From Taeniopygia guttata (lineage: Eukaryota > Chordata > Aves > Passeriformes > Estrildidae), in the NCBI RefSeq assembly GCF_048771995.1, contig NC_133027.1, positions 62,495,501-62,559,500 of the forward strand: DNA of 64,000 nt, read 5' to 3'. Below, piece after piece: positions 1 to 64,000 of this stretch. The position numbers and the translations under genes are program-made. Numbering within the stretch: the first letter of the stretch is position 1; each line of letters starts with the position of its first letter. The notes below the pieces were generated by a model that was not told the origin of the DNA, did no database searches, and was given only the letters and a program-made list of their open reading frames with translations.

Positions 1-916
1 GATGCATGGACTTCAGGCAAGAGGTAGACTCAACCACAATGCTTGCTGCTGGCTTTAGGTGTACATGGTTTTTTGTAAAGACAGAAAAGAATAGCAAGAG
101 AAGGATGATAAGGAAAAAGCAGTATTTTCATTGTGCAAGTCCAGAACAGTTTATTAGACCAAGGGCATTTGGTGTGTAATTCATATGTAAATTTTCTACT
201 GAAAACAGGAGAACAAATTGCCAGAGTTTTTACATTAATTTCTGTGGTGATTGAAGGAAAAGATTTCCGAGCTGGTGCAGCTACAACTTTCAGGTGTGGC
301 CCACTTACGATAGCAGGAAAAACATTAAGTAATGTCATTTCTTCCTTTGTTATTTTAAGTGTAAGGGCAAGCTCAGAACACAGTAATTGCCACCATTCAG
401 CCTTGTTCTTACATGGCAGTAGAAATTGCTGTGGTTTTGTTGCAAATCCCATTAAAAGTGTCTGTGCATGGGTGCAGTAGTCTGAAAGCTCTCAAGGAGT
501 CCCCTCATTTTGAGAGAAGTGCTTGGGAAGTTTCATGGTTTTTTTGAATAGTTTGTGTTCCTCCATCTGGCATTTTTTCTTTGAGTGATTTTGAGCTAGT
601 AATCTTACTAGCTTTGTTGCATTTTGTGCTTTTCCCAGCAGATAACTTATCTGTTTTTCTTGGAAAAAATTGGGCTCCATATGCAAACATGCTTTCTTTA
701 GATTACTTTGTGATCCTTAAAATGAAAATACTTTCCTTAACTGTAGAGCATCAACGTGTTTGCTTGTAGCTTCTGCTGTTAAGTTTCCAAGGTTTTCAGA
801 GAGAAGAAGCAAAAAAAAGCAAATGCATATGTAATTTTGACTAAGATGTGAAAACACTGAACTCAAGCAGGTAGATATCAAAGTTTGTGGGCTCTGTTGT
901 CATTATTGTTATCCAA

Positions 917-1040
917 ATGTATCAAGACTGTTTTTTGACGTCACTTAAGTGTATTTATGCATATAGGCATTGGAAGCCATTAAAATATAAAGGTAAAGCT
1001 AATATAAAGTTAACATTTAAGTTGGACAGGAGCTATATTT
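917..1040 (+). CDS. Possible first coding exon of the PR-PLAG gene (speculative)
   Basis: The first recognised PR exon (11518) begins with GG then TGT-GAG, so it needs a preceding exon ending in one base of a split codon. A T would give Trp-Cys-Glu, the usual WCE(D/E)C start of PRDM10/15-type PR domains. At 1040 a T is followed by the strong donor GTAAGT. In that frame the sequence is open back to an ATG at 917, encodes 41 residues ending RSYI, and would join to read SYIW-CEDC. The rest of the peptide resembles nothing I know. A 41-codon open frame beside a donor could easily be chance, so this is only a lead. Confidence 0.18.
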
Positions 1041-3449
1041 GTAAGTGCTTTTAGTGCTGTAATCTAGATGTGTTACAAAAACGTTGACCAGTGAGGGCTC
1101 CTGGGTACTTGTAGAGGTGCAAATAGAAAAGAATCGCAGTTGCGGAAAGCTCAGTTGATCGGGGCTTTTTTAGTTGGTGTAATGGGGAAGAAAGTGGGTG
1201 ATTCATGTGTGACACGGAAGGTGGCACTTGTTCCCTGTTCCTCGGGCGATAAGACAAGGCAGAGTGTGTTATGTTTAACTTACTGGACTGGAAGGTGCTT
1301 AGGCAGATGTGAGTAGGGAGGTGCATAGGGGCATTCTGGCAGGACAGTTGTTCCTTTGCCTCTTCTAACATCTTTATAAAAGATGAAATTGTTTTGACCT
1401 ATTGGCAGTGTTGAAGGGGAAGAAGTATAAAATATTTGATTTATAACCAACAGAGTAAAATATACCAAATACAAGGTGAGATATGTAATCATACACAGCT
1501 TTAAGTAAATATGTATGTTAAATAACCAGCGTTATATAAATACATATCTGAGGAATGGTGCATTTCTCCCAAGGTGATGCCTTTACCTTCTGTTCATCTT
1601 GTTCTTCGAGCTAGGATGGTATGAAAACAGGAACAAATTCTTTGCAACTTGGCATTGCAAGATTGCTTCTTAGATTAATGTACGATTTTTTTTGTGCGTG
1701 TTTGTGTAACTTTTGCAAGTAATTAAAAAAACCTACAGATTAATCAGAAATCCATAAAAAGTGTTTGAATTTTATTTGATCTCAATCTAAGATTACTGTC
1801 AGCAGAAAAAATAGAGCTGTATGGAGATACTTTATAATCTGAATTGAGAGCTTAATCTATAGAAAAAAATCTGCAATTTTTTAAACTCACAAATTTTTGC
1901 AACTCTCATGCAGTTCTCTTATAATAATATATAATAATGTACTTTGTATTTCTGCGTCTTACAGGGCTGTCGTTCTGCCTCAGGAGAATAGTTACTGTGA
2001 GGAAAACATACTATACTGCTGTCTAATTTGTTGTCAATCTTATTAGCATTTTTTAATCAGTCTGTTAAAAGAAGTGCAGGTAGACATAATTTCTTGATTA
2101 CAGTATTAATCAAGACATTAACTAATTATGGTTCTCCATAAAAATATTTTTGTAGGAAAAAAAAATGTTGGATCTTAGGAAAAAGAAAATGAATGAATGG
2201 AAACACAGATATGATACTTACACATGTATTTTTTCACAGAAATAAATTTTTATGTCTGTTCAGCAGCAGACCTTCCCAAAGCCTATGTGGTTTTTTTTTT
2301 AAGAAATCACTTCATGCCTTAAAAAAGGAGAATAATTTAACAGGGTCATAAAGGCTAAGGATGAGAGTCTCCTACCCATTTTGTTCCCAGAGAGGCTGGG
2401 AATCAAGCATGCTTTTCCTGTTGGAAATGAAGCAAGGAATAACAGAAGTTGTCTATTACGAAGTGGATGCATAGTAAGAATTAAAGCTGTTCTGCTAAGC
2501 TGTTAATGACCTTTCATTTACAAGAGCCAATGCTTTTAAAAGACAACTCCTTCATTTTGGTATTTTAGAGATATACTTTAGGGTTCATTAATAAAAAAAA
2601 GCTAACTTGTTTTTCTTTTGGGTGAATGGGAATATCAGCAGGAAGTTTGGATGGCTCACTGAGGAAGTTAACTCATTTTCCAGTTTTATTAATAGCTTCC
2701 ACTGAATGCAATATGGACTGGAGCATTCTTTCAGGACTCTAAGGTCTCAGCCTGAGACCAGCCTGACCAGTCCTAATATTCACTTTTCCACACAGACTTC
2801 TTTCTTTCCTAATGTGGCTACTTGCACATCAGTGAACCCATGTGCACAGAGTAATACCTGCAGAAGTGGGTCCTGGGGTGCAAACACTGCACTTTGATTC
2901 CCAGTAGCTGTACTTGCTTCATGTTGTTATATGTGCCTCTAAAGACATCAGGTTCTGCAGCCACAGGATGAGTATGGTATCTCTTCGCTCTACATGCCGT
3001 GCTTCCTCTTTGCATTCTACAGTAAACTCATGTCACCTGCTCCAAAGCGTGTCAACCTGCCTGGTTCTTTCTTCCAGTATGCAGCTGGAAATATCTACCA
3101 GCTGCTAGTGTCTTTGCTGGTGAAGTTCCCACGAGTCCATGTTGAAAGTCACCAGGGAAAATGAAGGATTGATTTGGGCTGGTTTCCTTAGGAGAGGTAG
3201 CTTTTTTCACCAAGTTTTCCACCAATCTCTTCAACACAACATCTGGCTTTGGTGGCCAGTGACAACCAAGTTCAATGAAGGAGCAAGAGACCCAGTCTAA
3301 GGTTCCCTTTTAAGGGAATGTTGCAAGGCTTGGAAATATTTCAACTAATCAATACTAAGCTTTAGTCATTATAATTGCTGCACTTCCTTTATCAGAATTG
3401 AAACCGTGGTGTTGACCTGCCATCAATAAAACTGCTGACAGTATTAATG

Positions 3450-3530
3450 CACTTAATGTGGTGTGTATGTGGCTGCATGTATGTATGTGGTGTGTATGTG
3501 CATGTGTATTTCTACATATGTGCATTTAGG
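3450..3530. repeat. TG/TATG-rich simple repeat
   Basis: A run of imperfect GTGTATGTG and GCATGTATG units. Low-complexity microsatellite-like DNA with no sign of coding. Confidence 0.6.
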
Positions 3531-5883
3531 AAGATGTATTAAATGGGTTTTTTTCTGCTATTACAAAGATGGAAGATTCTGGTGTCTGTGTTGAACTGCC
3601 ACAGCAGCATTCACATTTTCCACTAAAATGTCTCACACTAAAATAAATCAACTGTCCTGCCAAAAATCTCTCCAAAAGGAAAGTGCTTGAGATACATAAA
3701 AGTCTTCTGCTATGGTAGGTAGAATTTGTGATGTGGGAGATGCAGATTAGGGGGTCCAACATGTGGTCCAGGAACCACAGGGTGCCTATGTGCACTTTGA
3801 ATGTGACTCTCTTGGTGGCTGTCTGTGATTCTGTGACGGGGATTTTACTCTTGCTGTCTGCTGTATAGAAGCAGCACAGTTTGGACAGTGCTAGTGAAGA
3901 CGTAAAGCAAGCAGAAGGTGTCACAAACAAGGAGCCAGAGCCTTGCACCAGGTTGGACTGCTGCTGGCTGCTGGGGAAGGTGGGCAGAGACAGCTTCCCT
4001 CTCAGACAGCTTTTTGCTGGGAATTTCATAGGACTATGCTATGCTGACTCGGGTTCTTTCTCATAAGAAGTAGTAGTTGTTTCTGTGAATTTGCTGTTAA
4101 CTTCCTTCCCTGTTTCTGGATTTAATTTTAAATGACTTCATGCCAAGACAGTGGAGGAAGAGAAGGAAAAAAAAAACAACCTGGAAAATCCTACTGCATT
4201 TTTCAATATGATTGTTTGAAATGTGCTCAGCTTTCAGCAGAAAGAGAAGTCTCTTTGCACTGATTAGAAGCTATTACATGTAAACTATGGGAGGTGACTT
4301 CACTTGAACTGTGCTCATTTATGTATGTAGGTTCTGATAACAGCCGAACCCCGTGTGGTGTACTGTGACAGGTAAGTTTTATCCCAAGAATAACCAGAAA
4401 ATAATAATTTTTAAAATTAGCTTTCAATCAATGAATTTTCAAAATCAATGGATTTTTTGACCTCAGGTCATTTTTATACCAAGAACTTTGATAAACTAGT
4501 TGATCAGACTGCAGTGAAGTTTGCACCTACTTAGTTTCCCTCCTGTTTGGTTTGTTGTGGGTTTTTTCTCCTTTGGTTTTGCAGAGAAGATGTGTAAGTT
4601 ACTGCCTTTTCGGGTGTTCAGACAGTGAAGGTAACTTTTTTTCTCTGGAGTTTGTAAGATCCAGCAGAGCACAGGTGTGCTTTTGCTGCACAGCCTTCAT
4701 GGGAAAATGCTGAAACTGCTGAATTCCATAGCCCAGCTGTGCTTCTTGAGATTTCTCTAAGTGTTTTGCTTCTCAGATTTGCTAGACAGAATGAGCACGG
4801 TGGAAAGCCTCATTTGGATTGGTGTGAGACTGATTTTTTACGGAAAGCTGTTTAAATTCCTCTGGGCTATGCCTGTTGTAGTACTTCATGTCCACCAGGT
4901 AAAAGACTTTCTGTTCCCAAATGAGCTTGATTATCGTCATGATGACTCCCTATAAGGAACGAGTAATGAATCATAGTGTTTATTATCTTGTATGTGTTTG
5001 TATAACAAATAGTTCTGCAGTTTGGAAGAATTTACATATTGGAACTTGTGTCTGCCAGAAAAATGCACACATGCTTTGTGTTAGGCTTCTTCAGAGTCAG
5101 ATAAGTGCTGAGCCACCCTTCTAGAGGCATTCTTCCGTAAGAACAGCCGGTCAGGATCATACTGCTGTGAGGAAGGAGCAGGTGCCTTGACAGATGATCT
5201 CCCATTGCTGAAAACCCAAGGGTGTACTCTCCTTCCAGATCTTTATTCTTGGAAACAAAGACAAGCACAGGGAAGATGGAGATGAGGTGAGGGAAGGTGT
5301 TACAGCAAATCAGTGGTTGGGTCAGGGTGCTTGAGAGCCAGGTTTACCTGCAGTGCTGGATTTTAGGGAATTGGCTTGACCTGCCGGTCTGACTGAATGT
5401 ATGGGGTGGGGTGGCAGTAAAGCATGTTTGCTGTTCTCTTTCTCTGTTTCTGTCTCCAAATATAGTAACTTATTTTTAAAGTTTTGCATTTTAGTAGAGT
5501 GAGGTCATGTTCCCATGAATATGTTTAATGTTCAGAATGATTTCTGGGATGTTTGCAAACCACCTACTGTTCTCCTTCCCAGGGAGGGGGCCCCAGGAGC
5601 AGTCGGCATTTACGTGCAGGGTGCCACTAATGCCTGAGCAGGACCAGGACTCCTCCTCACCCTTCACCTGCGTCTCAGGAGCTCCTGTCCTCTCACCAGA
5701 AAGCCTTGGCATGGCACCACAAGGCCTTGGTAAGGGGCCAATATTGCCCCAGCAGCATGTTCACAGTTTCTGTGCTGGTGCCACCAGGTAGAGGCTGCAA
5801 GGCTTCAGGGTTTCCATGTGTCTAAAACAGGGGAACTCTGCCTAAAATCTAGTGTCCTTCTTAAGTACATAGGAGTAAATCTG

Positions 5884-5887
<4 letters not shown>

Positions 5888-5916
<29 letters not shown>
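5888..5916. repeat. Poly(T) run of 29
   Basis: An uninterrupted homopolymer of 29 T. No retrocopy was recognised beside it, so it is listed only as a simple repeat. Confidence 0.9.
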
Positions 5917-8900
5917 CTCCCATCCTTGTCAGGCTGGTGTTATTTTGGGTGCAGGGTTATGGAAAATACTGCACCTGCTTCCCAAATAATACAGTGTCAT
6001 GCACAGAAGTGCAAGTTTTCAGTCTTTATCCAGGTGAATGATTAGGATTGCAAAGTCAGCGTGTAGTGGGGTTTCTTGATTTATGTATTTTTTCTTTTTT
6101 TCAATGTAGAGCTGGGCAGTTGTACGTCTCTGCTAATACAAGATTTTGGTGTATGATATAGAAAAGACATGAAAAGGAGACATTGAGAAAACGTTTACCT
6201 ATTTTGATGCTGGACTGGGGATCAGTTTTTCTAGTTAACAAGTAAAGATCAATCTATAGACAATTTAGCATAAAAAAAATCAGAAGTTAATGGGATTTGA
6301 ATAAAATTATTCTGAATTCTGGTAATTGTGACAAGTTCTATTTTACTTCAATGTAAATAGAATCAATTATTAATCAGTTAAAAGCTTCATTTTGCGCATC
6401 AAACTTAGCCTATAAGGCTTCTTTCATAAACTTTTTTACAGAGAAAATGTGTGTCAGTGGCCCACAACAATGGGAAAATAACTTGTGATTAACTGTTTGC
6501 TAATTGAGTAATTTGAATTTTTTGCCAAATAAATTGTAGAACAAGGATTTCAAGTTTTTCCAGCACAAAGGGCTGCAGAACAAACTTTAGGCTGGAAATC
6601 CTCATGCACCTTTGGCTAAAAGAATCAAGACTGGCATGTGTAATGTACTTCAGAAAATATCCAGAAGATGATTTTGCAGTGTTCCTCTCTGTGAAGGCTG
6701 AACAAGGCTAACGGAGTGCTACAGTTTTACTCTGGAATAAATTACTGTTGTTTGCTATGCAAATCTTATGATTGTAATTAGGCTAGGATTTCAACTGCTG
6801 TGTACACTGATCTTTGTTCCCTCTGCGCATGGGAGCTAATTCTAATGCTGCAAAACAGCACAGCAAATGCCAAGGTCTGCTCAGCCTCTGATCGTTTCTC
6901 ACAGGCTGCATTTGCTCCAAGTGGACAACTGAAAAGAAATTATTTACTTCTGCCTTCACAGGGGACGTAATTGCACTGCAGGCATCTTGTGGGCCACTGA
7001 AACGCTCAGGTACTGTAAAGTCTCACTTGAAAACAGGGGTTGGAGAAAACGCAGGGAGGAGGTCCTGATAGACATCTAGTTTTTAGCAAACTGGTTTTAA
7101 GAAGCAAAGTTCTGCTGCTGGCTGGTTGAGGATCTGGTGGCATGTGTGAGCTATCAGGACAGTGATTGCAGTTCCTAGTATGGCTATGTATAGCTCCCGT
7201 TATCTGTGCAGCAGGGCTCTGTGTGACCGCAGCCCGTGGCTCCTTGCCCACACTAATGAGCTCTCCCCGAGGCCGGGCTTGTGCCTGTGGGGGTGGCACA
7301 GGGCTCCAACCGTGCTGCTGTTTTGGAAACCAGTTTGTTGACTGTGCTCAAGTCCAGCTTGCCCAAGGTGCCGTGCCAGCTTGGCTACTGTTGGCTGCGG
7401 GAGCTTGTCCCAGTGCAGCGTAGCTGGCCCCAGAGCTGTCTGGAGGACGAGGCAGGCTGGCAGCTGAGGCTGTCAGGCTGTGTAGGCTGCAGCAAGGAGA
7501 ACTGTCACCTAGACCTGGACTGGGGCGAAGCACCAGCATGGTGAGGCCAGTACAGGTGAGCCACACTCACAGCCCGTTCTCCTCCCTGGGGACACAGCCA
7601 CTAGTGTCCAGTCAGCTCATGCGGTGGGAATGCATCCTGCGGGCAGCGGGTCTCAGTTTTGTGATGGCCCAAAGAGCAAGGGAAAGCCAGGTGTTGGCTG
7701 CTGTCAACCATGCCTCCCACTATGTGGGAGATGTGGGAGCAGAGACATTCAGGTGCAGGGGTGTCAGGGACGTGTACCCTTCTCTTAGCCCCTCCAGCGG
7801 TGCTTGGCAGTGGTGAGCACCTTGTCCTTGTGACTGAGGTGGTGGCTGCACACCTGTAACCTGGTCAGAGCCTGTGCCTGCTCCAAGGCTGGGCTCTTCT
7901 GTGTGCCTGCCGCCCCACTGCTGCAGGGAGGCTCAGCAAAATAAAAATCTTAACAGCTACAAGATCTATTAACTTGGGCAGTTTCACCTACAGATAGACA
8001 AAAAGGCATTATTTGGAATTTTTTCAGAATCATTGCAAGAACAGAGGGAGAATGAAGAAGTACTCCCTAGGAGACAATATAGCATTGTTTTTCTAAGGAT
8101 GTAGTAAATGACACAATCTGGTTTTTAACAGCTTGTAACTCCTGTACATCTTGTTTATTTCTTTTTGTTGCCTATTCATATAAATCACAACAAAGCAGAG
8201 GAATAGTGGTGGTTTTACTTTTTCTTGCCTGCTTGCATGTGACCTCGAATCCATTAATTTTGTTTGTGTAAATAAAATTTAAGGGATAAAGGAAACTGAA
8301 AAAGCATCGAGTTACTAAGGTGCCTAGCAAAAAGCAGAAGAAATCTTCTTTGCAGAAAGTGATTTTTCTGACCAAGTGTTTTTCATTTCTAGTGCTAATA
8401 TGACAAAGTGTATGTTGTTTCCATAGCTGGATGCACCCTATTTCAGAACAGGTTAGAGTGTGTTCTGAAGCTGTTGTTGAAAAAAATATATTTCACTTAA
8501 TTAGCCAAGTTAAAAAGTGGCATAAAATCTGTGTGAGCTTTACAAACTCTGTGCTGCGGCTCTATGCACATTCCTTTGCCAATGGCATCTGTAATTTAGC
8601 ACTGAAACACACAGGATCATGACTTGGCCTGTAATTATCTTTGAGGAAGAATGTGAACTTGACAGTTCTGCACTGTTAGTTTTGGGGAAAGAGGTTACAA
8701 AGTTCTCAGTTTCCTTCAGTAGCCCCTAAAATTATTCTATTTGCAGTGCTCCAATCCTGTTTTTCTGGTACACCTGGCAATCTTTAGAATGCAGTAAATT
8801 TGCAGTCAGGGTGCTAACATGTTGGTGTGGGGTCAGAAATACTGTGTAGTGAATGTAATTCCAGTATGCCTGTTATTTAATAACTTAAGTCATTCTAGTT

Positions 8901-8954
8901 ATCTTCATGATCCATATAATGAAACATAGAAAACCTTAGAACAAGTGTTGGACA

Positions 8955-9107
8955 GCTCTGGATATTTCACAGAGTTGCTGAATATCCTGAGTTGGAAGGG
9001 ACCCACAAATGTGATAAGTCAAATTCTTAAGTGTACAGGGACTGAACCCACAGTCTTGGTGTTGTTAGCACCATGCTCTAACCAACTGAGCCAATCTCAT
9101 ATCTCAA
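8955..9107 (-). mobile_element. tRNA-Ile-derived SINE with CR1-like tail (TguSINE1-like)
   Basis: Read on the minus strand, the head at about 9,107-9,030 matches a tRNA-Ile gene body: TGGCTCAGTTGG (box A, 9082-9093), then TTAGAGCATGGTGCTAA, then GGTTCAGTCCC (box B, 9038-9048). It is followed by a tail of CR1 3'-end type, GGGTCCCTTCCAACTCAGG and ATATTCAGC, reaching about 8,955. A tRNA-Ile head on a CR1 tail is the layout I know from the zebra finch family TguSINE1, which would be mobilised by CR1 machinery. The copy has diverged from its tRNA ancestor and is not a functional tRNA gene. Target-site duplications were not resolved. Confidence 0.72.
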
Positions 9108-11074
9108 GGTGCTGGGCAGCTATGCCAGGTCAGAATCCCAGGCCATGCTAGCAAGGTGCTTAATAGTGCTTCCAGCTCTGCAGTAGTTTTGTGCAGGGCT
9201 AGCTGATGTCTTTGTGCTGCTGCTGAGGTGTGCTGCCTCAGCAGCTGTCTGTGGGGCTGCTCAGTTTGGAGACCCTTGCTCAACCCCCAGTTAGATGCAA
9301 AGCAGCTCCTGATTTTAGAGGAGAGCCTCTCTACTACCCCTGTGTAAATAATTTCAGACCTTTTGTCTTCAGTCTGGAGGACCAAAGAGGGTTAGCTAAT
9401 GGAGCACTACTGCAGAATTTGGAAGCTGATTCAAGGGATACCCTTTACCCCCTGCTTTCCCTTTCCAGCCTTCCTGGGAGATGCCCACCCTGGAGCCTTG
9501 GAGGTGGGCACTGCCATGGGGTAGCTGGAAGGTTTGCTCAGGAGCTTGCTAGTGATGAATCACAGAGGTATGGCATGGATTGATAAGGTCGTGTACTTTA
9601 TGATTAGACACATCCTTCCTCTAACAGCGGTTCTTTGTCTCCATTTTGCTTTTGGTAACGTGTTTCGGCTGTTTGCATACAATGACTCTCCAAGCAGGAG
9701 CTGTTTGACTTGAGACAAAGTCACTATTATTCCAAGCAAGCTCAGGAAGCCCTCATAATTTTGTTGCACTCGGAAGGGTGAATTTATTTAAAAGACAATT
9801 AAGTTAAATCACCAGGCAAATATTTTTATTTCCTTGCAGCCTGTCTGTAAAGGACTTTTGGGTATGTAAACAAGTGTATAACATGAAAAATCTACCTGGC
9901 AGCTATATTGTTGGGCTTTTTGTGCATTTTAAGTGATGGCTGTAGGGGGCATGTCCTTTATCTGTAGCACTAGCAAAAATAAGTAATATTTTTCAGCTAT
10001 TCACAGTGCAGGTGTGCAGGCTGGGGGCCATGGAAGAAGAAAACGTCCATGGTCCACAAATTATTGAAAAATACTTACTATTGTAATGCCTGCAGCCGGA
10101 CCAACACACAAGTCTATCTATTTCCTCAGCTGGAGTTGATGGAGAGCCCAAAGAGCTAGGTAGGAATTGAATACTTTAGGCTTATCTGGGGAGATTTTGG
10201 ACTAGACTCTCAAGGTGCACGATTTAGTCAAGCAGCTGCTTATGTTTACGGACATAAACCTTTTTGAGATACCCTGAATATGACATTTCTGGTGCTACTG
10301 TCCTTTTTCAAAGACTATCTCTGATGACTCCCCAGGCAGTATCTCCTGAGCCCTTTATGCTCCGTGGTTACAAGCCCCTGTCTGTGATGAAGCCTCACCT
10401 TTCCAGCCCCAATCTCTGCTGCAGTGCTCCCTTGGGCTCTCCTGGCTGTTCTGGCTCCCCTCCTCTGCTCTGTATTGTCACTTACTGAATAGACTTGCTC
10501 AGCAGAGTTTTCAGAAGGAAAACAAAACGAGGTAGTCATGGATGACCAATATCAGCTTTTCTTTTTAACTCAGTCGTAAAGCACTGTTGGCTCACTGTTT
10601 CTACTGTCTATAAAAAGGTTTTGTGCAAGAAGTCCCCTTTTTCCCATCGCCCTGTGTGACACCAGTGCTGAGCTGACCTTCTGCTGAAAGGCTCATTGCT
10701 CAGTTTTGTCACTGCTCTGTATGAGTTTCCCTGGCAACCAGTTTGAGCTGCACCGAACCAAAAATATCGTGCCGGGGGAAAGTCAGTTTGCAGACATGTA
10801 TTTCTCTTTAATGAGTTCTCTGGATGGTCTGTGTGTTCAGCCTGCAGATGTCATTTTGGGAACCGACAGCTGGGAGATGCAGTGTGCCCCTTTTCCTTAC
10901 TTCCACAGGCAGAGCGGCCTATGAGGAGGCTGCCCCTTCATGACTGTCAGCTGAGCTGGGGCTGTAGGACCCATCATGATAATTTCTCATGGTACCCTGA
11001 AAGTCTTGTCTTCTACTGAGAATGGTCTGTGCAGCAGACACAAAGTCTTTCTTGGATTCCTTGGATCTCTGCAA
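9108..11074. other. Noncoding region upstream of the PR exons
   Basis: No gene or repeat family recognised. Several short open frames occur in more than one phase and lack paired splice sites that would suit the gene downstream. Confidence 0.5.
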
Positions 11075-11146
11075 ATTTCAGAATTTCATAGTCACAGAAT
11101 GGGTAAGGTTAAAAGGGACCAACCTTACCTAGGTTATTGCTAACAA
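11075..11146 (-). mobile_element. CR1 LINE 3' tail fragment
   Basis: The segment TCATAGTCACAGAATGGGTA, followed by AAGGTTAAAAGGGACC, is the reverse complement of the CR1 3' end (ggtccctttyaacc..., then attctgtg units). Only the last tens of bases of the element remain. Confidence 0.55.
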
Positions 11147-11517
11147 CTTTGTCCACGTTTCTGTATAAATATATGCATCTTTACAGCTAGACATGCAATG
11201 AAGTCTGGTTTTGCTCCCATCCTAGTCTCTAAAGACACAGTTTGTGACACCTCTAAATAAGCATATGTATAAATCTTTGGAGGTCAAGACCCACCAATTT
11301 CCTCAGGATAGAATTCACAAACAGGAGGTGTTATTTTAAACCTTCCTTGTTTACTTTTGACTTGCAGATAATATTTTCACTACCTAATGTAGAACACTGA
11401 TGTGAAGAAAAGCATTTGTAATTCCAGATGTGTTCTCAAGATGACAAAATTAGAAGAGACTAAATTGGAAAGCAGTATGTCATTTTTAGTAACAGGTTCC
11501 CTTTTCTGGATTTGTAG

Positions 11518-11673
11518 GGTGTGAGGATTGCGGTAAAAGCCTTATAGGAGAATGCAAACTCCACGGACCACTCATCAGGGCTAAAGATAGGGTTATTCCC
11601 AGCCGAGCCCGCCTCACCCTACCTCACTACCTCACTTTGCGAGTCTTGGAGCTGAGAGCTGGAAACCAGCAGA
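11518..11673 (+). CDS. PLAGL1: PR/SET exon A (start of PR domain)
   Basis: Acceptor TTTGTAG, donor GTAAGT. It encodes CEDCGKSLIGECKLHGPL, then IPSRARLTLP and LTLRVLEL. This matches the WCE(D/E)C...C..GP...SRAR.SLP opening of the PRDM10 and PRDM15 PR domains. The exon enters with two bases (GG) completing a codon, most simply Trp, and leaves one base for exon B. Confidence 0.88.
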
Positions 11674-14600
11674 GTAAGTATTTTAGCTCTTTTTCCCACA
11701 TTTGAGAAAAAGGAGACAAAAACACTGGCCTGTTTTCATGAGTAACTCAAGGCATAATCATTGGACGTTACCATTATGAAGACTGTTTTCAGCAGGGCAC
11801 AGCTAAAGCTCACAGTCAGCTACTGTTTTTAATGACTGACTTCTGGTAGCAGACACATAAGCTGATGGCAGGACATTAGCCAGAGCTGGTGTGACATTTA
11901 GCTGTGAACAGCCAGTTAGCTCTGTTCGGTCAATCCAAGTTTAATGAATGTTGAATTTGTATCTAATAAAAACAGCCATGCACTACTACTGTTTTTCTCT
12001 TTTCCCCAAGTATGCAAAACAGGAAAGAGTATTCAATGAAAGGTCAGAAACAAAATAAATGGTAAATGACATCCCTTATCCACCCCCTGCAAACTCAGAA
12101 GATCACAGTGGGGTAATTTACCTTTTGCAGCGTTTTCATTTCATATTATAGAAAGACTGCTATTTCCTTGTGAAAGCAAAGCAATTTGAATGCCCAAACA
12201 TGAACAAAGGAATGATGTTCTTAGTGTGCAAATTTTCCACAGCTGCCTGTATAAAATTAGTCCTGCCTAAATTGCTTCAGACAGAGAAAGACAAGATGCC
12301 TATTACTCCATTGATCTGGCAGTGGAATAACTGGAATGATGAAGAAGGCTAATACTGTATTTTTATAAATTCTCTCCACTCTTATTGGGAGAGAACAACC
12401 TCCCAAATTATTCCAAAAGGCAGAGGACTACGATAACATCAGTTTGTAGATTGAGGAGTATCAACATGTTTGTGTTGCATACTCAGTTTAACATCCAGTC
12501 ATGGATTTTTGGTACTTTTTTATTCAATGTAGTTCCCATTAAAAAAAAAAAAAAATCAGTACCTATTTACATCCTTTTTAGATTCTTCACCTTAGAATTA
12601 TTTAGTGGGCTTATTTGTCTAGAAAAAGAATCCATGTGTTCTGCACAATTTTGTTTATCTCCATTTTCACAACTGTAAGCATACAAGAAATAGTTTGTGA
12701 TGTCTGTACTAATATTAGACTTCTCTTTGTTTTCTTCACAGTCCTTGGTGTATTTGCAAAGAAAGTAATACAGAAGAGAACACAATTTGGCCCTTATGTT
12801 GGTCAACTGTCTACAAAACTGACCTGCTATGATGAGAGCAGACTAGTCCTGCAGGTAAAAGTCCACTGCCTTTCTGTGGAGTGTATATGTGTCTTTAGCA
12901 GCTCATACTTATTTAGGTATTTTAATCAGTCAATTTGCCATCTGATCTAGTTCATTATTTGTACTTTTGATGTGTAAGTATGATTATTATTAGGCAGTAC
13001 AGCATAACCTGAAATACCCAAATGTTCCTGTATACTGTGTTTTCTAGAAGTTTGGTTTCCTGCTTTCTAGTTTTACCATTTCTAGGGTGTTAGGCCTATC
13101 AGTCTGATAGCTCTTGATAATCTTTTCTCGGAACATGGCTACTGAAGTTTCTTCCCAGGTAACACAAAAGGATTTGTGCTTTGCATCATACCACTGGGAG
13201 GTTTGAGTTTTTGCACTGAGTTAGTGAGAGCAACAGAAATATGCACTAAGGCACTGGCTTAGTAGGGAGAAACAGATAGGGAAGAACTTCTTAATGAATT
13301 TTAAATGTTATTGTTATTAATTAATAATTGCTAATTTATATATAGACTTTGATACACAGTGCACTACCTCAGTTTATTTAATCAGATTGTTATTTAGGGC
13401 TAGTACCTTCTGTTGCTGCACACATAGGTACTGACTGTTTCACCTGGACTATGACACTATTATTTGTACTTTATCCAGCAAAAATTGTTGCCTCTCAGGA
13501 CTAGCCCAGCTTAGACAAATCTACATGGACATCTTTTCCCACAGGAATTCTTGGGAGTTGCAGTTAATCACAATCCTCTGGGCCCCAGTCATTGCATTTT
13601 GCTGTCAGGATCGTGGCTGAACAAAGCTCTGTGTCATACAGGGAATCCATGGTCAAGCCACAGCCTCTGTCAGGACTTTCCAACAGGTCATGGTTCTTCC
13701 AGAGTTTTGCATTTCCTATCAGGCCCTCTCAGCCCCAAATAGAGAGACAGCAGCAGCAGCTGTCCTGTGACACACTCAGTGTCTTCATTTGAGCTTTCTC
13801 CAGAAGCCTGGGACTGGAAAACACTGTGTTGTGTGGAAATACTTCTGAACTTGAGTTTGAAAGCTTTAAAGTAGTAATAGCTTCAGTAGTTGCTATAGAC
13901 TTGATTTGCACATGGAAATCACAGGAATCATCTGCCAGGAAAATAACACTAGCCTTCTAATGGATTTTCACAGCATGTGGACACCAGAAAAGGTTTGTTC
14001 CTCTCTGTAACTAAATATCTTCAGTCTTTTGATTAGACACTATTAAAAATTCAGAAAATGTACTTCTCTAACAATGGATGGATGAGCTAAGCACCCAGTT
14101 CCTTCCTCTTCACCAAACCATTGTAAACCACACCCTATCCTCTATCAGTCAGCACCATTTGCTTAAAAGTATACAGTGATAAGCACAGCTCTGGCTGATG
14201 AATGGACTGTTTCTTCAGAAGAGGAGATTAGAGTCCCAGATTTCCTACATGACAGCAGTAACTGCCTTGACTTCTCCCTAGCATGAGTATGTGACCAAAC
14301 TTGTCCAACAGGCAGGTGCTTTCATCGGAAACATGATGAAGTTAGATAAAATAGTTCCCAGAAGCAATGAAAATGCAACTTTTTTTTTGCAGTTACTTGC
14401 TCAGTTATGTGGTTGGTAGAACAAATATAAGATGTGCTGGTATCAGTTGTGCAGTTTTGTCTGTCCATGTTCGAGACACTATTGCAGAAAAGTAACTGTC
14501 TTGTTTGAGGTCAGTAGTTTTTGCCTCATAGGGGCAGTCTCTTGGAGGGTAATCTAGGAAGAATGAATTAAAAGAAAAAAGAAAAAAGATCTTTCTGGCA

Positions 14601-17600
14601 CAACTGTTCATTTGTATTTACTTTTGCATTGTTAAGAGGAAAAAGAGAAGACTGTTAAAATGCCATTATGTTGTTTGTTACCTCTCTGGGCTTATTAACA
14701 CAAGCTACACAATTGTTCCATGCAAAATGTGGTAGCACTGAAGCCTGAGATTATCAAGTGCTCAGGAAGTAGATTAAGGCATAAAACTTATCTTTCTACT
14801 TGCCTGCACTTAGTTCTTATAATATTATCTTTATATAACATAAAAATGATGAACTATAAATGGGAAATACATACAAAGACCTACAGTTATTTTAGTAGTG
14901 GGGTGCTCAGCCGGTATTCATTCTTCACTTTCTTTTGCACTTTTTGGTGTTCATTAAGAGTGATCTATTTCAAAACAATCATGATTTCAAGGGGCATATG
15001 ACCAAGACAAGATAGACAACTGATAGCTGTGATTGCAAATTGAATAAAACTAATGTGCCTCTATACAAAACTTGGTTTTATCATATTTTTTTCTCCCCAC
15101 TTTGTTTCAGGTATTGAAAGATGGAGGGAAGTACTTTCTGGACACTCCCAATGAGGACTGTGGAAACTGGATGATGTTTGTCCGGCTGGCCCGGAACCAA
15201 GAAGAACAGACCCTTGTAGCTTATCAGCACTGTGGAGAAGTTTACTTCACAACAGTTAAGGTAGTTAAACCTACATTGCTCCACCTGTTATCCAAAAGGA
15301 AATTTGTAGACAAAGGTTCTGAAAGACTAACCATTTTACAATGACAGATTGATTATATTCTGTTAACTGGATCATTATATACATAGCACCTTTAATGTAA
15401 TTTAATCTGTAGTAAAGCAAGAAGTACATGGGGTTGGTCAGGAAAAGGTAGTGTGTACTTGCTAGTAGTAGTAGTGAGGCAGTAGCTGGGTAGTGAAGAA
15501 ACTGAGCTGAGGGAAGATAAAAATCATTCACTATGATAGTGTTTAAACTGAACACTGTTTAATGCCAGGTAGTTATATGGGGAGATTATTTGGCATTATT
15601 AGATTCAACAGTACTTCATTCTGGAAATAACAAATTCCTTTCTTTTATTACTCTTCTGGACACATATTGTTTTCTGAGCACATTACCCTGTGCTCAGCAC
15701 CAGGATGTTGAGTGACTCTTCATGTACAATTTTCCATGCTCTTTAAATCTGAAGACTTAACTGCAAAACTTAGAATACTGCAATATTGCCATGAAATTAT
15801 CAGTTTATGTTAGAGACTCTGAACTGCATCTTTGTCTGAAGAGAGAGAACAAGGTACTCTGTGTTTATAAATGAAACTAGAACATACAGTCTTGGTTTTT
15901 ATTGTTTTGGCCATTTTCTTAGGCAGAGTTGGTTTTAATCAGAAATAACTCTTTTGCACACTTGGGAAACAGAAATCTATCTGTTGAACATAATGCTTGT
16001 ATCTCATTGTGAGCTACATTAAAATTAAAAAAAAATATTAGTGGAAAGTAGTTACTATGAATTAAAATCCAGCATTTAAGTTTCATATCCAAGATTGGCA
16101 CATATTTCTGTGGCATAGTAGTATTTACATTTTTTCCCCCATTTTTGTTTCTCCACCTGCACAGTGAGAAAAATATTTACTGTATAGTGGTGATGAGAGA
16201 ATAACATTTCATACTGTTAAAGTCTTTTATAACAGTATGGAGTATAGTTGATTTGGGGATTAATATCTACATAATTATTAAGAAAAAAAAAAGAAAAATG
16301 TGAAATAGTATATGCTACTCTGAGACATATTTAGACTGTGTTTGAGATTCTCATGCAGTGTATATAATTTGAGATTTCAACTTGATTGGAAATGCATGAT
16401 ATGCTTGTAAAATTGACAGGATTACTAATACTGTGTTTGGGAAGCATGAACTTTTCCAAGAAGTAGTTGTTATAAACTGGTAACTTAAAATTTCCAGTAT
16501 ACTTTAAATTCTATTGAACCAGCTCTCTGCTGACTTCAGCACAACTCTACATACTGGCATTAATGGAGAGTTGCATCCTATACACTGACACAGAGTGTCT
16601 TAGGATGATGCATGTGTCTTGGAACCTTTGCTGTGCTGTGGGTCATAGGGCATTACTTGGGTTTTGTTTCTCCCAAGTCCCAGTATCATTCAGGGTGCTG
16701 TGGCATCCTGCAGATTTTGTCCTGGTCAATGAATGCGATGGCCTTGTGCTACACTTAGGCACACCCTGCTGGTCATGCTGTGAGGCTGGCTTAGGGCTGA
16801 TTCTGAAGATTCTTTCTCAAGACATTTTTAATAAAGTGTATTAAGATGGGAATAGGATTGGGTCCTTTCCCCACTATTTTTGAAAAGAAATGGGATTTCA
16901 GTGACATGAAACTTCAGCTACTAAAGCAGACATGTAAGTGGCATCCTGACACCACCATTAGCTGACTTTCTGACCTAATGGCTGCAATCCTTAGAAGTAA
17001 GTGCTTTTAAAAGGTATAGAATTTTGAGGAAATAAAAATCATCCACGGTTGCTGCTGGTCTGATCCCAGGAGAGTTTCATGTGTGTGCTGCAGTTCTCTT
17101 ATTGTCACTGGTGGCACAGAGTAAAGACAACTTGTAGTGGATTTGGATACTGATATTTAATGTCAGTTTTACTGAGATTAGAGCTTTTGAATTACTTGAC
17201 TGTTTCACACACTGATGCACTTGTTCTCCCCTCAAAGTCACATTGAACAGCTCTCAGCCTTCCATAAAGGAGGTGGCTGCTGGTCTAGGAATGTTGGGCA
17301 GAAGTTGTACAGTGTCACGCTGTGCTTTTTTTTTGCGGGTACCCATCTCAGCTGTCACAGGCCAAGCTCCCAGACGTCCTTAAACATTTGTCTCACAATG
17401 CATAATGAGCCTTCTAGTTAATGACTCTGCCTCATGTCCTTGATTGAGTGGAGAATTCAGGACAGACCATTTCTATTTAGGCCAGGTGTTATCAAAATGT
17501 ACACCCAACCCATACTGGTTGTAGTTAGCAGGCAGGCTTGTGCCTGGCAGTTCAAAATTCAGTTTTCAGCATTAAACCCACAATTAACACCTCACCTGTC

Positions 17601-20600
17601 TGCATTCACAATCTACATTGTCTTTTCCTTACCATGCTTATCCCACACTAATATTACAAAGTGAGGGGATTTTATGATGTCTCATTTTCTGGAATAAGAC
17701 TCATCTACTCTCTTTCCGGGCTGGTTTGTTTGGTTGTGTTTTGTTTTTTTGTTTTTGGGGTTTTTTGGGTTTTTTTTTTGTTTGTTTTTGGGGGTTTTTT
17801 TGGGGTGGTTTTTTTTTTTTTTGGTGACTCGAGTTTATCTTTGTAAAACTGAAACTACAAGTACAGTGCAGTTTGGCTCTACCCCTGTTGCAACAATGTT
17901 GATTTTTATTATAGATGAAGAAAATTGTGTACAGGGTCAGGGAGTCATGTAAATTATGACCCCAAAGTTTAGTTTTCTCTTTTGCATTTAAAGAACTAAT
18001 AGATCTTTAGCCAGTGAGTGTAATCACACCTCTCTTTTTCTATTTGCTGTATTATTGACTGAAAGTATGTGTCCCAAGAGATCATAGTCCAGTCCAATGA
18101 GAGATTTGGGCAAGCATGGGAGACTGCAGATTATGGGCTCCCTTAATCCTGTGGGGACAGGCTTCAGTGGAAAGAGGGCAGAGTTGCAATAAAGCACACT
18201 CACAGCAAGCCTGATGCATTAGAACCAGCCCATGGAAGGTGTCAATTCGCCTTGCAGTCCACATATTGATCAGCTCTGCACCCATGTTCAGTGTGACATA
18301 TCCAGGAGGCATCCAGGATCTTGTGCATTCACAATGCATTTTTCCTTTGCCTGTACCCTGTAGTTAAGTGTTGGGCCTCCAGACATCAAGGAATGGGTGT
18401 GGGATATTGCTTGGAAACACTGCTGGATGTCTGAACATCACAGACAAATATATCTCACTGAGCAAAGGTTATGAGGACTGAGGCATCCCTCCTGCTACTG
18501 CCCCCCCCCCCCATCCCAAATCTCGGTGCATACACAATTCCACTTTTAGAAACAGAAAGTGTCAAGCCCTAGTGGGCCGTAATGCTCAAAAAGTTCTTGA
18601 ATCTTGAAATTAGGTTACCAATAATTTAAACATGGTCAAAAAATGCAGTTTGGGTAAGGACAAAATATTGCACACCCCTACCCCTCCTATCTTTCTTACT
18701 GTTTGGTTTAGGAAAATTGACACAAGTAAACATGTGCTGTTTTTTTCCATTCACAGCCAATTGAACCCCACACAGAATTGAAAGTATGGTACGCTGCCGA
18801 TTATGCCAAATTTATGGAAGCTTCTGCAGTCTTCATTAAAGAAGAATCAGATGTCTCTCCTTTGCCTTCAGTAGCAGTAAGTACCCTTACTCTGCATTGA
18901 AGCCATCACTAGACATAGTAAATTATGGGTTTTTTACATGTTTTCTCTGTTTATATAACTCTAGTAATGCAAATGTAGGCCACAGGGTACTTTTAGCAAT
19001 TTTAGCCAAGCAGCTACTCACAGAAAGGCTGTTCTTCCTGTCCTGTGTTTGTAATGCAATGGAGCCATCAGATATAGACAGAAGTAAGTGGCACTACTTG
19101 ATGTGTTGGAAAGACTTAAGATGGGCACTAATTTTTGGATAACCAAGTTGTCCAGCCTCTGACTTTTTTCACCATTTCCCCTTCTTTTGCTCTGACTGGT
19201 TGGCTGGAGTACCCACTAATTATTTCAGTCTTTCCTGTTCAGTAACCCTTCTCTTTTAATTCAAATACCTTCCCCTCTGTATCATAGCAGAAATCCTTAA
19301 ACTGATAGGAAAAGTTTGTTAAGTGTTTAAAACATGGCTGTGAAAATCAATACTTAATCTAGAAAGAATAGATTGGAACAAATGAACCAGGAATACAAAT
19401 GAACAAGGAATTCGTGTTCCAAGAAGGCTCGTGCGGCCTTCAGAATATTCCCCAGAAGGAAGGTGAGGGAGAGCCACAGTATCAGACACCAGTCTTAGCA
19501 GAGAAGAGGGCTCAGTTTGGAAATAAAGATGGATTGGATACAGCCTCACCATGAGCAAGCTAGCCCAAGAGCAAGGGAAAAGGAGGACAGTTTATCAGAA
19601 GCGTACATAAAAGGTAGATGAAGTTGAGGAAGTACATGGTCATGCATTAATTGGAAGTACATTTCATCAGTGATTGGAGACTTTTGGCAATTGTTTTTCA
19701 TCAGATTTTTTATAATATTAGTATTTAAAGTGAATTCAACTGAATCCAGTAGAGCTCTTATTTCCACAGAAGTAATACTTCAAAATAATACACTGTCTAA
19801 AAAAAAAAAAATTGTTTTAAGTCAGGATAGGCTTGAGATCCCTAAACCTAAGGTGTTTCTTATCCAGTTAATGGAAGTCTAATGCCAAATGTCAAGCTAA
19901 GTGAGGAAGTCTCTCCTGGAGCCATTAACCATTGTTGTGTGGTAAAGCACAGAGTCATCCCAAGACACAAAGAAATCTGTATGACTAAACTATGTTTTTG
20001 TACAGAAATCCATCCCGTTTTTGTGTGGTTGGACTAGCAGATAAAGTATGTCAGTCCAAGGATAAAGTACAATTTACAACTGTTTATTTCATAAATGCAA
20101 CAAATGTAGAGACTTTGAAATTCAGTAAGCACAGATAAACAAAGGTGTAGGACTCAGAACTGTTACAGTAAATGCTAAACAAAAACATATAAACCAGTAT
20201 TTAGCCAACCTTACTTTTCCTTTGAGTTTTTACTCCTAGAGAGACTCTATTGCCAGTTGAACAACTAGGTGGTAGCACATGGAAGTAAATATAAGCAGAG
20301 ACAATGATGAGTCTTAGAAAAGCAGACAAGATGCGTGAGAAGAATATGACCCTTCCTTAGAATGTTTAGTAAGAAAGACCTGTCTCTGTTCTCATTGCAG
20401 AAAGAGCCCGTAGACCCTTGGATATGTTCCAGCTGTGGAAGCACTTTTGCAACTTTTGCTCTGCTGGAATCTCACCAGTGCATCCATAAAGAGCGAGTGC
20501 TTCCTACAAGGTTCAGACCACCAAATAAATTGGGACCTGTAAAAGCAAAAAACAAACTCAAAGGGAAACTGAGAGGAGCGTCATTAGGCAAAAGTATTAC

Positions 20601-22568
20601 TCAATGCTTTGGGACCATTTCCTGTTCCTCTGCTGCAAAGTTCAGCTGTGCCAGCTCAGGAAGCACTTGTGGTGCTCTCGTAAGGTTTATACCTAAATGG
20701 AGAAATGGTCGGTCTTCACTGCTGAAGGGAAAAGAAGTGAAGCAGCCAGATAGTTACCCCTGCCGACTCTGTGGGAAGATATTTGATTCCATTGACAAGC
20801 TCACGGTCCACACTTATGCGCACAAAGGGGAGCGTCCCTACAAGTGTTCACAGCACGGATGCACAAAAGCCTTCATTTCCAAATATAAACTGCTCAGGTA
20901 CACCTCTGAAGGCATTCCTTTTCTGCTGGGGGGTGGTGGGGGGAGGGGAAGGCATATTTTTCCTTTGGGATGTTCTAGTGACAGTTAATCCCTGAGGTCC
21001 AGTTTTTATTATTACTGTTTCTGATATACCTTTAATTATGGTGGCTACTCAAAAAGATGATGTTGAGCAGTTTTAAGCTACTCTATGCTTTATGATCAAC
21101 AACTTCCTCCCTCCCCACAAAATTTAGGCTTTTACAAATAACCTGAGAATTTGCGAGAATGCCTTCCTTCGAGAATTCCAGTGTTTTCAAGTTTTGAGGG
21201 TGCAAGAGTTTATGTACTAGAATAAATGTGAACATAAATAACTTGTTTTGTTTCTGTGTTTTGTTTTTTTTTGTTTTTTTTTTTTCTCTTAGGCACTCGG
21301 CCACTCATTCTCCACAGAAATCTCACCAGTGTGGCTACTGTGAAAAGACCTTTCACAGGAAAGACCATCTAAAGAATCACCTTCAGACTCATGACCCCAA
21401 CAAGATGGCCTTCAAGTGTGAAGAGTGTGGCAAGAAGTACAACACCAAACTAGGCTATAAGAGACACTTGGCTCTTCATGCTGCCACCAGCGGGGACCTC
21501 ACCTGTAGGGTGTGTGCCCAAGAGTTTGGTGGTACTGAGGTTCTGTTGGAACACCTCAAAAGTCATGCAGGGAAGCCGACTGGCAACATGAAGGAAAAGA
21601 AGCATAAGTGTGACCACTGTGAGCGTCACTTCTATACCCGTAAAGATGTGCGACGTCACATGGTGGTTCACACAGGCTGCAAAGACTTCCTGTGCCAGTT
21701 CTGTGCCCAAAGGTTTGGGCGGAAGGACCACTTGACACGCCATACTAGGAAGACTCATCCACAGGAACTGCTGAAGAGCAGGTTGCAGAATGGTGACTCA
21801 GTGGGTCTCCTTGACCAGCTCTTTTCATACAGACTGAAGGAAGATGCCAACATGCTGTCCCCTCTTCCTGAAAGGGTCCCTGTGCCAAATGGGATTGTGA
21901 ATAGTTCAGAAACAGAGGAATACAACTGTTCACATCTTCATTCCCAGTCAAGCTTACAAACTGCTCTTCCTCTTGAGTCTTCTCCTCCCTTGCAAAGGAT
22001 GGACTGTGCAGACAGCCTCCCGACTGTCCCTCCCACACCATGTTCAGCAGCTGTCCCTATCAACCTGAACCTTCATCAGCCTAACAAATATGACCTCAGT
22101 TCTACCTCATTTGCCACAGGATCCCTCAAGAATCTACCAATAAAAGTGGATGTTAAAGGTTACAATGTGCATCTTCTTGAGGACCTGCCATTACCAGAAC
22201 CTCAGTCTCTCCACAAAATCAGTATGGAAGAAGCTTCCTCAGGGCCTGTAGGGGATACTAACAAGTACCCACTGCACAAAGAGACAGAGGCAGCAGCTGA
22301 AACTGCAAGCCTGCCTTTCATGGATCTCACTCATGTGATGGGTTTCTGGCAGCTCCCACCAGGTGACAACCAGAACACTATTGGGGACATCACAATGGCG
22401 TTTGGCTCAGAGGAACCATCACACAGGCTGAATGGCCTTGGCCAACAGCAAGGTTTTCAGCTAGCAACTGGTGGGATGGCCATAAACCAGCTGCATCATC
22501 TTCCTCGCTCCTTTCCATCCACTACAAATTCTGTAACATTGCCTCACTTTCACCATGCCTTCAAGTAA
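11518..22568 (+). CDS. PLAGL1: PLAGL1-type zinc finger protein with N-terminal PR/SET domain (six exons; start exon missing)
   Basis: Predicted nuclear DNA-binding transcription factor. Coding exons are 11518-11673, 12742-12854, 15111-15260, 18757-18876, 20401-20897 and 21293-22568, all with GT-AG introns and matching phases. Together they give about 770 residues beyond the unseen start. Order: PR/SET domain (roughly residues 1-165, with the KRTQFGP, NWMMFVR, LVAYQ and KVWYAA motifs of PRDM10/15), an isolated C2H2 finger, a basic linker, seven PLAG-type C2H2 fingers, then a long Ser/Pro-rich C-terminus ending LPHFHHAFK. Human PLAGL1 ends LPHFHHAFR and shares GFWQLPP and DLPLQEPQS-like motifs, so orthology is firm and synteny agrees. 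Human PLAGL1 has about 463 residues and no PR domain. Whether the PR part methylates histones cannot be read from sequence; many PRDM domains are inactive. The first coding exon and promoter are not identified. Confidence 0.9.
11674..12741 (+). other. Intron A-B of the PR-PLAG gene
   Basis: AT-rich intron of about 1.1 kb with a 15-A run at 12541. An open frame across 12,615-12,950 overlaps the next exon and is intronic up to 12741. Confidence 0.8.
12742..12854 (+). CDS. PLAGL1: PR/SET exon B
   Basis: Acceptor TTCTTCACAG, donor GTAAAA. It encodes LGVFAKKVIQKRTQFGPYVG and continues to SRLVLQ. The GVF...I.KRTQFGP block is a signature of PRDM10 (GGVFSKRRIPKRTQFGP) and PRDM15. Starts with two bases finishing the Ile codon split with exon A and ends in phase 0. 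Confidence 0.93.
12855..15110 (+). other. Intron B-C of the PR-PLAG gene
   Basis: About 2.3 kb, AT-rich, with no recognised gene or repeat. Short open frames here lack family resemblance. Confidence 0.75.
15111..15260 (+). CDS. PLAGL1: PR/SET exon C
   Basis: Acceptor TTTGTTTCAG, donor GTAGTT, exactly 50 codons. It encodes NEDCGNWMMFVRLARNQEEQ and LVAYQHCGEVYFTTVK, nearly the PRDM10 core ([22 protein letters not shown], from memory). The invariant NWM and AYQ of PR domains are intact. Confidence 0.94.
17719..17822 (+). repeat. G/T-only low-complexity tract
   Basis: About 100 bases almost entirely G and T, with G runs of 3-5 separated by long T runs. It lies inside an intron. The open frames across it encode only Phe/Gly/Val-rich repeats and are not genes. 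Confidence 0.8.
18501..18512. repeat. Poly(C) run of 12
   Basis: Uninterrupted run of 12 C within an intron. Confidence 0.9.
18757..18876 (+). CDS. PLAGL1: PR/SET exon D (end of PR domain)
   Basis: Acceptor CATTCACAG, donor GTAAGT, exactly 40 codons. It encodes PIEPHTELKVWYAADYAKFM, then FIKEESDVSPLPSVA. ELKVWYAA.YA is the conserved end of PRDM10-type PR domains. IKEE fits the psi-K-x-E sumoylation consensus; use of that site is only inferred. Confidence 0.93.
18877..20400 (+). other. Intron D-E of the PR-PLAG gene
   Basis: About 1.5 kb, AT-rich, with no recognised gene or element. An in-frame ATG at 20362 lies upstream of the exon E acceptor, so it is coding only if this intron is retained or an alternative first exon starts here. 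Confidence 0.7.
20401..20897 (+). CDS. PLAGL1: Bridging exon E: PRDM-like finger plus PLAG fingers 1 and 2
   Basis: Acceptor CTCATTGCAG, donor GTACAC. This single 497-base exon is one open frame. It opens with a C2H2 finger, WICSSCGSTF...LLESHQCIH (C-x2-C-x12-H-x3-H), placed where PRDM10 has its first post-PR finger. A basic linker rich in Lys and Ser follows (KAKNKLKGKLRG), then PLAG finger 1 (YPCRLCGKIF...KLTVHTYAH) and most of finger 2 (YKCSQHGCTKAFISKYKLLR). PRDM-like and PLAG parts are thus physically joined, which rules out two neighbouring genes. There is no methionine in the exon, so it cannot supply the mammalian-type start before finger 1. Confidence 0.94.
20898..21292 (+). other. 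Intron E-F of the PR-PLAG gene
   Basis: Short intron of 395 bases. It has a G-rich patch just after the donor and a T-rich acceptor tract at 21,243-21,290. Confidence 0.9.
21293..22568 (+). CDS. PLAGL1: Last coding exon F: PLAG fingers 2-7 and C-terminal region
   Basis: Acceptor TTTCTCTTAG. The first base completes the split Arg codon, giving LLRHSATHSPQKSHQC, the PLAG family junction. Fingers 3-7 follow, including HRKDHLKNHLQTH, CEECGKKYNTKLGYKRH, YTRKDVRRHMVVH and FGRKDHLTRHTRKTH, all with intact Cys2His2 ligands. The C-terminal part has PLAGL1-specific blocks: EDLPLPEPQSLHK, MGFWQLPPGDNQNT and the ending LPHFHHAFK before TAA at 22566-22568. A Ser/Pro-rich stretch in between is the likely activation region by analogy with the family. 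Confidence 0.97.
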
Positions 22569-22915
22569 CCACCATCCTGTGTGGGTTTTTTCCCTTTTTT
22601 TTTTTTTTTTTTTAAGACTGTGCTTCTTAGTAAAATCTGTTAGGACTGGGGTGTTTTGTTTTGTTTTGAAGAAAAACTGCCCCAGATGTTTTCAAAGCAG
22701 GTTATGAACATGGTAGTTAAATTCAGGATGTTAATAAACAAGAAGTTATATTTTTCATACGATTAGTTTTTTAGCATATGACAGCAGTAGAACTAACATA
22801 TTTCCCTCAGCTCCCTCTATATTTTTGTTTCTTTTCATGCAAACAATTGAATAACTATCTTCAGTGACAGCAAAGTGTGGTAACAGGCACAATAAAACTA
22901 TGGCTGCTGCAATAG
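22569..22915 (+). terminator. PLAGL1 3' UTR with candidate polyadenylation signals
   Basis: After the stop comes a T-rich stretch (19 T at 22,595-22,613). AATAAA occurs at 22733-22738 and again at 22891-22896. The second is followed by a G/T-rich stretch (TATGGTTAGGGTGAATGGG), a reasonable downstream element. Which site is used cannot be told from sequence. Confidence 0.45.
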
Positions 22916-25900
22916 GAAAAATATGGTTAGGGTGAATGGGAAGAGAGGGGAAATCACAAAGAAATCAATTTAGTGAGCCATAAATCACAGCAAATTTGTA
23001 CACATGGCAAATGTAACAAATGATTTATCAACATCAGATAGATTTCTGTTAAACATTTAATTAATGAAGTTTATTAATCCTTAATTTAAATCAGAATCAT
23101 TCCAAGAGTAAACCTTATGTCCTTCTTTCACTTTCTTCAATGAAGATCATCACTGTTATGATTATGTTAAACTAGATTTTGCTTTCTGGCAGGCAGTTCA
23201 GCTGTGTGTCTTTTTCCTAGAGCTGGAAATAACTACCACTTCTTAACGACTGTGTAAGAACTGCTGTCTTGGATACATGCAGTTTTCAGAATGGGAAGTG
23301 AATTGTCTCAAGTTAGAACAAAACATTAATTTTCATTTGGAGCTGGATCTGTCAAGACATCAGACACTTCTCTCTCTTTCTAGTTAAGCACTTGAGCATT
23401 TGCTTAAATTTAAGCTTATGTTATCCTGTTGGGTCAACAGCTTGATTAATTCAACACTTAATAAAAAATAATGCATCCTACCTAAGGAGCCTTTATTCAC
23501 CTTTTGTTGATAAAAATGGCCATTGTTTAGTCTGGGAAACGATTAATAATTGTAACCATCTGAAAATGGTCTTTCGCAGAAATCCAACCCTGGCCCAGGG
23601 CAGCCTGCACCCAAGCTGGGCCCCTGTGGAGCCAGGGGCAGGTCCATGCACAGGGGGGCTGTGGGTGGTGAGCTAACACTGGGCCCTGTCCAAAACCAGG
23701 TTCTGAACCTGCCTTACAAGTGTCAACTGAAATTAGCGGGTCTGATAATGGTTGAGGCCGTTTTACTCATGGGAGTTCTGCTCAAGAACATTGGAAGTGC
23801 TGCAGCTGGACTTCAGCCTTTGTTTCTTGCAGACTAGAACCATGGGGACTTTTGTTTGTTTCCTGGGGTAAATTCTCCATGAACAGTTCCTGTGGACAGT
23901 GTGTTGGTGTGACGGTCCTATCACCTGATGCATGAACAAGCAGAAATTGTAAAGATCACATTTTCCAGTAGATGACATTACTAAACAAAGTAACAAACTC
24001 TTCACAATTTAGTTTGTTGCCTAACTCATACTTACAAATAACAATCAAGGTTTTGGTGGATGGCTCAGTTACTAATGGATTTTGTTTCATCTAAAACAGA
24101 CACAAAATTTCTGAATCTGAGTAAATTCTCAAACCCCAAGAGCTACTCTTCCGTTAAATCCAAAAAGAGTTCACAGTACTCAATGGCCATAAGTAATATA
24201 ATATGGAACAAGCATATTCTCCTCTCCCTCATTAATCACAGAAATATTTCTGGAGAGCTTCAAATACAAAATAATTTTAAAATTATTGCTGTTTTGCTGT
24301 TACTGAGCTACATTTCGTTGTAGTTGTACAATGTAATTAAATATTCTTACAAATTGATTGCTACTTGGATTAAGGATTGTCTTATTGTAACTCCTGAAAT
24401 AATATGTTCTGTAGATGCAGTGCTGAGGAGTATTTTTTGTTATGAAAATTTTTGGCATAAGACAAACCAAAAGGAGTTTTAAAGTCATTCCTGTAATGGC
24501 AACAGGAGAAGGCGAACAGGTACTGCACAGTCATGTCTAGTGAGTAGTTATCTAAATTATGAGTTACAGAGTGGGAAAAGGTTGCAAACAGTGTTATATG
24601 CACATTCTCCAGCTAGGCTTGTATTTTCATCTGGACTTGGAAAGGTGTGTGGGTGTGTGTGTGTGTGTGTGTGTGTATTCACTTAACTGTATTTTTTTCC
24701 TTGTTTGCATAAATTGTGTTCACTTGGCTTCAAGCAGGCTTATGTACTTGTAGAAAACCCCAAAAACTAAACTACAACAAAAAAGTCTTTGGTACAAAAA
24801 AATTTGTAGCACTGCCTGATCATACCCATTTTGTCATTTTGGTTTGTGCTTTTAGAAGAGGTGTCAGTAATTACTGAAATACTTGTCCTTGAATGTGATG
24901 TTAACAAGAAAACATTATGCAGACACTGAGCACATTCTTCCAGCTGCTCTTTCAGCCCTGGAGCAAGGTACATGAGTTCTGGACTGCCAAGAGAGGTGCT
25001 GCTGCTTGATCTCAGCTTCTACCAAAATATGGAAATATGGTAAGCATTTTTCACCAATGCATATGTAACTACAGATTAAAGACTGTCTCATTAAAATAAA
25101 AAGAAAGTAACCACTTTGGAAGCATTTCAAAATACTTCAAAAGCACACAGCGATGGTGTCTGCAAGTAGAGCACAGAAGCAAACCTTAAATGTGCAATGC
25201 TGGTTAAACCCATCAGCCCATTCGATTTTCTTTTTCCATATTCTTGACATCATAAATGTAGGAGAAGCTGATGATGTCCCATGACAAAGAAAGGCAAGTT
25301 ATTTTTAAAAGTTATGTTGTCAAAAAAAAATGTTTTGTTTAAAATTCTCGTAACTCAAGAGACGTGAGATACCCCCAAGTCATCTAATACCGTAAGTGGG
25401 ACTGGACTTTCTGAGTGTGTTTTTAGGGAGACCTCTGTGAACATTTCTCAGAGGCCATCAGCAGCTGAGGCTCAAGCTGCAGGACACCTCTCTGGTGGCA
25501 CTGCCTTTGGCTCACGCAGGGCTGTGACAGCACCAGTGTGGGGAGAGGCAGCCCCACATCCACTGTGGGTACGGTGGAGGAAGGCAGCAGCCCAAGCACT
25601 GACCACTCCTCCCTCTCTGGCATAGCCCATTCCTCCTCCAAATGGGAGAAGTGGATGTAAGGGCAGAGAGCTGCCATGGAGAAGGTGGGATAGGCCATGG
25701 CACAGGAGGTAAGAGATTTGGGTATCTTAGGATATTTTACCTCACATTCAAATAGGGATAAAAACACTCTTTTATCTGAACTCTGCTTGAAAACCTGTAG
25801 AAGCAGAGCAGTATGTGGTAAATAAACGCAATTACTATAATCAAATCGTACTGTAAAAGAACAAAATTTAGTAAACATTTGGCCTCATAAAAAAAGTATT

Positions 25901-27539
25901 CTTTTTATGAAAGAAGGAAAAAAGACCCGAACCTACTGAAATAATGTCACGAAGCTAAAATTACACTACATGGAAGAAAAGACTGCATCCTCTATGTAAA
26001 CACAAGTAGACCTATTGCTAAATTCCCCTTCTCTATCAGAAGCCAAGCTAATTTCTTTTTCCTTCAGTTTTATTTATCAACTTCCCCTGTCGGAACTTTC
26101 CATTTTCTTAGTCAATGGGTTGCTGTTAGTTTCAGAGGGTGTTTCATAGCCAGTGTGAACCGGGGTGATACATTCCATATATTAATGATCGGTTCATTTC
26201 TAGTGGAATGTTTAAAATGCTTTTCCTCAATACACTATTCCTGCCCTTATGTGTATATATATTTTTTGTAAGATACTGGAAACTAAGGAAATCCTACACT
26301 TCTATACACAGACAGAAAACAGTGGGGACACACACACAACAACAAACAGTAAAACTTGCTCTAAATTTGAGCGTTCAATTATTTGGTTGTTAAAGAAAGC
26401 AGCTGTGGTAACATTGCACAGTATAGTTTGGAATGGGTTTGGGGTTTTTTCCCTCTTCCTCCTGGACTGAAAGAAAGGATAAGCAGCACTGCTTTAATAT
26501 ACTGGGGCTACTGTCATGCCTGCTTTTTCTAGTTCTAGGAGTTACAGTTGCTTCAGTGTCATCCTTTCTGTATCCATCTAATCATTATTAGCTAGACTCT
26601 AACTAGTTTAATTAAACTGTTTAAAATACGGTATTTATTATTGCTGTGTCCAACTACTTTTCATCTTCATTTATTGTTGAGCATTTAATAGGTAAGAAAA
26701 TTCCTTATGGATTTTAATTGAAAGCCTTACTGAAAATTTTTGGGCTAAAACGCCCCTACTTGTCGTGTCACTGAAAGTTTATGGAAGGTGATCCAAGGCT
26801 GAGAGTGGATCAAGTGACCAAAAAAAATAAGAAGGGCTATACCTCTACATTTCTGTTTTGTTGATCAATTTTTAAAAGCAATTAATGTGTTTAATGCAAG
26901 AATGAGATTTGGTCTTAATCTGAACTCAAAGTGCTTTGAAGAGATGCACAGCATACATGGCCATTTGTCATATATCAATGACTATCATTTATTGTTTACT
27001 GGAAGATTCTGTTAAATATTCACATGAAGTTCCACAATGTTCACTTTTCTTGTTCAATATATCAGAGCATTAGGGGAAAGAAAAAGAAAATCACATGGTA
27101 CTGGATCTTCCTACATTTTGTTAAAACCGTTTAATGAACTGTTGGTAATGTCCGCCCCTCTAGGCAATCATTTAATTAAATCTTGGCAACGGATACAAAT
27201 AATTTCACAACTTTAAACAGGATAGCATAATAAGATATGTAGCCTAGAGAGAAAAAAACCCCAACCAAACCTGAGCCAATTAATTGCACTTTGCTTATTT
27301 TATTGGTAGCTGTAGCATTTCAGGGTGAAGTGGTGCTGAAAAAATTGGGTTGCTTAAGATCTTCCATAATGTGTCAGCAGAAAGCCTTAACACATCCTTG
27401 CCGGCCAGTCACTCTTATCTTCTGTTGTCTGCTTGTGGTCTAAAAGCAGCAACAAGCCATGCACTTGTTATTTCTTATTATAAAAAAAGCTTTTATATAT
27501 TATTTTATTTTCTCCAAGAAGATTAAACCTGTATTCATG
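22916..27539. other. Intergenic region, PLAGL1 to ZC2HC1B remnant
   Basis: AT-rich noncoding DNA. A locally GC-rich patch at about 23,580-23,830 and a frame of 151 codons on the minus strand at 25,423-25,878 match no family I know and lack convincing splice sites. A (TG)n microsatellite lies at 24,645-24,676. Confidence 0.6.
24645..24676. repeat. (TG)n microsatellite
   Basis: A run of GT dinucleotides with a single GGG interruption near its start. Confidence 0.9.
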
Positions 27540-27602
27540 GGAAGGTGATGGAGCAGCTCATCCTGGAAACCAATTCCAGGCACGTTAAGGATGAGACCAT
27601 TT
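27540..27602 (+). mobile_element. CR1 LINE reverse-transcriptase fragment
   Basis: The plus-strand frame reads VMEQLILETNSRHVKDE, which closely resembles the CR1 ORF2 segment VMEQLILEAISRHVKDKKVI upstream of the reverse-transcriptase core, as I recall it. The match fades after about 60 bases, so this is a short relic. Confidence 0.5.
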
Positions 27603-30600
27603 GTATCCTCAAACCCAGTTTCTCACATCTCCTTTCTCAGCTTAAAAATGGTTATGGGTAGCACTGAAACTGATTTCTCACCTGCCCAAAGTGCTCTCTA
27701 AAGCACTTGGCAAAGCTCAAGTTTTGCAGAATGCAGCAGCAGTTGCCAACACCCAGCACCTGCAAGCTCACCTAGACCAGTCTTTTCCACAGTTCCACTG
27801 TCCTCTATTTCAGATGTGAGTGTGGATGAATGTCCCAGGGACCTGCTGGGGGCAGTGGCTGTCCCAAGCCTCTGCAAACTGGCTGCAACTTCAACCCCAG
27901 TGATACCTGGACTAGGCAGTATCCCTAGGGAAAGGAGGTGTCAAGCCCCAGATTTCAGAATTCAGTGGCTAAACCTTGAGAATGGTGATGGTATTAATAA
28001 ATCCTTGTTGGTGGTCTCCAAGACCCTGTGTGATAACCACAGGAGTTACTATGCTGTTAACATAGTCCCAGGTAACACAGATGACACCACTGGGTACTGA
28101 CAGCAGTTTTCCTGTAGCTGGCAAAGTCAAGGAGGTGGGTAGAGCTGGTAATGGCACTGTGGGCTGGACTCTCCCGTGCCCATTGCAGTCTTCCCTGCAG
28201 CCAAGGAATCCAGCCACTGACCAGCAGCAACCAAGGGCAGTAAAACTGCACACAGAGGAACCCTGCAACAACTTTGACTGTAAGTCTCTGCAACTGACTG
28301 TTTTGTGCATGTTCCTTTTCATCCCGTGCTCCAAGGACTCTCACAAGCATCTCTCCCAGGCTCAAAATACTTTGCCAGCTACAGGGAATCATTCTTGGCC
28401 ATATTTCCTGCTAAGGACTCATGTTCTGCAGTTGTATACGTTTCAGAGGGGTGCAAGATGCTGACCATCTGACCCTCTTGAGCAACAGCACCACAACCAG
28501 TTTAAACAGGGGCTGGAAGGGCTTCTTGCTGCTCTGACACATCTTAGGATGTCCAGAGATGGGAACCTCAGTGACTGCATGGTCAGAGGAGCAGGACCAC
28601 CAAACATCATGGTCTGGGAAATGAAATGTTAAGGAGGAGGAGGGATGTCCACACTGTCATCTTGGCATAGTTGTTACTGAAATGAATGCCGGCATCTTCC
28701 ACACTTGGACAATGGAAGCACACTGTAAGTGCACAAGGTCTGCTGGAGAGGTTTGCACTGTCGAGTAGCAAATCCTCTTGAGATGTCTGGTACAGCAGAG
28801 CACAGTCACTGCCTACTTGGGATGGGGCTATTCCAAATCAAAGAACATTCAACACCAAAATTAGTATTTTCAGCAACCTATACTGGGGCCCTGAGGAGGT
28901 CTGCTACAGGTTTCAGTGTAATTGATTACTTCAATTAATACAAAGGAGCTCATACTGAAAGCACGGCAACAGGATATTCTATATAACAAAAGCAAACAAG
29001 ATATTTTTACATCATAATATTGAAATAAAAAAAATTAATAATTTCTTACCTGAACTTTCCTGAGGAAATTTTCACAGCAAATACACCCATAGATTTTCCT
29101 GTTTTCTTCAGTGTTTCTGAAGAGGTCTCTGCAGATCATTATTTTTGAAATTTACTTGCCATAAAACATGATAATATACATAAATTTTCAAACCTTAGAA
29201 ATGTAGGGATCAAAGATACTGATACAAACAGCATTGTGTATTATCATTCACAGGTTATACTACAAATAATCTTTAAAATTACTTTTAAAAAATCTTCTAA
29301 ACACAAACTGATACAGGTCATGGTTACCAGTAGCAATGGGGCCCAGAAAACATATTATGTGGTATCTTGCTTAAAGGGAACTATTTTAGGGAAGTGGTGA
29401 TGTTAATTTTAAAGCTGAATCAACAAGGGCATTTGGAACAAACAACACACAAAGCTTTGTACCTCATCTAAATGGACTTAAGGTAAAAAGGATGGAATAA
29501 ATCTTAAAGTTGAAGAGTAAAGGTTATGGAGTTCTTTATGGGCAAAAAGAACCTCAAAGCCAGACTCTATATTTTAGGTCTATATAGATATTTCTGTTTG
29601 AGGACCTCTAACTAAAACCACATTTGGTTCCCTCCTGAGGACCCAAATGAAAATCTCTGTGCATAGAGTCCACACAAAGGATCAAGATAATGACCAGGAA
29701 AGCCATTTGCTATCATCAACATCTGCTTGGAAATTTTTGTCCTTTCTCATTTATAGCAAGTGTTGTGCAGAAATAAGTTTAGGATTTCATGCCAGGACTT
29801 GCAAAAAAAAAGCCCAGCAAAAAAAAAAAAACTTTAAAATTCTATATTATTCTATCAGAAAACAGGATTCCAAAGCCTAGGATCTGCTTTTAAAAATACC
29901 CCATGGTATTTTTAAAATACCTGCCCCACCTCAAATACCTCATGGTTTGTTATATGAAATACATAAATATGACTTAATGAACTCTTTGCCTGGTTTATGT
30001 TTCTCTTTTTGTACTCTCTCCAGAAGTGCTAACACAGCAGGTGTTAATGTTGGAGTTTTTCTCTCAGTCAATGGTTGCTTGTCCTAGTAAAACAAGATGC
30101 ACAATCTTCACTCAACTCTAGCAACGAGCTTATAGACCCTCTCCAAATTGCTGTTGAAGCAGTGATAGAAAGAAACTGGCCAAAGGTCCACCCTCTCACA
30201 TTTGCAAGACATTTTTCCTTCTCCAAACAGGTGAAAGAGTAATAAGATTTTTCAACATCTTTAAAAAAAAAAAAATAAACAAAATCACCCAAACCAACAG
30301 TACTCTCCTAAAGGAACTGTTTATATTATTCTCTTTTCTATAACAAAACAGGATCTCACTTCAAGATACTGATTATTAGCTGTACTTTTCTGATTCCCCC
30401 AAGGGGCTCTGCCCTTTGTGTCTAGTGACCAGGGAATAGCAAACCTTCCAATAGCAGGGAGCCCTAAAGAACAGGAAGAGCTTTCTCAATGTACTGCAAA
30501 AGCTGCCAGGTTTCTGATTCTCTACAGCTGTTACCCTGGAATATAACTGCAGAAGAGTCTGAAGAAGTTATTGTCCCAAGTTTTTTGTACTGTCCTATTC

Positions 30601-30790
30601 TGTCACTTTTTTAATCAGAAAAAGAGATTCAGTTATGGGCAACTCCCAGATGATATTCAGCATGTGTTTTGTTATAAGTTTATCAGTTTCACTGGAATTT
30701 AAATTCTTATATTAACATAGGCCTTCATTGACCACGAGCTATAATTTAGCAAACCTGCTTCCAGGACAGGACAAGTGTGACTGTGCTTAC
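27603..30790. other. Noncoding region downstream of ZC2HC1B remnant
   Basis: A moderately GC-rich part at 27,800-28,460 has several overlapping frames but no recognised product. A minus-strand segment at about 29,048-29,128 is open in two frames and followed by the donor GTAAGA (one frame reads IYGCICCENFLRKVQ). It cannot be joined in phase to the ZC2HC1B exon upstream and is not called as a gene. Confidence 0.5.
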
Positions 30791-30909
30791 CAAAGCCTGT
30801 CTGGTGGAGTTTGCAGCATGGCCGACAGCCTGTTTTCCATAACACTCCATGTCCCTCTGTCGTGGAGCCTCAGGAAACCTTTGAGAGCATAATGGACATT
30901 GAATATTGT
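30791..30909 (-). pseudogene. ZC2HC1B: ZC2HC1B second zinc-finger exon, degenerate
   Basis: On the minus strand the acceptor TTTCTGTCAG and donor GTAAGC bound 119 bases reading NIQCPLCSQRFPEAPRQRDMEC. The human counterpart, from memory, is YIQCPYCMRRFNESAAERHTNFC. In the C2HC motif the histidine is replaced by Asp, and the His-Cys spacing is one residue short, so zinc binding should be lost. Reading frame and splice sites remain open, suggesting recent or partial decay. Family function is poorly known; the paralogue ZC2HC1A is a small C2HC protein. Confidence 0.72.
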
Positions 30910-31239
30910 CTGACAGAAAGAAAGGAATAGCTTGTGTCACAGTTTATACACTACAGGAGAAGAATTCCCCTGCTTTTCTGGAACACTCAAGATGCAGTTC
31001 AACACCTGGCCCCACCAGCAGGTGTCCATGATGAATTCACATCAGCTTCCAAAGTACAAACTTAGCAGAACTACAAAACCTTCCTCCAGAAAAATACTTG
31101 GAACACTAAAATGCATGCTTATGGTATTAACCCTGCAAACAGTAATTGCTTTCAGGAATAAATCTTGGGGATTAATAAAAGCAGATTTTATTATCTTTGT
31201 CCTAGTCCTACCCATTCCCAACCTCACAATTAACTAGTC
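30910..31239. other. Noncoding stretch between ZC2HC1B exons
   Basis: Nothing recognised; would be intronic sequence of the ZC2HC1B remnant. Confidence 0.6.
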
Positions 31240-32012
31240 TGAGCAGAGCTCCTGAAGAAGCATGCAAATATCCAGGCCTCTGGCTGCAGGGAGTGTCTGA
31301 GCCTGGTGTTAGGTGCTGGAGGGTAATGGGGAAGACACCTGTATGCACTGTGAACAGGTGAGTGATCTGCTCTGGCAGAGCTTAAAGAGAAGTGGGGAGG
31401 CTGAGAAGTACCAGAGAGTGCAAAAGAGAAGTAGACTTGTCGGATTGCACCCTTCCATCCCTGAGAGAAATGCAGTGGATGGAAGATCAGCAGGAGTCTG
31501 AGGAGCTCTGCCTCTCTTGCCATCAAGCTGAAGAAGGAGACTTAAAAGCAGGGAAATGGAAGTAGGTCCCTGCTCAGGGAGACAGAAGAATTCCCTGTTG
31601 GCTTCCCTTGCCTTCCCAGGGGCCTTTACAGAATAGGTGTGAAGCCTTGGATCCCGAGGGTCAGGCAGACGACAGTGGAGAAGAAGCTTTGTCTGGGGGC
31701 GTCCCAGATTAGTGCAGTCAACCAGAGGGGTAACAAGTACAGGTAAAAAAGGAGGGTGGTTGATGTGGGTGCCTTGCTTCTGAGGGGCACTGAGTGTCCC
31801 GTGTGCCAACCAGACTCATGCCACAGGGGAGTCCGCTACTTGCTGGAGCCTGGGTAAGGGATATTACCAGGACACTCTCTGGACTAATTCAGAACACAGA
31901 TTGCTACACACCAATGATTGTCCAGATGGGCAGTGACAAGAACGTTTGATCACAGGTTGGAATCAATGAACTCATAGGTTTTTTTCCAATCTAATTGATT
32001 CTGTGATTTAGT
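31240..32012 (+). mobile_element. CR1 LINE copy lacking its middle (5' UTR/ORF1 part joined to 3' tail)
   Basis: The stretch at about 31,440-31,925 resembles CR1 5' UTR and ORF1: CAGGGAGACAGAAGAATTCC, then a segment reading like RYLLEPG.GILPGHSL and a phrase like VQMGSDKN, the CR1 ORF1 block that normally reads CLPGARIRDI...VGSNE. It is followed almost at once by the 3' tail (GGTTTTTTTCCAATCTAATT then GATTCTGTGATT at 31,975-32,008). Most of ORF1 and all of ORF2 are missing. The 166-codon minus-strand frame here is an artefact of the repeat. The 5' limit is approximate. Confidence 0.6.
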
Positions 32013-33624
32013 AAAACTGCTGAAGCAGTTGTGCCCCATCAGCTGAGGCACATCCAAGAGCCAGGTTTCTGGGTGTGAAGCAGCATTGTGAAGAACATTA
32101 AGTGGTGGTTTCTAAAATCTTTTTTGACAATATTACTGTCCTTATTCTTCTAAAACCTCTTCATCAACTGTTATAGCAGGTACAATCCAACTCATTGCAA
32201 TGAACATCAACGTTCAGGGTCAACACAGCAGATTCAGCCATCCCACTGGCCTTTATGTTCTCAGACCCTTCCGCCCTGTCCAGTGCCTTTTACAAAAGCA
32301 GCCCAAGTGTCCTTACCTTAATACTAAAGATACAGCGCATTTACAAATTATTTCTCTCAGTAACAATACTGAAAATATGGCCCAAGCAGCCACCAGAAGC
32401 CTGTTCCAGACCAGTAGTGTGGGCAGAATGGTTCTGAGCACAGGGGAGGGGGGAGGAGGATGAGACAGGGCAGATACCTGGCTTCAGGGGTGCAGCAGAG
32501 ACACACCTGGAACTTCAAGGGAGAATGAGGAGTTTTGGGCTCTGTTTGAAGAAGGATGAGACAAAAACTAAATCTTTCTGTCCTTCCCACAATCCATGTA
32601 CTTTCTCACCAGTCCTGTAGTACAGGATATACAGTCCTGTAGTATAGGATATCTATCCTCACTAGGCCACTCAGTAATTTGTCCTTCCTAAAAAGCAATT
32701 CTCCAGTTCCTTTCTCCACAACTCTGCTGCTCTCACACAACTTGGTTTCCTCCAAGAGGGAGGAGGAAAGGGAGGGTCTGCTCTTAGAGTTGGTAAAATA
32801 AGACCAGAAATAATGAAGTCATTAAGGAACTCAGCAGTGAAAATTCAGAGAGGAGCTTGACCCCAATCAAGGAAGGAAGATGTGTCCTGCTGCTTATATT
32901 GCATTGCTGTCATCTAGGAGAGTAGAGAGGCTGGAATCATGGCAGCTGCTTTTGCTATCAGTCGTGAATTCCTGCTCTGGAAGGGAGCCCAAAGAGCCCC
33001 CCTTGTCCCTTCTGCCATCTGCCTTCCTAAGGCAGGCAGGACTCCAGTGAAACCTTTTCAAGATTGCCCCCACATTTTATAAATCACACTATCATGAGAT
33101 ATCATCTGTATGTGCATCTTCCTGGATCTGTAACTTTTAACACAGGGAGCTCTGTGCAGAGCATGAACTTGGTATTAAGTAGTAAACCAGACCTGTCCTT
33201 TTCTAAATGCCTTTCCCTGTCTGCAAAGCTGGCTGGAGAAGGGGACAGTGGAAAAGGCACCCCGTGGGGGTGGGGGAGCCTGTGTACACCACTTGTTTTG
33301 AATGTATTTCATCCTCTGTTACAGGATAGTACAGCTATCCTGTCTCTCCTCCTGAAGTGTTAATATCAGACCCCAGATTTACTGCCTTTAAGTTTAAAAT
33401 GTATTGTTAGTTTTCTCTTCCTCTGCCTCTTCCATTGCCTCTGCCTTACACTCCTACTCAATTCAAGCCAAAAAAATAGAGCTGAAAATTAGAGTCTATG
33501 AAGGGAAATAATATTCACATTCTGTTGTGCCAGGGGTGCAAAATTGAATCCCATCTGTGATTAATAAGATGTCACTGCCTTATCAAAGACCCATACAAGA
33601 ACCACAATAAGAAAGAAGACCATA
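32013..33624. other. Noncoding stretch, ZC2HC1B remnant intron
   Basis: No gene recognised. It includes a 22-bp tandem duplication at 32,611-32,654, listed separately. Confidence 0.6.
32611..32654. repeat. 22-bp tandem duplication with internal hairpin
   Basis: Two adjacent 22-base units beginning AGTCCTGTAGTA, differing at two positions. The first contains TCCTGTA-G-TACAGGA, a perfect inverted repeat with a one-base loop. Confidence 0.8.
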
Positions 33625-33764
33625 AATCTGGATTGGTTCTTGCTGGGAGAGAAGGTGGAAGAAGGTGGCCCTTCTTCACAGCTTTTTTGACCTGCTTGGC
33701 TGATTGAATAGTATTAAGAAAATACTCATAATGCTGCTTCCAGTTAGATTTCTTCCCTAGATTT
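33625..33764 (-). pseudogene. ZC2HC1B: ZC2HC1B linker exon with lost splice donor
   Basis: The minus strand has the acceptor TTTCCATTACAG, then NLGKKSNWKQHYEYFLNTIQ and SAKQVKKAVKKG, ending NPD. It aligns with human KSNWRQQHEDFINAIRSAKQ...GRPLPPPPPPSLNPDY (from memory). The downstream exon begins AC-AAT-ATT, so this one should end GAT-T and give Asp-Tyr. Directly after GAT-T the sequence is TATGGT rather than a GT donor, and reading on runs into a stop about 20 codons later. Confidence 0.75.
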
Positions 33765-34192
33765 CTGTAATGGAAATAGGAGAAGGCACAAACTACACTT
33801 CCCTCTTGCAAGGGACAGAAATATCTTAGAGCAAGGGTTCTTTTTTCTGAGGGGAAAATAAATTTGCTTTTTTTGAAAGGCACAGGGAAGCTGGTTCAGC
33901 CCTTCACTGTCTATTGACAGCATGAGAAGGATAAAAAGCCCATTGCACTCCCAACAAAACACCATGGTCATGGCAGACCTAAGAGCACTTAGGAAGAATT
34001 AGAAAAGACAAGATTAGAAAAGGCACCTTCTCTTCTCCATTTGTCATAATCTTTTAACTTTAAACCTTTGTGCACTTCTCTTTCTTTCCACAACTGATTT
34101 CAAAGAACATTTTACAACTGCAGCCAACCAAATCAGTAGTGAATTGGCATCTCTGGATAAAATAATATCCATGCATGTCCATGAATACTTAC

Positions 34193-34323
34193 CTCCTCCC
34201 TAGCAAAATTACTTGTTCCAGTAAGAGCTTTAAGCATCTTTTCCTCCATCTCTGTAAATAAGTTCAACCCAAACACATTTTTAAACCCTTCAGTAAAATG
34301 GCAGTGAATCTCTGAAACTTCTT
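34193..34323 (-). other. Unassigned exon-like segment
   Basis: Minus strand: the acceptor CTGCCCTTTCACAG and a perfect donor GTAAGT bound 131 bases. One frame is open throughout and looks protein-like: EVSEIHCHFTEGFKNVFG, then FTEMEEKMLKALTGTS and NFAREE. It enters needing one base from an upstream exon and ends in phase 0. It cannot join in frame to the ZC2HC1B exon at 33764. I do not recognise the sequence; an open frame of this length may be chance. Confidence 0.25.
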
Positions 34324-37034
34324 CTGTGAAAGGGCAGCTCTCAGGTTCAACTTTCGGCTTTCATGCATCAACTATCTTGAATCATGCTCACTTTCAGATT
34401 TAGGTGAAGAGAAATCTATTAGAGATTCACATTGTCTTTAAAATACATATTTGAACATTTACGCGAAGAACAGAGACACTTGTGTGCCCAGGGCAGGCAT
34501 GACATCTACTGATCTGGCTTTTCAACAGAGGAATTTTCCCAAACACTAGCAGCACAGGGAGGGGGAGGAAAGAATTTGGCACCCAGTCAAGCACATATGT
34601 GAGACTCATCCACAACATCCAGGCTTTGTCTTTGGAGGAAACAATAGTGTTGCTAGATTAAAGACTTTGTATGGAGATAACACACACTTCAGTTTTCACT
34701 ATACCGTTTGCAGGGGCTGCTTCTTCACAGTGGTGGTTTCTCTGTCTCAAAATGCTGAAGGGCTTGCACTTCCTGTGGAAGGCTTCCTTGGAACACTGGA
34801 TCAGCTGGGATGCAAAGAAAAACTGTTGCTTATGGGTTGGAGTGATGCTCTGTTAATGATGCTTTCTTACCCAGGCTTTAAAATTACTTATATCCAGGAG
34901 CAGAAAGCTGCTGCAGTATTTGTTTTGGGTACAGTTCAACTCCTGAAGGACTTAATCAAAACTTTCAAAAGCTGTCCAAGTACAGCTGTGGTTCAACACA
35001 AATAAGAAATGGAAGCCATTTCCAGTTTGTTCTGCTCAGGGATGGGCTGGAGAGCAGTCCAAATGATGACATGCAGACAAGAACAGATTTGGTCTGTGAA
35101 CAGAAGCTGTCCCACTGGACTCCCGCCCACACACACCTGGTTTTCTTTCTTTCTTAATTAAGACAGAGAACAGTCTGATCCTGTTCAAGGGGCCAATATT
35201 TTCATTATTAGTTCTCTGAGTTTAGATGTATTCCAGAGTGGGGTCTCCTCTGATGAACAGCAGTGCTACCCATTCCACCAACACCACGGAAAGAGCCACA
35301 GCCCCAGGCTGAGTGGGAGCAGCTGCTTACCAGCACCTGTAACCTGACAACACAGAAGGAAAATTTGGGATAGCACCTACAGCTGGAAGCACTGGAAATT
35401 TCAGGTAGATATGATATCCAGTGCCAAATTTGTATAAGGACCATGCCTCACAACAAATGAGGTTGTAAGGTTCAGAAATGTCTCAGATTTTAGCATCACT
35501 CACTTTTCTGCAACAGGATGGGCAATGCCCTTTGTGAGGAACACCATGAAAACAAGGATCAAACTAAAGCCTCTTTCCTGCACTGTGAGTCACATGAGTC
35601 CATCCACAGCTGGTAAATTAAAGATCCTGTTGCTATCTTATTTTGCTTACTCCCACTTTCTAGTTCTCAGTTATTCTCTTGATCGCCTTAATAATTTCCC
35701 TATGCTGTCCACTCTCTTTACATGGGAATTAAGCAGATACCTAAGCAAGGCATTTTGGTTACAGCTCAGCTGGACTAAAACACACTTCCAAATCCTCATT
35801 TCCCTTTGAACCTTCTACTCCTATGACTCAGATCCTTACCTTCTTTCTGTTCTAGACATTTTTAACAGCAAACTGGAGAATACTCCTCTGCAGCAGACAC
35901 CTGCGCCTTTGCTCACTGAGGAGCAAACCAGTTCTGCATCACCAGGGCACGGAGAGCCATCGTAGTACTTGGATCTCACACTAGTCACAGTGACACAAAA
36001 CTTCTCACCTCTCTCATAACACAGAACTCTCTCTTTTCAAACTATTTTGCTCAATAAAACTGTTATGCTTTTCATTAATCTTGAGATATCAAAGATGGAA
36101 CTACTAATGGAAAGTTATTGTACCTTTGTCTTGGTTCTTGCAGTCACTCTGATTTTAGTGTATTTTATTTTTGTTTTGTTTGGGTTTTTCCTTGCCAAAT
36201 CAGGTTTTAGCCACTATTCCAGGGCTGATCAGATCTACCACAGAGACACAGGACTGGTAACACAAACTGAAGAGCAGAAGAGTACGTGCAAAGCCCCACC
36301 CCTCACAGAAAACCCCTGCATTTGGGTTGTGCCAGGCAAACTGTGCAGTCATGTGTTCAGTTTGTAATCCAGAGATCAGAGAGGTCAAGAGGAATCTTTT
36401 CATTCACTTCAGCAGGCTTTGGAACAGAGCCTGGTGCCCACATTGTGCTGTCAAAGGGACTACTTATCAGATGGTTTATTAGTCAATTTTTTCCAAGAAG
36501 ACTGAAATAACAAATTCAGCCTAAAACCCTCGAACAAAAAAGGAAGCTGCAAGTTAGTAATTTATGCCTCACCAAGGGAAAATACATTATTTTAAATTCA
36601 GTGTATAGTAAACATGGTTTTGGACAAGCGGGCAAATGAAGACAGTGCAAGAATAAAGATGAATCACAGTCTGTCTGCGCACAATAAATTCTCTAGTCAA
36701 GTTCACTAATGAAAGCAGTTACTAGGTAATTTGCTGTTTAAATTTCAACCCACTTCTCTACCAGCAGTCACCTCCTCCTTCCTCAGTGCTCATTACCCAT
36801 TTCAGCTAAATGCATGAAATTCTCATTAAAAATAAGGAGTTTTTACCACAAAATATGCAAAGTGTTTTCCACGGGTTGTAGAAGGAGCCAGACCTTGACT
36901 TCAGGCAGCTGTGCCAAATGCAAAGCATGCAAGAGCCTTGGTTACACAGCACAGGATGTCATGACTGCACCAGAGTTGGCACTTGGACAAGGCTCTTGCT
37001 GGAACAGTACTTCACTGCTAGAAGGGGACATCTC

Positions 37035-37100
37035 CATAGAATTACAGAATATCCTGAACCAGAAAGGACCCAAGAATTACCAAATCCAACTCTCCTGTTG
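37035..37100 (-). mobile_element. CR1-type 3' tail fragment
   Basis: The segment with ATTACAGAATATCCTGAACC, AGAAAGGACCC and AATCCAACTC is the reverse complement of the CR1/SINE tail type, similar to the tail of the SINE at 8,955. The remainder of the element was not seen. Confidence 0.5.
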
Positions 37101-39497
37101 CATACCAGGGTTCCCTTTTGCAGAACTCCCTCCTCATTTATCCTGTTCCAACAAAGCACAAGCTCTCCCTTGCTATGACAGGCAGCATTCTGTTTTCCAC
37201 ATGACTGCTTAGGTGTGTGCTTTGACAATGACATCACAGCTGGCTGAGGAGATGGAACAATACTGAAGTTCATCACTGCCTAAATTAAGGGCAGGTGACC
37301 TGCACCCACCCAGATTTATGGTTTGGATGTCAGCTACTGGATACCCAGTAATGGCTTAGATAGAAAATGACACACAAAGTATGGCACAATCTTCATTATT
37401 AAGGTGGAATGCTTCCATGATACGGCAAACAGCATTCCAAGATGATCTCACTTTGTAGATGTTAAATTTGTTGAGATTTTCATTTAAATCACTTTTTTTT
37501 TTTTTTTTTTTTAAAAAGTAGCTGTTAAAAATTACATAGAAAGTAGTTTCAGGTCCTTCTAACTCCAAAGACAATCACACTCATTTTAGAGCAGGGACAT
37601 GACTTCTATTAAACAATGCAACCTACAGCTACTTCATTAAATTAACTTCTGTAAGGACTTCTCAGGTAAGTTCTCTTTACCTCCTCTTGCTAAAAAAAAA
37701 GAAATCCTTGTCTTGCTAAGCAGATGAATGACTGTTTTTTATATTTTCCTTGGAATTTTACTACACTCCAAAGCACTGTTAAGGTTACTGCAGTGTTTCA
37801 CTGATTACAAGCCAAGAGGAACAAAGTAATTCTGAAATCTTTTTGACTCCTTTCCTATTGCCTCTGTTTAAATGTCTTTCCTCTTTAGTTTCCAAGCAAC
37901 AGCTGTCTGTCCTTAGTCCAGACTACACTCCTTCAAGTGCCTTCCTCTGCCTCCTCCACTTTATTCTGTTCTCATCCCCTTTAGATGTCTGGGGCTTTTT
38001 TGTTTTTGTTTTTTTAAGGACTTTAGGTATAAGCACAGTACCACTTAATCAGTGATGAGAAACCTAGCAAAGAATGTGTGCACTGGCTTTAGTATGACTG
38101 TCCTTTTTGGTAAGCCACAAAATCATATTCCACCCCAAAGCACTGAACAGTATCTGTTACTTACTTATTCCATTGACCTTATTTCCTGGTACTGACTCAC
38201 CTCAACAGACTTGCTTCTCAGATTTCCTTTTCTGATATGCTGTCAGGAGTCATGAGTACTGGGTGGTCAGTGTTCCCGTTAGCACCGAATCAGTGATTAC
38301 ACAATTAGCAATTGTGACACAGGCAGATCCTGCTTAAGCCTGTCAAACACATGAAAACTAGTACAGCTAAAGGAACATGCTGAAACATTTTTTAATTTTA
38401 CAGATTACTTCTATTAATCCTGTTAACAGACAATTCTAGAAAATTAAGGCTTAATCTAGATGTGCATACTGTATTGGTACTTAAGCTTTCTGAGCAGCGA
38501 TCAAGACTTGCATATTCAAATACTTCTTTATTCCCTTCTCCAAAATCATGTTAATTTACCAATTAAAATACATTATAAAAGCCTTCTTCCAATAAAAACA
38601 AGTGTTTTGAATTTTTTGTACATTAAAAGACTTCATCTGTTAGCTTGTCTTCAACTGTTAGCTTTCTCCACCTAGTATTCACAAAACTGTTGAAGGAATA
38701 TTAAAGATGCTTTGAATTCACCAGTAGTCAGGCCACTCCACTGATGTTTGTTACCATGGCCCTTCCAGTAAAAGGTTAACTTTTCACATAAAGGCAGAAG
38801 AATGCTCTGTCTTTAACATACAGACATAAACCTGAGGGTTCTCTTATGAATATAGAAGGATTCAGGGCTGACTACAAATCCTATTCATTTCATTCATTTT
38901 AAGGACCAGTCACTATCAAAATAATTCATGTTCACAGTACAAACATTTAAGTTCACACCAAACCTACAGATTTTGGCCCTCAGCTCATCTTCAGGAAGTT
39001 TTTATAACAAAAGTAGTTGGCATTAAGTTTGTATTCCAATTAAACCAAGTTTAACACAAGACCTGAGGAAGAGTACTCCAGAAACACCAAGACAGTAACT
39101 TTCTGTAACACACACTTTTTGTCCAAGTATCTGCTGTTTCTCTGCCATCCTACTCAGACTGAGTACTTCCAGCAAAGCCAATTCCAATGGCAACATTAAG
39201 GGTCACTGACTACTGTAACTGCAACACTCCTTGTGACAGATTTTATGGGAATGTAAAACTCAGGTTAGATAACAGCAATGTCTGGCTGCAGAACAGCTTT
39301 TCAGACACCTTTATTTTCAAAAGGTTCCCATGATAGTACCAAAACAATAAACAATCTACCCATAAAAAAGAATCAAGAAGGAGTGGGTGTAAACTTCTTG
39401 ACTTACAAAACTGTATTATAGCAAGGAACTATATTCAACCATCAGTATAAGAAAGAAAAGACATAAATGAAAAGACAGTTTTGTAAACTGAAATAAT

Positions 39498-39503
39498 TTA
39501 ATA
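39498..39503 (-). terminator. Candidate LTV1 polyadenylation signal (ATTAAA)
   Basis: ATTAAA on the minus strand about 360 bases beyond the LTV1 stop codon, followed by a T-rich stretch. No AATAAA was seen nearer to the stop. Tentative. Confidence 0.3.
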
Positions 39504-39858
39504 GAAGAATCTAATCAGATCAAATCTGTAGGATTTTGCTGATTTGTTAAATACATTCAACAAATATATATAACTGTTCAGTGACAACTTGTAAGAAAAA
39601 TATTTGTAATTTTAATACATTTCTACTGTAATGAAACTTTGCAGCAATTGCCATGTCACTCATGACAGAATAGGTATCACCAATACATTATTTTATAAAG
39701 AATTTCACTTCAGGAAAAATGACAAGTTGCTGGGTCTTGCTACAGTGAGATTTGAACAACCCCCTTTGAGCAGGACTGGCAAAGGTGTGAGTTAGCAGTT
39801 CCCTTCTCAACACCAATGAAAAATAAGGGATATTTCCACAGTAAGTTTCTCAGTTTCA

Positions 39859-39972
39859 TCAGGACAGCTTCAGACCTTGCACATTTTGTTTCAGATTGAG
39901 CAACTCTTTCTCTTGTCTTGTTTTCTCCTGTTTGAAGATCAGCTTGTTGGCTTTCTTCTCCATTCTGCGTTC
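39859..39972 (-). CDS. LTV1: LTV1 exon 11 (last coding exon)
   Basis: Acceptor TGTATACAG. It encodes ERRMEKKANKLIFKQEKTRQ and ends QGLKLS then TGA, with one extra Ser compared with the human end (GLKL). Highly basic coiled-coil-like helix. Confidence 0.95.
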   Translation of the reverse strand, partial: ERRMEKKANKLIFKQEKTRQEKELLNLKQNVQGLKLS

Positions 39973-42900
39973 CTGTATACAGAAATGAGAAATTTACAAA
40001 ATAGGAATTAACATGCAAAATCAAACCATTCCAATAAAGTCTTCTAGATCATGAAAATAAGAGCAATCTAGACAATAATATTATTTATGGCACTAATTAT
40101 TAGTAGTTAAATCAATACATGTACCACCAGGATAAACATCTTTAGTTTGCCAAAGCTTCTAACATGCTGGCAATTTCTGTTCCTAAATAAAACAGATAGG
40201 ATTTCAGTGTGGCCAATTAAGATTTTCCACATTTCTTTCAGATAGGATGTTTCAGATTACACAAAGTGAAAAGTAACTATTTCCTTAGCTACTCTAGATT
40301 GTAAGGAAATCTGATGTTCCTTCAGTAACAGTACCAAAGTTTTGATACTGGAAATCAGTAAGACAAAAATGTGATGTTAACTTTCTTTCCAGTAGTTAGT
40401 TTTTTTTTTTAAGAAGCAATAATTAGTCCTTTGAGACCAGCAAGTTTTTCCCATTACCTTCAGACATGACAAGTGAGTTTTAAACCAAGTTTGTAAGAGA
40501 GAATTCAGGTAACATGTTGCAAGGTTTCATTTGCAGTCAGGCGTACCTTTCGCTCCTCTCTTATTGCCTGTTTTCTGGCTTTGCGATCCTCTTTGCTCTC
40601 AGATTTGGAACGAGGCTGTGTTGATACTTTTGGCAGGTCACTGCCATTTATCATTTGCATGCGTTCCACCTGCTTAGCAGTGAGACCCTTCTGAGGCAGG
40701 ATGTGTAGGGGAATTCCAGTCTTCTGAGAAATTTTTATTGGTTTGGGCTAAAATAGAGTGCATACAAATTAGTGGCCCCTAGTTTTCTCTCCAAGAAGAG
40801 CACATGGCACTGCCTTATTAGCATAAAAATTTCAGATCCGGATTTAACAGTAATAAATGTTAAGTCTCCTCATGCTATTTAACTCCCCCACAAACCCACA
40901 CATTAATCTCAAAGTATGAAATCAAAACATCTGTGACAAAATCTGACCTTCCAGAACAAGAAAAACATTTTTCCCTTCTATTTAAATATTACTGAAAAAA
41001 TAAAGAACTGAAGTAGTCACCTAATATTCCTTTATAAGCTTGCAAGAAAAAGGTTTAATTTCAAATTTGGGGATATCAAGCTGTGCTCTAATGATGGACA
41101 ACCTATGGAAGACCAAAAAACTAGAATAAATTGTTCCAGACCATAGGAAAATAAACCTGAGCAAATACGTGGCTGTGAGACACAGATTACAGAAAGGTGT
41201 CTCACAGATAACAACAAAGGAAATTCCTTGCTCTGTTTCTGCCTAGCTATCATAGAAACTTTGAACTGACTGTTTTCCTTCTAATAAGAAAAAATATATC
41301 CAAACATTTCTTTAGTGAAGAAATAATACCAGAGCCTTCCCCAACCCTCATTTCTGCTCCCTGTCTTTTAAAATAGATACCCATTGATAAAACAAACACA
41401 TTTATCTCAAGTTTTCACAGTGTTATTCATTGGAGTAAGTTTAATAATTTTACCTTTGATGGCTCCTTAATAAGTGTGGGGTGATTGTATAAGTTTGAAT
41501 AGGTACCTAAGTCACACAAAGAAAAAAGAAAGTAGTCAAGAAAGGCTTGCAAATCGAAATTATGAATTGTACTGCTATCTAGGTTTTGGAAGTGCCTCCT
41601 GTTGTGCTCAGAGAATAAACCATTTTACCTGAAGCACTACCAGGAAAGTTCTGAAATCACCTATCATTTACTTTGAAATCCTACAAACAAATAAACAAAC
41701 TCCAAAATACTCACTCAAAATGGATTCACAATCCCACTTTTCTTTTGGCTCCTCAATAACTACAGTTACTATTTCTTCCTTTTCCTCCTCACTTTCTTCA
41801 TTTGCAATAGAGTCCAAGTCTTCATCAGGTTCAAGAGCATCCAATTTCACACAACTTTTTCAAAGTTCAGCAAACAAAAAAAATACGTTTTATCTCTTAT
41901 TGAAAATGTAAAATCATGTAAGCCTAGACTCCCTTAAGTCAAGCCCAATAAAGCTATTTCCAATTAAATTTGCAGCAAAAATGAAGTTTCCTTAAGTAAG
42001 CCTCCTCAAAATAAACTAAAAACATTAGAACAAAGACACAGTCAACAATAGAAGTATTTCTGCTTTTCAAGAGGATGAATGATGCTGCTTACATTAAGTT
42101 CAACATGATTTCTCCACTTAATTTTATCATGCAAATGGATAATACTCGTATGCAGCTGCTTTTATTGTGGGATGCAATCTTTTGAGCACATGAACTTGAA
42201 ATAACACACCCAAAACTTCCATACAAACAGAGGATTACCAAACTACTTATGTGAAGCAGTACTTCTGGGAATACATACTTCTTTGCTTTCTCTTTGTAGT
42301 AATCATCCAGGACTTCCTGCAGCCGAGCATTGTCTGTGTTAATGTAGCCTTCTAACTCCACATTATCTAAGGCTCCAATCTCATCTTCATCAAATTGTTC
42401 ATAAAACTAAAATAAAGAAGTGGATATCTGTAATTAGACCACATTTGTCACACAACTTCTTGATAGCTTAAAGAAGAGCCACACATTTCTTTTTATATGC
42501 CTCTTTTTCCTCTCCCCTCTCAATTTGCTGAACAACTGCCAAACACATCTGCAGTAGGATTTCCTCCTTACTGTCAATACTCTTTCTGCATGGGACTCAC
42601 AGTTATCTTACAATAATATATAAACCAGCTTCTAGAAAACGTTTTTTATTCTGAGGCATTATTTCAATCTATGCCTTAAGAAGCCTGTCACTGCTCAGAA
42701 CAAAAGTTACACTCTATTTCTATGCTCTGTTCATGAATGTATACTTCACCAGGGACCTGTAAATGGCTTGTTGTGCTGAACTCAGCCTCTCAGACAAAAG
42801 TGTAACACTAATTATGAATGCTCATACAGTCACTGGAGTAATTTTGGTTATCTCCATCAGTGCTAGGCCTTGCAATAGCAATTAACACTACAGCCTAGGT

Positions 42901-45900
42901 GATACAGTAATGTATAACACCTAAATGTATCCAGTATTAAATGCAGAATACATGCAAAGTATTGACTGCTAGAAGCAGTAAAATCTGCACAGGTATACAG
43001 GACACTGCCTGATGAAATTAATCAATAGACAAGGAAGCATTTAATACCATTCACAGTTACACTCTGGAGCAGCCTCACCTTCTCAAATCTGTCATCCAAC
43101 AGGGTCAACTGCTCATTCCGTCTTATTACTGAAGATGTCATAGAATATTCTGTGAAACGACTCCTGGTTTCTTCTTGCATAAAAAGGAATTCTTTTGCCT
43201 GTCCATTAACCTCACCATCTGACAAAGGACCTTCTGAATCATAGTCTTTATCAGTACTGCAGCTATCCTTTTCATCACTATCATCTTCCATATCTTCCCA
43301 TTCATCTTCATCCCCAGCATCTGGTCCCCTGAACAGAAGCACAAAACAGGTTTAGAATAATACAAGGACCTTTACATATCTCTGACCTGTGCTGGGTTAT
43401 CTGAAACAATGTGGTAATAACAGATTTAAATATTGAGTGAGACACTTGTCTGAGAGCTGAAAACATTGCTAGCTGGATCATGCATCTGTGTACTGAGACT
43501 GAAGTTTATTTTTATATTCAGCTGTACATGTCAAAGCAGAAAAATATCAGCTGCACTCTTGACTATTAAAACAAGCAAAATGTCATACTGTTCATGAAAT
43601 TATGAGAATGATACCAAAACCTAAGTAGATAAAATGCGGTGGCATATCACATGAAGCATTTGTAAACGTTTCAGAAACACCCATTAGCCTTCATCAATAC
43701 TATTACTGATGTATTTTACATGTAATAGATGACAACATTTTAAACAGTTCAGGAACACTATTATTCCAAACATAGCATATAATCCATGACCTCAAAGTAA
43801 CAACTGAAACCCATCTCTTGAATAATATAAGAAACTTCATTTCTTATCCGAGTAACACAAGGTAATATTTTTTCAACACACCAAGAGATTTAATTTGAAA
43901 TCTGAAACCACTGTGGCTTCCCATACCACCACATGCAATATCAAATAGCATCTCTCCTATTTACATAACAAATATTTCAACAAAGGTCTATCTACCGCTT
44001 CTGTGGTTTATTTGCTTGTAGAACAAAATCATCTTCCAGGATATTTTCTGGATTGTCGAAGTCAAAATCATCATCAAGAGCTGCAACAATATCTGGGTCA
44101 AAATCTAGCCGTGGTCCTAGAAAGTTGAAAAAACAAACCATAAATATTTACATTTCTCTGACAATATCAAGCTACTTTCCTGGATAAAAAACAATCCAGC
44201 TGGACTGTTAATTTGCAGTAAGGAAAGCTGAGACCAAAGAATCAAAAAATCCCTCAAGAAAATTTGTAGATCTGATAGAAGCCAGGGCATGTCACCAATC
44301 TATTTGCCAATTTTTATCACTCAGAAAAAACATTTCCCAGAGGTCTTAAGCTTCCATAAATGCATTTTAATATAAAATATTATAAAGAAAAAATATCCAG
44401 GTTAAAGCATCACATGATCAATGGCCAGCATTAGCTCCAACCCTAAAATTCCCTACATTACAAAAGGTTAAAAAGTGTTTCTTTGCTGCAATTAGCAGAA
44501 TTGTCATTAGTATCCGTCAGGACAGAGACAACTGCTGTAGTTCCTTACTGTTGTGAAATATGGAGATAGCTGTGGAGTCAATGTCCAGTGCAAACATGGA
44601 TACATAACAAAAACCTACTCACAACCTGAAACACTCAAATAACACTAATGAAGAAATGTAAACATTACTTGGCATTTGAAAATAAATTGAGTGAAAATCC
44701 AGTCCCAGACTTGGATTCAAAGACACAGAATAATAAATTACTAGTATTATCTACAGTTCCCCCTGTTATTAGTTTGTATTTGCTATGCAATAGTAAGAGC
44801 TCATGGATTCACCCTCTTCAAGCAAACCTAAAGAACTCTTGTTAGTTCATCACAGAAATAAGTCTCAAATTGAAACATGGGCCTCTCACAGATCATTCCT
44901 TATGTCTGTTACTGAGCCTGTTCTAAGCCAAAAAAAACATGACATCACAATAGAAGCCTTAATTACCATCTAATTTCTAGATGGCAACTCACATCACAGA
45001 AAGGTGAAAAATACCTGAAACAGGAGCAGCTTTATTTAACAAGCCCACATCCTCTTCAAACTCTGTGGCAAATACTGAGGAAGGCAACTTAATGGATGGA
45101 GCCTTAAAAAAAGAAACAGAAAAACATGTATTTGTTCTCAGTTTCTTATTTGAGCTCACATTAACAAAATCATGCAGACGCTCCCGTGACTGAGAGAAAC
45201 TCTGTGAGCACTACTTAAATGTTACAACAAGTGCTATGTTATCCATGGCAAAATTTCAGAGTTACACAATGATAGCTACGTAAAGTGCTGGCAGCATCAA
45301 TTCTCATAGCAATATTCTCCAGTAGAGAAACAGTATTTTTTTACATCTCTAAAGCTTTTTAGAAAATGGTTGTACAGTAGGCACACTGAAATTTTGAAAG
45401 TTTTTTTGGTTTGTTTTGGAGAACACTAACACATATTTGAATTCACCCCCTGACTGAAAGGCTTGTTAAAAGCTTCACAACAAGCACATCCAACCTAACT
45501 TTAAACCTTATTTAGTATCACCAAGCTGTATCTGAAAGGTACTTCTGACCAAGGCTATTAGTTTTGACTAAAATTACAGTATTTGGTTAAATCAAACACC
45601 CTCAGCTATAAGTGACTGGCAATGGCATGCTTCATTGTTTCAAAGCATTTACTGCTTTTCCACTCCAATATGATCCAGCATCGTCAACTTCTACATGTTA
45701 TGCCAGCAATTGAAAAGTTTGGTTTTATTCCATCTGGCTTCTATTACATTCCCCTTTAAAAACATGGTGTGCTGATAATCCAACCTGGTATATTCGTAAC
45801 TCCCAGAGCATTCAAAAGTTCTAAAAAACCTTAAACATAAATACCCACCCCAGAAAAACACATGACTTGCTCAAACAAACACCTTTGCAAGCCATCTCTG

Positions 45901-47668
45901 TAGAAAAAAGTTTCTCATGGGTATCTGAAGTGTTTCAACAGTGTGCTAGCAAAATAATGTTCATCAGTAAACTCTGGCTTGTCTGCTTCTGGGTTAACTT
46001 GTAGGAAAGGCAAGTTGGTTGTGGGTCAAAAGGATCCTTATATATAAATATAAATATACACACACACACACAATTAATGTGTCTAGAGAATGTTAATGCT
46101 CCAAAGAACAGTACTAGCTTTTAACAAAAGTACTACTCACTGAAATTCTCTGAATTTCATCCTCTATGTGCCCCTCACTTGTGATGACAATTCTGCTTTG
46201 CTGTCCACGCACAGATGGGACAAGCTCAGAGGGACCAGAGGCTTCTTTGAGGTGCTGCAAATAGTCATAGTCATCATCAAAGAAGACACCATACTTGCGC
46301 TGCTCTTCCCTTCTTTGCTCCTCATGCCCCTGGGAAGTGGGGAGAGAATAAAATAATCAAAATGAATACATTTAGTTACTCAAGTCCACTTAAAACTTAC
46401 TAGCAAAAGGAAAAGCAACACATCAACGGAGAGTGTCTGACTGTTCAAGTCCTCTCTGCACTCCTTACCCTAATTCACAGCCGATTACAATGTTGTAATC
46501 AGCTGGTTCCACGTCTGGGTGCTGTCTGAGCAGAACCTTCCCATCAGCAACCATACCCAACAATGCCTATTTTATCACAGTGACTCAGGCAAATTTTGTT
46601 GTTGTTTTTTTAATACATTTACTACATTTAATATGTTTACTCTAATGCCAGTTAAGTCATCCTTCAACCATCAGGCAGTAACTCACAACTATGAAATTCC
46701 CTACAACAGCCATTTTTTTTTTAAATAAGCCAAACTAAAAACAGGCTATGTTTTTGAACTGTATAATCGCGTATCAACTTTCTTCCTCCATGGTGTTTCT
46801 TATTTGAATAAACCTCAGTATTAAGAGTGAGTATTTACTTTCTGTGTGGGCAGCAGAACTCTCTGGGGTGCAGTATCATCAGCAGCAAGAGGATCCCTCT
46901 GACTTCGGTGCACTAAGTGAAATGTTACTGCTTTCTTCTTCTCTATGAAGGGCTTTTTCTTCTTGTGAGGCTGCAAAAGGAAATTTCGTTAACTGTTAAC
47001 AAAAAATTAAATATTAAATGCACCTGAAGAGAACATGTAGTGTGCTGCTATATTAATTTTAAGGCAATGCCTTATAAACACAGGCTTGGAGACAAAGCAT
47101 AAGGAGACCAGCGGGAGCTCAACTCATCTCCCCACACGCACAACAGACATTTCAAATGTTTTAACAGCAAACGCAGCTTCTTCAGCTGGAAAATGGCAAT
47201 ACATCGAACAGTAAACATCTGATAACAGCACATACCGTTTAACATACAGCCCTAGAAAAGAATTCTGCAACACACTTCATCCAAGAAACACGGGAAACTG
47301 GAAAGGAAATTCATCTAGACGCATCTTGCTTCGTGAGAGTTCTTTAGGCGGCTGCTCCTAGAGCAGCAATTCAGCCTCAGACACGAGCACCGTGCGCAGC
47401 ACACTATCCAGGCACAGCTCTAACATCGAAATACACATGCGGCCTGCGGCCTGGACCAACAACCCCCCCCCAAGTATTCTCAACTGGCTGAAAGCCTTTC
47501 CTACGACTTACGAGTTACCACATCCGACACAGAAAAACACTTCTAGCAAGGCTTTACCTACCTCACAAACGGCGTTACAGCCCATATGGGATACATGGGG
47601 GCGACCCTATTGCTCTAACCTGCCTTCCCCCCTGGCAATCCCGAGTCCCAACACGGCACACTCACCAT
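39859..47668 (-). CDS. LTV1: LTV1 ribosome biogenesis factor, complete, 11 exons
   Basis: LTV1 is a 40S assembly and export factor that binds pre-40S particles with ENP1/BYSL and RPS3 and is released after phosphorylation. All 11 coding exons were assembled; phases agree and give 472 residues (human about 475). In order: a basic start (MPHKKKKPFIEKKKAVTFHL), the YGVFFDDDYDYLQHLKE block, acidic Asp/Glu runs in the middle (FDPDIVAALDDDFDFD, EWEDMEDDSDEKD), the conserved SRFTEYSMTSSVIRRNEQLT block, NRLQEV-type helix, KEKWDCESI, then a basic Lys/Arg-rich tail ending NVQGLKLS. It sits in a CpG-rich promoter and its neighbour upstream is the 3' end of PHACTR2, as in human. No defects seen. Confidence 0.96.
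40547..40747 (-). CDS. LTV1: LTV1 exon 10
   Basis: 67 codons, donor GTACGC. Encodes KISQKTGIPLHILPQKGLTA and QMINGSDLPKVSTQPRSK, the conserved C-terminal LTV1 block. Confidence 0.96.
41454..41506 (-). CDS. LTV1: LTV1 exon 9
   Basis: 53 bases between acceptor GACTTAG and donor GTAAAA. Encodes TYSNLYNHPTLIKEPSK, matching human STYSNLYNHPQLIK. Confidence 0.95.
41715..41854 (-). CDS. LTV1: LTV1 exon 8
   Basis: Donor GTGAGT. Encodes CVKLDALEPDEDLDSI, acidic EESEEEKEEIVTVVIEE, then KEKWDCESIL. The acceptor ends in GAAAAAG, with the pyrimidine tract displaced about 20 bases upstream, so it is weaker than usual; the frame leaves little doubt it is used. Confidence 0.93.
42279..42406 (-). CDS. LTV1: LTV1 exon 7
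   Basis: Acceptor TTTATTTTAG, donor GTATGT. Encodes FYEQFDEDEIGALDNVELEG and RLQEVLDDYYKEKAK, the predicted helix shared with human LTV1. Ends with two bases of a codon completed in exon 8 to give Asn. Confidence 0.96.
43079..43328 (-). CDS. LTV1: LTV1 exon 6
   Basis: Donor GTGAGG. Acidic stretch DAGDEDEWEDMEDDSDEKD, then the most conserved LTV1 block TRSRFTEYSMTSSVIRRNEQ and DDRFEK. Confidence 0.97.
43996..44116 (-). CDS. LTV1: LTV1 exon 5
   Basis: Acceptor ACTTTCTAG, donor GTAGAT. Encodes PRLDFDPDIVAALDDDFDFD and LEDDFVLQANK. Confidence 0.96.
45015..45102 (-). CDS. LTV1: LTV1 exon 4
   Basis: Acceptor TTTTTTTAAG, donor GTATTT. Encodes APSIKLPSSVFATEFEEDVG and LLNKAAPVS; human reads KLPSSVFASEFEEDVGLLNK. 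Confidence 0.96.
46058..46073. repeat. (CA)n microsatellite
   Basis: Short CA run after a TATAAATA-rich stretch, in an LTV1 intron. Confidence 0.8.
46141..46329 (-). CDS. LTV1: LTV1 exon 3
   Basis: Acceptor CCACTTCCCAG, donor GTGAGT, 63 codons. Encodes REEQRKYGVFFDDDYDYLQH and LKEASGPSELVPS, the strongly conserved N-terminal block. Confidence 0.97.
46839..46970 (-). CDS. LTV1: LTV1 exon 2
   Basis: Acceptor CCTTTTGCAG, donor GTAAAT, 44 codons. Encodes PHKKKKPFIEKKKAVTFHLV and HRSQRDPLAADDTAPQRVLL, following directly on the initiator Met in exon 1. Confidence 0.97.
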
Positions 47669-48075
47669 GGCGCTGTCCCCCGGCCGCTCCCGCCGTCCCC
47701 AACCCCGCTCGCTCCCACGCGGGCCGGGCCTCAGCGCCCCACGGCTGCGCCCTCCATCTTGGCATACACCAGTGACCAGCGGGGGGAAGGGGATAAGCGG
47801 CCAGTCCGGCCAGGTTTGGCAGCTTTTGTTTCCCAGTTAAAAAAACCCAAACAATAAGTATTTTCCCAGACGGAAATAATATTTTGATAAAAGAGAGGCT
47901 CAGTGGACCTAAGCAGGATGCTCGTCAGAGACATATTTTCTCAGTTCTCCCCTCAAAATAGTTGGGAATGGTTCGGGCCGGCAGCGTCCCCAATGGCAGC
48001 GCGCGGCGCAGGCGGCCAAGGAGCAGCGCGCGTGCGCAGCAGCCGGGCCCGGGCCGGCGCTCGGTGAGGGGCTGT
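47640..48075 (-). promoter_or_regulatory. CpG-rich promoter region of LTV1
   Basis: The sequence around and upstream of the LTV1 start is GC- and CpG-rich in contrast to its AT-rich surroundings, with the strongest parts at 47,670-47,760 and 47,975-48,065 (for example GCGCGCGTGCGCAGCAG). This is the usual look of a housekeeping promoter. No TATA box is evident. The transcription start is not determined, and no divergent gene was recognised on the plus strand. Confidence 0.7.
47666..47668 (-). CDS. LTV1: LTV1 exon 1: initiator ATG only
   Basis: On the minus strand ATG is followed immediately by the donor GTGAGT, so exon 1 contributes only the start codon plus the 5' UTR. Exon 2 continues in phase 0 with PHKKKKPF, exactly the family's N-terminus. 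Confidence 0.9.
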
Positions 48076-48176
48076 GGGCGCTGAGCCTGGAGAACTGGGA
48101 GTGAATAACACGGGTTGCCATTAACAGTGTTTGGCCTGTTAATAACTCACAAATATTTGAGTTCTTATTTCTGACG

Positions 48177-48558
48177 AGGAATGGCTGGGGGAACTGGGTC
48201 TGGTCAGAGGAGAGAGACTAAGGGGGAGACCTCATCAATGTCCATGGGTATCTGAAGGAGGGTGTCAGAGTTTGGTCCAGGCTCTGCTTGTTGGTGCCAG
48301 GCAATAGGACAAGAGGCAACAGACAGAAACTGGTGCACGGGAAGTTCCGCCTGAGTAGAAGGACGAATCTCTACCATGCAGGTGATCACACAGTGGAATA
48401 GGTTGCCCAGAGAGGCTGTGGAGTCTCCCTCACTGGAAATACTCGAGAACCGTCTGGACACAATCGAGTGCCATGTGCCTTAGGATAGCCCTGCGTGAGC
48501 AGGGAGGTTGGACCAGATGTTCCACTATGGTCCTTTCCAACCTGAACCATTCTGCAGT
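48177..48558 (+). mobile_element. CR1 LINE 3' end
   Basis: About 380 bases of typical CR1 3' sequence: GACCTCATCAATGTCC, GGTATCTGAAGGAGGGTGTC, GGACAAGAGGCAACAG, GGAAGTTCCGCCTGAG, TAGGTTGCCCAGAGAGGCTG, AGGTTGGACCAGATG and TCCTTTCCAACCTGAACC, then ATTCTGCAGTATGAC. The 5' part of the element is absent, as is usual for 5'-truncated CR1 copies. It lies about 100 bases upstream of the LTV1 CpG-rich promoter. Confidence 0.9.
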
Positions 48559-51056
48559 ATGACTTTAGCTGTATAAATTTTACCTACACCATGTAGCAAG
48601 GCTGTGCACACACACACGTACTCACGTACAGGCTCCTTGCTAAGAAAAAGAGAAGTGTGCTTGGTATTTTAAAATCTGCTTTGTGACTTTTCAAAAGAAA
48701 GTGTAAAACACAGAGGGGAGGGTTTTTTCCCCATGTATTTACAGGCAAATAGTAACAGCTAAGAAGAGGTTTTTACTGAAAATTCAGAAAAGTTATCCAC
48801 ATTATGTGTGTATGGATGCAGCTAAATACAGATACATGCATGTACCTTAAAGTATTAGCTTTAGTCATATTTGGGTGGATTTCATTGGTTTTCAGTAGGT
48901 GTCACTAAAGCTCCAAAATAATCCAGATTTTCATTCTTCTGGCCGTTTTCTGAAGTTTTGAATCTACCAAGTTTCATCACACCACTCTTGCAGAAGTGCA
49001 CAATCTAATCTGATCCACTCAATCCGGAGTATTCGGATGTACCCGGAGGATTCAGATTATCTCTGCATATATCTGTGCAAAGGCTGGACTTTCCTCTTCC
49101 TTGTGAGAAGTGCCCGGTGAGTGTCTCGTTGCTGTCAGCCGTGTGCGGGTGTGGTGCGCACCCTGCGGCAGGAGGAGAGCAGCAATGACCCCTCCTGGAC
49201 CGCAGCCTGCAAATGGATTTTTCGTCTGCACCCAGCAGCAACAACTCCCTGCAGTATGTCTGTACTGCCAACCCAGCGACAGCTGGAATGGCAGAGCTGG
49301 ATTTTCACAAGGTAATTAAGAACAGACTCAGTCAGCTGTTGAAAACACAGTACTTAGCATTTATTTGTGGGGTAATGATGTAGGATAGATTACTCTTTAT
49401 TGCTTCCAAGTTCCTGACATGCCTCTCTGGTATCCACAGAAGTGCATAGACTTGCTGACAGGATTACACTTCACAATCCTCTAAACCTGGCACCTCCATA
49501 TCTGGTGGTGGCAATACTGTCATTCCACACACCCCAAATCTGGTCTAGGAGCATTGTTTCAGTTTGGATGTGGGAAAAAAATTAACTTTTGCTCTCAGCT
49601 CTGCTGTTAGTCAGCTGTTTCCTAAGTGTAAGATAAGTTTACCTGTTAAGCCTCAGTGTTTTCTGCCTTTCTTTAGTTTATATTCTTTCCCTGAATTTCC
49701 TGGTTAGATTCTTAAGTACTTAGAGGGAAGGGTATGTATGATATGTTCACACAGAGATTAAAACAGGTTCCTTCCCATATCACAGAAGATTGCTCATTTA
49801 TACTAACAGTAATACATCTGTATACTACATCTGGGGATGAGTTTGAATTGTGGATTAGCAGCAATCGGCACCACATTACCTCTTTTGTTGATACCTGAAG
49901 GTGTCTCATCTCTTGATTTATATAAAAATTCAATATTTAGTATTGCATATATGTGAAGTTTGTATGAGAGAGTGTCTCAGAGACTGCTTAGGCTTCTCGT
50001 TTCATCTGAGCCTTACAAGGCCATCCATCTCACTGCATTCTCTCACTGGGTTCTTTGCAGAGACTACAAACAGAACTCAGCAAAGAGCATCTACAGAGAC
50101 TGAGGGGGTAAGTACTCAGGTCACTGACCACTTCTTTTATGCTTGCAGAAGAAAAATGGTCAGTGTAGAGTCTCACTGTCAAGGCAGCCACTTAAAAGAT
50201 AATATGCTGGAAGCACATCCTTAACATAATCATCAACTTGCCTTCTGTGTGAGGAAATTTATACTAACTTTTTCTCTTAGTTCTTGCAAAGAATAAATTA
50301 TTTCAAAGTAATTAAAACCAAAAGTTATTGTCAGTCACTTTGAGAGTTAAAAGATTGGCAGATGCACTGCTGACCAGGCTGAACCCTCAGCTGTGCAGAT
50401 CAGTTTTGTTCCTGTGCAGAGAGTGTATTTCCACTGTAAATCTGCTGTCAATGAAACTGGTAAGAAACACTTCTTGCTGATAAAAAAAAGGGGAAACTGG
50501 GAGCATAGATTAAGTCTCCAAACCATTGAGCTACAACCCTAACTTTGTTTTTTTAAACCAAGTGTCACCTCTTTGAACACACCTCTCCATGAATACACCA
50601 CACACATGGAATTTACCAGATGTGTTTGAAGGATTGCCAGAATTCAAAGGAAGGTTTCAGCTACCTTTTTTCATTTCCATGAGGAGGGAGCTTAATTTGG
50701 CCTCTGGAGGCTCTCTGAATTTAACTCTACTATGTGTGCCTATGTACATGCTAGAGATTCAAGAAGAAAATACTTTCAGTAAAGATTTTCTGAACAATTT
50801 TAAAGAGGTGATTTTTAAATTTTTCTATTTATAAATATTCATTCATATATATCTATAATTCAAAGAGCTAAACAATTGTCTGAGGCACTTGGAACCGTGC
50901 CCAGCAGAGTTTCCTACAGTACTGTACAACTAGGCAGCACACTTGCAGTTTCCTTGTTTAATACAAACGCCATAAGACAAGCATAACATATGTGCTGTAT
51001 ATACCCCCAATACATTCTTTATGTTTTTCAGGTGATGATACTGGAATATATTTGTG

Positions 51057-51084
51057 TGTGTGTGTGTGTATACACACACACACA
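51057..51084. repeat. (TG)n-TATA-(CA)n perfect palindrome, 28 bp
   Basis: Seven TG/GT-type steps run into TATA and then mirror as CA steps, giving a 28-base perfect inverted repeat with no loop, embedded in a slightly longer dinucleotide tract. Confidence 0.88.
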
Positions 51085-54000
51085 TTACATTATAGATTAA
51101 ACCTCAAGAAGCAGCTGTCATTAATTTGTAACAGTTACTTGCATTCACAGAGATTACACACCTCTGTAAAACACAGTATCAGATCTGCCACTTCTTTAGA
51201 GTCACCCTATTTAATCACACTGAACCAAATAGATGCATTCATTTTATAATTGTTACATAAAATCTGCTCTGCATAAGCTGAAAAGTTGTCGGTATTGATT
51301 CTCCATAGCCTTCCATCTTTTGAAAGTAATGAAACATGTGGAAAGTACATTTTAAAGGGACAGCAATTCTAAACTGATAATGTTTCAGATACATTTTTTG
51401 CAGTTACCAGTAACTATTTAGCATGACAGCCAATGGGGATCAAGGCTTGAGTTTTATTTGCCTTACTTGACTTGAAAATGGGAACATTTAATGAAATCAA
51501 AGGAAGTTACTTAAAGAATAATTTTTCATTATTTTTCATCAAATTTCTAGAAAAAATAAAGTCTAAGAACTGGCCCAGTGTGTATGAATAGGTGACACTC
51601 TGGATGTAAAAGTTTTATTCCAATGAATTAATTTAAAAATTCCATTTCAGGTGATTGTGGCTGCCTTAGAGTCTATTCAGCAAGTAAGAATCTTCTGGCT
51701 GTACTGGACCCTTGGAAGACCCTTGGAGTTGCAGCTCAGCAACCCACACTGGTGTGGGTGTGTGATGGAGCCCTCCTTACTGGAGTCATCGCTCCGCAGT
51801 GGCCGTGCGGACTTGCTTGGAAGGAGTGCAATGATTCCTACTGCTGAACCTGTCCTGGGCATGTGCTGCAGCTCTGCCAGAGAAATAGAGGTTTGTGATC
51901 TCCCAGTGTTTAAGGTGCAGCTGGGTCCAAAGCACGGCACAAACGTGGCCATGATTTACTGTTTGAGCTATTGTGCCCCAGAATGCCAGGAAGGGACACA
52001 AACTTACCAGCTTTGTCAGCTCCTGTGTCCACAACGGTGTCTGGGCTCTGCAGTGTTCTTGTGCCTCTCCCAGATTTGCAGTTTGGCTGTAAATGTTATT
52101 CTGGGTTTTTTTTCAAGGAAACCCTCTCTTCCCCCCAAAACTTAAGAGCTATTTAAACAGTTGCAGGCAATTAAGCATGTGCCATCCTCACACCCTTCCC
52201 CCACTGCTGATACAGTTGAATGCTCATTCAAACAAGCCAATGATATTTTTGTTTCATACCAGCTAAAATAATAATAATCCAAAACACAGTATTTCTTTAA
52301 TTCCAAAATTTATACAAGTTTTCAAATCAATATACCACCACACAAAGTAGGGAAAGGAAGAGAAGATATGTTTAGCAACATTTTAACATTTTACTGTATC
52401 ATAATGTTCAAATATTGTTAAATTTGACATAGTATTGCAAAAAATTTTTTAATATAAAGAATTTATGTTTGAACAAGAAGATACAGATAATGCCATTGCT
52501 TTCTTTGTTTTTATCCAATGCAATATGTAGCTTCTACAAAATATTGGTGAAATGCTGTATCTAGTTCATATGAGCTTTATTTCCATTAAAATCTTGAAAT
52601 GAAATGGGAACATGAAGTGAAACAAGTAATTATGAAAGTTCATAAATAGAAACCTGTTTGAACATTACAGCAAATATATGTTAATTTCACTCAATTTCTC
52701 CCTTTCTCTCTATAGATACAGTTTCATAAGTTTTGGTGGGGCTTTTTGTTCCGATTTCTGTTACAAAAGAAGTTTCAACCTATTCTGGAGACTTTTTTTT
52801 TTTAATTTGACCTTCAAAATATTTTTGTATCAACCTTATAAAATCTTTCAGAATATATTTTTTTCTTTTCATCATAATCTATGTCCCATCAGTGAATATT
52901 GCAGTGACCTTGGTATAATAAGAATACAGATAGCAACAATAATGGAACTAAATGTGGACGATCCTAAAGGCAGGAGGCAAGTTTACTCATATCTGTTTTT
53001 TCACCCTGAGTATATTTTCAGTTTAGTTTACAACAATGGCACAGGTCTTAACTTCTGAAGATCATTAAAACCAGAGGACGTGAATGTGTTAAACACACGG
53101 TTCATGTGCACCTGACAGTCTCATGCAAATGTAGGCTTTTAGCTTGGTTTATCATTAAAGCATTAACAGACATTAAGACAGGGGCCAATATTCTGGTCTC
53201 TGCTTGGGATGTCAGCAGTGCTCAGACAGGGCTGTGCTGCCAGATACCCAGGTGACAGTGTGGCTCTTCGTACCCTGACTCCAAGCCCTCCCAGCTGCAG
53301 AGAGGGAGTTTTGTTTGATTCCCATGCTGCCAGACTGTGTTTTCAGTCTGTTGCTGGCTGGATCTTCTTGTGCTTTATGATGATACAAAATCGGGACTCA
53401 GACTGTGTTTATAGTCAAGTTAAGTAGCTGTTAATTTGAAACAAATTCTCTCATGTAGCTGTTGTATTATTAATACAGGTCTGAGTTTGAAGGATCTCTG
53501 CAGGAAACCAACCACTCATTTCACCTGGAAGGAGAGGTCTAATGTCTATAATATCAGGGATACTTCTTCATTTCACAGCTTTTATTTGGATTTCAAGTTA
53601 AAAATGGGTGCTTATGTGATGTGGTTTTTCCATGCCAGCACTGAGGTTGTGGTGCTTCTCCAAGAAGTGCTCAGGTTGGCCCAAGCAGATGGTGGGGCTG
53701 TCCTGCCCCACACCACATCAGAGGTTGGTGAAGTTCACCACAGCAAGGGACATCCACAACTGTAGGTAAATGATAAACCCAACAAATAAATGCAGTCTTG
53801 TAGAACAACAAATAGCCATGAATACTTACAACGATTTTGAAGAGATGTTGCTTCTGGTCCTAACATGTTTCAAATCACCAGCTGAAATTGTATTATCTTA
53901 AATAATCATTAGCATTTAATTTTTTTGTACTTGTTGAGTCAACATATATTGCACAATTCAAAAAAATCCAGATAGACTGTATCTGAGTTATAAAGACTAA

Positions 54001-54750
54001 TATGTATTACCTGAAAGAAGAGAGAGACGAGACACTCTAGAACCATTTCAAATTTTTATGTGAAGAAGAAAATAGTGTTTGATTAAGTATCCATTCTTTT
54101 TCACCCACAGCAACATGCTGTGTTCTGTGATTATACTGATAAATATTATATGTGAAATCATTTCAGAAACCACTACTTCAAGCTGCTCATTTTCTCTTTC
54201 TGTGGATGGTGGAACACAGGTATCGTGTATGTAAGGTTTGTCATATATGATGGATGACATTTAAGTGATTTGTCCAACTTGATAAAAATTATCGTCCTGA
54301 TTCCTCTTAGCCAACTGGCCTGTACTATACTTTGCATGAAAAGTGCCATTTTCTCTTTGCATGTTTAACATATTTTTCTTTTTAACTCTACAATTTTTAA
54401 CTCATAAATTTAATTTCTCAGGACTTACCCTGATTTTTCTCTTTAGAAGGTAGGCAGCGCCATAACAGGTATATGGTGTAATATTTCCAATGGGTTGTTG
54501 ATGCAACTGGAAAACATTTGAAATTATCAGTACAGAGGACTAGGAGAGGCAGCAGAAATTGACTTCAGGCTTCTTAAAGCAAACTTGCTTCGCTGCACAT
54601 GGTGACATACTAAATTCTCATTATTTTTTATTGCATGGACAACACTTTACAGCTGGTTTTTTTTTTCTGCCAGGTGATATTTAGAATACAAAAATAGTAT
54701 ATTCAATTCTATGTCTCTGTGTGGATACAATACACTATGGATAGTTTGGA

Positions 54751-54865
54751 GTTCTGCTAGCTCTTATAATAATCTTACGTAGTATACTACATAAGTTCCC
54801 ATAAGCTCTAGTTCTGCTACCTCTTATAATAATCTTACGTAGTATACTACGTAAGTTCCCATAAA
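54751..54865. repeat. 60-bp tandem duplication carrying a 22-bp palindrome
   Basis: Two head-to-tail copies with a period of exactly 60 bases, starting GTTCTGCTA(g/c) at 54,751 and 54,811, and differing at two positions over about 55 bases. Each copy contains an inverted repeat, CTTACGTAGTA followed by its mirror: perfect over 22 bases in the second copy (54,834-54,855) and with one mismatch in the first (54,774-54,795). Confidence 0.92.
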
Positions 54866-56250
54866 GGTAGCTCTTTTTGCCCAGTTACATAAATGTGCTT
54901 AATTAGTTTGCTGAACTGTGGGCCACACAATGCATCTGATTATTATCAAAATAGTAAGAAATTAAAAATTAACTCAGCATCTCTACCAAGGCTAGAGTCA
55001 TGCAACTAGAAATGGCTTGGAGGCAATACTTTGAAAAAACCCCTCCAACCCCGGAAGGAAGATAGGGAAAGCCTAAGTGATAACTCATCTACATAACTTT
55101 AGCTTGAAGAAGTCTGAGCCAGAAGTTGTATTCTCATCTTTGTGTTCTTGCTCTTAAAACAGTAAGACTGGCACATGACTTTCCATCCATGATCCAGGCC
55201 TAGTATAGAGAAGTCTTCTTGCAAAGTCAATTTTTTCACTTCATCCTAAGAGTTTAACAAATTTTAGTTTGCTTGTATAACCATAACTTGGCATGGTGGT
55301 GGAGCTGCTGTCTTATATAAAATATTTATAGTCTGACCTTACCTTTGTCCGAGTTATTCTGCCTATGCAACAGCTGTCTTTCTGTCTTCAGCATCTTGGC
55401 TGCTTTCAAATGTTTCAATGTGATTAATGCAACACTGAGATCTATTTAATTGCTCCACTAATTTCCTTTGATGTGAAATACTGTGTTTTATATTTCAAAG
55501 CCAACATAGTAGACCTTTGTATGATTTTGGACACCCATTCCTAAATTTGGCAACATCAGCAAAAAGAAATTTAAGTGGAACTATTCTAGTGTAACTTTAA
55601 GTTTACTCTTCAAATTCTAAAAATAAAAATTAGCATTCTACCAGAATTGCTGACAAACCTAATGCCCTCCTAATTCCTGTATGATTTAGTGCCAAGAAGA
55701 CATTTTCACTGCTTCCTTGATGTCAAAGTGGTATTTCTATATTTATAAAATGATGGACTTTCCAGAAGCTTATTTTCTGCAAATGGAATCCTAATGGCTC
55801 TTATTGATTCCATTAAAAAAGGAAGGTGCTGCTTCCTTTTCTTTGCTACAAGCATGTAGATTACTTTTTTTATTTGGTTATTGATATTTTGTGGCTTGTG
55901 CATCACTAGATTTTCACAAAAATGTAATGGATCCTAACAGTCATTTAAATCTTACCTTTTTTAAACAAGGTTTCCCAATGTCTTTAAAAATAACAGAGTG
56001 ACAGAGAGTGACTGTTGGAAAGCACTCTTCTGCTACTAGAAGCACTCTTCATTAAAATAATCCACCTAATTTATGCAAACCTGGTCTTGTTGTAAATAGC
56101 TCTAAAGAGGGATATCTAATTTTAGCCACCAAATTGCCTTCCTGCCTTTAGGCTGACATCTCTAACAACAACCTTTAATTTTATAAACTAAACACATTCC
56201 ACAAGAATCTATCACAGGTTCTGAGGTAAAAATCACATCTACACAGACCT

Positions 56251-57790
56251 TTTATTGCCGGAAAAAGAAATACTTACACTTCATAATTAAAAACTGAACA
56301 GGACACATAAAAGACAAAAAATAAATTGTACTATGTACACACATTAGAAAGGATAAATAGCAAATATATTGTAATACTGCATTAAATGTATGCATATGTG
56401 AATTCCAGAGCCTCCTCCCCCAATGTTGTGTACACTAATTCAAAGGATAAATAAGTGCTAATATAGGACAGAGAATTTCTTAGTGTAAACAATGCCACAG
56501 GCTTTTTAATAGGCCTTTGGGCCAACTTAGAAAAAAACATGTATTGCCTTTCACACTCCATACCACTTAATTTTAATAGTACTCTATTCACATGTAAAAT
56601 TTCAAGATAGTATAAAAAATTAGGAATCTAAGAAGCATTCTTCACACTCAACAAAAACTGGAGATAATTAAAGGATTTTTCTTTCACTTTTAAAGGACCA
56701 CTAGCTGAAGACATACTGATTAGTCTGGGAGTTCTTCCTCAAAGCAGTGCAAGAGTCCTTAAATGTAAAAAGTTACATTAGGAATCACCGCTCAGGCCTA
56801 TTAATAAAGACTTCTGTGCCTAATTTCAATTCTGACTTTGGGTTCACACTAGCATGATGTCGAAGTTGTCACCACTGCCTGCCATGGATGACAAAGATAA
56901 TGATCCCTCTGGTTTGAATGGCAAGTGACAGACAGCAAGGAGTGTTTCTAAACACAAAGCATTTCATTGCACTCATAGTGTCACATTATTTGTCCTTCAA
57001 ATCCTGTTTATGTATCTTTGAAGATCCAGAGTATGTCAACATTAAAAAACCAAAAAATATATTACTTGTTCTGTATGAATGTTCCATGTGTTTTCCTGAA
57101 GCATGCGCACTGGAATTTAAAAAAAGACAGTTGAGTTATACTAATTTCTGGCAACTGTATTTACTGGCACCAAAGAAAATGATAGTTCTTCCTAAAGTAC
57201 TGATGACACGAGGACTTATGGCTTGCTATCTTTTTAAGACAGGCTGCAGCCACTAAAAAACCTACATGCACAGTTGCTTACACTCTATTTCTTTTTTAAA
57301 ATAATTATTTCCACTGGCCAAGTGCATTGTTGAGCAGTCCCATCCATTCCACTTATCTCTGTGGACTGACAAACAAAGGCTCTTTTCCCCCAGCTCTCAG
57401 TTCTTTTGCCACCCCCCCACACCGTCTTTGTTGCCCTCAGTCCCAACCCCATGAAGCCCAATGAGATCCTGGCATCAGGCTCTCCAGCGATTGTCTTCAG
57501 CACTTCCTGACTCGTGGAGCTCTTGACAAACAAGTCCACTGGCTTGTCCGTGTGGGCTGGCCACAGAACCGAGGTTTGTCTGGACATGAACAAACGCATC
57601 CTGTGGGTTCTCCTTCTAGACTAATCATTTGTCCAGTGACAACAACAAGGGCCACTTTCTTCATTAGCCTCAGGGTAAGCTGTAGCACACACTCATACTC
57701 TATCAAGTTACAGTGCAATTTCAGGTCTTCAGGATGCAATGATTTTCCCAAAGAAAATTGTTACTTGTAATATGGGATGTGGTCAAACAG
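56251..57790 (-). other. PHACTR2: Likely PHACTR2 3' UTR with candidate polyadenylation signal
   Basis: Minus-strand sequence after the PHACTR2 stop. AATAAA is at 56256-56251, followed by GGTCTGTGTAGATGTG, a plausible GU-rich downstream element, giving a 3' UTR of about 1.5 kb. Open frames at 57,285-57,751 on the minus strand lie inside it and are not supported as genes. Longer isoforms are possible. Confidence 0.45.
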
Positions 57791-57806
57791 TTATGGACGA
57801 TGAAAC
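57791..57806 (-). CDS. PHACTR2: PHACTR2 last coding exon
   Basis: Minus strand: acceptor TTTATCTTTTCAG, then one base completing the split Arg codon and FHRP-stop (TTT CAT CGT CCA TAA). The family ends in RFHRP or RYHRP, so this 16-base coding piece is the true C-terminus. Confidence 0.88.
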
Positions 57807-60800
57807 CTGAAAAGATAAATTAAAATCTTATAATTATGTTATTTCAACTGACAGTGACACTGATCCTCATCCTGCTCTCATACTTGTTTCCTTTTGAGGG
57901 CCAATTATTCCTGATTTTCCTGATCTGTGTTTGTTTAGAGTCAGACTTGTTATTTCCTGCTGTCCATTTCTCTCTACTTAGAAAACCAAACAGATATTTG
58001 GTGTGGCTCAAGCACTCGGGTGTTGCTGTCTGTCTGTACCATTAACAAGCCAGTGTGGTCCCTGGCAGAGTTTTGCTTGGGTCAGCCAGTGCTTTCAGGT
58101 ACTGCCTGGACATGGTTGGGGTTAGCAAAGGACAGTAGGCAGGCTGGGTATGGGGGGACATCACCCTGTTTTGAGGTGAGAGGAACAGGTTAACTGCATG
58201 GATTCAAGCTGTGCCAAGCTTGCTGGCCTCAGGGCCAGAGAAGAGTCTCCAGTCTGTTTGCCAATACAGATTTAGCACAATTGCATCTATTATTTGGAGA
58301 TGCTGCCATTAAGTATTATCAGAAAAGCTTTATTAAACCATAAAAATCAAAATTCTGGGGTTTTAATGCTTGTGTGAAATGAGGCTAACAAAAATTTTCT
58401 ATTTTCTTTTAAGTAAGCAGCAAATTTTATAGCATTTCAGATGCTTTCTTATTAGCAGCAGTGAACTGAGGTACATGAAGACCCAAATATACCTCACTTT
58501 TTTAGGCTTTTAGGGCATGTACATCACTCCACATTGCCTGTATGATGACTAGAGAAGTGGGTTGCTCCAAAAGGTGTCACCAACCCTTTCTATAATATTA
58601 GGAACCTACAGCAACTGAAATTCTAAATCATGTTAAATGTAATGCATCCAAGCAAAAGGGTAAGGAGGGCACCAGTATCATGTTTTCAGTGTATAGACAT
58701 GTATCTCTGTTTAAATGGCTTTAAAAATGCATCTGTCCATGAAGTAGTAAAAGATGCAACAGCTTGATGCATCTACACAATAAGTTTACCTAAGTTTGTG
58801 TTTGATACATTTTCTCTTAATGGTCCCACACATTATCCCTGTAAGTTGATTCAATACAATAGAGGGATGCATTTCTCAAATGAAGGACGTGTGCACAAAG
58901 CCTGACATTCACGATTATACAGCTCATCTGCTAAAAGAGGGTACAGAGGATTGCTAAAAAGACACTGGGGTTTTGTATTTTGTGGAAAAACAATATACTG
59001 GACTATATATAGCATTTTCATTAGAAACACTTCATGAACACCTGCTAATATGCTCCTCCCAAACTTATATTGACTTCTCTATTTTTAGAAACTAATTTTC
59101 TTGGATTTTGTTATGAAATAACAGAAAGAATCAGTCTAAATTACTAGGACTAGAAAACCAGTCAATTGACAATCATTACAGTAAATTATGAACAATGACA
59201 TCCATTGTTCTTTCTTTTCCAAGTTTGATATAAATTTTCAACATTTCGAATATATTGTAAGTACTGACTATAATATTAAATAATCTATATTTAATCTGCA
59301 ATAATATAGAAAACCATATACTATAAACTATTTTTGTTTAGTAAGCAGTTTCCTTGTCTCAGTCTATCACAGACTAGCCTTTGCTAATCAGGTGCCAATG
59401 CAAGTGCCTTTTGGTTTGGATTATTTCAGCAATCCTGAAAATAATTAAAGTATGATAAGTTAATTCTCTGGCTAGAGACTTCTGTCTATGGTTTTCTTAA
59501 ATCACTTTTGTTGTACCAATCCAATATTACATAGCAGAAAGAACATAATTTTTAATGAGATGTCCCAGAGAAAAGGGGATCTCTTTTTATTTTCAAAATT
59601 GCAATTGACTTAAAACATCTGCATATTACTATGCTCTTAATTAGCTTTTTCTAGTGTTACTCTTCTGACTTCTGTGTAGTAACTCCACAACATGACCAGT
59701 GAAACAAAATAGCATGGATAAGGAACAGAAAAAAACTGATTTCCCTCAGGTTGAAATTCTTTCAGCTCTCTATAGAATCATTGCCTGTGTTTATCACAGT
59801 TTGGCTGTGCCTATTTTTTACTCCATTTTCGAAGGCCCTCCTTGAAAAAAAAAAATTCACTTTTTTACTGGTTTGTTACTCCACAAGATTCCTGGTTCAG
59901 CTTTCAAGAATCCAGTTGTAATCAGCATCAAAGCTCATGAAAAAATATCCAATTCTTTTTGTATGAATCATGCCTGTCAGTACTTAGGCTTCAATATTGC
60001 AATGCAGTTCAAGAAGCACAACAATGTAAGCAAGTGGTTGGTTTCTGTACCTGCTATTTTTACTCTCTCCCTTGCGATGCTCTTTTTTTAGAAGTAGTAT
60101 TTTTATATATTCTGAAAAAGATATATTATGTGCTACCTAAAGATAAAACACATCAAGCCAAATGAAAAAATACTTCTCCATGTTTGAAAAAGACATTTAT
60201 TTTCTAGTGGTCAGAATGCAACACTCCATTAAAACCCTGCATCCTGGTTCATCTTCTGGCTTAGGCTTCCTGTCTGTGAAAATGGTTTGAATTTTTAAAA
60301 ATTGATTTGTTTATGTTGTATCTACACAGAAGTGACTTTAAGTTATTATTTTTTAAAAGCTCCCATGTTTTGGTGAGAAAGAAATCACTGAAGTTCTGAA
60401 ATCAAACAGTGAAGTAGCATATACATAAAACACCCATAATGAATTTTCTTTGTGACACATTCTTTAATTAGGCGATTCACACTCACTAGCTCAGATCCTA
60501 ACTCTGGTTGAAACAGAAGGGACCCAGTCTTAGACAATTGTTTTGGTTTGACTTAATTTTCTGCAGAAGCAAAATGTACTATGTACACAATGTTGGCCAA
60601 CCCTAACATCAAGTTCTGATTGCTGGTGGCAATTTTCAGCCTTTGTAGCTTCCAAGAAAAATGAACACATGCCATGGAGATTTCAGAAAGTGTGTCACTC
60701 CCCCTAGGAATAATTCTGCCAAATATGAAGGCCTGCTAAAATCTGTGGATACTTCAGTGCTCCTTAAAAAGAACAATGCTTCAGACAACATCTTGGTGTT

Positions 60801-63729
60801 ATCCAAAGCAGAGAACAAAACAAATCCACATTAACACATTAGAAGTGGAAACAAGGGAATCTATCTTGTTCCCCAGAAACTGCTGCTTTTCTGAAGTTCA
60901 AAACATCATCTAATTTTCACTCAGGAAATGCATCTACACAAATGTATACTTTAATGAGCAAGGGAGTGCTGCCAGAGAAGGAAAACTCTTATTTCGTGAG
61001 CTTGAAGATTACTGATTTCATCTCTAAGAGCTGACAGGTTCTTGCGCAGGATTATTTTTTAGATTTCCCAAACAATTTTTTTCTACATAGTGACCCATCC
61101 ATTGCAGTCACCTGCACTACTGTATCAGCTAGAGATGGCATCAGCAGTACTGGGAATTCCAACAGCATCAGTGGTGGGATTCAAGGGGACTCATGATAGG
61201 AATCCAAACAAATCATGACACAACTGCAGAGAACTTGCAGAAAAGCAGAGGGTTGCTGTCATACTCATTTCTCACACAAGAAGGGGATTCACCCACCTGG
61301 TAAATTGCCGACTTTCCTCATGTACTTCCATTTCTGTGCTTTTAAATTCATTCAGTTCTTTCCGTATTGCTGCCTAATAAACAATAATATATGCAACCAT
61401 AAGAAATATGAATTTTCAGGAAAATAAAGAGTCTGAAAGAAACGTGGCCCTACTATTGCAGGTACTTTACAGTTCCCATTTTTATTTTCCCTTATTGTAA
61501 TCCACAGCACTTACACATTTCTGATCATCAACAGGAATGACTTTTCAATTACAGCTGTTCAAAGTACTCATCCACTACAAAGAAACTAAAAGCATTCAGC
61601 ACCGATAGTAAACCAAGAAACACCAAATCAACTGCAATGGGTGAACCAAGCCCACACTGAAACAGAGCACTCCTACTGACAAAAATGGGCAAGGGGTTGG
61701 ATTGCCCTGACAAACACTTGCTGAGTAGGCAGACAGGAGGTGATTCTATCTCCAGGCACAGCCCTGAGGAGCTGGTGAGTCACTCTGCCAGCACAGGCAC
61801 TATGTGCACAGCAGGGTCCTTATATTTCCCCTCTGGAGACAGGACTTCAGAAATGCAAGATGAACAGCTTTTTTTTTTTTTTTTTTTTTTTCCTTAAGTG
61901 GAATTAGTCACTAGGTTTGATTAGTTTTATGTAAAATGACATTAATTATTTGGGTCTTTCAGGCTTGGGTTTTCAGTTGGCATATACTAAAGAACAGCAG
62001 AAATTCAGTACAGTTTGTAAATGCCTTGTTGCTTATGTTAAGAGACTGATAGGCAATGTACTTCATCAAGTAATAAATACAGTTTCTGAAATATTCTAAT
62101 ATATACTATAAGGAGGTTTATTTCTATGCCACACACCTTCCTACCTTCACTGTTAAAGGAAATGACAGTTTATTCTTACTGATTCTTTTCTTTCACCACT
62201 TTAAATAAAGACAGTACCATTTCATTAATCCCTAAAGAAATGTCATCTAGTGTGCATACCTCTCAGTGCAGAGCAGACAAGCAGTGTGATAAAATTATAG
62301 CATCACCAGGCTGTAGTCTTATAAATGTGAAAATTCGTTTTAAGCAGGGGTGGTTGTGTTTAGCCACAACAGCATGCTTACATGAGGCTGCTGTAGAGCT
62401 AGTAAAGAGACAGTGATTTCTGAGCATGAACTCAGCAGCAAAGACAGCAGAGCTCCAGCTCTGTAATAAAGCTGCAGCAGAATTTTCTGCTCCTACTGGA
62501 ATAAGAAGAACTATTTCTCTGGGAAGAAAAAAAAAAAAAGGACAAGGGAGTTTCCAGGAAAAAAAGTAGGTAGGAAACTCCATTGGTTTTTTTCTAGTGC
62601 AGTTTACCCTGGTTAGACCTCTGTCAAAGTGGAGGTGCTGGGTCCTCTAACCTCCCACATACTCTGGGAGGACTAGATAGCGCTCAACATCTCCCATAAC
62701 CAATATCTACAAATGCTTCTGACTACATTTTTGACTATTTCACCTTGACCTGATACAACTGTCAGATGAGCTGGCAATTTTTTAATATTAATATTACAAT
62801 AAATAAGCTGGAATAAAATCAGTGCTTCATTACCCTTAGCTAAAATAGAGTAGCTTCTTGCACACACCACTTTTCAAGACAAACACATCTCACAGGAGTT
62901 CCATAAAGTCCATAGGTCTTTAAGAGTGCTTTAAGAGCTAGTACTTCGGGCTACCTGAATCTTACAGCTCTCCCTTCATTAAGTAGTATAGGAGGGAAAT
63001 AGAAGAATACTTTATGGTAATCTTTGACTAATATTTTTTTTAAATGACAATCACAGGGTCATTTGTCTCATCCTTTGTACTCAGGGCTATATTAACTGTA
63101 GGATGTTAGGGGCAAATTTCCCAAGAACCTGTGCTGCATGCACATGGTCAGTTCCCACACTGGTGGTTATGGCCAAGAACCTGAAGGAGGATGGAGCAGC
63201 TTCTACCTTTTTTTCACTCAAATGAGTGGCAAAAGCAAATCCTGGTAGCAGTGACACAGACTTTTGCCTTCAAACCCCTGCCTGAATTCCCACAGATCAT
63301 GGCCACCTTTGGTAAACTTGTATCTGTCTTAGCAAGGATTTAACAATTAGAAAAAAAAATTAGAAATTCTGGCCTAAACTGTCATAATGGAGGTAGAAAA
63401 TATGCTCATAGTAGGCACCTGAGTGGGTTTTCTTAGCTGCAGGCAGTAGGTGCACAGTTGCACCATGACAATCTTGCTGTCACCAGCAGATGTCATTTGT
63501 GATGCTGGCATCAAGAGAATGTAAACCAGAGAAAAGTTCCCCAAAAGTGACAGATGAAAGCATTTTCTTATAATCTACATTTGTGCCTTGCCTTGTCTGC
63601 AGGAGTTAACCTGGCCCAAGGCTTGTCAGCACGACGGTCGTAATCCGGAGATTCCGTAACCTCCACGTACTCGTTAAATCGAAGGATTCTTCTCGCTTGA
63701 AGTTCAGCCACTGTAGGCCTCAGACTGAG
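57791..63729 (-). CDS. PHACTR2: PHACTR2, phosphatase and actin regulator, 3' part (last three coding exons)
   Basis: PHACTR proteins bind G-actin through RPEL motifs and protein phosphatase 1 through a C-terminal segment, controlling actin dynamics. The window holds exons 63729-63592, 61373-61297 and 57806-57791, about 76 residues including a C-terminal RPEL-type region ([40 protein letters not shown]) and the PP1-binding end ([30 protein letters not shown]). The rest of the gene lies beyond the right edge. Member assignment to PHACTR2 rather than PHACTR1, 3 or 4 rests mainly on synteny with LTV1, since this end is nearly identical among paralogues. One intron has a GC donor. Confidence 0.92.
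57807..61296 (-). other. PHACTR2 last intron
   Basis: About 3.5 kb of AT-rich sequence. No exon, gene or clear repeat recognised. Confidence 0.75.
61297..61373 (-). CDS. PHACTR2: PHACTR2 penultimate coding exon
   Basis: Minus strand: acceptor TTTATTAG, donor GTGGGT, 25 codons plus two bases. Encodes [20 protein letters not shown] then SRQFT, the PP1-contacting segment conserved in all PHACTR proteins. Confidence 0.95.
61374..63591 (-). other. PHACTR2 intron with GC donor
   Basis: About 2.2 kb. It begins GCAAGG rather than GT and ends AG. It contains a 23-T run at 61,869-61,891. No other feature recognised. Confidence 0.75.
63592..63729 (-). CDS. PHACTR2: PHACTR2 RPEL-containing coding exon
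   Basis: Minus strand: acceptor CCCGCTTACAG, 46 codons, phase 0 at both ends. Encodes [20 protein letters not shown], then [17 protein letters not shown] and LTPADK. It contains the C-terminal RPEL-type actin-binding motif ([13 protein letters not shown]). The donor is AAG|GCAAGG. Confidence 0.95.
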
Positions 63730-64000
63730 CTGTAAGCGGGAGGCAGAAAATAGTATGCTTAATAAGATGAAATAAAATAAAAGAGGAGGGTATGATGTAA
63801 TCTCAAGAGAACTTTAATGGTATTTCTAAATAGGGTCACTTTCAGGTGTCTAAAAAAAGACACCATAATGGGAGCGCTGTGCAGGAATGGGGAGGCAGCC
63901 TAACCTGATTTCTTCAATTATAAAAATAGTCTTTGTCGGGCAGGTCACAGAGAATCATGACAGTTATCCCTGGAATGTTAATTGTGACTTTGCAACTGGC
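63730..64000 (-). other. PHACTR2 intron, running off the window
   Basis: Noncoding sequence upstream of the RPEL exon; nothing recognised. Confidence 0.7.

What the first reader, a model, noticed from the sequence alone, without database searches (positions are those of the whole stretch)
11518..22568. PR/SET-domain PLAG protein: a PRDM10/15-like domain fused to PLAGL1
Seen: four in-phase exons encode a complete PR domain (WCEDC-like opening, KRTQFGP, NWMMFVR, LVAYQ, ELKVWYAA), and a fifth exon joins a PRDM-like C2H2 finger to PLAG fingers 1-2 in one frame. The sixth carries fingers 3-7 and the PLAGL1 C-terminus. Known: mammalian PLAGL1 (ZAC1) has only the seven fingers and C-terminus; PRDM10 and PRDM15 have PR domain then fingers. 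Inference: either PLAGL1 descends from a PRDM-type gene and mammals lost the PR exons, or a bird/sauropsid ancestor gained them. This would make PLAGL1 a candidate unlisted PRDM member, with consequences for its chromatin role and for comparing it with the imprinted mammalian gene.
Basis: partly seen in the sequence, partly recalled or inferred. Interest (0 to 1): 0.93.

Follow-up and report, generated by a model that had tools for sequence, protein, structure and literature searches.

The report
PLAGL1 gene carrying a PR/SET domain
In this vertebrate genome the gene matching the mammalian growth regulator PLAGL1 appears also to encode a PR (SET-like) domain in front of its DNA-binding zinc fingers, a part that the seven-finger human protein lacks, so PLAGL1 may be an overlooked member of the PRDM family.

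Summary
Six exons (11518-22568, +) with GT-AG introns join in phase into 769 open codons: a PR domain, one C2H2 finger, a basic linker, seven PLAG fingers and a PLAGL1-type tail. Pfam gives a PR domain at E 6.8e-38. Four solved PR domains, run by tblastn on the raw window, between them hit exons A-D in order. The extra finger shares an exon with PLAG fingers 1-2; it sits where PRDM10/15 have one, but its sequence is not clearly PRDM-specific. The PR domain is 50% identical to PRDM10 and 51% to recalled PRDM15, which are 49% identical: better for an old third lineage than for recent capture. Skipping human PLAGL1's ~475-bp penultimate coding exon removes two of seven fingers (PMC5619815); exon E here is 497 bp. 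That fits loss of the PR part in the human lineage, but no mammalian DNA was tested. Not shown: transcripts, start codon, other species, that the host is a bird, enzymatic activity. Descent of PLAG fingers from PRDM10/15 fingers was tested and not supported. Ten literature searches listed no report of the fusion.

The parts
11518..11673 (+). Exon A: start of the PR region (CEDC..., HGP, SRARLTLP); begins at codon position 2, so an upstream coding exon is required
   Evidence: borders; tblastn PRDM11 3.5e-5, PRDM4 1.1e-4, PRDM10 0.24
12742..12854 (+). Exon B: PR domain, GVFAKK..KRTQFGP
   Evidence: borders; tblastn PRDM10 1.5e-4, PRDM4 0.023, PRDM11 0.036
15111..15260 (+). Exon C: PR domain, NWMMFVR..LVAYQ
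   Evidence: borders; tblastn 4 of 4 solved PR domains, 2e-12 to 3e-7
18757..18876 (+). Exon D: end of the PR domain, ELKVWYAADY, then an acidic stretch
   Evidence: borders; tblastn PRDM10 1.9e-4, PRDM1 0.025; alignment
20401..20897 (+). Exon E: extra C2H2 finger (finger 0), basic linker, PLAG fingers 1-2, one open frame without any Met
21293..22568 (+). Exon F: PLAG fingers 3-7 and PLAGL1-type C-terminus (ends LPHFHHAFK), stop 22566-22568
   Evidence: C-terminus closest to PLAGL1 among three recalled human PLAG proteins
20362..20400 (+). Possible alternative start: in-frame ATG in intron D-E, open into exon E; would give a PR-less protein (finger 0 and seven PLAG fingers) if a promoter lies here
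   Evidence: no evidence of use

Best explanation
One gene, the orthologue of mammalian PLAGL1 (ZAC1), encodes a PR domain of the PRDM10/15 type, one further C2H2 finger, a basic linker, seven PLAG fingers and the PLAGL1 tail. Inferred working: the PLAG fingers bring the protein to GC-rich target sites (recalled for PLAGL1), and the PR domain acts mainly as a fold that recruits co-factors or helps activate transcription, as the PR-containing N-terminal part does in PRDM10, rather than as a proven methyltransferase. Inferred history: the PR-bearing form is old, a third lineage beside PRDM10 and PRDM15, and the human lineage lost the PR exons, keeping a seven-finger protein that starts just before finger 1. 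Shown here: exons, frame, PR and PLAG identity. Inferred: joint transcription, function, history.
For: Open in-phase ORF of 769 codons, introns GT-AG. PR domain 6.8e-38; nearest solved structure PRDM10, 1.8e-25. Raw-window tblastn finds the PR exons in order. Tree of 7 PR domains groups the window with PRDM10 and PRDM15 (94/90, below the tool's star) and these with PRDM4 (95/93, starred); identities in the trio 50%, 51%, 49%. In the joined ORF no Met lies between residue 159 (exon D) and 383 (after PLAG finger 3), so a start just before finger 1, as in human (recalled), does not exist here. Exon E holds an extra finger before PLAG finger 1 in one open frame; its W before the first Cys is shared only with the post-PR fingers of PRDM10 and PRDM15 among 26 fingers compared, several recalled. 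C-terminus 105/247 identical to PLAGL1 against 71/250 PLAG1 and 77/238 PLAGL2 (recalled sequences). LTV1 lies downstream on -. Human penultimate coding exon ~475 bp, its skipping removes two of seven fingers (passages of PMC5619815); exon E is 497 bp. PRDM10 fingers plus the PR-containing N-terminal part activate a reporter (passages of PMC7368010).
Against: No transcript was seen. First coding exon and start codon were not found in the 11.5 kb upstream. An in-frame ATG at 20362 would allow a PR-less transcript. Finger 0 scores no better with PRDM10/15 fingers than with ZNF568: PRDM15 second and PRDM10 eleventh of 26, so the exon-E junction is weaker proof than it looks. By tree path PRDM4 (1.71) is nearer than PRDM10 (1.92). 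No relative from another species could be fetched, so constraint is untested. The PR domain's biochemical role even in PRDM10 is called unknown.
Confidence: 0.75

Rival explanations
1. Two transcription units: a PRDM-like upstream gene (exons A-D plus unseen exons) and a PLAG-only gene starting from an internal promoter in intron D-E or an unseen first exon, lying side by side.
For: In-frame ATG at 20362 opens into exon E without a stop; isoforms without the PR domain are described for PRDM2, 3 and 16 (passage of PMC2082429); the 5' end was not found; finger 0 is not clearly PRDM-specific by sequence.
Against: Exon D ends in phase 0 at a good donor and exon E begins in phase 0; finger 0 stands where PRDM10/15 have a finger (recalled) and shares its frame and exon with PLAG fingers 1-2; a separate upstream gene would be a PR domain without its own fingers. 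Two isoforms of one gene are likelier.
Confidence: 0.15
2. Lineage-specific gain: the PR exons were captured by PLAGL1 in a sauropsid or bird ancestor from PRDM10, PRDM15 or a lost paralogue.
For: Human PLAGL1 lacks the PR domain (recalled); no outgroup data could be obtained.
Against: A recent capture should be clearly closer to its donor; the window is 50% and 51% identical to PRDM10 and PRDM15, themselves 49% identical. The PR block enters in phase 1 and leaves in phase 0, so it is not a frame-neutral cassette. The size of the human penultimate exon is more easily explained by loss.
Confidence: 0.2
3. Decaying relic: PR exons still open but no longer used.
For: No transcript or conservation data.
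Against: Four exons open with intact splice sites and signature residues (FGP, NWM, WY) kept at about 50% divergence from relatives; unselected exons that old should carry stops.
Confidence: 0.05

Closest known systems
PRDM10 (tristanin)
   Same: PR domain 67/133 identical, sharing KRTQFGP, NWMMFVR, LVAYQ and ELKVWYAA; PR, one finger, linker, finger array (order recalled)
   Different: ten fingers and a Q-rich tail (passage of PMC7368010); here seven PLAG fingers and a PLAGL1 tail
PRDM15
   Same: PR domain 78/153 identical, opening CEDC, one finger after the PR domain (PRDM15 sequence recalled)
   Different: many more fingers and no PLAG array (recalled)
mammalian PLAGL1 / ZAC1
   Same: fingers 154/191 and C-terminus 105/247 identical (human sequence recalled); two fingers lost when the penultimate coding exon is skipped (PMC5619815)
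   Different: human protein has seven fingers, starts just before finger 1 and has no PR domain or finger 0 (recalled)
PLAG1 and PLAGL2
   Same: fingers 150/191 and 133/191 identical (recalled sequences)
   Different: C-terminus less alike; no PR domain known (recalled)

Membership tests
PRDM family | N-terminal PR domain | tested here: met
   PF21549 6.8e-38; solved PRDM relatives; tblastn
PRDM family | C2H2 fingers after the PR domain in the same protein | tested here: met
   8 C2H2 motifs in the same joined frame; co-transcription not shown
PRDM family | placement in a PRDM subfamily (PRDM10/15) | tested here: inconclusive
   with PRDM10 and PRDM15 at 94/90 in a tree of 7 rows, 2 recalled; order inside the trio open
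PRDM family | post-PR finger like that of PRDM10/15 | tested here: inconclusive
   ranks 2 (PRDM15) and 11 (PRDM10) of 26 fingers; top is a ZNF568 finger
PRDM family | start codon and complete N-terminus | tested here: inconclusive
   upstream exon not found
active SET methyltransferase | catalytic tyrosine (PRDM9 Tyr-357) | tested here: met
   both Tyr of PRDM9 WYGDEY (recalled) have Tyr in the window, 151 and 155; role of Tyr-357 from passages of PMC4919437. Not sufficient for activity
active SET methyltransferase | enzymatic activity | not testable with these tools
   needs an assay
PLAGL1 | seven PLAG fingers | tested here: met
   seven motifs after finger 0, 154/191 identical to recalled PLAGL1
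PLAGL1 | C-terminus closer to PLAGL1 than to PLAG1 or PLAGL2 | tested here: met
   105/247 against 71/250 and 77/238 (recalled sequences)
PLAGL1 | neighbour LTV1 | tested here: met
   LTV domain 4.5e-13 at 43022-43351 on -; human neighbourhood recalled
PLAGL1 | start codon just before finger 1 | tested here: not met
   no Met in exon E; human start recalled. This is the difference reported: a PLAGL1 orthologue by tail and neighbour, with another N-terminus

The most novel reading that the evidence does not exclude
PLAGL1 (perhaps the whole PLAG family) descends from a third PRDM10/15-type gene. The PR domain persists in this lineage as an uncounted PRDM member, and mammals removed it when or before the gene became imprinted, turning the PR-proximal finger and linker into 5' UTR.
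Probability: 0.5. Interest if true: 0.85.

Novelty: new variant of a known kind. Interest (0 to 1): 0.72.

Why it matters
[quoted passage not shown] If the ancestral protein carried a PR domain, human PLAGL1 is a shortened PRDM protein, the list of 19 PRDM members (abstract of PMC13113268) lacks a vertebrate one, and loss of a chromatin or co-factor module becomes a testable step in the history of an imprinted growth regulator. It also warns against treating non-mammalian PLAGL1 as a simple match of the mammalian protein.

Tried and rejected
PLAG fingers derived from PRDM10/15 fingers: local alignment scores of the window array were PRDM15 263 and PRDM10 240, against controls CTCF 265 and ZNF568 320 (PRDM and CTCF recalled), so there is no family-specific signal and I do not claim it.

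Finger 0 as a PRDM10/15 finger: of 26 fingers compared without gaps, a ZNF568 finger scored 53, the PRDM15 post-PR finger 52, the PRDM10 one 38 (rank 11) (the PRDM9 post-PR finger did not fit the pattern and was left out). Inconclusive. A first form of this script had a length error and its one row was discarded.

First coding exon: T|GT donors in the first 11,500 bases above simple score cut-offs (the best 60 asked for, looser cut-off with a filter on the last residue) gave no convincing candidate. It may lie outside the window.

Relatives elsewhere: viral contigs and genome contigs confirmed none; 6, 0, 47 and 72 stretches matched a short pattern but none passed tblastn. These collections are viral and prokaryotic. 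Rfam: 0 matches at gathering scores. Literature: ten searches listed no paper that, by title and abstract start, treats a PR domain in PLAGL1; one search listed 20 of 53, the others all they found. 'PLAG' does not occur in the main text of PMC2082429, PMC2200798, PMC5519329 or PMC13113268. Subscription papers and database annotation were not searched, so automatic annotation of this fusion may exist.

Full report
Observation. The five introns between them are GT-AG and the acceptors are pyrimidine-rich. Joined from base 11520 they give 769 codons and a stop. The used frame has no internal stop in any exon; both other forward frames have stops in every exon; one reverse frame of exon C is also open.

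Identity of the parts. Pfam finds a PR domain (PF21549, 6.8e-38, residues 46-161), a weaker SET match (2.1e-7) and C2H2 fingers. Among solved structures the PR region matches PRDM10 best (1.8e-25), then PRDM4, PRDM11, PRDM1 and PRDM9. A check that does not use the assembled protein, tblastn of the four PR domains whose letters one search printed, hits exon C with 4 of 4, A with 3 of 4, B with 3 of 4 and D with 2 of 4, in order. The weakest exon hit has E 0.24 (PRDM10 on exon A), not better than chance by itself: five off-target hits have 0.47-0.85 and two hits of reversed queries 0.35 and 0.76. Eight C2H2 motifs follow the PR domain: finger 0, then seven PLAG fingers.

The link. Exon D ends and exon E begins in phase 0. 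Exon E is one open frame from finger 0 through a basic linker into PLAG fingers 1 and 2. Finger 0 stands where PRDM10 and PRDM15 have a finger (recalled) and shares with those two alone, among 26 fingers compared, a W before the first Cys. By score it is not clearly PRDM-like: a ZNF568 finger 53, PRDM15 52, PRDM10 38. The single-exon junction is thus supportive, not proof. In the joined frame the only Met residues before 383 are 110, 111 and 159, in exons C and D. An in-frame ATG at 20362, in the intron before exon E, could serve a PR-less isoform; such isoforms are described for PRDM2, 3 and 16 (passage of PMC2082429).

Which gene. Against recalled human proteins the fingers are 154/191 identical to PLAGL1, 150/191 to PLAG1 and 133/191 to PLAGL2; the C-terminus 105/247, 71/250 and 77/238. 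Of 8 other window ORFs scanned (53 ORFs of at least 100 aa listed), one is LTV1, downstream on the other strand; its place near human PLAGL1 is recalled. This is the PLAGL1 orthologue with good but not formal support.

Age of the PR domain. Identity to PRDM10 is 67/133 (50%) and to recalled PRDM15 78/153 (51%); PRDM10 to PRDM15 is 65/133 (49%). In a tree of seven PR domains the three group at 94/90, just under the tool's star, unresolved inside, with PRDM4 next (95/93, starred). By path PRDM15 (1.53) is nearest, then PRDM4 (1.71), then PRDM10 (1.92). PRDM10 and PRDM15 are called one subfamily in print (passage of PMC7368010). The simplest reading is a third old lineage, not a recent copy of either. 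The PR block enters in phase 1 and leaves in phase 0, so it is not a frame-neutral cassette.

Loss or gain. In human PLAGL1, skipping the penultimate coding exon shortens transcripts by ~475 bp and the protein from seven to five fingers (passages of PMC5619815). Exon E, also penultimate, is 497 bp. By my reckoning from the recalled human start, about 150 bp of the human exon is coding, so about 325 bp would be 5' UTR where this genome encodes finger 0 and the linker (about 350 bp). This fits loss of the PR part in the human lineage and predicts a decayed remnant there. It is a size argument only; no mammalian DNA was examined.

Mechanism. Inferred: PLAG fingers choose targets; the PR domain recruits co-factors or helps activation. 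In PRDM10, fingers plus the PR-containing N-terminal part activate a reporter, and the biochemical role of its PR domain is called unknown (passages of PMC7368010). The tyrosine at the PRDM9 Tyr-357 position, needed for full catalysis there (passages of PMC4919437), is kept (PRDM9 recalled), so activity is not excluded, but nothing shows it.

Limits. The first coding exon was not found. No related locus was fetched, and the genome search machine did not answer in six tries. Transcription and constraint are untested. Ten searches of open papers listed no report of a PR domain in PLAGL1; database annotation was not searchable and may already show it. A survey that searched chicken with human PR domains took the best hits and counted 16 orthologues in birds (passages of PMC2082429), so it could have missed this one.

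Noticed in passing
window 42089-43351, strand -: LTV1 exons (LTV domain 4.5e-13 in 43022-43351; the 42089-42406 ORF looks like LTV1 by recall but had no Pfam match), convergent with PLAGL1.
   Followed up: partly
window 47251-48200: The longer of two CpG-rich stretches found with 200-bp windows (the other is 49001-49200); perhaps the LTV1 promoter. None lies near the PLAGL1 exons, unlike the imprinted mammalian promoter (recalled).
   Followed up: no
window 20350-20400: Open in-frame stretch with an ATG at 20362 directly before exon E: a possible start of a PR-less isoform.
   Followed up: partly
window 20401-20897: Exon E is 497 bp (2 mod 3), so skipping it would break the frame between exons D and F, whereas skipping the human counterpart gives a five-finger isoform (PMC5619815).
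   Followed up: no
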